Shown piece after piece: positions 1 to 64,000 of a DNA stretch of 64,000 nucleotides. The notes under the pieces are model-generated. The model was not told the origin of the DNA. It made no database searches and was given only the letters and a program-made list of their open reading frames with translations. The stretch's first letter is position 1. Each line of letters starts with the position of its first letter. Origin of the DNA: Impatiens glandulifera (taxonomy: Eukaryota; Streptophyta; Magnoliopsida; Ericales; Balsaminaceae); NCBI RefSeq assembly GCF_907164915.1, contig NC_061862.1, positions 121,671,533 to 121,735,532 on the forward strand. The letters run 5' to 3'. The position numbers and the translations under genes were made by a program.

Positions 1-2430
1 CACATCTAACACGTTTTTAATATTTTTAACACGTTTTACTTATAACATGTTTTTCACATGTTTAACACGTTTTTCACACGTTTAACACGTTTTTCATACG
101 TTTAACACGTTTTTCACACGTTTTCACATTTTGACACGTTTTCACGTTTTTCACACGTTTAACACGTTTTCACGTTTTTGACACGTTTAACACGTTTTTG
201 ACATGTTTAACACATTTTCACACTAATAACACGTTTTTCACGTTTTGTCACGTTAAACACGTTTTTGACATGTTTAATACGTTTAACGCGTTTTTGACAA
301 GTTTAACACGTTTTTTTACGTTTTTGGCACGTTTAACACGTTTTTAACATATATAACAGGTTAACACGTTTTTTATAAGTTTTACACGATTTTCACGTTT
401 TTGGCACGTTTAACACGTTTTAAACATATTTAATACGTTTTTGATTAGTTTAACACGATTTTCACGTTTTTGGCACGTTTAACACGTTTTTGACATTTTA
501 ACACGTTTTTGATATGTTTAACACGTTTTTGATATGTTTAACACGTTTAACACGTTTTTAATATCTTTATCACCTTTTCACACTTAAAACATGTTTTTCA
601 CACGTTTAACATTTTTTACGTTTTTTGCACGTTTAACAAGTTTTTAACATGTTTAACACGTTTTCGACATGTTTAACACGTTTTCATACTAATAACATGT
701 TTTTGTCACGTTTAACACGTTTTTGACATGTTTAATACGTTTAACGCGTTTTTGACAAATATAACACGTTTTTTTACGTTTTTGGCACGTTTAACACATT
801 TTTAACATAACTAACACGTTAACACGTTATCGATAAGTTTAACACAATTTTCATGTTTATGGCACGTTTAACACGTTTTTAACATTTTAACACGTTTTTG
901 ATACGTTTAGCACGTGTTTCACACATTCAATATGTTTTTTTACGTTTTTGGTATGTTAAACACGTTTTTGACATATTTGACACGTTTTTCACACATTAAC
1001 ACGTTTTTCACATTTTGGTACGTTTAATACGTTTTTGATATATTTAACATATTTTTCACGTTTTTCACATTCTTAACACGTTTAACATGTTTGTAACATG
1101 TTTAATACGTTTGTAACATGTTTAACACATTTTTCACGTTTTTGGCACGTTTAACACGTTTTTGACATTTTAACACGTTTTACACATTTAACATATTTTT
1201 GACATGTTTAACATATTTTTTTGCACGTTAACATGTTTTGATAAGTTTTAACACGTTTTTGTCACGTTTAACACATTTTGGGCATTTTTGACACGTTTAA
1301 TATGTTTTTCACACGTTTGACATTAAACGTGTGAAAACGTATTAAACGTGTCAAAAATGTGAAAAACATGTTAAACGTGTCAAAAACGTGTTAAACGTGT
1401 CAAAAACGTGTTAAACGTATCAAAATGTGCCAAAAACGAGGAAAACGTGTTAAACGTGCCAAAAAAGTGGAATATGTGTCAAAACGTGTTAAACGTGCCA
1501 AAAACGTGTGAAAACGTGTTAAACATGTTACAAACGTGTTAAACGTGTTAATAATGTGAAAAACGTGAAAAACATGTTAAAATGTCAAAACGTGTTAAAC
1601 GTGCCAAAAATGTGTCAAAATGTGTTAAATATGTCGTAATCGTGAAAAATGTGTCAAACGTGTTAAAAATTTGTTAAACATGGCAAAACATGAAAATAGT
1701 GTCCAACGTGTCAAATGTGTTAAACGTGTTGAATGTGTGAAAAACGTATTAAACGTGTCAAAAACGTATTAAACGTGTCGAAAACGTTAAAAACAACGTC
1801 TCAAAACGTGTTAAACGTGTTAAACGTGTCAAAACGTGTTAAACGTGTCAAAACGTGTTAAACGTGTCAAAAATGTGAAAAACGTGTGAAACGTGTCAAT
1901 AATGTGAAAAACGTATTAAACGTGTCGAAAACGTGTTAAACGTGTCAAAACGTGTCAAAAATGTGGAAAACGTGTTAAACGTGTCAAAACGTGCCAAAAA
2001 CGTGAAAACGTGTGAAACATGTCAAAAATGTGAAAAATATGTTAAACGTGTCAAAACGTGTTAAACGTGTCAAAACGTGCCAAAAACGTGTTAAACGTGT
2101 CAAAACGTGCCAAAAACGTGAAAACGTGTGAAACATGTCAAAAATGTGAAAAATATGTTAAACGTGTCAAAACGTGCCAAAAATGTGTCAAAATGTGTTA
2201 AACATGTCGAAAACGTGAAAAAACGTGTCAAAATGTGTTAAACGTGTTAAAAACGTGTTAAACATGCCAAAAACATGAAAAAACGTGTTCAACGTGTCAA
2301 AAATGTGTTAAATGTGCCAAAAACGTGTTAAATGTGTCAAAAACGTGTTAAACGTGTTAAAAACGTATTAAAAATGTTAAAAACGTGAAAAAACGTGTTA
2401 AACGAATAATAATGTGTTAAATGAGTCAAA
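1..2430. repeat. Palindromic ACACGTTT minisatellite array
   Basis: A short degenerate unit built from TTTAACACGTTTTTGACACG runs through the whole stretch. Up to about 1323 it reads in the TTTAACACG orientation. From about 1324 to 2420 the same unit reads as its reverse complement (AAACGTGTTAAACGTGTC). The array is therefore two opposed arms of about 1.3 and 1.1 kb meeting near 1323, a potential giant hairpin. There is no coding sequence. The array leads directly into a hAT-like terminus at 2611, so it is probably the inside of a non-autonomous transposon whose other end lies left of the window. Confidence 0.9.
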
Positions 2431-2449
2431 TAAATGTTAAATAAAAAAA

Positions 2450-2611
2450 TAAAAATAAAATAATTTGGGTTACCCAACCCATACTCAACCCAACCCATAC
2501 CCAACCCATATTAGTAAATAATATGGGTTGAATTATGGGTTGGGTAAATTTAATTTGGGTTGAATATGGGTTGGGTAATACGGGTTGGGTTTACCCGTTT
2601 GCTCACCCCTA
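2450..2611. mobile_element. hAT-like terminal/subterminal region (right end)
   Basis: Dense subterminal TACCCAACCC / GGGTTGGGTA motifs occur in both orientations and end in GTTTGCTCACCCCTA at 2611. Plant hAT elements commonly start TAGGGGTG and end CACCCCTA, with short repeated subterminal motifs. The following 8 bases (CTCCCTCC, 2612-2619) would be the target duplication, but the matching left copy is outside the window and cannot be checked. Placing the minisatellite and this terminus in one element is inference. Confidence 0.55.
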
Positions 2612-2619
2612 CTCCCTCC

Positions 2620-3520
2620 AGATAGCTACCTTGAATTACCTACAAATATACATATTTACACCTTTTGGTACCCACATTTAATTGGGTCCACAGTTCATTA
2701 GGATCCATATTTGGATTATTTTGATGGATTTCCTATTTTGTGTTGTTACTAAAGAAAAATAATTTTGTTTGGCAGACTTCTTTCTATCAGCTGTTAATTC
2801 TTTAACTTTAGAGGATGGTGTTGAAAACTTCTTGACTTTTTGTCAAGTTTTTGCTTGTCAGACTTGATGGCTACCCTCTTCATGAGCTTCAGCCAGCTTA
2901 AAGTTGGCTTCACATAAATGATCTCATCCTTTGAAGTTAAATTATCACAGCTTGGATCAGTTCTACTATTAACTAAATGTCCCTTGACAAAGCTTACGGT
3001 CTTAAGCTCTCTTTTTACTAGGTTCAACTTCTTATTGGACTTGTCTGAGTTGCCATAGTCAAATCTTAAACCGGATTTGCATTCAGCAGGTCTCAACTGA
3101 TTAATTAGTTTTCTGATGGCATCCAGAAACTTCGTTCAGGAACTGACCACATAGGTCAATCTTTCGTTTTTAGACGAAAGATTTTGAATATTTTTCATGA
3201 GCTTCTCATTCTTAAATGAGAGCTCAGCCATTTTCACAACTTCTTGATCATTATTTTGAGATGAAGGAGGGTTATCAGATGTGTTTTTCAAATTCAGTTC
3301 ATTAAAAAATCTGATAACTTCGTATACTCAATGATCATGTCATTAAGTGCAGTGGTTAAATCATCTCGTGTGAACTCATCTGAGGAGAAATCAAATACCT
3401 CAGAGTCGTCATCTATCATAAAGCATTTGACTCCTTCATAGTCGCTGCACTTGAAGAGTAGTCGTTTGAGTCACTCTCGGACCATTTGCCTTTCTTAAGA
3501 CTATAGAGAGGTTCTAAATA
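2620..3520 (-). pseudogene. Decayed Copia gag fragment
   Basis: Minus-strand reading gives pieces (for example 3096-2794) that match the gag ORFs at 40501-41547: the stretch with SKDEIIYVKP and SWLK, and further down (2730-2640) the degenerate equivalent of the KIIKVW...GLISHGP region. Upstream (3400-3520) the acidic serine-rich KGKWSESDSND motif is present. Frameshifts and stops break it everywhere. Just upstream on the minus strand lies an LTR-like remnant with no primer-binding site visible between them, so an internal deletion is likely. Confidence 0.7.
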
Positions 3521-4930
3521 TAGTTGGCAACTTAAGACTTTCAATTCGATTTTAATCCTGTTAGAGATTAAGAATTTGTTTATGTTCTTCAAAAATCTAC
3601 GCAAGCTCTTGAACAGAATCAATTGCAGAAATGCTTGCTCGATTTGAAGCGGCACATAAAAGATTGAACAATGTAGAAAGGTAATTAACACATGAAGTTT
3701 TATGGATGTTTAGAGATGAAACTCCTACGTCACCCCTTCTTTTGTTTCCAAAAAATTTTTCACTAGAAGACATTGATTTATATAGACACTACACAAATCC
3801 GGTCAGACACACAGGACTTAACAAATGCATGTTTCTGAACTGCTAGCTAACACTCTATTGAACAGTCAAACCCTATTCAACTTACAATACTTAAATTTCA
3901 CACATAAAGAACAGTAGATGAATTACAGAATGATCTTAGAGCGAGAGTAATCACAACGATTAGTAATTCTTAATTCGTGCAAGGTGTTAATGAGAGAGAC
4001 CGAGATTGCAACTAAGCCCGAGAGCGATTCGTCGTTGTTCTTAGATCACTTTTTATAAAGAAGTGTACCAACGGTCGAATCTTCCTTTTGAACACATGTC
4101 ATCTATCTGTTGGACGCACGCTAGGAGTACAAGATCGTACATTAAAGTTTATGCATTTGATCGTGGCGTGTCGGATCGTACTTCAGAATATTCAAAAGAA
4201 TGTGGTGTACGGGACAGTACAAAACGTAGGTTGGAGAAATATTTAAATACGTGGTAGACAAGCAGTTATAGCGTGTTAAGATATCTTGGTAGATGACTGA
4301 TGATGAATATTGTTGATTGCCAAGATGATGAGTTGAGTAGTTAATTAGATGCTTCTTCATACGAAAATTGAAGCAAGATGTTTGCACGCGCACTTCTTTA
4401 GACAATTTGTGTGTTGAAGTTGGACGATATTTACTCGCGCACTTCTTTAGACAATCAATCTTATGAAGTTAGACGACGTCTGCTCGCGCACTTCTTCAGA
4501 CAACCCGTCTATAGAAGTTGGACAACGTCTACTCTCGCACTTCTTCAAACAACCTGTCTGATGAAGTTAGACTACGTCTGCTCGCACACTTCTTCAGAGA
4601 ACCCATCTGATGAAGTTATACTACGTCTGCTCACGCACTTCTTCAGACAACCCGTCTGATAAAGTTAGACTACGTCTGCTCGCGCACTTCTTTAGACAAC
4701 CCGTTTGATGAAGTTAGACTACGTCTGCTCGCGCACTTCTTCAGACAACCTGTCTGATGAAGTTTGAGTATGTTTGCTCGCCCACTTCTTCAGACAACCC
4801 GTTTGATGAAGTTAGACGACGTCCAATTGCGCTTTCTTCAGACTGCATCTAAAGACATACGTCTTTTGAACTGTACCTGCGCAAAGACAATTTACACAAC
4901 TTAATTTTGTTCGCAACACATCATTGAAAC
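3521..4930 (-). mobile_element. Copia LTR remnant with internal VNTR
   Basis: On the minus strand this carries the signature shared by every Copia LTR in the window: GGGGTGACGTAGGAGTTT followed by ATCCATAAAA (plus-strand 3700-3745). It is the reverse-complement counterpart of 29923-31000. Its U3-like part contains the 49-bp tandem repeat at 4378-4870. The outer end cannot be fixed. Short readable frames such as 4063-4257 and 4411-4659 lie inside this repeat-rich LTR and are not treated as genes. Confidence 0.6.
4378..4870. repeat. 49-bp tandem repeat in LTR
   Basis: About ten head-to-tail copies of a ~49-bp unit with core CGCGCACTTCTTCAGACAAC, followed by CCGTCTGATGAAGTTAGAC and TACGTCTG. 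A shorter block of the same unit, inverted, is at 29923-30120. ACTTCTTCAGAC and GTCTGATGAAGT within each unit are imperfect inverted repeats, so each unit could fold. Confidence 0.85.
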
Positions 4931-6346
4931 TAGGTCGTAATGATTTAAACTTATTCACTTAAGTTTATTAAAATAATTTCCTTAATTAATTATTTCTCTT
5001 TTAATTAATTTTCCATTTTCTTTATTTAACTTAATCTAACTAAACTCACTCGAAACAGGAAATCGAATAAAATAAGCGAGACGTTTGAAATAGGCTGAAT
5101 ATTTAGATTTAGATAACTACTTATTTTTATAGTTCTCCACCAACTTGAAATACTAATGAATAAAAAATTTATAATACAACTTTTTCATAAAGTGTCAAAA
5201 ATTACAACTAGCATAATTCTTTCCATCAAAGTTGTTTCCTAGGGAACATATTACAAAAGTAAGGCTAGCATAATTTCCATCAAAGTTGTTTCCTAGGGAA
5301 CATATTACAAAAGTAAGGCTGTGATGTTGCGAATATGTAATCTAAAAAAATGTAATACCAATACAATTTTCCACGGGTCACTATATTAATAAAACATGTA
5401 CAACATGGTTATAAAATTGAAAAATTAATTATTTTAGATATAAAATAAAAGATTATTTTTAATGAAAGACTTTTGAGATGCAATTTATCCTTTCTAAATA
5501 GAAGTAACAATAGAAGTTGATTTTCAAACTAATTCAAAAATAAGTTCGATGGTTACGGTATTAATAACGTTAAAGTTACATATTCAAGACTTTGCAATGT
5601 ACATTTTTTATTTTTTATTATTAGAAGTCGATGTAACAACTATTTTATGATAAAGGTAAACATTAATCAATCTAATAACATTAAAAATATGACATTCACT
5701 TGGCTATTTAAAACATACAAAACTATAAAAACCTTTTATGATAAATTAGGTTATTAACATTGGAGTTGGCTAAATCTCACCATCTATACAATCTATAAAT
5801 CAGTATAATCTACAACTATAACCCAAATGTGGATAATTCTATCCATTTTGCACCCAAACTATCCATAGTTTCATCCAATGAAATGCATCAAAACAAATAA
5901 AAGAGAGTACATCCATTTAAAACAAAACAAATATTTCTTGAAGAAATGAATCATAGAGATAAATGTCTGCCCACACGTATGAAGAAGTAGAAAGTTACTT
6001 TAAATATGTAGATTTGTCATTTGTGAAGAATTAAAATTTTGTTTATCATTTGAACATTAATCCAATTAACATTTATTTATAAAAATAATGAAAATACAAA
6101 TTAATTTTAGTGTTACAACAGTAAATAATACCTAAATAGGAAACATTGTAAATTAACACATATTTCTCATAGAAGTGAAAAGTATAAATCGATAAGCAAA
6201 CAAACAAGAATACCAAATCTTTATAAGAAATGTTTAACCAATATTGAAATTGGATTCAAATAAAATGTTTCTAATAGAATAAAGAGCACTAAAAGTAATA
6301 TCAACTTTCCCAACACAACAAATGAAACTCAAAAGTTCTCACCAAC
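4931..6346. other. Gene-free AT-rich stretch with a 55-bp tandem duplication
   Basis: No coding region is supported. At 5208-5318 a ~55-bp segment (CTAGCATAATT...AAAAGTAAGG) is present twice in tandem, differing by a 2-bp indel. The rest is AT-rich intergenic-type sequence. Confidence 0.6.
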
Positions 6347-6700
6347 TCAAAAACATGTAGAAAGTTGATTAAACAATAGGATATGGTTTATACATTCTCC
6401 AATGGATAAGTTGTCGCTACATGTTGCACAATTATCTTGTGTATCAGAAAACATGTCTTTTGCTAAGAGACAATAAAACATGTATTTTCCTTTGCTAGGA
6501 GACTTTGTCTGTGAGGACATATATATAATGAAATGGATCACAAAATAATGTACATGTCTCAGTTTCTGTTCAGAAGATATACAATGATGAAGATAAACTT
6601 GACTTGAATATTCATCAACCAAACTAGTTAAATTGAATACATACATTACTGAAATGTTTTGTTTGAAGTTGCTCAAATTGAGGTTTATAGTATTAAACAC
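6347..6700 (-). other. Unrecognised 117-codon open frame, repeated elsewhere
   Basis: An open frame of 117 residues with mixed composition and several Cys residues near the C terminus (DNCATCSDN). No family is recognised. Its first third (plus-strand ~6568-6668) is present in inverted orientation at 29824-29922, next to the assembly gap, with about 90% visible identity. The sequence is therefore part of a duplicated or repetitive segment. Without splice or expression data it may be a chance frame or an exon of a decayed element gene. Confidence 0.25.
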
Positions 6701-7390
6701 TTTCCATTTCCATTGAAGAATAATTGTTCAGTTGTATAGACTTATACCATGTAGATCAATAAGCTCAATTCATAAACAAAAACTTAATTATGCAAATTAT
6801 GAAAAAAGACTATCACAGATTCAATATCAAAGTACTTGCAAGAGTATTCTTGCAATGATTACACTTGAAGCATGATTTGTAATAAGGAATTCCATCTGTA
6901 GACAAAGGTTTATGCTCATGAAGAAGAAAGCCATAGAAACCTTACATATCTGTCTCTAGATTTACTAGAGAGATCCAATACAATAAAACCTCTTGATCCT
7001 TATGCATTCATTTCTAGATCTGAGCGAGGTTGTAGTGCTAGTGAGATAAGGATAGGTGATCCAGCGATAGGGATGAATGAATACTCACAAAGCTTCTATC
7101 CTCCCCGCGTTGGTTTAGATGTTGAAAACTCTCATTGTAAGTAGTCGCTACTCGCTAATTTGAAAAAATGATGCGCAGTTAGGGTTTAATGTTAAATTTT
7201 TATGTAAAATTTAAATAAATAATATTTGGCATTAACAAAAATAAAGAATCATGTCCTCTTTACCAAAACTCTGTCCCCGCCCTTCTCCGTTGTAACGATC
7301 CGCCCAACCCTCTCCGTCGCAACATGTTGATATGAACTATTTAGGTCATTTATAAAAGTCATTATTTAGTATAAATAGTTGTTCAATAGT
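6701..7390. other. No gene seen
   Basis: Mixed-composition sequence with stops in all frames. No family motif, RNA gene or transposon terminus is recognised. Confidence 0.5.
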
Positions 7391-7855
7391 TTTCATTGGT
7401 TTCTAAGAAAGGTACAAGACAAATTATAAGGCTTCTAGGTCTAATCTGTTTATGAACTAATCTCGGTCCAATTAACTAACTTTCTGTTATATGTTTGACT
7501 GGTAGTATTTTTTTTGAAGTATGTTTCTTTGTATAGTATTTGTCGATAATTTTTACTTGTCGGGTTTGAATATTTTCAGGTGCTGCTGTTGTGGCTGCAA
7601 TTAAATTTTCAACCAGACTAAAACTAATTGTACTATTAATCTCTTTTATTTTCATTGGTTTATAAAAAGGTTAGTAGACAAATTATAAGTCTTTTAGGTC
7701 TAATTTGTTTATGTACTACTCTCTTTTATTTTTATTTTTATTTTTATTTTTATTTTTATTTTTATTGTAACTTGTTCTAACTTTTTATTATATGTTTGAT
7801 TGGTATTATGTTCTTAAGTATGTTTCTTGGTATAGTATTTATCAATTATTTTGAA
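7391..7855. repeat. Imperfect direct duplication of ~160-200 bp
   Basis: 7391-7555 and 7652-7855 share the order TTTCATTGGTTT..., ACAAATTATAAG, TTAGGTCTAAT, TATATGTTTGA and GTATGTTTCTT..GTATAGTATTT. The second copy is expanded by a (TTTTTA)n microsatellite at ~7730-7766. The first copy continues into a segment (7516-7616) that recurs inverted at 10957-11077. Confidence 0.6.
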
Positions 7856-8460
7856 ATTTATGTATGATAGATATATTGTTTGGTAAGCAATACTAATTAT
7901 AACTGATATAGGTATAAGTTGTAAGAACTATAAATTGTACGGAGATATAAGATGTATAAATTTTATAGGTTATTGATGTTTGGTTGAGAATATAAAATAT
8001 GTATAAATTATATAAGTTTTATTATTTTGTGTTTGGTTGGTGGTATAAGAAAGTTGTAATAAGTGTATGAGACTATTTTATCCTTATATTTTTATAAATT
8101 ATTTTTAATTATTTTATATTTATCTTAAAGATAGTTTTAATTATTAATTATATTAAATTAATATAAACAATATTAATTAGATAATACTATTATACAGTTT
8201 ACATTATTTTATATATGATTTTTTCTAATTTAACTTATATAGTTATATAAATAAAACTTATATATTAATTAATATTTAATAATTATATTTAAAATTTATG
8301 TATTATTATAAATATTTTTATATTTAAAAAAATATTAATTCTTTGTATAAAATAAAATATTTATAATAATAATTTTATAAAATAATATTGTAATTATAAT
8401 GGTATAATTGTTTTTTATTAATGTTATTATTTAAATTAGAAAATTAAATATAGTTAAATA

Positions 8461-8665
8461 TAGGGGTGAGAAAAATTACCGATATTATAGGTATATCGAG
8501 AATAATGTACCTTAATATATCGAAAATATCGATTTTTAAGATATACCGAAAAAATGTAATGTATGGTACCATACCGAAATTATTAGTATGATAAATGTAT
8601 GAGATTTTAAAATTTTTGGTATATCGAGATATATCGAAATACCGAAATAGTATTTATAAATTAAA

Positions 8666-8712
<47 letters not shown>

Positions 8713-9093
8713 CTTATAAAGAATTAATTAAATAAATTTAATATTAATTTAATTATAGAAATATAATTTTTATTTTTTTGAATAATATCAAAATATAATT
8801 ATACTAAAATATTATTCAATATGCAATCTCTACCTTACCGATGAGATTTTTTTTAATTTAATATGTTTTTTTGATATCAAATGTATAATACCGGTATCGT
8901 ACCAAAATTAAGTTATACCGAAATCAAGGTAAGGTAAATGTATGAACTTTTGTATACCGAAATGAAATTATATCAAAATCAAGGTACACCAAAATTAAGG
9001 TAAAGTAATATATGAATTTTTTGTATGTCAAAATTTTTGGTAAGGTATAAGGTATTGATTAAACATTAAGGTATACCGTAATGATCCACCCTA
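8461..9093. mobile_element. Complete non-autonomous hAT MITE, 633 bp
   Basis: It begins TAGGGGTGAG and ends CCACCCTA, the hAT terminal signature. Perfect 8-bp target duplications GTTAAATA lie at 8453-8460 and 9094-9101, as expected for hAT insertion. Subterminal TATACCGAAAT / ATATCGG motifs are repeated in both orientations. A (TA)n microsatellite at ~8671-8709 lies inside. There is no coding capacity. Confidence 0.88.
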
Positions 9094-9508
9094 GTTAAAT
9101 ATAAATTAATATTTAGTTATTGTTTTTATTAATATTATTATATTTTGAATATAATCAAAAAAATTAAAATTTGAATAATTTTATAAAATTAAAGGATAAA
9201 ATAGGAGTATTAAATTTTATAAAATTTTATAAAAAAATAAGAGTAGGTATTATCTTATACCATTTTCAAAGTATAAATTATACATAAATAATATTCTATA
9301 ACTTCAGTTATGTACCCCATAATAAACTTAGCCAATATAGGTTTGGAAATTCATCTCAATTGGTTTGGGGTGTATTGAATTGGGATTCAATTAGTTGTTA
9401 TAAGAGATAATTTTGTTAGAGGCTATAACCCACCTATGTACTTATCTATGTACTTATGAATAAATATTGATATTAATCATTCTCTTCTCATGCATATTTA
9501 TTCACATC

Positions 9509-9511
<3 letters not shown>

Positions 9512-9556
<45 letters not shown>
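9512..9556. repeat. (TA)n microsatellite
   Basis: About 22 uninterrupted TA repeats. Similar shorter tracts occur at 8671-8709 and 32759-32789. Confidence 0.95.
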
Positions 9557-9563
<7 letters not shown>

Positions 9564-9679
9564 GTCTTTATATATATGGTCAAATATCTGGAAAGCTTTA
9601 TAAATTGAGAAAAAAACACCATCCAAATGTATAAAAGTATTTGGATAAATATGTCAAATGCACAATCAATGATGATTGG

Positions 9680-10580
9680 TTGATCATTTAGAAGCTAAAG
9701 TCTTTGTCATTTCTGCATCTTGGTCGGTAAAAATGGTTGTGGATTTTTTCCACCCATAGCTACAACAAATGTATCAAACAATCATTCAAACTTCAAAGAA
9801 TTTTCATCATACATTAAAGCAACACCAAAACAATTGATTCCTTATGGTGATTAACAACTAGCAACAACACAAATGAACGATGATCCTCATTGTTCTTTCT
9901 GTAGGTTGTATCAAAATAAACATCTCCAAAATTACCATAATTCACTCTCATTCTTGCATTAGAACAAATATTATTAGTTATCAAACAATCTTCATGAACT
10001 TGAATAACATAAAAAAAAATGTTATCATCAGACTATTATTTTTGAAAATATTCTAAAACACCTCATGTGTTCTTAATTATCATACTTGTTCTTTTTGAAC
10101 ACATGTAATTTTTATAATCTTATCTTGCCATAAGATCATGATTTGTTTAGGGGGATTCTGATAATACTTGTCATCTCAATCTGTATTTTTGCCGATAATG
10201 ATAGTTTTCTATGACTTTTATGTATGTGCGTTTTGTTTGGACTTGAAAGATGATGATTATGATCTTTTACAAATTGCACCACAATAAATCTTTATTTAAG
10301 CCTCACAACAAAACATTATTTTAGGCTGATTATTTTTAATATAATAACTCATTTATCTTTTTCTCTCTTATCTTGAGATCTATAACAGAAGACCCTAGAT
10401 ATTCTACCTAAATCATCAAAATGACTACTAGACATTTTACCCAAATCATCAATATGACTACTAGATATTCTTATTCAAAAACCGACCCACTTAGCATATG
10501 CCAATAAAAGTCATAAACTTTTTTCCAGTCTCAAACTCCATTTCTAATTGTGGTGCAAATTTTTCTATGCAAAATGAATC
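9680..10580 (-). pseudogene. FAR1/FHY3-type (MULE-derived) gene relic
   Basis: Minus-strand conceptual translation gives pieces in the right order for a FAR1-related protein. Near 10570-10480 is PQLEMEFETGKKF, like the start of the FAR1 DNA-binding domain. Near 9970-9690 are NYGNFGDVYFDTTYR, then VNHHKESI, then KFEWLFDTFVVAMGG, matching the transposase-like core (GDV..FDTTY, FVGVNHH, W.F..WL.AM). Stops and frameshifts separate the pieces. FAR1 proteins are Mutator-transposase-derived transcription factors; a decayed Mutator transposase is the alternative. Confidence 0.65.
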
Positions 10581-10956
10581 ATTTTTATTCAAATCTATAT
10601 TAATCCCTAATAACAATGAATAAGTTCACTTAAAATATTGTAAATTGACAAATTAAACTCAACAATATTAATATCTATCAATTGTAGACGAATTTTAATA
10701 TTATATTTTAACCTTGGTTGATAACATAAAAATCATTTTCTCTATCATCTTCCTTTGTTTCGAAACACAATCGTCGACAACTCGTAAATTCACCCTCCAT
10801 AAAAGAGATATTTTATTGTTAAGGGAAGACCACCTATTATGAAAAAAAATTCATTCAAAAGACTACGTAATTAATTGCCAGAAAATAAAAACAAATGAAA
10901 AGTGGATAAAAAGAACCTACCACAATTAGTTTAGAATCCTTTTGCAAATTTAATTG

Positions 10957-11077
10957 CATCCACAACCGCAACAGCAACACCAAAAGATATACCCACATAT
11001 AATACATAAATCTCACAAATTCAAACTGAAAAATAAAGATAATCGACAAATACTATACAAAAAAACATACTTACGGA
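10957..11077 (-). repeat. Inverted copy of 7516-7616
   Basis: Read on the minus strand this resembles 7516-7616: GTATGTTTTTTTGTATAGTATTTGTCGA, then a TTTGAAT-containing spacer, then GTTGCTGTTGCGGTTGTGG and ATGCAATTAAATTT. The two copies face each other across ~3.3 kb containing the FAR1-like relic and the hAT MITE. They could be decayed termini or 5' leader pieces of a larger element. Confidence 0.5.
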
Positions 11078-11289
11078 ATTATAATAGGGATTTCAAACTC
11101 TAACTCTCACTATTTGTTCTGGGTTTTAGTCTCACACTCTTTTCTCGTTTACAATATATATATATACTTTTAGAATTCATAATTATAGTAATGATCATGT
11201 GATATCTTTAACATCTCCACCATGATATGATATCATGGATATTTAGTTGACATTTCTATAATAATACGATTTGATTGACATATTCACCA

Positions 11290-12860
11290 TTATATGATTT
11301 CATGCCTTTTTGAATCCAACAAATAATCGCACATATCTTCCTTTCCTTTTTTGTATCTAATATTGAGCCACAACAAATTGGGCACCAAAACCTTAAGCCC
11401 AATTCTACGAATTTTCGACCTTGCCTCTATGTCTATTGTCAAACGAATGAGCCTCATTACTAAGAACAATCCTATAACCGATCCTCCTACTTCTCCGATT
11501 ACGTTCCAACCTTTGTGATGTGCATCAAGTTGCAACATTTCCAAAACTAATTCCCGTCACCACCTTCATGGCCATATCTGTGGGATTTTTATCTATGTGA
11601 ACCTTCTCCACAATTACCACTCTACTCGCTATGACATCTCGAATGTAGTGAAGTCGTATGTTGATGTTCTTTGCATGATCGTGAAACATCGAGTACTTGG
11701 ACAAGTGTATGGCGCTTTGGTTATCGTAAAACAACTCCACTTTATTGTGTTTTACCCCAAATCCACCCACGAGACTCTTCAACCAAAGTGCCTCCTTGAC
11801 GCGCTTGTCACATCGATATACTCGACCTCTATTATTGAAAGGCAAATACGGATTGTAATTGTGCATTGCATCTTACCAAGTATCAAAATAGGGTAAACAC
11901 ATATCTTGTTAGGGATCTTCTCTTGTCCAAGTTACTTGCAAAATCAGCATCAACATATCATCTCAACTTATCATCAAATACATCCGCCCGTTTAAAACAA
12001 AGACCGAAATCTAAGGATCCCCCAAAGTAACGGATAACCCACTTTGTCACCTCTCAATGTTCTTTCCCTGGGTTTTCCATAAAGAAACTAACAAGACTGA
12101 CCGCGTGAGCAAGATCGGGTCGTGTACATACTATGGCATACATTAGGATCCCGACGAAACTCACATATGGGGTGTTTGTCATTCTCATATTTTCCTTCTC
12201 AGTACTCGGTGATATCCTTGAGGAGAGATTGAAATGAGAAGCTTATGGAATTTGAACCACCATAGCGTTAGATATCCCGAACTTTGCGACCACGTTTTAG
12301 AGTTAGTCACTTTGAGACGCGAACATAGAACCTTTCTCCCAATCCCACTCAATCACCATCCTCAAAATTTTCTTTTCTTGTCCCATATCCTTTATTTCGA
12401 ACTCACTCTCGAGAAAAATATTGACCTTGCGAATATCTTCCTTGTTTCCCGATGTGATTAACATATCATCCACGTATAACAATAGGAAGACCCCGCGATT
12501 ATCAACCCACTTGACATAGACACAACTATCGAAATTTCTTCTCACGAAATTGTTACAAACCATGAAATCATCAAAGCGCAAATACTATTGTCAAGGGAAT
12601 TGTTTCAAACTATAAAGCAAACGTTTAAGGAGACATGCCTTTCCTTCATCAACGGATTTGACAAACCCCTCAGGCTATTAGATATCAATCTCACCTTAAA
12701 CATTGGCTTATTATTATCTCTACAGCTTCTTTGCACTTGAACACCCACTTTGAACCAACCATCCGCTGATTTTTAGTTTGTCCACCAATTCTCATGTCTT
12801 GTTTTTGTTAAGCGATGTCATCTCCTCCGTGTCCATCTTAATTCGTCTCGTATTTAACAT
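11290..12860 (-). pseudogene. Copia pol relic: reverse transcriptase and RNase H
   Basis: Minus-strand pieces run in pol order. Near 12730 is a WVFK-like motif. Near 12640-12580 is LLKRLLYSLKQ, then RFDDFMV. In the piece 12581-12303 are SCVY and the catalytic LLYVDDMLI box, whose YVDD is intact. Near 12060-11960 is VTKWVIRYFGG, then YVDADFA and LDKRRSLT. In 11866-11525 is RNase H with ELFYDNQSAIHLSK and HIDKNPTDM, and 11544-11290 is the tail LQLDAHHKGW. The pieces are in different frames with stops, so it is non-functional. gag pieces lie just upstream on the same strand. Confidence 0.85.
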
Positions 12861-13009
12861 TTATTACTAAAAATATATATAAAGTAGATAATTATGGATG
12901 TAAAATAATTTGTTATCTAAATTATAAAATATAGTTTAGGTCTTAAAATTATTTTATAAAAATTAATAGAAAATTTTAAAATTATATAAATGCATTGATT
13001 ACTTGTTTG

Positions 13010-13900
13010 AGTAGTGATCAATAATATGTTTCAGTTTCTTGTTCTTCCACAAAATTTGAGGAGGCTTTTCTTTGATTTTCATTGTCCAATCTTATGTAAC
13101 ATTCAGTCTTGTAGTGTCCAAATCTATGGCATCCAAAACACTCCACATTTGATATGTCATAGTTTCTTCCTTAGCTTCCTCTACCTCGGCCTCCTCCTTT
13201 TTCATACGATAAATCAACATAGGTGGATATATGTAGAAATTATTCTTCGATAGGCATGTCGCTGTTTATTTTCTAATAATCAATTATCAATGAACTTTGT
13301 AATTCATCAAATTATAAATTGTCTATATCCTTTGATTCCTCAATTGAGCCTACAACATAATTGTATTTTATTGCTAAAGACTTCACCTCCACAATGACTA
13401 GATCTTCTATCTTCTAACCAAGAAATCTCATTTTATTTGATACTATCATAGATTTTACAAAATAACTTTTAAAAGATTCTTCATCTTCAATAAATGAAAC
13501 TATTTTCTTAGGTCTTACAACTGGGCTATATTTGTTCAACTAGAGTCATGAATATTTTTTCTTCATTGAATCTCATATATCTTTTGTTGTTTCTTTTCTA
13601 AGCATTGTTTTTCCAAAATCAAACGATCAATGACTTCTAACAAATAGTTCATTGCTTTTAGATCTTTCAATTTCAAATTTATCTACATTATAATAGAATT
13701 CGTGATTTCTGGAATACTTGTTTCAATGATTTTCCAGGACTCTTTGATCTTAATTTTTTTCCGTCAATATGCTCTACTGCAATATAAGTCCCATTTTTTC
13801 CACTTTCTTCTGATAAATTAGTAACACACGGATACTCACAATATAAGAAATAATTTATGCTCACTCACGATATATAAAAAAAAATTAACTTTGCAAAGAG
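13010..13900 (-). pseudogene. Copia gag relic with CCHC zinc knuckle
   Basis: Minus-strand translation shows a UBN2-type gag: DLKAMNYLLEVIDRLIL around 13660-13610, then NKMRFLG near 13430, an RGRG-like basic linker, and a zinc knuckle CFGCHRFGHYKTEC near 13150-13110 (C-x2-C-x4-H-x4-C). Several stops and frameshifts are present. It is upstream of the pol relic in the same orientation, so the two are one element of which ~2.6 kb remains. No LTRs or target duplication were found. Short open frames in this interval (for example 13014-13253 on the plus strand) are antisense shadows. Confidence 0.75.
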
Positions 13901-14445
13901 AAATTTCTCCTATTATTCATAAACAATTTATATTCTATTTATATAGACTTGCTAAAACAACTAACGAGCTAATTTAGTGGGAAATAAAAGTAGTGCCACT
14001 AATCTAGAAAATAATTAAACGTATCGAAAAATAAACCACTAAAAGACTAAATCAATTTATAACTGAATTCTTAAATTTTAGCTAAAAAATGGTTCAGTCT
14101 CTAAGTGCTTGAGCCCATCATAATTCTGAGTCAATAGGAGGAGGGAACTTAGCTGACTGATCATTCTAAATGGAGGAGACTAATGAGTAATAATCTCTTC
14201 ATTGCCTTAGTCTGCAACATCATTATTTGAAAATAGAATAGAATGGATGTGTCGTCTTTTAAGATTGAATCTAAAGAACTCATATCAAGATGAAGGTGAA
14301 AGTGAAAGTTTTTCCCATAGTAGGACTTAGAAAAAAATGAATGTACAATGTATAAAAGGAATTTGTGAATATTTTTAACATAAATTTACGGTTTTATAAC
14401 ATTCTAAATATTTTTAGATATTTATGGTATAAATTCAAATAAAAA

Positions 14446-14545
14446 TAAATGTATAAGGATCAATTTCAAACAAAAATAAATGTATAAGGATCAATTTCAA
14501 ACAAAAATAAATGTATAATGAACAATTTCAATATACAAGATTTAT
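14446..14545. repeat. ~31-bp tandem repeat, about 3 copies
   Basis: AAATAAATGTATAAGGATCA followed by ATTTCAAACAA is repeated twice nearly perfectly, then in a diverged third copy. The surrounding 13.9-14.67 kb holds no gene. Confidence 0.8.
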
Positions 14546-14677
14546 AAGGAACAATTTCAAAAATATATATATATAATTAGATATTTAAAATTTAATTAAA
14601 TGTATATGAAACATTATATCCATTCCTCTTTATTATTATATATATATATATAGTTAATTTACAACCGATATTATAAA

Positions 14678-14845
14678 TGTTAAATTCTTAGAAAAAGAGG
14701 TAAACTAAATTGTATTATTGATGTTTTTTTCAAACAATTATTTCTCATATATATATATCTCACAACTAACTAAACATGAATAAAACGAAGTAACTAACTA
14801 TTTAATCTAATTAACAGTTTATTAAACTGTATTATTATTTTTACA
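14678..14845 (-). repeat. 3' LTR of short-LTR element
   Basis: 168 bp. It starts TGTTAAATTCTTA and ends ATTATTTTTACA. Compared with the other LTR it has ~85 bp of extra sequence after the first 13 bases, including a TATATATATA tract. The outer part (AGTAACTAACTATTTAATC... to the end) matches the 83-bp partner. Confidence 0.7.
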
Positions 14846-15542
14846 TCCTCCTTGAGGAGAAACATAGTAGATTAGATGAAGTTTTACTTTGACAAAACAA
14901 GTCGATGAAACATCAAGTCTTCAGCAAACCGAATTTAGTAAGCTCTATTTTTTCTAACTACCCAACATAGACAACCAAACAAGCCCAACTCATTAAGCTC
15001 TATTTTTTTCATCAAGCTTCATCCGATATAGATAGCTCAATCTTCGTTACTCCAATCCACAATAATCATCATGAATGGTATTTTCTTCATCAGCTATCAG
15101 GTTTCAACCTTTACAGCTTTAGTTTTTTTCTTTTAAATAAAGCCAATTTAGCATTTTTTTGGTATTGACGAATCTTGTCGACAAATCACTTTTTTTTTGC
15201 GATTATGAGGGAATGTTACTGTACAACGTGAATACTATCAAAATCTCATTTTGATACGAGAAAAACATCATTTCATCGAATAAACATTTACCAAGTAAAC
15301 TAATGCAAACACCTTCCTTGTCTTGAGCACCTCATCCAATTTCACCACAGTCGAGATTATAACTTCCTCTATCTCAACAAACTATTGTTCTATTCTAATA
15401 TATCACGCTTCTCTACTTCAGTTTCATTCTCAACATCTATGTAATTTGGTTGTTTATGGTTAAACCCTTTTTATTCATCCATTTCTTCCAATCCCCTATT
15501 AGATTTCACCATCTTCATAGCATCAAGATCAATTCTTTGAAC

Positions 15543-18534
15543 TAGAGGTCAGTAGTGGGCTGGGCTGGCCCTGCCCAGCACATCCACAACCCATTTTTGG
15601 CCTGGACCGGCACGACGAGTTTTGACGGGCCATAGGTCAACACGATAACATATCATAGGTTGGGCTGGGTTTGATTTTTTTAGCCCATAGGCTCGGCCTG
15701 GTCCGGCCCGCTAATAGCCCATGGCACGGCCCGACCCACAGCCCGGCACGGCACATTAGTAAATATAAAGACAAAAAAACGGGAACAAAAAACGGTAACA
15801 AAAAAACAGTCTACGGACTCTATAAATTGAATATTTTTCTTCATTTTCAAATCACCTATTCTTCTCTCTCTTAATTATCTTTTCTCAAGAACTCAACTTC
15901 ATTAATTGATCTTCTCTCTCAAGTTTTAACATTTAATTATCATTTCTCATTTCATCTATATTTTTTTCTACTAATCACTAATGACAAATTTTGGAAGTTC
16001 TTTTTCTAGTGATGCAATAAGTGCGCGACAAAGAAGACATGTCATTAAAGATGTCTCACCATTTCATCATCAAGAGGATGAAGATGATGAACTCCATGTC
16101 AATGATGAATCCAGGAACAAGTTCCAAATATGGTTGCGCCTTCAATTGATACAACATGATCAGGTAACACTAACACTAAGAGAGGTCGAACTAGTAAGGT
16201 ATGGAATCATTTTGATGTATTAGAATCAGGCACTACAAGTAAGTGTAAAACATGTTCATAAATTTATTCTTGTAAAAGTTCTAGTGGTACAGGACATCTA
16301 AAAGGACATATATTAACACATACAACTCTTGAAACTGCTCAAACTCAACTAATTAATGCAACCAAAATTTTTAAAGTTGATGAAGAAATTGATAAATATG
16401 AACTAACTAGGTTGATTATAACAAATTAATATCCATTTTCCATGCTAGAATAAAAAATAAATTCTTAGGGCGGTCAATAATTCTTTGCAACCTACTTTTA
16501 AAACAATTTTTGCTCGTACGGTTACACGTCAAATTATGATTTTGTTTAATGAAGAAAAAACTAAATTAATGGAATATATTTTATCTCATCAAATAAATTT
16601 TTGAATAACTAGTGATATTTGGGATACTTGTTTAGGAGATCATTATTTGTGTAAAACGACTCATTTTGTAAATAATTCACATATTTGTAAACGAATAATA
16701 TATTTTAGAAAATTTAACACTTTACATACCGGCGCTAATATAACTTCTATAATAGATGAATGTTTAAAAGAATATAATTTTACAAATAGATTAATTTTGA
16801 TAAGTTTTGACAATGCAAGTAATAATAATAATGCTATTACTAGGTTAGAGAGAATGTTAGAAAAAGTTTTAGATGTTTCTTTATTTCACGTTAAATGTAT
16901 GTGTTATATAATAAACCTTATTGTTTAAGATGACTTAAGTGTTTTTCAACCAATTGTTCAAAAAATTAAAGATATAGTATATGTTTTACGTTCTTCACAC
17001 AAAATTATAATTTATATAAAATAATTTGTCGCCAATTAAATGTAAAACCATTAACAATTCCAAACATTTGTATTACAAGATGGAATTCAACCTATATAAC
17101 ATTAAATAAATGTGTTAGATTAAGAAGACCATTAATGATTTTTGTTGATCAATATTGTTATTCTGATTTTATAGTAGAAGATTTTAAATTTGATTTAGCT
17201 TATAAAATTTCTAATTTTTTTAAGTTTTTTTCGATACAACTAATATTTTATCAACTATTTATACACCTACATGTCATAAAGCTTTTCAAACTATAATCGG
17301 AATGGAAATTCATTTTCAAAAATATAAAAGTGATCCACTTTTTAATGAGTTTATCCCTCACATGGAATTAAAGTTCTTAAAATACTTTACGGATATTCAG
17401 CTATTATATTGTATAGCTTATGTTTTAGATCCTAGATCTAAAATATCTGTAGTAGCATCTTGCTTAGATAACCATTATATATATATGTAAAATTATTACA
17501 TCAAATCCAAATTTAATTACTAAAGATAAATATAAACAATATTTAAATCCACAATTATGTACTCATAATAAAATAAAAGAAATAAATGAACTTATTAAAA
17601 AATTATATAATAAATATAAAACAAAATATTTTCCATTAATTAGACAACAAACTCAACAATCCGAAACTCAAAATTTTCAAAATGAGGATGACAACACTTT
17701 AAACATGTTTTTTCATATCGACTTTCTCATGCTAGTAGTAGCTACGGTGTTTCGTCAGATTCTTTTGACGAAATAGCCGCTTATAATAATATTTTTAATG
17801 AGGATCCAATGTCTGATATTGATCTTCTAAAATAGTGGGGGAGACAAAACAAATATACTTCCAGTTTTACAATTAAAAGCTCGGGATATTTTCACCCCTC
17901 CTGTATCTACTATTCCTTCAGAACAAGCATTCTCTGGTTCCAAGAGATTGTTGAGTCCTAAGAGGACGAATATGAAAGAGTTGAATGTACAAATGTGTAT
18001 TCTTTTGAAGGATTGGTTCGATGCGGAGATTAATGAACAATATTAAGGTTGTATTTGAGAAAATGAAGGCACATCAGATACTGATTCCGAGGAAGCTGTA
18101 GAAGACAACTGATTATAGAACATTTCAGATTTAATCTAAGATAAGTTAGAACTACGTGAGGGTCTTATTTTTACAAATTTAAGGTATGCAAATTTGTAAG
18201 ATACGTAGGCAACTCGAAAGGGTGCGATCCCATATTTTTTTAAAATTATTTTTTTAGAAGGCTAACAAGGTTGTTATACGGTCCGGTCCAGCCCGTTGGC
18301 ACGGCATGACACGGAACGGTTCAGCACGGCACGGGAAGCACGACATGGCTCGGCACGGAACGACACGACACTGCTCGACACGACATGAGCCAACAGGCCG
18401 GGCTGGGCCAAAATATTTTACTGTTAGGCACGACATGAGCACGACACGATTAACATGAGGTACGGCATGACACGACATGTATCACTGTTTGGCACGAAAG
18501 GCTGGGCCGGAGCCCGACCTGATGTCGACCTCTA
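15543..18534 (+). mobile_element. hAT transposon, 2992 bp, 8-bp target duplication
   Basis: It starts TAGAGGTCAGTAGTGGGC and ends GACCTGATGTCGACCTCTA, giving imperfect terminal inverted repeats. Perfect 8-bp duplications CTTTGAAC lie at 15535-15542 and 18535-18542. The subterminal regions (15550-15760 and 18270-18520) are GC-rich and full of CGGCACG / GGCCCG motifs in both orientations. These are likely transposase binding sites, and they explain the apparent frame at 18254-18478. The element carries its own broken transposase. Confidence 0.92.
15981..18110 (+). pseudogene. hAT transposase (RICESLEEPER/Ac-like), broken
   Basis: Pieces run in order. The start is an acidic N terminus at 15981. 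At 16180-16330 is a BED zinc finger (VWNHFDVLESG...CKTC...GTGHLKGHILTH). At 16647-16928 is the DDE core (TGANITSIIDECLKEYNFTN, ISFDNASNN, CMCYIINLIV). At 17302-17490 comes a region with VLDPRSK. At 17870-18040 is the C-terminal dimerisation domain (STIPSEQAFSGSKRLLSPKR, CILLKDWFDAE). Several frameshifts and stops (for example just after 16223 and at 16926) disable it. hAT transposases cut and paste DNA in the nucleus; this copy could only be mobilised in trans. Confidence 0.88.
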
Positions 18535-18542
18535 CTTTGAAC

Positions 18543-19199
18543 TTCATCCTATTCTTGTTGTTATCCATGTCCACTCATTTCATCAATGGATTTATCAACA
18601 CTAAATTCTTCTAATATTTCATCAAGATTGTTAATTTCGTTTGAAACCTCCTCCTCAGCCTTATTAAAGTCTAAATAATTGCAAGATAGAAACTAAACCA
18701 GTAATCATAAGCATGGTTTTAGTCGTTGTATTGATGAAGAATCTAAACCATTTGAATGAGTGTTTAACTTCACAATCTACAGGATTCTTCTCCTTTGATT
18801 GAACTGTATATAAGATGATTCCATTCTGACCAAACTATTGTTGGGCTTGAAAGTGAGATTTCGATATGGTGGATGACTCATTCATCTTCTTTGTCGACGT
18901 CGTTTTCTTCAACGCCCTTTGAATTAATCTCATTATTGTATCCATTCTCTTTATCTGCACATTGTTGTAGCTTGTTCACCATCTGTTGAGCCAATGCTTT
19001 GTGGATGTAATTGGTGATCTTGGTCCTAAATTTCGAAGCTCAAGATATGATTGAATTTCATCTTAATCATTCTCCCTCTCCTTCTCTGTATCTCTCACTC
19101 ATTTTTTTGGTGGAATTATCGCCATCAACACTAATTTTTTTAACTTTGACAATGATCTCCTTACTTGTCACTTCCTTTTCCATCACAATTAAAATTTAG
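18543..19199. other. Internal region of short-LTR element, no recognised gene
   Basis: Continues 14846-15542 across the hAT insertion. On the minus strand short readable pieces occur (for example ALAQQMVNKLQQCADKENGY near 18990-18940) but no family is recognised. They may be further captured sequence. Confidence 0.4.
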
Positions 19200-19308
19200 G
19201 CTCGGATACATAAGATCTTCTTTAGATCATCTTGTGATGCATTCTTTGGGCTCCATGTACTTCACAATACTTGGTGTTGTCGTTTTTCTTAGGCGCTCTC
19301 CCGAACAT
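19200..19308 (-). pseudogene. Captured 5' exon of a type-I DnaJ (HSP40) co-chaperone
   Basis: Starting at the ATG whose complement is at 19306-19308, the minus strand reads MFGRAPKKNDNTKYCEVHGA, the conserved start of plant DnaJ homologs of the ANJ1/J2/J3 class. The frame then slips by one base, and the alternative frame reads KNASQDDLKK, the next conserved J-domain segment. The similarity ends after DDLKK, so the HPD motif, Gly/Phe region and zinc fingers are missing. It lies inside the short-LTR element, and the sequence upstream to 19657 may be its captured 5' UTR. The family match is from known conserved sequence; capture by the element is inference from its position between LTRs. Confidence 0.78.
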
Positions 19309-19657
19309 TTTCGATAATCAATCACTTAATTAAAGATCGAAAACTCTAAAAAAGAGGGGGAACGTAAGAAACCACAACAAGAGGATACTAGGCTTCAAGA
19401 GATATATTGTTCTTCCTTCTAATTTCTTGGTTGTTCGATTCTTTTCTTACAGATCATTCAGAAAAGACGGAGGCAAGACATTGATGCTACCAGAAACTCT
19501 TTTTTCTTTAATCAGAAATCTTGATCATCGTTTCTCATCATCTTCAACAAGAATTGCATAAACTCATGATTCATCAATAAATCATCTACTGATGGAGAGA
19601 GAGTCACCGATAGGGAATATAGTAGTTTGTCTTCAAGATTAAAACCGTTTAATACCA

Positions 19658-19740
19658 TGTTAAATTCTTAAATAGTAACTATTTAAATCATTTAGTTACT
19701 AACTAATTAATAATTTATTAAATTGTATTATTATTTTACA
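19658..19740 (-). repeat. 5' LTR of short-LTR element
   Basis: 83 bp, TGTTAAATTCTTA...TTATTTTACA, flanked outside by ATAAA and inside by a degenerate primer-binding complement (AATACCA at 19651-19657). Confidence 0.7.
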
Positions 19741-20239
19741 ATAAATCTAAGACGAATACAAATTTTGAAATCACACAACAGTTGGAATATATTTTTCAGT
19801 AAAACAATCGATCGAAACAAACCGCTTAAATACTTAGTTTTATATATAGGTTTTATATAAAAATAGAATGTGTTTGGTTGTTTATTTAGAATTAGCATTT
19901 GATTAGTAGTTTGGATCCTCTGCTACCGAATAGGGTATTTTCCTGTTCCAGACCAATTACAATTTAACATCATTATTTTAATATTAAATCAGGAGTCGAG
20001 TTGAAAGGAAGATATAGAGAACCAGAACCTATATTTATTTTCGGGTTCATCTAAAGCATTATATAAAACTGAATTAAGAAATGCGCTATTAAATGAAGCT
20101 TCCTTTATTTTACTCCATTTTATAAATTTATAAGCTTGTAAGAAATTTCATGAAAAAATACTAACACATTAATTTAAAGACCTTTAAGCGTTCAAGTAAA
20201 AACTTTTATTCCTTAATGCGTACCCTACTAGAGAATTAT

Positions 20240-20605
20240 AAATGCTGAAACAAACGCTAACCTGTGAACATTGCTTCACTATGTATTTTCAGCACTTAAA
20301 TGAGTGTAACAAGCGCTACCTAGTGAAGTTTTATTCATTTCTATCAACTGCGATAATAGGTGGAGTGAAACAAGCGCTACCTAGTGATACTTTTTTCATG
20401 TCTATTTACAACGCTAATAAGAGGAGTAAAATAAACGTTGTCTTGTGATGCTTGCTTCATTTCGATTTACTGCGCTAATATGAGTAGTGAAACAAGCGAT
20501 ACCTAGTGATGTTTGCTTCACTTTTATTTACACCGCTAATAGGAGAAGTGAGACAAGCGCTACCTAGTGATACTTGATTTATTTTTGTTTACAACGATAA
20601 TAGGA
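20240..20605. repeat. ~61-bp satellite in left TIR
   Basis: Six copies of a ~61-bp unit containing AAGCGCTACCTAGTGAT, a TTGCTTCATTT-like segment, and TTTACAACGCTAATAGGAG. The same array, inverted, is at 26245-26585. The open frame at 20242-20448 falls entirely within it and is not a gene. Confidence 0.85.
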
Positions 20606-20739
20606 GTTAATTTATGTGAAGCTAACTTCACTCACTAAAGGAATAAAAACAGAATTTTCCCATTACAATCCCACTATTCATTTTCTCCTCCTACTATTCA
20701 CTTTCTCTCTCAGCGATCATCTTTCAACTTTCAAACCCT

Positions 20740-20915
20740 AGTACTATTCTTCTACGCTACGAAGATTTCTTGCAAAAATGTCACAAAACGATGACAATAA
20801 CATGCTAGTGGAAGTATCCAACGCCCAAGAAATCGTCTTGGTAGTATGTAACAGCATTAACGAAATCGTCCTTATATTCAACAACAACGCTAAAGATAAA
20901 TCGGAGAGGTAGTTT
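20740..20915 (+). other. Leader and first coding exon copied in left TIR
   Basis: After AAACCCTAG and a pyrimidine-rich stretch the sequence reads ATGTCACAAAACGATGACAA, giving MSQNDDNNMLVEVSN... for ~44 codons and ending at a GT-like donor (AGAGGTAGTTT). The same start occurs inverted at 26098 in the right TIR, where it points at the internal Ulp1-like piece. In this left arm it points at the nested Copia element. A TIR-borne promoter plus first exon is a known Mutator arrangement. Confidence 0.5.
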
Positions 20916-21158
20916 ATTTTGATTAATATTGTGTTTTTAGTATTTTCATTAGTATTACACCAGTTTATTTCATTTCATTTATAAATTACTACTTTTTTCT
21001 CTTACTTAAAATTTTATCTTTCATAAAAAGGGCTTTTAAGTTCATATCATCTTTATCAATAAAAAGGTTAAAAGTCCATCAAAATAGCATTGTTTTTTTT
21101 CTTGGTTTTTTTCCATTTTCGGGCACTTTCAGCCAATCCTGATAGTGTGAATTTATAC

Positions 21159-22669
21159 TATTAGGATCTAGATCGGGGATGGGGAACCGGGGTCCGTCCA
21201 GTTTACTCTTTCTAATAACACTCAACGGTTGGTGTTTAATCCGGTTAGAGATAAACACCGGGTTTAAATACTACAAAGGCTGTCACAAACACTTGAACCG
21301 AGTTCAAGTGCGGAAGTGGTTTGTTTTAGATTGAAGCAACACACACACAGGATGAATAGAGATAGGTTTTGGAGAATATCGGTTTGGAGATTAGGAGGTC
21401 GGTTTAAGGTTTAGTGAATCGGTTAGAATGATGTATTTCGGTTATAACAGTGTGAGTCGGTTAGAAAGCAGAACCGGTAGAAAGTAAAGAACAAGACACA
21501 GGTTTTTATGGATGTTCGGAGATAAAACTCCTACGTCACCCCTTCTTCTCGAAACCGTGAGAAGGATATTCACTAAGGAATACACAAACACAATACATGA
21601 TCGAGTCTTATTTACTGCTCGATAAACACTCTCACAATTCTCACAGAAATTGTAATCACACTTCAAATGCACACTTAAACTTTGAATCTTGTAGAGAGAT
21701 AAACACAACTTGTAACTTCTTGGTTGTTGGCACTCTTAATTGTTGTAATTGTTCTCAATTTCTATAACTGCATTTACTCCTCTTCAGCTCCTTCTTTTAT
21801 AGGTGAAATGTGCCAACGGTCACATTTCTTCAACGGATACCTTTAGGGTAATCTTTGAATCTGATTGGTTGAGCAGAAGTTCAGCATTGCATTAATTGCG
21901 GTTTAAGCTTCCAAGGCATGGAGCAGACCGACTTCATTTGTCTTTTTACTTAATATGGCAACTGCCGGTTGGCCGGTTGCCTGTATCTGAAAGACTGCAC
22001 CTTTAACTTGTACCAAAATGGTAACTGTTTCTTCAGGCAATCTTCTGCAACCTTCAAAGTATCATCAGACTTGTATGGATAAGGCAATGTCACAGTCTGT
22101 TCCATTGATATCATTTTCCGCAGATACTCAAAGTGTTCGTTTGCACCAATTTTTAGATTGTACTTAGTTTGATAATCTTGACTTCTTTCTCTAAGTAGTC
22201 TCTTCATCGGTTTTCCGGTTGGATACTGCATTTCAGTTTAGGATGTCTACTGGTTGTTCATAGCTTCAGGTTAACCGGATAACTTCCGGTTTTGGATACA
22301 TCCTCTACTTCTTCTTCTAACTAGTTTGATTACTTGACCGGTTGGATTCTTGACCGTTTAGAGTTCTTGACAGGTTGGAGTTCTTGACCGGTTGGAGTTC
22401 TTGACAGGTTGGAGTTCTTGACCGGTTGGAGTTCTTGACCGGTTGAAGTTCTTGACAGGTTGAAGTTCTTGACCGGTTGGAGTTCTTGACCGGTTGGAGT
22501 TCTTGACTGGTTGAAATTCTTGACCGGTTGGAGTTTATACCGGTTGGAGTTCTTGACCGGTTGGAGTTCTTGACAGGTTGGAGTTCTTGACCGGTTGGAG
22601 TTCTTGACCGTTCTTGCACAATAAATTTGTTTTGTTAAGTTCTTATTAACCAGTCAATTTTATCTAACA
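21159..22669 (-). repeat. 3' LTR (minus orientation)
   Basis: 1511 bp. On the minus strand U3 contains the 17-bp VNTR (22330-22612) and the 93-codon frame at 22231-21950. The GGGGTGACGTAGGAG...ATCCATAAAA signature lies at ~21545-21500. The end reads ...GATCCTAATA, against the expected CCTAACA. Confidence 0.9.
22325..22615. repeat. 17-bp VNTR in LTR
   Basis: About 17 copies of TTCTTGACCGGTTGGAG, with variants ACAGG and GAAGT. Because 17 is not a multiple of 3, translation gives a 17-residue repeat (RSRTPTGQELQPVKNSN) on the minus strand. The same array occurs in the other LTR at 24815-25030 with fewer copies, which accounts for most of the LTR length difference. Confidence 0.9.
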
Positions 22670-22855
22670 ATTTTTCCATTTTTGATTATTTTATTTAAAA
22701 TATTCAAAATCATATAATAAGTAAGAAGTAGGTCGGTTTAAGAACCTTATGTTTGTTTGGTCGGTTTAAAAATCTTGTGTTTGTTTGGCCGGTTTCTGGA
22801 AAGCTTATGTTTGTTTGGACGGTTTTTGGGAAAACGGTTTGATTCAAAGAGATCA

Positions 22856-22990
22856 TTATTTCAAGAAGAATTTTGTATGAAAATTTTTGTAATCTAACAA
22901 TTTTAAAATATTTCTATGGGAAGAAAACTTAGACTCGAGAAGTGGCTTTGTGAGAATGTTAGCCACTTCATGCTTGTTCCCTTCATGTGA
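22856..22990 (-). pseudogene. Copia RNase H C-terminal remnant
   Basis: Minus strand reads TSHEGNKHEVANILTKPL then LESKFSSHRNILKLLDY, the conserved end of Copia RNase H (..A.ILTKPL..). It follows the gag frame directly, one frame off, so the whole protease-integrase-reverse transcriptase block is deleted. The same junction occurs at 41537-41650 and 43803-43916. Confidence 0.85.
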
Positions 22991-23009
22991 TGTGTCTGTC
23001 AGTAGTCGG

Positions 23010-23591
23010 CTATCCGGATGCAATGTTGTTTCTTCCAAGCTTTTTTCTTGATTTACCTACATTCATAGACAATAGAAAATCTGGTCCCCATTTTTCTTTG
23101 GGTCCGTGGCTTATTAGTCCCTTAGGATACCATACTTTGATTATTTTGATGGACTTCCTGTTGTGTGTATGTATAGTATATCTATCTGCTGACGATTTAA
23201 CTTTAAAGGATGATTTTCGGTAAACATCTTTTGACTTTCGGTCAAGTTTTTCTTTGCCATACAAACTGGTTGTCCTTCTCTCAGGTTTCAGACATCTTGA
23301 AGCTGGCTTTACATAAATCATCTCATCCTTTGAAGTTATATCATTACAACTTGTAATTTCTTCATTGAGCTTCTCATTCTTAGATGAGATCTCACTTTTT
23401 GAAACATCAACCTCTTTGATTTGAGATGAACAACTTGAACTATTATACTTGCTTTTTGAAATAGTTTGATTAAGAGATTTTGACAGTTTTATGTACTTAA
23501 TGACCATGTCATTGAGTGCAGCAATTAAATCATCTCGGGTAAAATCATCAAAGGAGATATCAAATACCTCAGGTTTCTCGCCGAAAGTCAT
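23010..23591 (-). CDS. Truncated Copia gag ORF (193 aa)
   Basis: An open frame aligning along its length with residues ~155-348 of the gag at 40501-41547: EVFDLSFDDFTRDDLIAALN, QTISKSK, SSQIKEVDVS, SKDEMIYVKP, KVKSSADRYTIHTHN and GLISHGPKEKWGPDFLLSMN. The N-terminal half, with the UBN2-like part, is missing between here and the primer site. There is no zinc knuckle and it is Ser/Lys-rich. It starts near the point where similarity begins (MTFGEKPEVFD). Whether it is translated is unknown. It would be a partial capsid-like protein, so more likely a relic kept open by recent insertion. Confidence 0.7.
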   Translation of the reverse strand: MTFGEKPEVFDISFDDFTRDDLIAALNDMVIKYIKLSKSLNQTISKSKYNSSSCSSQIKEVDVSKSEISSKNEKLNEEITSCNDITSKDEMIYVKPASRCLKPERRTTSLYGKEKLDRKSKDVYRKSSFKVKSSADRYTIHTHNRKSIKIIKVWYPKGLISHGPKEKWGPDFLLSMNVGKSRKKLGRNNIASG

Positions 23592-23630
23592 GCTTGCTTG
23601 CTCCGTGTTGCTTGAGTATTGAAATTAACT

Positions 23631-23642
23631 GCTCTGATACCA
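23631..23642 (-). promoter_or_regulatory. Primer-binding site (initiator tRNA-Met)
   Basis: GCTCTGATACCA is the complement of TGGTATCAGAGC, the usual plant Copia minus-strand primer site. It lies 2 bases from the LTR boundary at 23645. Confidence 0.9.
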
Positions 23643-23644
23643 AT

Positions 23645-25086
23645 TGTTAGGATCTAGATCGGGGGTGGGGAACCGGGGTCCGTCCGGTATACTCTTTCTG
23701 ATAACACTCAACGGTTGGTGTTTAATCCGGTTAGAGATTAACACCGGGTTTCAATACTACACAGGCTGTCACAAACCCTTGAACCGAGTTCAAGTGCGAA
23801 AGTGGTTTGTTTCAGACTGAAGCAACACACACACATGAAGAATAGAGATTGGTTTTGGAGAATATCGGTTTGGAGATTAGGAGGTCGGTTTGAGGTTTAG
23901 TGAATCAGTTAGAATGATGTAATTCGGTTATAACAGTGTGAGTCGGTTAGAAAGCAGAACCGACAGAAAGTAAAGAACAAGACACAGGTTTTTATAGATG
24001 TTCGGAGATAAAACTCCTACGTCACCCCTCTTCTCGAAACCGTGAGAAGGATATTCACTAAGGAATACACAAACACAATACACGATCGAGTCTTATTTAC
24101 TGCTCGATAAACACTCTTACAATTCTCACAGAAATTTTAATCACACTTCAAATGCACACTTAAACTTTGAATCTTGTAGAGAGATAAACACAACTTGTAA
24201 CTTCTTGGTTGTTGGCACTCTTAATTGTTGTAACTGTTCTCAATTTCTGTAACTGCATTTACTCCTCTTCAGCTCCTTCTTTTATAGGTGAAATGTGCCA
24301 ACGGTCACATTTCTTCAACGGATACCTTCAGGGTAATCCATGAATCTGATTGGTTGAGAAGAGGTTCAGCATTGCATTAATTGCGGTTTAATCTTCCAAG
24401 GCATGAAGCAGACCGGCTTCATTTGTCTTTTACTTAATATGGCAACTGTCGGTTGGCCGATTGCCTATATCTGGAAGACTGCACCTTTGACTTGTACCAA
24501 AATGGTAAATGTTTCTTCAGGCAATCTTCTGCAGCCTTTAGAGTATCATCAGACTTGTATGGATATGGCAATGTCACAGTCTGTTCCTTTGATATCATCT
24601 TCCGCAGATACTCAAAGTGTTCGTTTGCACCAATTTGTAGATTGTACTTAGTTTGATAATCTTGACTTCTTTCTCTAAGTAGTCTCTTCATCGGTTTTCC
24701 GGTTGGATACTGCATTTCGGTTTAGGATGTCTACCGGTTGTTCATAGCTTCAGGTTAACCGGATAACTTACGGTTTTGGATACATCCTCTGCTTCTTCTT
24801 CTAACCGGTTTGATTACTTGACCGGTTGGATTCTTGACCGGTTGGAGTTCTTCACAGGTTGTAGTTCTTGACCGGTTGGAGTTCTTGACAGGTTGGAGTT
24901 CTTGACCAGTTGGAGTTCTTGACAGGTTGGAGTTCTTGACCGGTTGGAGTTCTTAACCGGTTGGAGTTCTTGACCGGTTGGAGTTTTTGACCGGTTGGAG
25001 TTCTTGACCGGTTGGAGTTCTTGACCGTTTTTGCACAATAAATTTGTTTTGTTATGTTCTTATTAAGCGGTCAATTTTATCTAACA
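23645..25086 (-). repeat. 5' LTR (minus orientation)
   Basis: 1442 bp, TGTTAGGATC...TATCTAACA on the plus strand. It is nearly identical to 21159-22669 apart from fewer VNTR units (24815-25030) and scattered substitutions. It contains the second copy of the 93-codon frame (24715-24434) and the GGGGTGACGTAGGAG signature at ~24030. Confidence 0.9.
24434..24715 (-). other. 93-codon open frame inside LTR (second copy at 21950-22231)
   Basis: Both LTRs keep the same 93-codon frame beginning MQYPTGKPMKRLLRERSQDY and ending RQPANRQLPY or RQSANRQLPY, with about ten substitutions and no stop. No family is recognised. LTR copies start identical, so the shared frame alone does not show selection. It could be a transduced exon or a chance frame in U3. 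Confidence 0.3.
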
Positions 25087-25199
25087 TATACCAGTTAAGG
25101 TTCTTTATGTTTACGACATTCATTAAGGATTTGAGAATTTTAAATCTGAATTAATATGATACATGTGTAAGTGTTCAAAAATACAAATAGATATAAAAT

Positions 25200-25665
25200 A
25201 TATTTGAAAAAATCTTTACCTGCATCGTGAATTTTAAACTGCACATAAAAAACTTGAGACAACAAAGACAACAAACTCAGTTTTAAAATCGTTGTCTGCA
25301 CTTGTGTTACTTAATACCGTCGCCATCATAGAATATGTTTCAGGAGCTGAAGTTGATTCCATTTCTCCCCATTTTACCCTCCAAGTCCTTAAGAATGCAT
25401 ATAAATTAAGGACATGTATGTTCATCCCAACGGACTCAACTATGTCCATTGGCCCTCGAGGGAGGTTGAGCACGAACTGGACAAGGTCTTCATCGATAAG
25501 AATCTGTTCACCTTGGCCAATACCAGAGAACTCTTCTTGGGGTAAAAAATTCTCACTACGTATTTGAAAAAATGAACAGGGCACTTGGAGACACCCAATG
25601 TAATAAGAGAATCAAAACCGATTTCCTTCACAACTTCGTTTTGTTCTTCACCAAGTTTTAAATCA
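25200..25665 (-). pseudogene. Ulp1/plant-mobile-domain gene piece of a MULE
   Basis: Minus-strand pieces read VVKEIGFDSLITLGVSKCPV, then YPKKSSLVLAK, then (after a one-base shift) EQILIDEDLVQFVLNLPRGP, then ADNDFKTEFVVFVVSSFL. The pattern 'GF..LL.L......L..W....F......' followed by 'I..EDV..VLGLP.GP' is typical of the N-terminal region of Ulp1-like genes in plant Mutator elements (Kaonashi type). The protease domain is absent. A first exon (26098 to ~25970, MSQNDDNNM...) lies in the right TIR, with a possible acceptor near 25690. A frameshift near 25560-25510 disables it. Confidence 0.6.
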
Positions 25666-25689
25666 AATTGATATCTTAATTCCCTAACA

Positions 25690-25858
25690 GTAACAAGATG
25701 TGGATATCTCCAGACTCTCTAAGGTCTTGGGTTCGAGCTCGTCAGTCGGCAAGTTCTGCGGCTAGTTAAATAGGTTAAGTGTGTTTGCGAGCTATGTGTT
25801 TAACCCGCGTGGATTAGTTGCACTTCATAGAAGAAGCGGAACTCATCGTTCTAAAAAA
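25690..25858. repeat. SINE-like fragment with a box-B motif
   Basis: GGTCTTGGGTTCGAGCTC at ~25721-25740 matches a Pol III box B (GGTTCGANTC) in a setting that looks like plant tRNA-derived SINEs. It is followed by AACCCGCGTGGATTAGTTGC and an A-rich end. No box A is visible, so it is 5' truncated or coincidental. Confidence 0.4.
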
Positions 25859-26244
25859 TATAAAATTTTCACTAAGAGAAAAAGTAGTAATTTACAAATG
25901 AAATGAAATAAACTGATGTAATACTAATGAAAATACTAGAAACACAATATTAATCGAAATAAACTGCATCTTTGATTTATCGTTGGCGTTGTTGTTGGAT
26001 ACAAGGACGATTTCATTAATGTTGTTATATACAACCATGACGATTTCTCGGATGTTGGATACTTCCACTAGCATGTTGTTGTCATCGTTTTGTGACATTT
26101 TCGTAAGAAATCTTCGTAGCGTAGAAGAATAGTACTAGGGTTTGAAAGTTGAATGATAATCGCTAAGAGAGAAAGTGAATAGTGGAATTGCAGCGGTAAA
26201 ATATTACTTGTATTACTTCAGTGAGTGAAGTTAGCTTCACATAA

Positions 26245-26585
26245 ATTAACTCCTATTAGCGTTGTAAACAGAAATGAAGCAAGTATCACTAGGTAGCGGT
26301 GTAAATAAAAACGAAGCAAGCATCACTTGATAGCGTTTGTTTTACTAGTCCTATTAGCGCAGTAAATCGAAATAAAACAAGCATCACTAGATAGCGCTCA
26401 TTTCACTCCTCTTATTAGCATTGTAAATAGACATGAAACAAGCATTACTAAGTAGCACTTGTTTCACTCCTCCTATTAGCGCAGTAAATAAAAATGAAGA
26501 AAGCTTCGCCATGTAGCGTTTGTTACACTCATTTAAGCGCTGAAAATACATAGTAAGAAATGTTCACTGGTTAGCATTTGTTTCG
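26245..26585. repeat. ~61-bp satellite in right TIR
   Basis: Inverted counterpart of 20240-20605: repeats of CACTCCTCCTATTAGCGCAG, TAAATA.AAATGAAGCAAGC and ATCACTAGGTAGCG. Confidence 0.85.
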
Positions 26586-26935
26586 ACATTTATAATTCTC
26601 TAGTGTGGTTTATACATTAAGGAATAAATATTTTTACCTGAACGCTTAAAGGTCTTTACATTAATGTGTTAGTGGTTTTTTATAAAATTTGTTAAAGACA
26701 TATAAATTTATAAAACGAAATGAAGCGAAGGAAGCTTACTCAATAACACCTTTCTTCATTCAGTTTTACATAGGGCTTCTAATGAACCCGAAAATAAATA
26801 CGGGTTTCCGTTCTTTCGCTTCTTTTCAACCCGACCCCTGATTTAATATTAAAATAATGATGTTGAATTGTGATTGGTCCGGAGTATGAAACACCCTATT
26901 GTATTCAATAAAGAGGAACCAAACTATATGATTGA

Positions 26936-29323
26936 TTAGTATTATTGATGTAACTAGTTATTTAAATTAAAATTTTATTAGATAAATACTTTTTAAAATT
27001 ATTTATTTATATTTAATTTAAATTAAATAAAAAATCTTACTTAATCTAAAACTAAATATATATATTTATATAAATATATATATATATATTATAAATTATT
27101 TAACTTGATAATTTAATATAAAAAAACAAATAACAAAGCTAATTTTACTCTTTAAGAGTGAATCAATAATAAAGTCATTAAAATAATTGAATTTAAAATA
27201 TAAAGTCTTATTAGTTTAGGAATATATTTATTTTATTAGGAGTAAGTTTGAAACATATTTATAATATTTTTTATTTTATTTTTAATTATTTTAAGTTTAT
27301 TAAAATTTAGATATATATATATATATTTTTATAAATTCAATTCATTTTATAATCAATATTCCATATTTATCATTTAATTTTAACTTTATAAAAAAATATA
27401 TCCTAAATCTAATTGAAATCTACAAAATATCATAAAGTCTTAGATTACATAATATTGACCTAATCTGTTATTAATTAATATTATATTATTATTATTATAT
27501 AGGTGTACATATTCTAAACGAGGAGATTGTTGATTAATTTATTAGTCAAATATTATATTTACTATTAATTTTATGTTTCACACATTGTCCATTTAAAAGT
27601 TAATTTCACTTTAACATAAAATTTAAATTTTAAAAATTTTAAAAAAAAGGAAATAGTTGGTATGAATTTAATTTAAACCAACATCATATTATTATTATAT
27701 AGATAAAAAATGAATCGAAAAACTTTATTAAAGTATTTAAAAATATGTAAATGAATGAAAATACAAAAATCAATAACATATTAACATTAAAATTAAAGAT
27801 ATTTACTAGAAATGAAAAAATAATTTAAGAATTTATAATTAGATTATATAATAAAATGGAGCTTACCGACTTATTTTGTCTAACATAAAACTCTAATTTA
27901 GGAGTAAGCTAATCTTTAAGGAGAAAGTAAAAATAATAATAACAATTTAATAAATTATTAATTATTTAAATTAAAACAGCTAATTAGTGTTAATATTTGT
28001 TAGTTAGTTAATTTCTGTTAACTATAATTAATTAGTTAGTAATGAAACCTTTATATAAAATAGGTGTAATCTTTTTTATATTTTATTTTTTTTAATAAAC
28101 AACTTGAAAAATAATTATTTTTTTACATTTTTTTTCATCAAAAATTTATCACACATCTAAATCTGCTGGCACTTGCACTTCAGGTTCAGGGATTAGCTCT
28201 CCTTGGAATACTTTCTTTTACTTCATTGTCTTCACTTCTTTACCCATTAGTAATTTCAGGCTCTATTTGTCTCTGGGTCAAGGTCTCCACTATGCTTGAC
28301 AAGGTCTCCTCTATGCTTGACATTGTTACTTTTCAATGAGAATCAAACTTGAGAACCTATCAATGCATCATATAAATCATATCAATGCATCATATGTTTA
28401 TTGATCATGAATCGAATCAAACTTATAATCCAGTAAAAAAACCAAAAAAGAGTTTATAGAATGCAGATTTTACCTTTCATCTTCTTTAAAAGTTATACCA
28501 GAAATCCAAATGACAAATTTATAATGATGAACAATAAAAAACAATTTTAGAAATATTATATCTTAGTAGTATATAATGAAAGCAATATAACACCTATATA
28601 TATAATATATTTTTTTCAATGCATAATCTTAATCAGATTATAAAGATGGAAAGAAATCCTATAATTACTCCTTTTATCTCTTTCACTCGGATCGATGAGG
28701 TAGTCCTATGTAATCTAGATGAGGATTCATAGCATTTGACCAAATTTCATCAATTTATTGAAAGATTTTGATAACCATTATCTTATTTTGAAAATTTTAT
28801 ACAACTTTTTGAAAAAATATTAGTAATTTTATTAAAAGTAGACAGAAATAGATACACAATCCAAATATATTAATGGCTTGTTTTAAATGGTAGAGAATTA
28901 ATAACATAATATATAAATATTTGAGGGAATATAAACACTTTATAAAAAATTATATGTAGTTTAGTCAATTTATGAAGATTTTGATAATCCTTGTTTTATT
29001 TTGAAATTATATACAGAAGTATTTTATAAAATACATTTATTGTTATTAGAGTGAAATCTTATAAACAATGTAAGCATTATTTTTGTATGAAATGAGATTT
29101 GATTATTGTGATGACATGATTATATTTTAATATTCTGTATATATGTAAATAAAATATATATATATCTTTTAAATAATTTAACATAGATTAATTATTTTAT
29201 TTTTAAGATGCCTATAATGCATTAGAAAAATTGAAATTTGGAATACAAAATTTGAAATAGTTTTAATAGAAATGGTTAATTATACAATAAAATAAATTGA
29301 TTTAAATAAGAAAAATGTTTTAT
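26936..29323. other. Gene-free AT-rich stretch
   Basis: No gene is supported. 27190-27330 is a diverged single copy of the 313-bp repeat seen at 32540-33965 (TTATTAGTTTAGG..., GTTTGAAACATA, TTTTAATTATTTTAAGTTTAT). 27988-28137 has an LTR-like look (TGTTAATATTTGTTAG..., TATATAAAA, ...TTTACA) but no duplication or primer site. 28140-28326 on the minus strand reads MSSIEETLSSIVETLTQRQ, possibly a retroelement gag start, too short to assign. Confidence 0.4.
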
Positions 29324-29823
29324 NNNNNNNNNNNNNNNNNNNNNNNNNNNNNNNNNNNNNNNNNNNNNNNNNNNNNNNNNNNNNNNNNNNNNNNNNNNNN
29401 NNNNNNNNNNNNNNNNNNNNNNNNNNNNNNNNNNNNNNNNNNNNNNNNNNNNNNNNNNNNNNNNNNNNNNNNNNNNNNNNNNNNNNNNNNNNNNNNNNNN
29501 NNNNNNNNNNNNNNNNNNNNNNNNNNNNNNNNNNNNNNNNNNNNNNNNNNNNNNNNNNNNNNNNNNNNNNNNNNNNNNNNNNNNNNNNNNNNNNNNNNNN
29601 NNNNNNNNNNNNNNNNNNNNNNNNNNNNNNNNNNNNNNNNNNNNNNNNNNNNNNNNNNNNNNNNNNNNNNNNNNNNNNNNNNNNNNNNNNNNNNNNNNNN
29701 NNNNNNNNNNNNNNNNNNNNNNNNNNNNNNNNNNNNNNNNNNNNNNNNNNNNNNNNNNNNNNNNNNNNNNNNNNNNNNNNNNNNNNNNNNNNNNNNNNNN
29801 NNNNNNNNNNNNNNNNNNNNNNN
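29324..29823. other. Assembly gap (500 N)
   Basis: Exactly 500 N, a conventional placeholder for a gap of unknown size. Sequence on its right resembles the reverse complement of 6568-6668. Confidence 0.99.
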
Positions 29824-31040
29824 TCAAACAAAATATTTCAGTAATGTATGTATTCAGTTTAGCTAGTTTGGTTGATGAATTTTCAAGTCAAGTTTATCTT
29901 CATCACTGTATATCTTCTGAACGGGTTGTCTAAAGAAGTGCACGAGTAGACGTCATTCAGCTTCTATAGACGGGTTGTCTGAAGAAGTGCGCGAGCATAC
30001 ATCGTCTAACTTCATCATATGGGTTGTCTAAAAAAGTGCGCGAGTAGACGTCGTCCAACTTCATCAGACGAGTTATCTGAAGAAGTGCGTGTTTAGACGT
30101 CTTGCTTCAATTATCGTCTGAAGAAGCATCTATTTAACTACTCAACTCATCATCTTGGCAATCAAAATTATTCATTATCAACCGTCTTCCAAGACAGCTT
30201 AACACGCTATAACTACTTGTCTACCACGTATTCAATTATTCCTCCAACCTACGTTCTGTACTATCCCGTACACCACGTTCTTCTTAATATTATATAATAC
30301 GATCCAAAACGTCACGATCAAACGTATATACTCTGATGTACGATCATGTATTCATGGCGTGCGTCCAATAGATAGTTGACACATGTTCAAAAGGAAGATT
30401 CGACCATTAGAGCACTTCTTTATAAAAGGTGATCCGAGGACAACGACGGATCGCTCTTGGGCTTAGCTACAATCTCGCAATCTCGGTCTCTCTCACGAAC
30501 ACCTTGTAGGAATTAAGAATTACTAAGCGCTACGATTACGCTCGCTCTAAGATCATTATGTAATTCATCTACTGTTCTTTCTTTGTGAAATTTTAGTATT
30601 GTAAGTTGAATAGGGTTTGTTTGTTTAACAAAGTGTTATCTAGAAGTTCAAAAATAGGTAGTTGTTAAGTCATGTGTGTCTGATCGGGTTTGTGTAGTGT
30701 TTATACAATCAAAGCCTTCTTGTGAAAATTCTTCTGAAAATAGGAAAATGGGTGACGTAGGAGTTTTTATCTCTGAACATCCATAAAACTCCGTGTGTTA
30801 TTTAACTTTCCGCATTGTTCAATCGTTTATCTGCCGCTTCAAATCGAACAAACATTTCCACACTTGATTCCGTTCAAGAGCTTACAAAGATTTGTGAAGA
30901 ATAGAAACAAATTATTAATCTCTAACAGGATTAAAATCGAATTAAAAAGTCTTAAGTTGTCAATTATATTTAGAACAAGTTCCATTCTTTCACAGTTTCA
31001 TTATGGAAGAAAGATTAAATCTTGTAAATATGAATTTTTG
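29824..31040 (+). mobile_element. Copia LTR remnant with 49-bp VNTR (second copy)
   Basis: 29824-29922 matches the reverse complement of ~6568-6668. At CTGAAC it switches to the inverted 49-bp repeat (29923-30120, four to five units). The LTR then continues in plus orientation with the GGGTGACGTAGGAGTTTTTAT...ATCCATAAAA signature at 30749-30790. The U5-like part (30795-30975, CAAGAGCTTACAAAGATTTG...) parallels 3690-3540 reversed. No gag follows. The frames at 30795-31043 and 30990-31187 are LTR sequence, not genes. Confidence 0.55.
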
Positions 31041-31889
31041 TAAGTCCCATTTGTCAGAGATTGTGAGTTTGTGAGTGGCACCTCTAAAATTGCTATGACG
31101 GTTAATTATAGTTGAAACTGATAAGGTTGTCATACTTGTCTCATTTTTATAGCAAGTTAGATTAAACCTCCATTTGGTATTAATCATGAAGATATTGGAA
31201 AATCCAACATTGTAACCTCTTTGATATAATTGATTATCTTAAAACAGATAATTTCTAAATAGGTATTTCATATCCACTATAAATTTTCCAAATATTATTG
31301 TAAATTATTTTTAAATTTAACTTTATTTTATTATCATCCTTTTTTTTTTTGTCGTTATTGAATATGCAAAAGGAAATTGGTTTTTGAATTATCGTTCACG
31401 TGGGTCTAGGAGAAAATACTTGCCCAATTCATTATATGTTTGATAAATTATAATAGAGATAATTTCAAGGGTGGGATAATTATTTCAAACTAGCATGTAG
31501 TCCGTGTATTTGCACAAGTAATGATATAAAAATCCATGAAAAAATTACGTTAGAAATGTGAGTTTATAATTTAATTTAATATTTTTTTTATCTAATTATT
31601 AAAAAATATGACAAAACTTATCTTTATCCAATCGTTTATTTAAAATTGATTTGTTATTTTTTTAAACCTATTCAAAATCATATAAATTGAAAATATTCAT
31701 TAGGTGAAAATAAAAGTAATTTCTTTAAAACAAATTTTCAAAAAATTTTGGATCAAATTATCAATTAAATATAAAGTTCTACTGGGTCTAATATTACCTA
31801 TTATTATATACTTATTTGAAAAAATAAGAATATTAAAAAAATCATCTGACCAATTCATTTAAGTTTTTATAATTTTTATTCGATTACAC
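31041..31889. other. No gene seen
   Basis: AT-rich sequence with stops in all frames. ACTAGCATGTAGTCCGTGTA near 31490 resembles a dispersed plant repeat motif but no element boundary was found. Confidence 0.4.
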
Positions 31890-32062
31890 CTTTAGGCATA
31901 AACCCTTAAGTTTTATCACCAAGGTTTGTGTTACTTAAGCCGACATTCTCTCCATGGACAAACCCTTAGGTTTTCTCAAGGAAACATTCTCGTTTCCGAG
32001 GGATTCAAACCCTGGTCTTTAGTATGAAATGTTAATAGTTTAACCGCTAGACCACATATGAT
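31890..32062 (-). mobile_element. tRNA-derived SINE
   Basis: On the minus strand the head reads TGGTCTAGCGGTTA (box A, plus 32041-32054) and, ~30 bases on, GGTTTGAATCC (box B, plus 32001-32011). This is the spacing of a tRNA-type Pol III promoter. The tail runs leftward into CCTTAGGTTTT...TGTTTGC repeats. SINEs are non-coding retroposons mobilised by LINE machinery; a LINE tail is present at 63.2-64 kb. Confidence 0.7.
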
Positions 32063-32279
32063 TGTTGAAATAATTTTATAATTTTATGTATATATATATA
32101 TATATATATTATAAGTTAGATTTTAAATAATTATATAATTATCTATTGGGATTAATATTACTTATTATTATATACTAATTTGAAAAAATAAAAATATTAA
32201 AAAAAATTAACTAACTAATCATTTAAATTTTTAGATATCTATAATAATTTTGATTATTTAATAATCAAATTCTAGGGTG

Positions 32280-32515
32280 CATTCTTAAATATTCTTGGGC
32301 ATGATCCTAAGCCCTAAATCACCCTTCGTGGACGAACTCTTAGGATTTTTCTCCAATGTTTGCTTTACTCTAAGCCGGAATTCCTTTTATGGACAAACTC
32401 TTAGGTTTTTATCACAAATGTTTGCATTACTGAAGCCAACATTTCCTCCATTAACGAACCCTTAGATTTTTTTCACCAATGTTTGCGTTACTCAATCCAA
32501 CATTCTCACTTCCGT
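32280..32515. repeat. ~65-bp tandem repeat related to the SINE tail
   Basis: Three to four units of CGAACCCTTAGGTTTTT, then CACAAATGTTTGCRTTACT, then AAGCCAACATTC, with a further related unit in 31895-31985. Confidence 0.75.
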
Positions 32516-32539
32516 TTCAACTACTACGGTTGACAAACT

Positions 32540-32756
32540 CAGATATAATAATTACTTATTTTTAGGGTTTTACTTATTTTGTTAGGTTGCAAGTTCGAAA
32601 CATACATATAACATTTTTATTTTATTTTTAACCATTTTAAGTTTATGGGCGGGTCAACCTACAATCCGACCCAAGTATCCATTTACTCTCACATATATCG
32701 TCAAATTAACCACAGCTCTCGATCCAGCAATCCGGACACTTTAAAAATTAAGCATC

Positions 32757-32792
<36 letters not shown>

Positions 32793-33965
32793 TTAGTTAA
32801 AAAGTTGAATTTATTTTGATAAAATATCCCGCGTTCATCTAATTTTAGTGTTTAATTTAAAATTTAAAGTTTTATTAGTCTATTTGGTTAAAAGGATGTA
32901 CTTGTTTTGTTAGGTTGCAAGTTCGAAACATACATATAACATTTTTAATTTTATTTTTAACTATTTTAAGTTTATGGGCGGGTCAACCCACAATCAAACT
33001 CAAGTATCCCTTTAATCTCACATATATATCCAAATTAACCACAACTCTCGACCCAACAATTTAGATACTTTAAAAAGTAAGAATCATTATATATATATAT
33101 ATTAGTTAATTAAAAAGTTGAACTTATATTGTTAAAATGTCTCACGTTCATCTAATTTGGTGTTGAATTTAACATATAAAATGTTATTAGCCTAGTTGGT
33201 TAAAGGGTTGTACTTGTTTTTGTTAGGTTTCAAGTTCAAAACATAAGTATAATATTTTAAATTTTTTAACCGTTTTAAATTTATTGGTGGGAGGGTTAAC
33301 CCACAATCCAACTCAAATATCCATTTACTCTCACATATATATCCAAATTAACCACAGCTCCCGATCCGACAATGAGGATACTTTAAAAATTAAACATAAT
33401 TATATATATATATAGATTAGTTAGTTAAAAAGTTAAACTTATATGTTAAAATGTTCCGCGTTCATCTAATTTTGTGTTGATTTTAAAATATAAAGTGTTA
33501 TTATCCTAATTGGTTAAAGAGTTGTACTTGTTTTGTTAAGTTGCAAGTTCGAAACATACATATAGCATTTTTAATTTAATTTTTAACCGTTTTAAGTTTA
33601 TGGGTGGGTCAACCCAAAATCCCATTCAAGTATCCATTTACTTTCACATATATATCCAAACTAACCATAGCTCTCGACTCGACAATTCAGACACTTATAG
33701 TGTTAAAATGTCCCGTGTTCATATAATTTGGTGTTGAATTTAACATATAAAATGTTATTAGCCTAGTTGGTTAAAATGTTATACTTGTTTGTTATGTTAC
33801 AAGTTCCAAACATATATGTTACCGTTTTAAGTTTATGGGCGGGGGCGGGTTAACCCACAATTCGACCCAAATATCTATATATTCTCACATATATATCTAA
33901 ATTAACCACAACTCTTCACCCGACAATACAAAAACTTTAAAGATTAAACAGCAATATATATATAT
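32540..33965 (+). repeat. ~313-bp satellite, five units, with SINE-like core
   Basis: Units start near 32540, 32873, 33186, 33499 and 33757; the middle three are 313, 313 and 258 bp. Each reads TATTAGCCTAGTTGGTTAAA (box-A-like TAGCCTAGTTGG), then TGCAAGTTCGAAACATA (box-B-like AGTTCGAAAC), then GGGCGGGTCAACCCACAATC, then a (TA)n tract. The tRNA-like head in every unit suggests a SINE that was tandemly amplified. There is no coding capacity. The array stops just left of the large Mutator element. Confidence 0.8.
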
Positions 33966-34239
33966 ATATAAATTATCTTAATTTTAACATGATGACAATT
34001 TAACAGTTTATCTTTCTCATTAATTATTGGTCTTTTTATAGGGACTATTAGTACAGACCAGATCTTCTGCTACCAATTTTCCTGTTCCCCTGTTGCGGAC
34101 CAATCAAAATGCAGGATTATTATTATATTAATAAATCAAAGTTGGATTGAAAGGAAGAGAGAGAACCCGGAACCCGGATTCAATTCTGGGTTCAGCATAA
34201 ACGCACTTAAACGGAATGTAGAGTTAAAGTATTGAGTGA

Positions 34240-37200
34240 AGAATACTTCTCTCCAGGTGCCATGTAAAACATAATGTAGAGATACAATATTGAGTGAAGC
34301 ATACTTCTCTCCAGGCGCCATGTAAAAAGTGAAGCATACTTCACTTCAATTAGTTTATATGCCTAAGGTTAATGTAAAACTTCCAACACATCAATGTAAA
34401 GACATTTTAGCGTTTATGTAAAAACATTAATTCATTCATGTATGTAAACCCATTGGAGAATGTGGAGAGACTGTTTTTAGTGAAGCATACTTCACTCCAA
34501 ACTCCATGTAAAACGGAAGTGAAACATACTTCACTTTAAGCGTCATGTAAAGCGAAAGTGAAGCATACTTCATTTTAAGAGACATATAAAACAAAAGTGA
34601 AGCATACTTCGCTCCAAGCGCCATGTAAAAAGGAAGTGAAGCATACTTCACTTCAAGCGCCATGTAAAACAGAAGTGAAGCGTACTTCTCTCCAGGTGCC
34701 ATGTAAAATAGAAGAGAAGCATACTTCACTTCAAGCGACATATAAAACAGAAGTGAAGCATACTTCGCTCCAAGCGCCATGTAAAACTGATGTGAAACAT
34801 ACTTTACTTCAAGCGCCATGTAAAACAGAAGTGAAGCATACTTCACTTCAAGCGCCATGTAAAACAGAAGTGAAGCATTTTTCACTTCAATTAGTTTATA
34901 TGCCTAGAGGTTCATGTAAAACCTCTAACACATAAATGTAAAGATATTTTAGCTTTAATGTAAAAACATTTATTCATTCATGTATGTAAACCCATTAGAG
35001 AATGTGGAGAGACTGTTTTTAGTGAAGCATACTTCACTCCAAGCGCCATGTAAAACGGAAGTGAAGCATACTTCAATTTAAACGCCATGTAAAACGGAAG
35101 TGAAGCATACTTCACTTTAAGCGACATATAAAATAGAAGTGAAGCATACTTCGCTCCAAGCGCCATGTAAAATGGAAGTGAAGCATACTTGACTTCAAGC
35201 GCCATGTAAAACAGAAGTGAAGCATACTTCTCTCTAGGTGCCATATAAAACAGAATGTAGAGATACAATATTAAGTGAAACATACTTCTCTCCAGGCGCC
35301 ATGTAAAATGGAAGAGAAGCATACTTCACTTAAGGCCACATATAAAACAGAAGTGAAGCATATTTCGCTCCAAGCGCCATGTAAAATAGAAATGAAGCAT
35401 ACTTCACTTCAAGCGACATATAAAACAGAAGTGAAGCATACTTCGCTCCAAGCGCCATGTAAAATGGAAGTGAAACATACTTTACTTCAAGCGCCATGTA
35501 AAACAGAAGTGAAGCATACTTCACTTCAAGCGCCATGTAAAACAGAAGTGAAGCATATTTCATTTCAATTAGTTTATATGCCTAGAGGTTCATGTAAAAC
35601 CTCCAACACATAAATGTAAAGATATTTTAGCGTTAATGTAAAAACATTTATTCATTCATTTATGTAAACCCATTAGAGAATGTGGAGAGACTGTTTTCAG
35701 TGAAGCATACTTCATTTTAAGAGACATATAAAACAAAAGTGAAGCATACTTCGCTCCAAGCGCCATGTAAAAAGGAAGTGAAGCATACTTCACTTCAAGC
35801 GCCATGTAAAACAGAAGTGAAGCGTACTTCTCTCCAGGTGCCATGTAAAATAGAAAAGAAGCATACTTCACTTCAAGCGACATATAAAACAGAAGTGAAG
35901 CATACTTCGCTCCAAGCGCCATGTAAAACTGATGTGAAACATACTTTACTTCAAGCGCCATGTAAAACAGAAGTGAAGCATACTTCACTTCAAGCGCCAT
36001 GTAAAACAGAAGTGAAACATACTTTACTTCAAGCGCCATGTAAAACAGAAGTGAAGCATACTTCACTTCAAGCGCCATGTAAAACAGAAGTGAAGCATTT
36101 TTCACTTCAACTAGTTTATATGCCTAGAGGTTCATGTAAAACCTCCAACACATAAATGTAAAGATATTTTAGCTTTAATGTAAAAACATTTATTCATTCA
36201 TGTATGTAAACCCATTAGAGAATGTGGAGAGACTGTTTTCAGTGAAGCATACTTCACTCCAAGCGCAATGTAAAACGGAAGTGAAGCATACTTCACTTTA
36301 AACGCCATGTAAAACGGAAGTGAAGCATACTTCACTTTAAGCGACATATAAAATAGAAGTGAAGCATACTTCGCTTCAAACGCCATGTAAAATGGAAGTG
36401 AAGCATACTTGACTTCAAGCGCCATGTAAAACAGAAGTGAAGCATACTTCTCTCTAGGTGCCATATAAAATAGAATGTAGAGATACAATATTAAGTGAAA
36501 CATACTTCTCTCCAGGCGCCATGTAAAATGGAAGAGAAGCATACTTCACTTAAGGCCACATATAAAACAGAAGTGAAGCATATTTCGCTCCAAGCGCCAT
36601 GTAAAATAGAAAAGAAGCATACTTCACTTCAAGCGACATATAAAACAGAAGTGAAGCATACTTCGCTCCAAGCGCCATGTAAAATGGAAGTGAAACATAC
36701 TTTACTTCAAGCGCCATGTTAAACAGAAGTGAAGCATACTTCACTTCAAGCGCCATGTAAAACAGAAGTGAAGCATATTTCATTTCAATTAGTTTATATG
36801 CCTAGAGGTTCATGTAAAACCTCCAACACATAAATGTAAAGATATTTTAGCGTTAATGTAAAAACATTTATTCATTCATTTATGTAAACCCATTAGAGAA
36901 TGTGGAGAGACTGTTTTCAGTGAAGCATACTTCACTCCAAGCGCCATGTAAAACGGAAGTGAAGCATACTTCACTTTAAGCGCCATGTAAAACGGAAGTG
37001 AAGCATACTTCACTCCAAGCGCCATGTAAAATGGAAATGAAGCATACTTCACTTCAAGCGCCATGTAAAACAGAAGTGAAGCATACTTCTCTCCAGGTGC
37101 TATGTAAAACAGAATGTAGAGATACAATATTGAGTGAAACATACTTCTCTCCAGGCGCCATGTAAAAAGTGAAGCATACTTCACTTTAATTAGTTTATAT

Positions 37201-38450
37201 GGCTAGAGGTTCATGTAAAACCTTTAACACGTCAATATAAAGACATTTTAGCGTTCATGTAAAAACATTTATTCATTCATGTATGTAAACCCATTGGAGA
37301 ATGTGAAGAAACTGTTTTCAGTGAAGCATACTTCACTCCAAGCGTCAGGTAAAACGGAAGTGAAGCATGCTTCACTTTAATCGCCATGTAAAACGGAAGT
37401 GAAGCATACTTCACTTTAAGCGCCATGTAAAACAGAAGTGAAGCATACTTCGCTCCAAGCGCCATGTAAAATGGAAGTGAAGCATACTTCACTTCAAGCA
37501 CCATGTAAAACAAAAGTGAAGCATACTTCTCTCCAGGTGCCATGTAAAACAGAATATAGAGATACAATATTGAGTGAAGCATACTTTTCTCTAGGCGTCA
37601 TTTAAAAGTGAAGCATACTTCACTTCAATTAGTTTATATGCCTAAAGGTTCATGTAAAACCTCCAACACATTAATGTAAAGACATTCTAAAGTTCATGTA
37701 AAAATAGTTATTCATTCATGTATGTAAATCCATTGAAGAATGTTGAGAGACTGTTTTCAGTGAAGCATAGTTCACTCCAAGTGCCATGTAAAACGGAAGT
37801 GAAGCATACTTCACTTTAAGCGGCATGTAAAACGGAAGTGAAACATACTTCACTTTAAGCGACATATAAAACATAAGTGAAGCATACTTCGCTCCAAGCG
37901 CCATGTAAAACGGAAGTGAAGCATACTTGACTTTAAACGACATATAAAACAGAAGCGAAGCATACTTCGCTCCAAGCGCCATGTAAAACGGAAGTGAATC
38001 ATACTTCACTTCAAGTGCCATGTAAAACAGAAGTGAAGCATACTTCTCCAAGCGCCATGTAAAACGGAAGTGAAGCATACTTCACTTCAAGCGCCATGTA
38101 AAACAAAAGTGAAGCATACTTCACTTTAATTAGTTTATATGCCTAGAGGTTCATGTAAAACCTCCAACACATCAATGTAAAGACATTTTAGCGTTCATAT
38201 AAAAACATTTATTCATTCATGTATGTAAACCCATTGGAGAATGTGGAGAGACTATTTTCACTGAAGCATACTTCACTTCAAGCGCCATGTAAAATAGAAG
38301 TGAAACATACTTCACTAAAAGCGCCATGTAAAACGGAAATGAAGCATACTTCACTTTAAGAGAAATATAAAACAGAAGTGAAGCATACTTCGCTCAAAAC
38401 GCCATGTAAAATGGAAGTGAAGCATACTTCACTTCAAACGCACATATTAA
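34240..38450. repeat. ~39-bp hairpin satellite with higher-order structure
   Basis: The unit is GAAGTGAAGCATACTTCACTTC-like (a 9-bp stem around CATA), then AAGCGCCATGTAAAACA. Blocks of units are separated by a ~135-bp spacer (TTAGTTTATATGCCTAGAGG ... GAGAGACTGTTTTCAGTG). A 1220-bp higher-order unit is duplicated: 34436-35655 and 35656-36875 correspond position by position. As 39 is a multiple of 3, long frames stay open on both strands (13-residue repeats such as VKYASLPFYMALG and KHTSLQAPCKTEV). These are not considered genes. Confidence 0.93.
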
Positions 38451-38454
38451 GGTA

Positions 38455-38700
38455 TAAAACAATTTTTCCTGCTGCAAATTCTTTTATAATATATATAAAC
38501 CCTAATATCATTTTATATTATAAAAACTTACTTCCGATTCATCTCTCTCTCTCTTCAAGCTTCTGCCTCTTTTCATGGCGATTCGAATCCGGCTCCCCGT
38601 CTTCCAAAATTTTTTTTGTCAAGAAGATCAAAAATCAGTCTAAAAAATTGTACGTACACCAAAATCGTTAAGTTTTCTTTGTATTTATGAAACCCTAGGA
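38455..38700 (+). promoter_or_regulatory. Possible TIR promoter and start codon
   Basis: ATATATATAAACCC (38491-38504) looks like a TATA box. A CT-rich leader (TCTCTCTCTCTTCAAGC) follows, then ATGGCGATTCGAATCCGGCT at 38575 (MAIRIRLPVF...), a 22-codon frame. The right TIR holds the same block inverted (minus strand, 49181 and down). Such TIR promoters transcribe captured DNA in known Pack-MULEs; here it is inference. Confidence 0.4.
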
Positions 38701-39683
38701 TTACGTACGCACAATAAGGTCGTTATTTCGTTCATATTTAGGAAACTCTACTCCGAAAATGTCACGTTCAATGAAAATCCTTCGTATTTAGGAAAATCTA
38801 CTTAAGGTTAGGTTCAATTACGGTTTTGTATATTATTTCCACGAAACCCTAGTTATTGATGTAGAAAAACTTATTTTTGTTATTAACGAAACATATTTTT
38901 TGAATGTGTAAGCAACAAACAACGAAATCGTCCCAAAAACTATAGGCAAAGAATTAATTTTTTGCCTCAGTTAAATATAATGGACATGAGAAGGAGTATA
39001 TATGTTGTGAGATATGTGGGAATTTAGGGTATAATGAATGTTTATTATTTGTTTTACTGCGATTCTTAGCGACATATATAAGATAAGATCATTATGCCCG
39101 TCTATCTATCATTTTATTAGATATATGTTATCAATAATAATCTACTTTAGGTATATCAAGTCTCTTTACAAAGATGAAAATTTTTTCTACTTCATCTCTT
39201 CAATAATAACAGAAAGGCGTTTGTTGGCTAATGCACTTAAGGACACAGATAACCAACATTTTGTATTGCTTTGTGACAGGTGAGTCGGATTGGTTTGTCT
39301 CCTATATATCATGATTTCATATCCTTGAGGAACATGCTGATCAATTTTTGTTTTGTTTTCTTTTGCAGTTGTATACCGTTGCATGATTTTAAATACGTCT
39401 ACCGCTATTTGATAAATTCAAATATCAGTTTCATTGACAGGTATGTGACATGTTTTTAGTCATATATATTACAAGTACAAAATCATATACATTCAATTGC
39501 CTTTGAATTTGAATTATAATTCCAATTTCGATTCTGATTGAAGAAAACATAGCCATATTTCTTTAGAGGGTTATTTATTATGGTTGGTATCTGATTAAAC
39601 ATTTTTTTTGTTTTCCTTTAGTGATGCATGTTCTTTGTGTGTCCAGCTTTGACGATCCTAGGCCACATGGAATCGATAGATAT

Positions 39684-40455
39684 TGATAGAAAAATTAAGT
39701 AGATTAATTTTAAACCGGTCACACATTACAATTTTTAAATATTTATTCTAAATAATCAAAAAGGGAAAAATTGTTAGAAAATAATTGTTAATACTTATGA
39801 AAGGTTTAATGAATAAATAAATTAAGTTCAAATAAAAATGTTAAACCGCTAAAACATATCAAAATTGAAAGCGACACAAGTTACGGAAATCTTAGAGAGA
39901 TAAAGAAATCTTACGAACGATCCAAAACCGGTGTGTCATAAACCGAAAGATTTGTGTGTGTGTTTGTGTTGTATTTGTGCATTACATCAAGAGTGAGTTG
40001 GTGTAACCGGCGAGTAGCGAGTTGGGCTCGACCAGCATTGTAATTGTTGTAACGTTGAAAGTTAGTGGAGATCCTTCTCATAACCTGAGAAGAAGGGGTG
40101 ACGTAGGAGGGTTTGCTCCGAACATCCATAAAAAATCTTGTCTCGTGTTATTTCCTTCATTTACTGCTTACTCACTTAACCTAACCAAAATCAGTCTTAC
40201 TTCTTATATCAAAAACCGGTCCACTCATATCTCTAAAACCTACTCCTTCTAAACATCATCTAAGTTACATACGTTTCTTCAGACTGAAATAGACATTTTC
40301 GCCCTTGAACCCGGTTCAAGAGTCTGTGACAGTTTGCGAAGTACTGAGAACGGTTATAGTCTCTAACCGGACTATCACCAAAGTGTTGTGTGTTGTGTAA
40401 GCGGCCACCCTTCCAGAAACACCCCGGTCCTCCAAGGGCGTCCCCGATCCTAACA
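39684..40455 (+). repeat. LTR 1
   Basis: 772 bp, TGATAGAAAA...GATCCTAACA. It contains GGGGTGACGTAGGAGGGTTT (from 40096) and CCGAACATCCATAAAA, and ends two bases before the primer site. The first ~90 bp are repeated within the LTR and its upstream flank (TGTTAGAAAA-type starts at 41858, 41950 and 42037 in the second copy). Confidence 0.9.
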
Positions 40456-40457
40456 AG

Positions 40458-40469
40458 TGGTATCAGAGC
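40458..40469 (+). promoter_or_regulatory. Primer-binding site, unit 1
   Basis: TGGTATCAGAGC, complementary to initiator tRNA-Met 3' end, 2 bases after LTR 1. The duplicate is at 42724-42735. Confidence 0.93.
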
Positions 40470-40500
40470 GAGGTTCTTAGCACTCAAGCAACCGAAGAAG

Positions 40501-41547
40501 ATGGGAAGCATGACCCACAGCGATAGGCCATTTATGCTAAACATTGAGGCATTTAGCGGCTGGAAGGTTCAGATGTATTTACATCTGATCACGTTGGATG
40601 ATGAAATGAGCACCATCCTAAAGGAGGGTCCGATAAAGATTAACAAGGAGACGGAAGAATGGACGGCTGAAGATCGAAGAAGAAACAACCTAGACAACCA
40701 TTGCATGAGACATATTTTCAAATCTTTGAACAACAACACTTTCGAGAAAGTCATGGAATGCAATACGGGAAAAGAAGTGTGGGAAAAGTTGATCCAACTA
40801 TTTGAAGGTAGTGATCAAACAAAGGAGAACCAGAAAGAACAGAAGGTTCTAATGGTTTCTGAAAGCAAGGGAAAATGGGCCGATAGCGATTCGGACGACT
40901 CATCATCTAGCGACAATGATGATAAAGTTGAAACCTGTTTCACGACTAAGAAAGAATCTGAGGTATTTGATCTCTCCTTTGATGATTTTACACGAGATGA
41001 TCTAATTGCTGCACTAAATGACATGGTCATTAAGTATAGAAAACTGTCAAAATCCCTTAATCAAACTATTTCAAAAATTAAATCTGATAGTTCAAAATGT
41101 TCATCTCAAATCAAAGAGGTTGATGTTTCAATAAATGAGATCTCATCTGTGAATGAGAAACTCAAGGAAGAAATTATAAGTTATAATGTTTTAACTTCAA
41201 AGGATGGTATAATTTATGAGAAGCCAACTTCAAGCTGGCTGAAACCTGGGAGAAGGACAGCCAGTTTGTATGACAAGGAAAAACTTGACCGAAAATCAAG
41301 AAATGTTTACCGAAAATCAACCTTTAAAGTTAAATCATCAGCAGGTAGATATACTATACATACACACAACGGAAAATCCATCAAAATAATCAAAGTATGG
41401 ATTCCCAAGGGATTAATAAGCCACGGACCCAAAGAAAAATGGGGACCAGATTTTCTATTGTCTATGAATGTAGGTAAATCAAGACAGGAGCTTCGAAGAG
41501 ACAGCATTGCATCCGGACAACCGGTTGCTGACGAACACATCACATGA
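40501..41547 (+). CDS. Copia gag-like protein, unit 1 (348 aa)
   Basis: The start is the first ATG after the primer site (MGSMTHSDRPFMLNIEAF); an upstream in-frame ATG at 40390 lies inside the LTR and is less likely. Residues ~10-120 match the N-terminal UBN2/DUF4219 part of Copia gag (FSGWKVQMYLHL, CMRHIFKSLNNNTFEKVMEC, KEVWEKLIQLFEGSDQTKEN). The second half of UBN2 and the CCHC knuckle are deleted: QTKEN jumps to KEQKVLMVSESKGKW. An acidic Ser-rich tract (DSDSDDSSSSDNDD) and a Lys-rich predicted coiled part follow. The product would be an incomplete capsid protein without nucleic-acid-binding knuckle. It is an intact frame and could be translated if the LTR is active. Confidence 0.8.
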   Translation: MGSMTHSDRPFMLNIEAFSGWKVQMYLHLITLDDEMSTILKEGPIKINKETEEWTAEDRRRNNLDNHCMRHIFKSLNNNTFEKVMECNTGKEVWEKLIQLFEGSDQTKENQKEQKVLMVSESKGKWADSDSDDSSSSDNDDKVETCFTTKKESEVFDLSFDDFTRDDLIAALNDMVIKYRKLSKSLNQTISKIKSDSSKCSSQIKEVDVSINEISSVNEKLKEEIISYNVLTSKDGIIYEKPTSSWLKPGRRTASLYDKEKLDRKSRNVYRKSTFKVKSSAGRYTIHTHNGKSIKIIKVWIPKGLISHGPKEKWGPDFLLSMNVGKSRQELRRDSIASGQPVADEHIT

Positions 41548-41650
41548 AGGGAACAAGAATGAAATGGCTAACATCCTCACAAAGCCACTTCTCGAGTCTA
41601 TGTTTTCTTCCCTAAGAAATATTTTAGAATTGTTAGATTACAAAATTTGA
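41537..41650 (+). pseudogene. RNase H C-terminal remnant, unit 1
   Basis: In the frame +1 to gag: TSHEGNKNEMANILTKPL, LESMFSSLRNILELLDY, stop at 41648-41650. It overlaps the gag stop by 11 bases. The same junction occurs in unit 2 (43803-43916) and in the minus-strand element at ~22990. Confidence 0.85.
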
Positions 41651-41949
41651 AGAAAAATTGTTAGAAAATAAAGTTCTCCTTAAACTAAACCGTTTTTCCA
41701 AAAAACCGGCCAAACAAATATAAGTTTTTTTTTTTTAAAAAAAAAGGCCAAACAAATATAAGTTTTTTAAAAAACCGGCCAAACAAATATAAGTTTTTTA
41801 AAAACCGGCCAACAATTACAAGTTTTGAATATTTATTCTAAATAATCAAAAAGGGATAAATTGTTAGAAAAATTAAGTAAGTTAATTTTAACCCGGCCAC
41901 ACATTACAATTTTTTAATATTTATTCTAAATAATAAAAAATGGAGAAAT

Positions 41950-42721
41950 TGATAGAAAAATTAAGTAGATTAATTTTAAACCGGTCACACATTACAATTT
42001 TTAAATATTTATTCTAAATAATCAAAAAGGGAAAAATTGTTAGAAAATAATTGTTAATACTTATGAAAGGTTTAATGAATAAATAAATTAAGTTCAAATA
42101 AAAATGTTAAACCGCTAAAACATATCAAAATTGAAAGCGACACAAGTTACGGAAATCTTAGAGAGATAAAGAAATCTTACGAACGATCCAAAACCGGTGT
42201 GTCATAAACCGGAAGATTTGTGTGTGTGTTTGTGTTGTATTTGTGCATTACATCAAGAGTGAGTTGGTGTAACCGGCGAGTAGCGAGTTGGGCTCGACCA
42301 GCATTGTAATTGTTGTAACGTTGAAAGTTAGTGGAGATCCTTCTCATAACCTGAGAAGAAGGGGTGACGTAGGAGGGTTTGCTCCGAACATCCATAAAAA
42401 ATCTTGTCTCGTGTTATTTCCTTCATTTACTGCTTACTCACTTAACCTAACCAAAATCAGTCTTACTTCTTATATCAAAAACCGGTCCACTCATATCTCT
42501 AAAACCTACTCCTTCTAAACATCATCTAAGTTACATACGTTTCTTCAGACTGAAATAGACATTTTCGCCCTTGAACCCGGTTCAAGAGTCTGTGACAGTT
42601 TGCGAAGTACTGAGAACGGTTATAGTCTCTAACCGGACTATCACCAAAGTGTTGTGTGTTGTGTAAGCGGCCACCCTTCCAGAAAAACCCCGGTCCTCCA
42701 AGGGCGTCCCCGATCCTAACA
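41950..42721 (+). repeat. LTR 2 (shared, central)
   Basis: 772 bp, nearly identical to LTR 1 at a 2266-bp offset (for example GGAAGATTTG for GAAAGATTTG, and AGAAAAACCCC for AGAAACACCCC). Confidence 0.92.
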
Positions 42722-42766
42722 AGTGGTATCAGAGCGAGGTTCTTAGCACTCAAGCAACCGAAGAAG

Positions 42767-43813
42767 ATGGGAAGCATGACCCACAGCGATAGGCCACTTA
42801 TGCTAAACATTGAGGCATTTAGCGGCTGGAAGGTTCAGATGTATTTACATCTGATCACGTTGGATGATGAAATGAGCACCATTCTAAAGGAGGGTCCGAT
42901 AAAGATTAACAAGGAGACGGAAGAATGGACGGCTGAAGATCGAAGAAGAAACAACCTAGACAACCATTGCATGAGACATATTTTCAAATCTTTGAACAAC
43001 AACACTTTCGAGAAAGTCATGGAATGCAATACGGGAAAAGAAGTGTGGGAAAAGTTGATCCAACTATTTGAAGGTAGTGATCAAACAAAGGAGAACCAGA
43101 AAGAACAGAAGGTTCTAATGGTTTCTGAAAGCAAGGGAAAATGGGCCGATAGCGATTCGGACGACTCATCATCTAGCGACAATGATGATAAAGTTGAAAC
43201 CTGTTTCACGACTAAGAAAGAATCTGAGGTATTTGATCTCTCCTTTGATGATTTTACACGAGATGATCTAATTGCTGCACTAAATGACATGGTCATTAAG
43301 TATAGAAAACTGTCAAAATCCCTTAATCAAACTATTTCAAAAATTAAATCTGATAGTTCAAAATGTTCATCTCAAATCAAAGAGGTTGATGTTTCAATAA
43401 ATGAGATCTCATCTGTGAATGAGAAACTCAAGGAAGAAATTATAAGTTATAATGTTTTAACTTCAAAGGATGGGATAATTTATGAGAAGCCAACTTCAAG
43501 CTGGCTGAAACCTGAGAGAAGGACAGCCAGTTTGTATGACAAGGAAAAACTTGACCGAAAATCAAGAAATGTTTACCGAAAATCAACCTTTAAAGTTAAA
43601 TCATCAGCAGGTAGATATACTATACATACACACAACGGAAAATCCATCAAAATAATCAAAGTATGGATTCCCATGGGATTAATAAGCCACGGACCCAAAG
43701 AAAAATGGGGACCAGATTTTCTATTGTCTATGAATGTAGGTAAATCAAGACAGGAGCTTGGAAGAGACAGCATTGCATCCGGACAACCGGTTGCTGACGA
43801 ACACATCACATGA
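42767..43813 (+). CDS. Copia gag-like protein, unit 2 (348 aa)
   Basis: A near-duplicate of 40501-41547. About five residues differ over the whole frame (RPLML for RPFML, PERRTAS for PGRRTAS, IPMGL for IPKGL, ELGRDS for ELRRDS, and one in the upstream LTR frame). The high identity points to recent duplication of the LTR-gag unit. Domain content and lesions are the same as in unit 1: partial UBN2, no zinc knuckle, acidic Ser tract. Primer site at 42724-42735. Confidence 0.8.
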   Translation: MGSMTHSDRPLMLNIEAFSGWKVQMYLHLITLDDEMSTILKEGPIKINKETEEWTAEDRRRNNLDNHCMRHIFKSLNNNTFEKVMECNTGKEVWEKLIQLFEGSDQTKENQKEQKVLMVSESKGKWADSDSDDSSSSDNDDKVETCFTTKKESEVFDLSFDDFTRDDLIAALNDMVIKYRKLSKSLNQTISKIKSDSSKCSSQIKEVDVSINEISSVNEKLKEEIISYNVLTSKDGIIYEKPTSSWLKPERRTASLYDKEKLDRKSRNVYRKSTFKVKSSAGRYTIHTHNGKSIKIIKVWIPMGLISHGPKEKWGPDFLLSMNVGKSRQELGRDSIASGQPVADEHIT

Positions 43814-44214
43814 AGGGAACAAGAATGAAATGGCTAACATCCTCACAAAGCCACTTCTCGAGTCTATGTTTTCTTCCCTAAGAAATATTTTAGAATTGTT
43901 AGATTACAAAATTTGAAGAAAAATTGTTAGAAAATAAAGTTCTCCTTAAACTAAACCGTTTTTCCAAAAAACCGGCCAAACAAATATAAGTTTTTTTTTT
44001 AAAAAAAAAAGGCCAAACAAATATAAGTTTTTTAAAAAACCGGCCAAACAAATATAAGTTTTTTAAAAACCGGCCAACAATTACAAGTTTTGAATATTTA
44101 TTCTAAATAATCAAAAAGGGATAAATTGTTAGAAAAATTAAGTAAGTTAATTTTAACCCGGCCACACATTACAATTTTTTAATATTTATTCTAAATAATA
44201 AAAAAGGGAGAAAT

Positions 44215-45377
44215 TGATAGAAAAATTAAGTAGATTAATTTTAAACCGGTCACACATTACAATTTTTGAATATTTATTCTAAATAATCAAAAAGGGAGAA
44301 ATTGTTAGAAAATAATTGTTAATACTTATGAAAGGTTTAATGAATAAATAAATTAAGTTCAAATAAAAATGTTAAACCGCTAAAACATATCAAAATTGAA
44401 AGCGATACAAGTTACGAAAATCTTAGAGAGATAAAGAAATCTTACGAACGATCCAAAACCGGTGTGTCATAAACCGGAAGATTTGTGTGTGTGTGTTTGT
44501 GTTGTATTTGTGCATTACATCAAGAGTGAGTTGGTGTAACCGGCGAGTAGCGAGTTGGGCTCGACCGACATTGTAATTGTTGTAACGTTGAAAGTTAGTG
44601 GAGATCCTTCTCATAACCTAAGAAGAAGGGGTGACGTAGGAGGGTTTGCTCCGAACATCCATAAAAAATCTTGTCTCGTGTTATTTCCTTCATTTACTGC
44701 TTACTCACTTAACCTAACCAAAATCATGTATATGGGAATATAGACATTTATCCCCCCGAAGTGTTCTTTCTCTATGGAAAGTCGGAGGAAGAGCGACAAC
44801 CAAATGGAATCGGTAACGACGAGGCAAGCAAAAGGAAGCCCCCTCATTTTAAAGTGTCTCACGGTGATATAATATCTTTTCAATCAAATGATGCGAGAAC
44901 CCGCGGTCTCCTTGATCAGCTCCTGTGTATGTATAGAAAGAAGGGTTAGAGATAAAATGTAACTTGGCCTCTTGGGATGTGAGCCACCACCCAAAGGAAT
45001 ATTTTGTCATAGAAGAAAATGAATCACAGGAGAAAAAAGACAGCGTAGACGATAGATTCATCGGATAAAGAGTAAGAACGGAAACGAAGACACTCGAATC
45101 AGACGCAGTGGCAATCTATTAATCCTTATATCAAAAACCGGTCCACTCATATCTCTAAAACCTACTCCTTCTAAACATCATCTAAGTCGCATATGTTGCT
45201 TCAGACTGAAACAGACATTTCCGCCATTGAACCCGGTTCAAGAGTCTGTGACAGTTTGCGAAGTGCTGAGAACGGTTATAGTCTCTAACCGGACTATCAC
45301 CTAAGTGTTGTGTGTTGTGTAAGCGACCACCCTTCTAGAAACACCCCGGTCCTCCAAGTGCGTCCCCGATCCTAACA
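44215..45377 (+). repeat. LTR 3 with a ~398-bp insertion
   Basis: It starts TGATAGAAAA and ends GATCCTAACA. It is more diverged from LTRs 1 and 2 than they are from each other. Between ACCAAAATCA (ends 44726) and CTTATATCAAAAACC (from 45125) ~398 bp replace 9 bp of LTR. Without the insert it is ~767 bp. Confidence 0.9.
44727..45124 (+). other. Foreign insert resembling mitochondrial rps4
   Basis: The insert is more GC-rich than its surroundings. A frame at 44761-44949 includes FKVSHGDIISFQSNDARTRG (~44848-44907), very like the S4-domain motif of angiosperm mitochondrial ribosomal protein S4 (KVSHGDIISFQ.NDA..RG). The flanking part (SEEERQPNGIGNDEASKRK; WDVSHHPKEYFVIEENE in another frame) is not recognised as rps4, so it may be diverged or a mosaic of organelle pieces. 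It is a probable NUMT fragment, or template-switched organelle RNA, inside an LTR. Confidence 0.45.
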
Positions 45378-46559
45378 GATATACAAAGCACATGTTACCT
45401 GAAATTGAGAAGAAATATTTTCGAAAGGGTTCGTAGGTAATGTGAAACTCTTAAGATGTTTAAGTATTCAGGCTTGGCTTCTATAATGTAGATCAAACTC
45501 ATCCAAAGATAAATTTTGTTGTTTACATGCTCTTCAGATGTTGCTTAAATGATTTTATTTATCAGTGGTTCACAATGAAGCGTCAACATGCAATTGTGGT
45601 GATGGCTGACAGTCTGTATTATAATATATTCTAGGATTACTACAAGGTAATTTTTACTCTAAATAGTTGTAACAAATTGAGAATATTGGGCTAACTCGGA
45701 TGTTGTCCCATCTTTATACAGCTGGGATTTGATGGAAGGAACTGTTATTCTGATGAGTATTACCTGCCCACATTTTTCTATGTGAGGGAGAATAATATTT
45801 TTCTTCCTGAACTCGATGAATCAACATCACCTTTAAGATTATAATTTCTTATTTCAATTATTTTACCATGTATTATTGTATAGATGCTTGATTCCGGTGG
45901 GATTTCCAATTGGTCAGTAACCCACGTTGATTGGTCTGAAAGAAAATGGCGTCCAAAATCATACGAAGCACAAGATATTACTTATGAACTCTTGAAGAAT
46001 ATCACTGTAGGATTTACAATGTACATCTTTATTGGCTGTCTTCTGTTAATAATAATAATAATAATATGACTTGTTTTCTTGTTGTTGCAATCGATTGATG
46101 TAAGTGTGCATGAAACAAGTGATGAAAGAGTACGTGTTAAGATTTTTTACTTTATTTTTTTTCATTTGGAGGCGAATTTGTAAAGAAAATAAGATCGTGT
46201 GATGTGCTGTGTTGCAGAGGGTTCAACAACTGAGAGCTTGCATATGGAACGGAATGCAGAGACCTTGTACTTGTTTGGAAGGAAATTTATGCCTGAAGCA
46301 CTTGATAACTTGATGGATCTTTTCTCAAATTACACATCATCAGTATAAATGGGTAAACCATCATCGTTTTTTAATTCTTTGGTTGGGTCAATGTCAACAA
46401 CAATTGGTTGGTTTATGACCATCAATCACCACCTTCATTCTTCCTTCTTTTGTGTAGCTAAGCTTATGAGTATGTTGTATTATCGGATGGAGTGTATTAT
46501 TTTTTTCTCTCTTAATTATCATGAACTTTAATGATAGATTCTAAATGTGTCCTAAACTT

Positions 46560-46770
46560 TGATGATTTATTCAAGGGGAGTATAATTCCCTTTCACTTTA
46601 AATAAGTTAATTGTGTGGTGATGTACTTTGTTGTTTGTATACCAGTCTCCACAAATTAATCTTCTTCTTCAGCTTCTATCTCAATAAAATTTACATTTCC
46701 TTCCCAGTTAGGGCACTCCCATTCAAAATGCCTAAACTTATTTCAGCCATAGCGCTTTAATCTATTAGGG
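46560..46770 (-). pseudogene. Copia gag zinc-knuckle scrap
   Basis: Minus strand reads NKFRHFEWECPNWEGNVNFI then EIEAEEEDLF, like the second half of a Copia gag zinc knuckle and the acidic tail after it (GHF..ECP.WE..AN..E.EEEE). It is short and broken. Confidence 0.45.
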
Positions 46771-47629
46771 ATTTATCATAAGATCTTCCTTCATCTATAC
46801 GAATCTCATGTATACTATCATAATGTTTGACAAAATCACAAGTACTAACTGATATGTAGTCTAATTAGTCTGCTCCCACTTATCATAAAGATGTTCTAAA
46901 GAATTTGGGTTGAATTCAATATATAAAGCGTTATTAATTTAGTTTGTTAGAAAATAACCGGTAACTATATTTGAGTTTGAACAATTATAAAATTAATTAT
47001 TTATTAAAAAAAATCAAGAATCTCATATGAATATTGAAATATATATTAACTATATATGTATTAACAAATTAATAATACATTTTTTTTAATTCAAATTCAT
47101 CTGTATTTCAATTTCACTTGTTTTCAAACAAAGCAGCCTGATATTTTTGTGTCCAATTTCCTTTTAATTCTGCTTGTAGTTTGTATTATTTCTACATTTC
47201 TTTCTTTTATGGACCACTCCTCCATAAAGTAAAAAATAATCATTTTAAGCTTAAGAAAAAAAAACATCCTCTCTTTATCTCTATACTAAGTCAGGATCCA
47301 ACTGCCATCTCTGAAATGAGATTTAGAGGCCACAAATGTTGGATCTAAAAACTGGACATGATATGTGGGTCTAAATAACAAGTGTTAAAAGTGGGTTGAG
47401 ATTGTAATAGTTAAGAGAATGAATTGAATACAGAATATACTGTTAAACCTAGCTAACCAAAAATGTCATTTTTCTTTCAGAAAAAGGTAACTTACCACAA
47501 TACGAATAGTGATAGAGACTGCATATATTTGTAAAATGAAGAAAAAATGAACCAATCTTGTTAGTGATCTTCATAAATATTGATAACTATGATAGAAATT
47601 CAGGAGGAAACATGAAAAGAAGGTAACTG

Positions 47630-48660
47630 TGTAGTTATTCATCCTCTGGAAAATAGCTCTGCTGGTCAACACCGCACTGATAATGACACTTATACCTGGT
47701 TCAGTCGGCACAATGTCGGAAGCGCTTCTGGCTGCATCAGTGGCATCAGCAATCGCAATACCGATATCTGCCTTTTTGAGAGCTGGTGCATCATTAACAC
47801 CATCGCCTGTCATTCCACAAATGTCCTTCTTTTCTTGCAGCTTCTTCACAATTTCATACTTGTGCTCTGTTAGGGAAGAAGAAGATGATCAATAATCAAG
47901 GGATATGAGAAGCTTGGTATCAAAAATAAGGAAAAGCATTTTTACCAGGGAAGACTCCAGCAAAACCATCGGCTTTTTCAATCAACTCTTCAACAGGAAG
48001 GGAAGCAATTCTTGAATCCTTATCTTGACCAAGTAGAGTGGCAGATGGATACATGTTTGTTCTCATTCCAAGTCTACGTCCAGTCTCCTTGGCAATAGCA
48101 AGTTGATCACCTGGGAAGGGAATGATGAACAAATAACACTTCTCTTCTATGAGACATAAAAACCATAACTTTAACTACATGTTATCATCTTGACATTTAC
48201 ACCAAGATTTAGAGCTCTTCGGATGGTTTCAGCACTATCATACCTTAGTGGATCAAAGAGCGGTAGGAGTCCAACAAATTGTCATGGACCACCTGCACTG
48301 TCTTTTTATTTCTCTGCAACTACATGAAATACAAAAGAAAGGACTTGATTGTTAGTTAATCATGCAAATGAATCACGTGGGAGATGATTAACTGAAATGA
48401 TTATGAAGATTAGAAACCTGTCTTGCAACACCCAAAGAACGCAACCCACAGTCAACAAACTTATCAATAATGCTATGGACCTTCTTCTTCACATCCTCTT
48501 TGGCATTGCAAAGGGTTAAGATCTGTTTCCATGTAATAAAGACAAGAAGAAGATGATAAATAGCCGTGTTCTCTTCCATAAAAGTTGAAAAAAAATAAAA
48601 AAAAATAGAGGTACCTGTTTTGGGGCACCTTTACTAGCACGATTTCTAACAGAGAAATCG
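47630..48660 (-). pseudogene. Captured plasma-membrane H+-ATPase (P3A-type) fragment
   Basis: Minus-strand exons with GT/AG-type borders: 48660-48615 ([10 protein letters not shown], nucleotide-binding-domain motif KGAPEQ with E to K), 48522-48418 ([30 protein letters not shown]), ~48313-48190 ([28 protein letters not shown]), ~48118-47942 ([30 protein letters not shown]), 47866-~47630 ([40 protein letters not shown]). These are the C-terminal part of the N domain and the P-domain hinge GDGVNDAP. The phosphorylation site DKTGT, actuator domain and transmembrane segments are missing. Stops and frame slips occur (for example after FDPLRY). Retained introns show DNA-level capture. It lies convergent to the GT14 fragment. 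Confidence 0.88.
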
Positions 48661-48818
48661 CATATGTACAACAACGAATCACTACACACTTCAGGAGATC
48701 CAATGTTGCATTAACATCATTCCAAAGACCACAAAGAACCTGCGACGCATCCCCTATCAAATGTCATTTTGCGAGATGATTGTAGAGGAGAATACTTTAT
48801 CTTCAAATGTCAAGTGTT

Positions 48819-50828
48819 TGGGACGATTTCGTTGTTTGTTGTCTGTACATTCAAAAAATATGCTTCGTTAATAACAAAAATAAGTTTTTCCTACATTAGT
48901 AACTAGGGTTTCGTGGAAATAATATACAAAACTGTAATTAAACCCAACCCTAAGTAGGTTTTCCTAAATACGAAGGATTTTCATTGAACGTGACATTTTT
49001 GGAGTAGAGTTTCCTAAATATGAACGAAATAATAACCTCAATGTGCGTACGTAATCCTAGGGTTTCATAAATACAAAAAAAAACTTAACGATTTTGGTGT
49101 ACATACCATTTTTTAGACTGATTTTCGATCTTCTTGAATAAAAAATTTCTAGTAGACAGGGAGCCGAATTCGAATCGCCATGATAGGAGGCAGAAGCTTG
49201 AAGAGAGAGGGATGAATCAGAAGGAAGTTTTTATAATATAAAATGATATTAGGGTTTATATATATATATATTATAAAAGAATTTGCAGCGGGAAAATTTG
49301 TTTTATACCTTAATATGTGCGTTTGAAGTGAAGTATGCTTCACTTCCATTTTACATGGCGCTTGGAGCGAAGTATGCTTCACTTCTATTTTATATGTCAC
49401 TTAAAGTGAAGTATGCTTCACTTCCGTTTTACATGGCGCTTAAAGTGAAGTATGTTTCACTTCCGTTTTACATGACGCTTAGAGTGAAGTATGCTTCACT
49501 GAAAACGGTCTCTCCACATTCTCTAATGGGTTTACATACATGAATGAATAAATGTTTTTACATGAACGCTAAAATGTATTTACATTGATGTGTTGGAAGT
49601 TTAAATAAACCTCTAGGCATATAAACTAATTGAAGTGAAGTATGCTTCACTTCTATTTTACATGGCGCTTGAAGTGAAGTATGCTTCACTTCTGTTTTAC
49701 ATGGCGCTTGAAGTGAAGAATGTTTCACTTCCGTTTTACATGGCGCTTGGAGCGAAGTATGTTTCACTTCTGTTTTATATGTCTCTTGAAGTGAAGTATG
49801 CTTCTCTTCCATTTTACATGGCGCTTGGAGCGAAGTATGCTTCACTTCTGTTTTATATGTCGCTTAAAGTGAAGTATGCTTCACTTCCGCTTTACATGGC
49901 GCTTAAAGTGAAGTATGCTTCACTTCCGTTTTACATGGCGCTTGGAGTGAAGTATGCTTCACTGAAAACAGTCTCTCCACATTCTCCAATGGGTTTACAT
50001 ACATGAATGAATAACTGTTTTTACATGAACGCTAAAATGTCTTTACATTGATGTGTTGGAGGTTTTACATGAACATCTAGGCATATAAACTAATTGAAGT
50101 GAAGTATGCTTCACTTTTTACATGGCGCGTGGAGAGAAGTATGCTTCATTCAATATTGTATCTCTATATTCTTTTTTACATGGCACCTGGAGAGAAGTAT
50201 GCTTCACTTTTGTTTTACATGACGCTTGAAGTGAAGTATGTTTCACTTCCGTTTTACATGGCGCTTGGAGCGAAGTATGCTTCACTTCTGTTTTATATGT
50301 CCCTTAAAGTGAAGTATGCTTCACTTCCGTTTTACATGGCGTTTAAAGTGAAGTATGCTTCACTTTTGTTTTATATGTCGTTTAAAGTGAAGTATGCTTC
50401 ACTGAAAACAGTCTCTCCACATTCTTCAATAGCTTTACATACATAAATGAATAAATGTTTTTACATGAACGCTAAAATGTCTTTACATTGATGTGTTGGA
50501 GGTTTTACATGAACCTTAGGCATATAAACTAATTGAAGTGATGTATGCTTCACTTTTTACATGGCGCCTGGAGAGAAGTATGCTTCACTCAATACTGTAT
50601 CTCTACATTCTGTTTTATATGGAACCTGGAGAGAAGTATGCTTCACTCAATACTGTATCTTTACATTCCGTTTAACAACGTTTGTGCTTAACCCAGAATT
50701 AAATCCGGGTTCCAGGTTCTTTCTCTTCCTTTCAACCCAACTTTGATTTATTAATATAATAATAATCCTGCATTTTGATTGGTCCGCAACAGGGGAATAG
50801 GAAAATTGGTAACAGAAGATCTGGTTTG
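48819..50828 (-). repeat. Right terminal inverted repeat (2.0 kb)
   Basis: Inverted counterpart of 34054-38935. The inner block 48819-49310 includes the TIR start codon block. The satellite portion 49315-50670 has three spacer blocks, against seven or eight on the left. The outer end is AGATCTGGTTTG at 50828. Confidence 0.9.
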
Positions 50829-50837
50829 CTATTAGTA

Positions 50838-51785
50838 ATACTAAAAGGAGATTTTTGAGAAGCCAAACAAAATGTGTTCAAACTTGTACTCATTTTATAA
50901 TGTGAATGATTTAGTTTTGGTATTAGAAAATTATATTTTGAATTTCTCTTTTTAATGTTATGAATATATTTAGTAAGAAAAAAAAGTAATTTATGTACAT
51001 TTGACAACAATTATAAATTATTGTTTCCATCATTTAGTCACAGTAATATTACCGTTGTCATCATTTTTATCTATGAAACCAATAGCTACGAAAGTCTTAA
51101 TTATTGTGGCTATTGATATTTGGCGAGGATATATAAAAAATAATGTTGGTAAAAAGTTGTTGTAGCCTTCCTTTTATACTAGTGAGCGTAGATTTTCAAG
51201 GGAATTTTTTTTAGTAATGGCCGTACTAATTTTGAATAGCAGTTTGAAAATATGGATTTTTTTTTTATAAATTTGTTGTTTTTTTCAAAAGTTATATAAA
51301 TGAATTGTAAATATTTAGAAGGTAATAACTATTAATATGACTATATATAATAGTTGGTAAAGTTGCAAAATTTCTTAATTAAGAAACACTAGTTAAACGG
51401 AGTCATGTGCACGAATGTGGAGGTCATGATTAGAGATAATTATGGAACAGATTGGAGATTGGTTAAATACCATCTCTTGTTTGGTCTGGTTTAAAAAACA
51501 ATACCGGTCAACTTAAGAAAAAAACTGTCCCAGATAGAAAAATTATATAGAATCAACACCGTGAGGCATATTATAAATGACATCCTTAATCATCATAACA
51601 ATACATAAATAAATTCGAATCACAATAAAATTTTAAAAAAACATAAATAACAAAATAATTAAAAAAAAAAAACAAAGTTAATACCACTCCCTCTCTCTAT
51701 CTATATCTAACATTGCTCCACATATATTTTATTTAAAAAATTTCATTATATAACGATTTTCAATTTTTATACACACCAAATAGGA
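50838..51785. other. No gene seen
   Basis: AT-rich sequence with no recognised family or terminus. It separates the Pack-MULE from the next Mutator-like element. Confidence 0.5.
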
Positions 51786-52286
51786 AATTTGACGAAATTA
51801 TCCTATTTTCATTTATTTGCATCCGTGGTCATTCGATAATTTTTATTGCTCTAGTGACCACTTTATTTTTTTGGACGAAAATACCCTTATCGTGTAACGC
51901 GAAGGGCCTTCGCGTTTCGCAATGTGAAAAAGTTCTTTATATAAATACTCAAATTTTTTAATTTTCGATATTTTAATTTCTCTCTCTTCTCTCTCTACTC
52001 CTTCTTCTCTCTTTTAGACGGCGACAGCGACAACGACGGTGGAACCCTAAACGAACACATCATATAGATCGATACCAAAAACCTCGTTCTAATATCATGT
52101 GTTCATCACACGGATCGATTTATGTTCTTATCTTCAAATCCTAAACCTGTTCTTATTGTTCATACGGGTTCATATTTTGTTCATCTTATTGTTCATATTG
52201 GTTTTCATATTCGTTGTTCATATTGTCGATGATGATATTTGCAGATAATCTTGTCGATGATCATATGGGTTCCGTTTCAGGGAAGA

Positions 52287-52400
52287 TTCACTTTTCGTTT
52301 CAGGAAAGATTCACTTTTCGTTTCACGTTTCGCTAAGGACTTCGCATTTCGCTAAGTACTTCGTGTTTCGCTAAGGACTTCGTGTTTCGCTAAGGGTCAA
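52287..52400. repeat. ~19-bp TTCGCTAAGGAC satellite (several blocks)
   Basis: TTTCGCTAAGGACTTCGCG and variants are tandemly repeated here and at 52835-52905, 53260-53330, 54833-54965 and 56555-56715. The variant AACGGGAAGGCCTTCGCG is at 62884-62997. CTTCGCG/CGCGAAG makes the units self-complementary. The CG-rich unit stands out from the AT-rich surroundings. Confidence 0.85.
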
Positions 52401-53408
52401 GATTTTTTTGTTATATATAGTTAATCATGACTTCTTTTGACAAGGTATCTACATCACTCATGGTTTTGAAGAGAATCTGTCTTAGGAAAATAAACCTTAA
52501 TAATCTTTACACAGAAACATTTAGATTCTTCACAAAATGTCTTTCAAGAAACGATCATTGAGCTTCCGTTAAGATGGTATGAAATTGATTTTATAAGTCA
52601 TTAAGAAAAATAGTTAATGACTAACGGAATCTATTTCAAACCATCTTCTCTTACCTGGAGCTCAATGATCGCTTCTTCAAAGGCCTATTATGAAGAATCT
52701 AAATGTTTCCATATAAAATTAATAAGATTTATTTTGCTAACACAGAATCTCTTCAAAACTATGACTTTGTTGTTGATACCTTTTCAAACGAGAGAGATTA
52801 CCTATAAAAAATTAAAAAAATTGTACTTAACGTTTCGCTAAGGACTTCGCGTCTCGTTAAGGACTTCGCGTCTCACTAAGGACTTCACGTTTCGCTAAGG
52901 AAGTCGAAGAGGCGCGGGTTTCTGTACGCGCTATACCTTATTTATAATTATTTTCTGCGCGCGATTAACATTTCATTTCTTCTCTCCCTCGCAAAGGCCT
53001 AGTCTCTCTCTAGCCTCTATTAACTTAACTGCTCCCTACCTTGACGATTCTTCCTACTCGTCTTCTCGTCCGTCATTAATTAGGTTTGTTTAGATTTTGG
53101 TTTAAACCATCTTATGTTAATGTTTTTGATTTTTGGTTTAGGGTTTTTGATTTACACCTTCTTATGTTAAGGTTTTTGGTTTTTGCTTGTCTTATGTTAA
53201 GTTTTTATGTTCATGGTTTCTCAATGGTCCTTCCCTCGCTATGGGTTTAGGGTTTAGGGTTTCGCTAAGTACTCCGCGTTTTGCTAAGTAATTCGTGTTT
53301 CGCTAAGTACTTCGCGTTTCTCTTAAGGTTTGCGATGATATTTGTATTTGTTCTTACATTTTTATTGTTGTTCCTTTTGTAGATGGAAGAAACCAGTTAC
53401 TGAGTTTC

Positions 53409-54500
53409 TTGGTAGGATTTCTTGGAAAAGCATCCTCTGCCTCAAGAAGATTGATCACCCAATTCAGATATTTATTCACAGCCCCAGTCTTGCAGTTCTC
53501 AAGAAATATTGTACATCATATGTTGCTTAGGAGGGTAAGCTTAAACTCGAAGAAGATAACATTCATGGTCAATAGGCAGGAACTTGTATTTGGTATGAAG
53601 GAGTATGCCTTGGTTACAGGCCTAAACTTCGACAGATTTCTTGTGGTGAACGAAGAAGATGAATGTCAAGGATGTCCACCTCGCTCGGTGAAATATTTTA
53701 AAGGGAATATGAATGTACGAATGAAAGATTTGGAGAATGTTTTTTATGAAATGCACTAATAAGGAAGATGCATGGTAGATGAGGCCGGTATGCCTGATTT
53801 TCCAATACTTATTTGCATTTTGACCCAAGGAGGATGGTATTTGAAAAAATTCTCCACATGGTGGAAGATGAGGAAGGTCTCCTTTAGAGCCACCCTCAAG
53901 GGTTTGAACAATAACATGAAACGTCTCAGTTCCTTATATTTTAACAAGAAGAAAATGATTACTGATCCTTATGCTCCTTTTGCTTATAACGTTTATGGGT
54001 TCGCACTGGCATTTCAAGTGTGGACATATGAAGTCATCAAAATTTTTGTCCCTAAATTCACCAAAAGGAATGAGCTTAATGAGCCTCTACGCCCAAGATT
54101 GCTAGTTTATCATTCCAACAAGAAGAACACTTTGAACAAGATAAAGTCTTCCCTTCAGACCACAGATCTGACTGAGATGAAAGATTCCTCCATGGAGAAG
54201 AGGTTATATAGTGGTATGGACTTTGAACAAATAGACGAGTCAGGTGATGATTTGTTTGAGGGATTTACAAATGGGAACATATGCAAAGATGAAGTTGAAG
54301 ATGAAGATGAAGATGAAGATGAAGATGAAGATGAAGATGAAGAACCTACTCTCAAACCTGCCACCAGGAAGAGAAAGGCTGAAGCTACTGTCAAAGAAGC
54401 AACCAACCTGAAGAGGAAGCTTGCTTATGAATCGAGTCCCCCCGACATTATTCCAAACCTCCCAATACATACATTCCTAGTTCCCCCACCGCGACGTTAA
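53409..54500 (+). pseudogene. DUF1985-type N-terminal part of MULE Ulp1 gene
   Basis: In one frame: LQFSRNIVHHMLLRRVSLNS and ELVFGMKEYALVTGLNFDRF, matching DUF1985 (H.LL.R......E..F......FG..EFALITGL). Two in-frame TAA stops at 53757-53762 follow. The frame then reopens at 53772 with YNVYGFALAFQVWTYEVI, typical of the second half of DUF1985. An acidic (GATGAA)n tract at ~54297-54340 (about 9 DE pairs) and a basic KRKAE segment come next. DUF1985-Ulp1 genes ride on plant Mutator elements; the role of DUF1985 is unknown. The double stop could be bypassed only by an unseen intron, so this part is called broken. Confidence 0.75.
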
Positions 54501-54540
54501 GTCCTGCATCACCTCTAACACCTTTTGTTGGATGTAAATG

Positions 54541-55320
54541 TGATGAGCTGAAGGAGGAGCTCAAAAAGTTAAAAACAGTGCTGACAGAGGACCTCAAAGA
54601 GGTGAAAACAGAGGTCAAAGAATTGAAAATCACTATCAAAGAAACTCAAGAAACTCATCATGCTTATATGAAAAAGTTTCTTATTAGTATGTCCGAACAG
54701 TTATTAGCCAAATCCAACCAAAAGATGACCATTTTATTAGCCAAATTAGATAATATGGAGAAGAAGAAGAAGAAGAAGAGCAAGGTGGACAAGAAGAAGG
54801 AGAAGATTATGGTTAGATATTGAAATTTGTACTTAACGTTTCGCTAAGGACTTCACGTTTCGCTAAGTACTTCACATTTCTCTAAGGACTTCGCGTAACG
54901 TGAAGGCCTTCGCATAACGTGAAGTCCTTCGCGTAACGTGAAGGCCTTCGCATTTCGCTAAGGACATATCTGACCAGAATGTATTCTATTTTACAAGAGA
55001 TGAAGACGAATAAAGTGAGGAGATGGAGATGGAGATGAAGGTGAAGGATGTGAAGGTGGATGAAGAGGAGAAGAAGGTGGTGGAAGGTGTGGAGGATGAG
55101 CAGGAGAAGGTGGAGCAGGAGAAGGTAGTGGAAGGTGTGGAGAAGAGTGTGGAGGGTGTGGAGATGGAGATGAAGGTGAAGGATGATGAGAAGGTGGATG
55201 GTGTGGAGGATGAGGAGAGTGTGGATGTGGAGATGAAGGATGAGAAGAGTGTGGAGAGTGAGTAGGAGAAAAGTGTGGAGGGTGAGAAGGAGAAGGATGA
55301 GGAAAGTGTGGTGGAGGATT
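54541..55320 (+). pseudogene. Charged linker region of MULE Ulp1 gene, invaded by satellite
   Basis: 54578-54823 encodes a Lys/Glu-rich coiled-coil-like stretch (LKEVKTEVKELKITIKETQE). A 130-bp block of TTCGCTAAGGAC satellite follows (54833-54965). 55023-55265 is then almost entirely Glu/Lys/Val/Met/Asp (GAAGGTGGA-type repeats). Low-complexity acidic linkers are common between DUF1985 and the C48 domain. The frames differ, so the reading is interrupted. Confidence 0.55.
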
Positions 55321-55470
55321 AAATGTTGTTCACCGAAATGATGCGATAAGGAATTGAGAATAATAAGAAGAATACGAAGGTTGAAGATGACGATGATGAT
55401 TTCAAATTATACAACACTACTCCTAAAACAGCATATGAGAGAAATAGGAGGATGAGGAAGTCACCCTTCT

Positions 55471-56406
55471 TTGGAAAAACTAAAAAGGATAAATGATCCA
55501 TTAACAGACAATCCCCTTCAAAAATTTGATGATGAGCTGTTGGATGAAGTAAAAAATTGGATAAATGATCCAACAACCATAAAAGAGAAAAAGAATTTGT
55601 TTACTTGCGAAGCAGGGAAGGAGGTGTTTCAAAGAGTTCTAACAAGGCTCACATGTCTTCAAGATACTGTAAGTCGTGCAATTCATCATTCAATAATGTT
55701 ATTCTAACAAGGTTCTTTGATAAAAAATGAATGTTTTCCGATTGTGCAGGAAATCGACGCATGCTGCCACTTGTTGAGAAAAAAGATTGTAACATATCCC
55801 AAGACTTATAAGAATTCTAAACTAACAATAGAAGATTGCTTATTCGCATATAAGCTAAGGCGAGAGTACACAAATTTTCATAAAGATCCTGAAAAGTATG
55901 AGCACGCAGAATTTCACGAATATTTCTTGAGTGCTTCACATAGATATATGCCTGATTGGGCATCAATACACGATATATATGTGCCCCTCAACATTATTAA
56001 CAAGCACTGGATACTGTGCGTAGCTCGTCTACAAAAGAATCACATTGACGTTTATGACTGCGATTCTGATATTTTTAAGAATTTGGAACTATACATGAGA
56101 CCGTTGTGTGACATGATTCCAAATTTATTTGCAAAGGGAGTCTCTGATGCTGAGCTAAGAAGGTTTCCTAACTTCAACTTCAAGCCCATGACATTCAAAA
56201 GGCTTCCACACCTCAAAGACAAAAATGCAGCTAAGACAGGGGAAGTCCCCAGAGCAACCGAGAGCGGGGACTGTGGTGTCTTCATGTTAATGTATATGGA
56301 ATACTTGACTGCAAACCAAGGTGTACAGAATGTGACTTTAGATGAAATAGAGTTTTGGAGACAAAAGTTTGCGGTCAGGTTATTCCATCAAATTATAGAA
56401 CCATAG
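55471..56406 (+). CDS. Ulp1-like C48 cysteine protease domain (MULE-borne)
   Basis: Two exons joined across an 81-bp intron (55669-55749, GTAAGT...TGCAG). The 3' exon runs in one open frame to TAG at 56404-56406. The catalytic residues of SUMO proteases are present: His in INKHWILCVARL (~56003-56032), Asp in HIDVYDCDSD (~56044-56073), and Cys in TESGDCGVFMLMYMEYL (~56257-56310). It encodes ~290 residues from 55471. Ulp1 proteases remove or process SUMO; those in MULEs have no proven role in transposition. This domain is undamaged although the upstream gene and the transposase are broken. The upstream start is uncertain. Confidence 0.75.
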
Positions 56407-57235
56407 TATTGTAATCTTGAAGTGAATTTTGGATAGAACTTGAAGTGAATATTTTGTTCTTGTAATGTAAATGTAATGTTAAAATATTTGTATATTTTGT
56501 ACTTGTAAAATAAATGTTAAAATATTTGCAGTTGAATTTTGTATTATTTGAAAGACTTCACGTTTCGTTAAATACTTCGCGTTTCGCTAAGGACTTCGCG
56601 TAACGCTAAGGCCTTTACGTTTCTCTAAGGACTTCATGTAACAGAATGGCCTTTGCATTTCGTTAAGGTCTTCGCGTTTCGCTAAGGCCTTTGTGTCTTG
56701 CTTCACGTCCCGTTACCATAGTGTTCCAAGAAATCAAATCCTTATAGCTATATTGAAACAACAAGGCATCATCGATTAATCCAAGAAACTAAGGAAGGAT
56801 ACTAAATTAAAAACCTTGAGAAACCTTCATTTGAAAACTTTGGAAGTGAAACTTCAAGGCTAAAGTGCAGTAAGAAAGGATACTAAATTGAGTATCCTTC
56901 CTTGCCTGCACTTCAGACTTGAAGATAACCTTAAATGTAAAACTATTACATGTATGTGTAATAGAAATTTTACCTCTATTTATAAACAAAAGAAAAATAA
57001 AAAGAAGTGTAACTTTAACTTTAAAATATTAACATAAAAAGAAACATAATGTATGAAACTACCACAATTCAATTCAATTAACAACATAAGGAACACTAAT
57101 TATCACAAACCACCACAATTCAATTCAATTAACAACACAAGGAATACTACAACTTATCACAAACCACCACAATCTGAAAAATATAGTACACTAAATGAGT
57201 TACAATAAATGGTTCAAGCTAAAGTCTCGTACAAC
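56407..57235. other. Convergent 3' region between Ulp1 gene and transposase
   Basis: It contains a satellite block (56555-56715) and a ~52-bp tandem duplication at 57057-57173 (ACCACAATTCAATTCAATTA, then ACAACAYAAGGAAYACTA). No gene is seen; the open frame 56807-56989 has no family match. Confidence 0.5.
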
Positions 57236-57239
57236 TGAG

Positions 57240-57653
57240 ATGATGGCTCATACTGCTGAGATGATGATGCTCTTGCAGTAGATGGTGCAGGCATCACTGC
57301 TTTGCATGTTGTCCTATTATGTTATAGACCAGCACATGAGCTGCATCGTCTCGGAACCTTACGGACCTCACCTTGGGATGACCTACACTTTGTTTGTGGC
57401 CGCCCTTTCTTAACCTTAACAGGTGGTTTTAGACACACATGTTGTTTGATAATTTCGGAAACATCCCAATCGTCTTTATCACCAACAGGATAACATGTCC
57501 TCGCATATGCATTCATCCAAGATTCAGTTGTGTAATACCTGTGAGCATGAAAAATAGAACGATCATGTTAGATAAATAATACCTTGAATAGAAGTCATAA
57601 AAAACCTAATTGCGGTGACGGGCAGCAGCCATTGCATGCGTTCAAGGAAGACC
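57240..57653 (-). pseudogene. MULE transposase C-terminal exon(s)
   Basis: Minus strand, just left of the CACTA insertion: GLP-stop-THAMAAARHRN, the second half of a SWIM finger with the Cys codon changed to TGA. Then come YYTTESWMNAYARTCYPVGD, LKPPVKVKKGRPQTK and CSSCAGLGHNRTTCK, a C-terminal CCHC knuckle. An intron-like break lies near 57545-57600. It continues the transposase interrupted at 60673. Confidence 0.8.
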
Positions 57654-58159
57654 CACTAGTAGAAAAAGAGGTTTTCGTAACGAAGTTTAGCAACGGCGTT
57701 ATAGCGCCATTACTGGGAATTTTTATCAGTAATGGTTTAATATATCAATTATTGTTATCAAGATATCAGTAAAAACTATATAAATCTTTACTAATTAAAT
57801 GTTCAGTAACAGGTATATGAAAGAACCGTTACAGATACAAGTATTTTTAATCTTTTTTTCGGAGTAAGAGTATTGGTAACGGTTATTCTTAAAACCGTTA
57901 CTAATATGGCTTCATTTTTTATTTTACTCAAGATGTATCAATAACGGTTTTCCTTCCAACCGTTACCGATATTGGTATTGATAACAGTTAATTTTAAAAC
58001 CGTTACTAACATTGACAAGTGTTTTCTCTCTTTTTCACATCTGTTCTTCTAACCCTCTGTAAAAATCTCATATCCAATTTATAGATCTGACGACCTTCAA
58101 ATCTATCATCACACTCTGGGTCTTTCACAAAGATGAATTTTTCAATTTCTTAGGGTTTT

Positions 58160-58363
58160 TCTATCAAGAATGTAACAATGGAAGGAACTCAAGGTTTGAA
58201 TGGTTTCGAGATGGGCTGTTCTAGTGACGGACGACCTCCAAATCCAACCACAACTTCCGCGGCTTACAAGCATTGTTTCGGCGCCAACCAATTCCTCTCT
58301 TCTTCTCCTTCTTCAATTTGGCGCAAGAAATCCTTGATTCTTCATGCTTTTATGGTTAGTTAG
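58160..58363 (+). pseudogene. Unrecognised exon-like frame in CACTA element
   Basis: ATG at 58178 opens 61 codons (MEGTQGLNGFEMGCSSDGRP..., then SSPSSIWRKKSLILHAF) with codon usage unlike the AT-rich surroundings, after a leader-like CT-rich stretch. No family is recognised. It may be the first exon of a second captured gene or of the UTP7 donor. Confidence 0.35.
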
Positions 58364-59204
58364 TCATTTCATTTTTCATTTATTTCAATTCCCTTCATTT
58401 CTGAGAAAGGGGTGTTTGTTATTCCTATCTAGTTGGGTCAAATTTCATTAGTTGATTTATGGAAATTGACCCAAATATATGTAGTTTCAATTTTTCAATT
58501 TTCCAAATGGGAAGTAAGTTCAATTTTTCTTCAATTCATGTTTCTATATGGACTTACTATTCACATTGATTTTTTTGTTAGTATACCTCTATAATAATGA
58601 ATAATTGTTGTTGTTACACGTTCATCCATCGAGTAACAACAAATTATAAATATATATTTGTTTTCAGGACATTGGTGATGAGATGGATTTGAAGTTAAAA
58701 AGTATCTTCGAGGGGAATGTCAATTTAGAGATATAAACTTGATTGTGTATTTTTTGGGTCATATTTCTTAGTTCTTCTGTTTCCCCAAACTCATATACTC
58801 TATTATACTTTACAGGGTGCTGCTTCCAAAGAGGAGAAGGTTATTTTTTTGTCTAATTATAGTCTGAATTGTTTTTCTCAACATATTGATTTTCAATTCT
58901 CATTCTCCACTTAGGGCTCAAGCCTTCAATACTATTTTCAGAAAGAAGATTCACATTCCATACATTGTCTATTTTAAGAGAGATATGGCACAAGTGATAC
59001 AACTCTTCTGTTGGTTTATTAACATATCTATTATTAGATCAATGCAAGACTGTGGTCTATTGATGTCTTAATGTTAGCCTTTATTTGGATGTCCTATGTG
59101 TTTTCCTATTATAGGAAATAATGATTACAAATATATGTAGTTTCAATTTTATTTTTTTCTAGTAGTTGTTGATGCATATGTTGATATGTGAATATTTTGT
59201 GTAG

Positions 59205-59620
59205 TGGCTTATGCCTATGAAGGGGGTTAATTAGAAGCTGAAGGAATGGAGAAGACTTGGGGAATTCGACAAGAGGCAATTGTAAAAGAAGTTGACATCT
59301 TGAGTTCAAAGAACTAGTATGATATCGTCTTACCAGGTTAATATCTATTTACTTTTATTTCATTTTGTGATTCGGGGAGATTTATATTATAAATTTAAAT
59401 AATGCTGAGATTTATGTTATTATTTAAATAATGTTATGCTAATTGATAAAGTTCTAACTTTTGCCATTATGATGACTTAAAGAAGTACTTTATGTGAACA
59501 GAACTTGCTCCGTATACATTGGATTTTGCATCCAGTGGTTGCTTTATGGAGTTTGCTGGTCGTAAGGGGCATTTGGCCATTATGGATATGAATAAGATGG
59601 CACTCATTAAAGAAATGCAG
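59205..59620 (+). pseudogene. Captured UTP7/WDR46 (U3 snoRNP) exons
   Basis: Exon 59205-59336 reads EAEGMEKTWGIRQEAIVKEV, DILSSKN, stop, YDIVLP. Exon 59502-59620 reads PYTLDFASSGCFMEFAGRKG and HLAIMDMNKMALIKEMQ. Both are bounded by AG/GT splice sites with an intron between. They match the conserved region of UTP7/WDR46, a small-subunit processome protein needed for 18S rRNA maturation in the nucleolus. A TAG replaces the Gln before YDIVLP. Only ~80 residues are present, so it is a fragment. Confidence 0.82.
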
Positions 59621-60099
59621 GTACTCAATTCCTCGTGATTCTGATCCTCCTCCTATCTATTAGTATATCACTAGCGGAGTAATAACACTTTCATTCATGA
59701 GTATATAGTTAGGTATCAAACATGAGTAACTTTCTCTTGGAAAAATAGGTAAGTAAATAAAAAAAATTGCTGGGAAGAAAGTATCAAATTTGATGTCACA
59801 ATTAAGCTGAGTGTAAGGAATTTCTAAAGTATAGATTTGGATATGAAAATAAATTCAAATAACCCCTGAAATTGCACGGAGGCTGTACTCGATTGGTGAC
59901 CCATGGAGATTTTTAAAATATTATGTTCTTGTTTCCTGAACACTAGCAGCATGTCTGATTTGTTCGCCCTGGTTTTTGATGGACATGGGAAAGAATGCCA
60001 CCATTTTTCTTTAGACAGACAATGTTTTCTCCAAAGCTTGTTTGCTAAATTCCGCTCTCGCTTCTAGAACAACCGCATTGGATTGTGGATATAGTTTAT

Positions 60100-60240
60100 G
60101 GTTTCTGGATTCTAGATTTTGGATTTTGGATTTTGGATTTTGGATTTTGGATTTTGAATTGTGGATAGGAGATAGAAGATAGGAGATAGGAGATTGTGGA
60201 TTGTGAATTTTAAATTGATGATTGTGATTTTTGAATTATA
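60100..60240. repeat. 7-bp TTTTGGA microsatellite-like tract
   Basis: Six or so TTTTGGA units at ~60115-60160, followed by GATAGGA repeats. It lies inside the CACTA element; 59640-60330 is otherwise without a recognised gene. Confidence 0.85.
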
Positions 60241-60672
60241 TTAATGTTTTTGGCAAAATGAATAATTATTATTGTTTATATAGGTACAAACATTAAATAT
60301 TCAAAAAAACAAAAAAAAAATGATTATGTTTTTTAGTAACGGTATTAAGCATAAGAAAACCGTTACTAATACTTTATCAGTAACGGTATTAAACATAAGA
60401 AAATTATTACTAATACTTTATCAATAACGGTTTTACCTTTGGTGAAGCCCTTACTAATGTTAATATCAGTAACAGTTGTGTAGCCGTTATTAATATGAGT
60501 TTCAGTAACAGTTTTAGAAAGTCGTTACTTATATTATTCTATTATCAGTAACGCTCGTTTCTATAACGAATGGTAACGACGATAAATGCCAATACAAAAT
60601 GTCATTAGTAGCGGTCGTATAGGCTTTTAGTAACTACTTTCGCCCTTACTAATACTTATTTTTTTACTAGTG

Positions 60673-62716
60673 ACCAGAAACTTCAAATACCCTACAAGTG
60701 CAGTTCATGTCTTTCAAATTGACTTTAAAATGAGACTCATTGTCATGCACATAAAACCCGAATTGATTAAGTGATGATACTGTATAGAATCTGGCATTCT
60801 CGAATCCCTCACATAATAACTTTTCATAAGTTGGAGATAAAAGTTCTTGGCGGTTGGACGCTTTTTCTCTTCTATCATTAAATCAATGTTGTATTGTGAA
60901 TCTTAAATACCCAACCATTGATGAAATGGGATACTTTCTAGCTTCCATGCTCTAACTATTAAAACTCCCATCATAATTGCTTGTGAGTTGATTGTATCGC
61001 TTACCGGGGAAAAATACTCTACTCCATCTTTGGAACCAATTTCTTCCAAATAGGCATCAATCCTTTGATCTTTAACCCTAATCTTGTCAAAAAACCGATT
61101 AAAGTTGTGGATAGTCTACGCATGAGAAGCCAAATCAAACTCCATATGACATTTATCAGTTTTGAATATGGCCATAATATTCATCTTTATGTGATATGTG
61201 CACGCATCGTGGTCTTCTTCTAGAAAAACAACACACAAGGCATTGGTGATGCTTGGGTGTTTATCGGATACGCATACGAGATCATCAACTAATCTAATTA
61301 CTTCTCTTAGATTTTATATAAAATAAGTCTAGGAGTTATTATTCTCTAAATCAACAACGTTGAATGCGACAGGATATAGTTGTTCATTCGCATCTAATGC
61401 AATAGCCACCAATAGTTGACCTCCCACCTTGTGCTTAAGAAACTGACATCAACGCACAATACAGGACGACGAAAGGCTTTGAAACCCCTAATTGAGAGGC
61501 ATATGGACATGAACATATGCTTGAAGTGGCCGAGCTCGTTTGTCTGGATGTCTATTATGGTACCCGAGTTTTTCTTCTTCAACATGTAAAGGTATGATGA
61601 CAATTTTCCATAGGAATCCTCTACCGTTTCTCGCACCGCCATTAAAGACCTCTCCCTTGCCCTCCAAGCCTTATTATAAGTCAAAAATATACCATAAATT
61701 GTATGCATGTCTTAAATTATTTTTTTAGGCAAGTGGTTATGGTGATGGTCCATGTACTTCCTCTTCATGCACTGCCCAATAACCCATGCTGGTATTTGCA
61801 TTTTTTTCTCTAGTCTCGACAAAACTAAGCATGAGTGTTGTTGGTCGAATTTCCGGTTCTCAAATATCTCAGATAATTTACTTTTCACATCAAGCAATCT
61901 CCATTTGCACGTCTCATCCAAACATTTAACATACCAAAGATTTTTTCTTGACTTTTTCACTTTGAATTCAAAATGATTAGTTATCGCATATTTATATAGC
62001 CTCAGTTGAAGTTCTTTTTTATTATCAAACAACGTATTGACTTCTAATAGGGTTTCACTACTTAATGTTATCGCAAATAAGGGGTCTGTCGGTGATGTGT
62101 CTGTCGTGTTTGTCGATGGTGTACTGATTGATGATCTTCTTACACTAGATGGTGTACCCATTGATGCTCTTGCACTAAATTGTGTATCAATTGATGCTCT
62201 TGCACTAGTTGGTGTACCTATTGATGCTCTTCTTACAATAAATGGTGTAGGTATTGATGCTCTTGCACTAGATGGTGTAACAATTGATTCTCTTGCACTA
62301 GATGGTGTAGGTATTGCACTTGTAGTAGCATGCGAGTCCTGAGTAAGTGGGATGTGAGGCAAAGAGTTTTCTCCTGCTTCATTTTGACTTTTAAAGACAT
62401 CCGAGGGTACAACTTCTAGTACAATTTTTTGAGTAAGTGATGGTGGTAGTATACTTTCTTGAGTTGGGTATGTAAGTAGTGGCATCTTTTCTTTAGTAAA
62501 TGATGACTTCTCTACTATAGAGACACATAATGGTGACACAATTCGACCCGAAATCAAGCTTGTTAAATATGTGCTCACATCCTCATCTTGATCAATAACA
62601 ACAAGGGGAGAATTTGTGATATGTGGAATATCATACTTGACTTGTAGCACTAAATAGTATGTAGATTTTTGCACGTTAAGTCTATCATAGAGGATATCAA
62701 CTAATTCGGCAAACAT
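60673..62716 (-). pseudogene. MULE (MURA-type) transposase, main part
   Basis: Minus strand from MFAELVDILYDRL at 62716. A Thr/Ser/Pro repeat linker (ARASI.TP, 62340-62100) comes first. The MuDR DNA-binding domain follows (~62030-61820: LFDNKKELQLRLYKYAI, NLWYVKCLDETCKWRL, QQHSCLVLS). One in-frame TAA at ~61712 interrupts it, then MHTIYGIFLTYNKAWRARER and the DDE core: first Asp in RPVLCVDVSFL (~61460), second Asp in CVSDKHPSI (~61275-61250). A frameshift lies near 61394 and further stops near 61320. The SWIM finger starts at ~60700 (CTCRVFEVSG) and is cut by the CACTA insertion. It is non-functional by several independent lesions. Apparent plus-strand frames such as 62037-62342 are antisense to it. 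Confidence 0.88.
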
Positions 62717-62883
62717 AGTATTTTGGGGGTAAATTCAATGTTTTAATTGAAGTGGCATTAAAATACATTATACTATCAGCATTAAATTTCCACTCTCCAT
62801 TATAGAAAATGAATACTTCAGTTGCAACAAAAAACATAAATGAATGGATAAATAATACTATTGAAGTGAAGTGAAAAGGGAAG

Positions 62884-62997
62884 TCCTTCTAGTAAAAGGA
62901 AGGCTTCGCGTAATGGGAAAGACTTCGCGTAACAGTAAGGCCTTCGCGTAATGGGAAGGCCTTCGCGTAACGGGAAGGCCTTCGCGAAATGTGAAGT
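62884..62997. repeat. GGCCTTCGCGTAA satellite block upstream of the transposase
   Basis: Five units of AAGGCCTTCGCGTAACGGG and variants. It mirrors the blocks on the other side of the element and is probably part of the transposase 5' region. Confidence 0.85.
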
Positions 62998-63187
62998 CTC
63001 ATAAGATAAACAATAAACAACAACAATGCATGTGATTCAAAGATGTAGAAACTAAACAACAATAAATGTGTCTCATCAGATAAACGTACCATGTGGAATA
63101 GTGCTCGTGCTCGTCGTGCTCATTGTCCATCGTCGAATGTCGCTGCCACCGTCATCAAAGATTGCCGCCGCAGTTTAGGTTTTTTTT

Positions 63188-64000
63188 GGGGGAAAACGAC
63201 TTAGCGTCATTTCATTAAAAATTCCCAAGAACGAGAAAAAAACGAGTTTAAGAGATCATTTTAGACAAAACTAGAATAATTTTGAAGTCGTATTATTCTG
63301 AATAAAAGGGAAAACGTAAATGAACTATCTGATTACAATGTTTTTGTTTCTAATGATTTCAGTAAACGGTAAATTCCAATTCCTATTGATATTCCAATTC
63401 TGCTCCGTACTTAGAACTTTTCTCCACATTCCCGCAAGTGCGCCACAATCCGAGACTATGTGTCTCCATAATTCTTCAACACTTCTGCGGGTTCTATTAT
63501 AGACTCTTGCATTATGTTTCTAACAAATATTGTAACTACTACTCCAAAGCCACACTTGAATACGTTTGTTGCGAATCTGTTTCCTTTGGCCTTAAGTAGT
63601 GCTGCTTCATTGATTTCTTTTCATTCCTTCGGAAATCTGATAATCTCCAGGATTTTAAAAAACCTGTGCCAAATTTCCAATGTTATATTGCAGCTCTGAA
63701 ACAGGTGATCAATGGTTTTTTCACTTTCGTTGCATATAAGACAACTCACGTCCCAAATGCTCATATACTTGTTGATACGGTCACGAGTGATGAGTCTTTC
63801 CTAGAAGGAAAGCCATAGGATGAACTAGTGTCGAGGAATGATCTTGGTTGACCATACGAGAGGAGCCCATTCTACTTTTTGCGCTTTTTATTGGATTACC
63901 TTCCATATTCTCTTTGAGACCAGCTTCACATTGTCTTCTGCATTCCATTCATGAACGCCAGATCTGTCTCGAAGTTGTATGTTACTTATGTGATCTAGTA
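63188..64000 (-). pseudogene. LINE reverse transcriptase C-terminal part (zf-RVT) and 3' end
   Basis: Minus-strand pieces read LRDRSGVHEWNAEDNVKLVS then RIWKVIQ, then W..LVWSTKIIPRHYPWLSF, then RLITRDRINKYMSIWDVSCL, then ICNESEKTIDHLFQSCNITL and EIWHRFF. This is the zinc-binding domain found at the C terminus of plant LINE reverse transcriptases (C..C....HLF..C). Stops and shifts break it. A short A-run on the minus strand (T8 at ~63179-63187) may be the LINE poly(A) end, abutting MULE sequence. The 5' part lies beyond the window. Confidence 0.75.

Follow-up and report, generated by a model that had tools for sequence, protein, structure and literature searches.

A large gene-carrying Mutator-type element with foldback arms and fragments of two host genes in Impatiens glandulifera

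The FARE foldback elements of Arabidopsis are large and Mutator-related, with modular long inverted repeats and 9-bp target-site duplications (TSDs), all of which they share with the element described here; to our knowledge, the larger FAREs carry element genes and no host gene fragments of the present kind. As described in the papers cited, Pack-MULEs of rice and other plants also share with it a non-autonomous nature, long terminal inverted repeats (TIRs), 9-bp TSDs, host gene fragments with parents elsewhere, and occurrence in several copies (Jiang 2004 as cited in PMC8277862, PMC6431247, PMC8903248). Their size is given as 305 bp in one account (PMC8277862), none of the Jiang 2004 elements exceeds 7 kb according to another (PMC6431247), and rice Pack-MULE widths are put at 300-15,000 bp in a third (PMC8903248); because rice Pack-MULEs reach 15,000 bp, the present size alone is within the known range. 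Multiplied terminal sequence is also described for an amplified Pack-MULE with tandem TIRs (13 copies). Further parallels reported in animals are the Drosophila element Ssk-FB4, an amplified foldback whose arms are repetitive and whose capture of a host gene is explained by template switching (FoSTeST model, PMC8277862), and the Tm1 Mutator/foldback family of root-knot nematodes, with composite arms, variable tandem-repeat number and mostly 9-bp TSDs (PMC3169594). The former paper adds that gap-filling or fork-stalling/template-switching in plant Pack-MULEs is worth exploring (PMC8277862).

The element in the window (the whole stretch of 64,000 nucleotides analysed) is a large, well documented variant of this known gene-carrying transposon type. 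We consider it likely, with good confidence, that a foldback-type MULE, a Pack-MULE with tandem-repeat arms, took up fragments of a GT14 gene and an H+-ATPase gene by template-switching repair and then transposed.

Ends, arms and a nested retrotransposon array

The Mutator-type element spans 34054-50828 (Table 1), and both copies of CTATTAGTA abut the arm ends on their outer side, bearing out the perfect 9-bp duplication and matching inverted ends claimed in the preliminary description. A third copy of CTATTAGTA occurs at 59657, the chance expectation being 0.76 matches per window, and at random paired positions a 9-mer match arose in 2 of 200,000 trials. The outer parts of the arms (34054-34724 and 50158-50828) pair ungapped over 671 nt at 92%, and gapped inverted similarity extends inward to 38941 and 48813, with 89% over 1878 bp in the inner part. 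Failure of the arms to align in this way had been named in advance as grounds for giving up the element; they do align, and the multi-kilobase TIRs claimed earlier are present as 4.9- and 2.0-kb arms, which differ in length because the left one has more 39-bp units.

The arms are foldback-type tandem arrays of a 39-bp hairpin unit. The motif AGTGAAG-cata-CTTCACT has 83 matches in the left arm and 25 in the right, spaced at exactly 39 in 65/82 and 17/24 cases, respectively, and a 312-nt arm piece folds at z = -6.0 relative to 100 shuffles; Rfam gave no match at gathering scores. The terminus CAGACCAGATCTTCTG is symmetrical at 10 of 16 positions, and at fewer at the other lengths tried, a count made without a control; FARE elements have an imperfect palindrome at the very terminus. 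Left-arm matches outside the element within the window are confined to 20.1 and 26.6-26.9 kb (E 1e-5), and no relation to the adjacent Ulp1/mudrA element (52-64 kb) was seen when one was looked for.

Table 1. Features of the element, in window coordinates
Feature	Position	Strand	Remarks
TSD, left copy	34045-34053	.	9-bp CTATTAGTA, perfect
Left arm	34054-38941	+	4888 bp; terminus CAGACCAGATCTTCTG, tandem 39-bp units, then non-repetitive inner part
Left internal segment	38942-39214	.	also in three fetched family members whose contents differ
GT14 (Core-2/I-branching) fragment, first piece	39210-39683	+	donor C2:45166101 onward, 94%
LTR-array target duplication, left copy	39679-39683	.	GATAT, 5 bp
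Nested non-autonomous copia-type LTR array	39684-45377	+	LTR-internal-LTR-internal-LTR, TG...CA ends; within GT14 exon
Array LTRs	39684-40455, 41950-42721, 44215-45377		
LTR-array target duplication, right copy	45378-45382	.	GATAT, 5 bp
GT14 fragment, second piece	45383-47452	+	other exons up to stop, then 3' flank; donor C2:45166584-45168931
Plasma-membrane H+-ATPase fragment	47454-48643	-	exons and introns; donor C2:45206621-45207809, 95%
Right internal segment	48644-48812	.	common to family members without GT14/ATPase cargo
Right arm	48813-50828	-	2016 bp; inverted left-arm copy with fewer 39-bp units
TSD, right copy	50829-50837	.	9-bp CTATTAGTA, perfect
Termini of element family			CAAWYCAGATCYTCTG

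The terminal bases of the element ends are CA, and MULE ends often start with G. Among the PF10551 matches, of which 150 out of 2919 candidates were scored, none was seen by eye to lie between paired ends, and no transposase-bearing element with family ends was found. Termini starting with CA and an autonomous partner missing from the scored matches are what would be expected if the arms came from a different superfamily whose insertions likewise leave 9-bp duplications, a reading that we hold to be improbable: MULE transposases abound in the genome, and 9-bp duplications with long composite arms are a Mutator/foldback pattern, which FARE likewise shows. The same pattern is described for Tm1 (PMC3169594).

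Six-frame translation of 38-50 kb gave 45 ORFs of at least 60 aa, of which ten were compared with Pfam and the others judged by eye; none encodes a transposase, the Pfam results for the ten being gag, GT14, hydrolase and sub-cut-off matches. The array nested in the GT14 exon has the features of a copia-type LTR retrotransposon, namely TG...CA LTRs, a 5-bp TSD, a primer-binding site and gag. Each internal part holds a gag-like ORF (PF14223, E 2e-8, for the first part, the one tested), and TGGTATCAGAGC, which we take to be a tRNA match, follows LTR1 at the primer-binding position. An insert within the third LTR has no Pfam match and, we presume, resembles a plant mitochondrial gene. The length of 16.8 kb given earlier is correct for one Mutator-type insertion at those bounds, but 5.7 kb of it is this later array, without which the element measures about 11.1 kb. 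A search with the right flank for an empty site found none spanning the insertion point; three places on C2 match from flank base 70 at 81%, and the left flank has only short or simple-repeat matches to two of them (L044, L045).

Two cargo fragments and their donors on C2

The GT14 fragment is on the + strand and retains introns, as first described, but it is split by the nested array and its donor match begins at 39210. Introns in its first piece lie at 39280-39368 and 39441-39646 (splice sites by eye), and of the two Branch/GT14 Pfam matches, that at 45884-46069 (E 2e-6) passes the curated threshold and that at 39038-39283 (E 2e-4) falls below it. For the H+-ATPase fragment the minus strand, the introns and the convergence with GT14 all stand, and only its end had to be moved, to 48643. 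The pieces at 47920-48174(-) and 47571-47888(-) correspond to residues 499-556 and 555-640 of AHA2 5ksd, consecutive exons in order.

On C2, the best donors are found at 45.166 Mb for GT14 and 45.207 Mb for the ATPase; they are convergent, their order and orientation agree with those of the two fragments, and 37.7 kb with a gelsolin/villin-type gene separates the matching pieces. Thus the two genes, earlier called unrelated, indeed have no sequence kinship but do share an origin in one C2 neighbourhood. Both donors were recovered by the genome search, with about 95% identity over gene blocks including introns: the GT14 donor continues into upstream exons, the ATPase donor reaches both protein ends (by eye), and one ATPase donor exon matches PF00122 (E 7e-44). 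Over the compared blocks, introns included, the window copy differs from the donor by 4.8% for GT14 (1567 sites) and 5.1% for the ATPase (1188 sites). Relative to the copy at C4:25.70, the window copy has a deletion of about 2.16 kb that joins the right internal segment to the ATPase fragment; C4:25.70, which lacks the deletion, matches C2:45166101-45168931 and then C2:45206621-45209454, consecutively. In the second GT14 piece, identity to the C2 donor is 94% up to 46478, whereas from 46478 to 47452 it is 85.5% (745/871 aligned bases, with 183 gap columns), against 95.4% to C4:25.70 and 96.7% to C2:40.47. The donor match here is far below the match among copies, and the template of this part may have differed from the C2 locus in its current form.

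Both left junctions analysed show overlaps of 4-5 bp. In the window element the last five bases of the left internal segment (39210-39214, CAGAA) are at once the first bases of the donor match, and in the sister element C5:33.56 the overlap is the 4-bp ATCA; at random junctions overlaps of at least 5 bp occur in about 1% of cases and of at least 4 bp in 2.6-2.8%. Of three members lacking GT14, one (C6:40.80) has CAGAA unchanged and the other two read TAGAA and CATAA; at the internal GT14|ATPase join no clear overlap is seen. These joins bear on a composite-transposon capture, in which two family members flanking the donor genes would have been mobilised as one element, as in a model given for other Pack-TYPE families (PMC8903248). 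We regard this as highly improbable and largely refuted by the left join, which at 39210 falls within the internal segment rather than at the element end. Moreover, the ATPase part of C4:25.70 stops at 10285, about 150 bp short of arm-type repeat sequence, two separate donor pieces are joined, and the searched donor stretches are armless, with no arm hits in L036, L041 and L042 and two (29 and 37 bp) in L040. Composite capture is set aside because the left join is internal and these stretches lack arms.

Family members and the shared fusion

A search with a 201-bp end, in which the best 40 of 1349 candidate matches were scored, found the family of copies with the same ends that the preliminary description had suggested seeking, and the identical fusion at other places. 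Among 12 elements (the window copy and 11 fetched), the 9-bp duplication is perfect in four, has one mismatch in two and was not found in six. The GT14|ATPase fusion was read through in C4:25.70, C4:25.73 and C4:33.72, that is, in three of the four other fetched GT14-bearing copies, the fourth (C2:40.47) having an N gap before the fusion point. The 150-bp flanks (8 compared) are mostly unrelated across copies, with the exception of C4:25.70/25.73, the two inverted flanks of C4:33.72, and C5:24.36 against the window element (25 bp, 84%).

C4:25.70 and C4:25.73 form one inverted segmental duplication (97%, common flank), and the flanks of C4:33.72 are inverted; on these grounds a duplicated segment or a misassembly bordered by inverted repeats, instead of a transposon copy, might be proposed. 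We find this hardly credible given the perfect 9-bp duplication here and in three other family members, the mostly unrelated flanks and the absence of N within the element (the sole N run in the window is 29324-29823, outside it). Judged from sequence, the common fusion and the unrelated flanks of independent copies indicate that the composite transposed, and the fusion appears to have arisen once and then moved, because it was read through in three other fetched copies.

It is unlikely that two successive captures were involved, with one gene taken first and the other added to a later copy from the same neighbourhood. The 37.7 kb and the gelsolin/villin-type gene separating the donor pieces speak for it, as does C5:24.36, where, near a family end, ATPase sequence is present only from 47733 on and no GT14 match was found in the 4.7 kb beyond, although later deletion or insertion would also account for this. 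Against it stand the single neighbourhood of the donors, their order and orientation, the identical fusion point in the copies named above, and the similar divergence of both genes from the donor (K 0.046-0.058 for GT14, 0.050-0.053 for the ATPase). One further place with ATPase sequence, C57, was rejected as a cargo copy because it does not stop at the fusion point but goes on as donor-type sequence (92% over 256 bp); C94 is another candidate place. C57, C5:24.36 and the GT14 3' flank slightly lower our confidence in the favoured origin and slightly raise that in two successive captures.

Sister elements hold other host genes. The cargo of C5:33.56 is NDUFAF7-like (PF02636) and consists of two pieces of one donor locus (C9:31.084-31.088 Mb), with 865 bp skipped. 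Another cargo, at L014:100-2950, is of P4-ATPase type.

Proposed origin and comparison with known systems

The ends, duplications, donor matches, junctions, common fusion, sister cargoes and later changes are read in the sequences themselves, and we infer the repair mechanism, the single-event skip and a transposase acting in trans. In the template-switching origin that we favour, the DNA of an earlier family member would have broken, or its replication stalled, a short way inward of the arms, and repair synthesis would have changed to a host template, the locus that today lies at C2:45.17-45.21 Mb or a divergent allele of that locus. Synthesis would have run through about 2.8 kb of GT14 gene sequence and 3' flank, jumped 37.7 kb on that chromosome and taken in about 2.8 kb from the convergent H+-ATPase gene nearby before returning to the element. 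The composite would then have been moved elsewhere by MULE transposase in trans, leaving 9-bp duplications. Later the window copy was shortened by about 2.16 kb in the ATPase part and by about 297 bp in the GT14 3' flank, gained the copia-type LTR insertion in the GT14 exon, and decayed.

More tentatively, and with rather less than even confidence, the family may have a capture zone inside hairpin-rich arms that is repeatedly loaded with kilobase-scale, multi-exon host cargo by template-switch repair that jumps along a single donor chromosome, the fusions being spread by transposition; if so, cargo retains donor order and orientation while the intervening DNA is dropped. A fork-stalling model would predict hairpin-filled arms, and a skip within one donor locus gives a signature that can be tested. 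The family bears on the acquisition of host DNA by Pack-MULEs: one assembly holds donors, members with and without cargo, an undeleted copy and a second capture with known donor, and because all those pieces are present together the junctions can be read base by base.

Taken together, the family is a case of a MULE spreading a two-gene fusion over several kilobases. It departs from Pack-MULEs as described in the papers cited above in that its arms, 2-5 kb long, consist of 39-bp arrays, and in that the donor DNA in C4:25.70 amounts to about 5.7 kb and stems from two genes. In the amplified tandem-TIR Pack-MULE, according to its description, whole TIRs are doubled around one gene fragment, whereas here a 39-bp unit recurs dozens of times and several host genes are carried. 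Ssk-FB4, as presented in its source, is an animal element with one gene, in contrast to a plant element with two donor pieces (PMC8277862), and Tm1, as reported, has a repeat unit of 13-15 bp, against 39 bp here, and no two-gene plant cargo (PMC3169594).

Hairpin-rich arms and the neighbourhood of the element

The window corresponds to C1:121671533-121735532 of a 654-Mb assembly (G000) whose gene content reads as that of a plant. Most of either arm of the foldback Pack-MULE in the window consists of tandem 39-bp units, each containing a hairpin with a 7-bp stem and a 4-bp loop (AGTGAAG-cata-CTTCACT), and the element terminates in CAGACCAGATCTTCTG and CAAACCAGATCTTCTG. With up to three mismatches allowed, the hairpin motif occurs 83 times in the left arm, 25 times in the right arm and not at all in the core or to the right of the element; the three motifs to its left lie within an older sibling at 20.5-26.2 kb, and left-arm shuffles (n=20) held a mean of 0.05. 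Additionally, a 312-nt arm piece folds better than all 100 of its shuffles (z = -6.0).

Coordinates of the window element, its parts and the best matching host loci
Feature	Position	Strand	Details
Window element	34054-50828		16,775 bp; CTATTAGTA flanking both sides
Left arm	34054-38941
Right arm	48813-50828
GT14 part	39210-47452	+	donor match starts inside exon, runs past stop codon
LTR array	between GATAT 39679-39683 and GATAT 45378-45382		LTR-internal-LTR-internal-LTR; TG...CA ends
H+-ATPase part	47454-48643	-	strand opposite to GT14
Best GT14 match elsewhere	C2:45166101-45168931	+
Best ATPase match elsewhere	C2:45206621-45207809	-

The older sibling, a second element of this foldback type, spans 19939-26891; its outer arms pair at 77% and inner parts at up to 91%, the outer arms are 65-69% alike to the big element, and it has a tandem unit of ~61 bp, an LTR retroelement inside, a damaged left end and a possible 8-9 bp duplication, TTGATTAG. 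To the right (51880-64000) lies a different MULE-like unit, which may extend beyond the window. It contains an Ulp1 protease domain (PF02902, E 8e-22) as well as a DNA-binding domain of mudrA type (PF03108, E 3e-10); a DUF1985 piece scores under the curated cut-off, and repeats of the form CTTCGCGTAACGTGAAGG are present. The left flank (33000-33950) is a diverged tandem array of 240-313 bp units, and a run of 500 N at 29324-29823, a gap or withheld stretch, lies outside the element.

Captured genes, donor locus and junctions

The nested array, a frameshifted final GT14 exon and stop codons in an ATPase exon break the reading frames of the window cargo. At the donor, the best matching host locus (C2:45.17-45.21 Mb), GT14 continues into upstream exons and the ATPase is readable to both protein ends (both by eye). 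A distance of 37.7 kb, of which ~22 kb was inspected, separates the two matched pieces; another gene, lying between them, encodes a gelsolin repeat (PF00626, E 1e-8; PDB matches are gelsolin and villin chains). A more distant convergent pair, ATPase at C4:56.525 Mb (+) and GT14 at C4:56.534 Mb (-), is ~8 kb apart. A second GT14 gene, with exons 75-83% alike, is located at C2:45160777-45162317 of the assembly (G000, L036), ~5 kb upstream of the donor.

Introns included, the window copy and the donor diverge by 4.8% over 1567 sites of GT14 (39210-39683 and 45383-46478) and by 5.1% over 1188 sites of the ATPase. In the GT14 3' flank (46478-47452), only 745 of 871 aligned bases (85.5%, with 183 gap columns) are identical to the donor (C2:45167983-45168931), whereas 927 of 972 are shared with the copy at C4:25.70 and 782 of 809 with that at C2:40.47 (95-97%); here, unlike in the gene body, it is thus the donor that deviates from a set of mutually alike element copies. 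This pattern would be explained if the template was a diverged allele or if the donor has changed in the meantime. The window copy has also lost ~297 bp at 46478, a stretch present in the donor as well as in the four other copies, and ~2.16 kb of ATPase sequence kept in C4:25.70, which retains 2.83 kb from near the N-terminus, matched as far as C2:45209454.

The left internal segment is common to three GT14-less elements (C5:33.56, C1:29.83 and C6:40.80) up to 39214 and divergent thereafter, and the donor match begins at 39210, giving an overlap of CAGAA (39210-39214) that is exact in C6:40.80 and reads TAGAA in C5:33.56 and CATAA in C1:29.83. The sister element C5:33.56 has its own left overlap, ATCA, ~28 bp further inward. 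Overlaps of at least 5 bp occur in ~1% of random junctions and those of at least 4 bp in 2.6-2.8%; at the GT14|ATPase join none is clear. The cargo of C5:33.56 is an NDUFAF7-like gene (PF02636, E 8e-17) matching C9:31084111-31085874 (94%) and 31086739-31087958 (93%), with 865 bp skipped, a gap that could also be explained by later insertion in the donor. Each of the two captures whose donor is known joins two pieces from a single locus, with donor order kept.

The nested LTR array sits in a GT14 exon, and each of its internal parts has a gag-like ORF (the first PF14223, E 2e-8; the second, from the ORF listing, nearly identical). LTR1 differs from LTR2 at 2 of 772 sites and from LTR3 at 24 of 772. 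LTR3 is longer by 391 bp, nearly all of it one ~389-bp insert (44727-45118) with no Pfam match, whose frame may resemble a plant mitochondrial ribosomal protein gene. GT14 is uninterrupted at the array site in all four other fetched GT14-bearing copies (C4:25.70, C4:25.73, C4:33.72 and C2:40.47), and the array therefore postdates capture; C4:33.72 has a different LTR sequence, at the equivalent of window position 45871-45876. Minus the array and one GATAT, the window element measures 11,076 bp.

Family members and their cargo

A search of the assembly with the 201-bp left end gave 40 scored matches among 1349 candidates, from which 11 pairs of facing ends were fetched and considered with the window element (n=12). 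By eye, perfect 9-bp duplications flank four of the 12 (CTATTAGTA, CAGGAAATT, CCTTAAAAG and GTTATTTGG), one-mismatch duplications flank two (C2:26.34 and C8:46.25), and none was obtained for six. In C5:36.26, C4:25.73, C1:80.94 and C4:25.70 the query match stopped short of at least one of the two termini; at C4:33.72 the flanks are inverted, and at C6:40.80 they do not match. The outer flanks of the cargo copy at C4:33723100-33747000 (L025-L027) are mutual inverted repeats, 99% alike along 149 bp, and different LTR sequence lies within the copy.

The GT14|ATPase fusion was read through in three of the 11 fetched elements: C4:25.70 and C4:25.73, which are one inverted segmental duplication, and C4:33.72. 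At C2:40.47 the GT14 part is followed by an N gap. ATPase sequence occurs in three further places (C57, C5:24.36 and C94). That on C57, a separate ATPase fragment, 90% alike, at C57:1500-7000 (G000, L052), carries on beyond the fusion point, where its sequence is of donor type (92% over 256 bp), which rules it out as a copy of the window cargo; it is therefore a partial donor-gene copy outside that cargo. At C5:24.36, close to a family end, ATPase sequence starts at 47733, with no GT14 within 4.7 kb beyond it.

Other members carry other host sequence. C8:46.25 has a P4-ATPase piece (DRS2 chains in PDB, E 3e-6), with similar frames, by eye, in C2:26.34 and C1:80.94; four P4-ATPase-type frames match no Pfam family at E 0.01, and a second C8:46.25 frame has no PDB match. 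Kinase pieces occur in C1:29.83 (PF07714, E 2e-6) and C6:40.80 (PF07714, E 1e-7), the latter also containing retroelement sequence (by eye). C4:42.90 has no match to the window core.

Order of events, mechanism and known systems

In the compared gene blocks, cargo copies differ from donors by K 0.046-0.058 and among themselves by 0.045-0.064, except for the C4 segmental pair (0.02-0.03), and inner-branch support is 0.59-0.76, that pair excepted. These uncalibrated values suggest that little time separated capture from spread, which does not fit the GT14 flank unless the sequence copied there was unlike today's donor. Between the two arms of the window element K is 0.079-0.086, more than for the cargo, and between LTR1 and LTR3 it is only 0.032; in relative, uncalibrated order, the arms thus likely predate capture and the LTR insertion likely postdates it.

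The best reading is that a hairpin-rich foldback MULE would take up host DNA by template-switching repair and afterwards transpose, with MULE transposase acting in trans. Transposases are abundant in the genome (PF10551, 150 scored matches among 2919 candidates), with none of the 150 between paired family ends.

Among titles and abstract beginnings, in a coverage outside which most subscription journals fall, we found no foldback MULE of plants that carries captured genes of its host. Pack-MULEs as such are already known, and a tandem-TIR Pack-MULE has been described in a plant (PMC3310237), a Mutator/foldback hybrid in nematodes (PMC3169594), and foldback capture in Drosophila has been attributed to template switching (PMC8277862).
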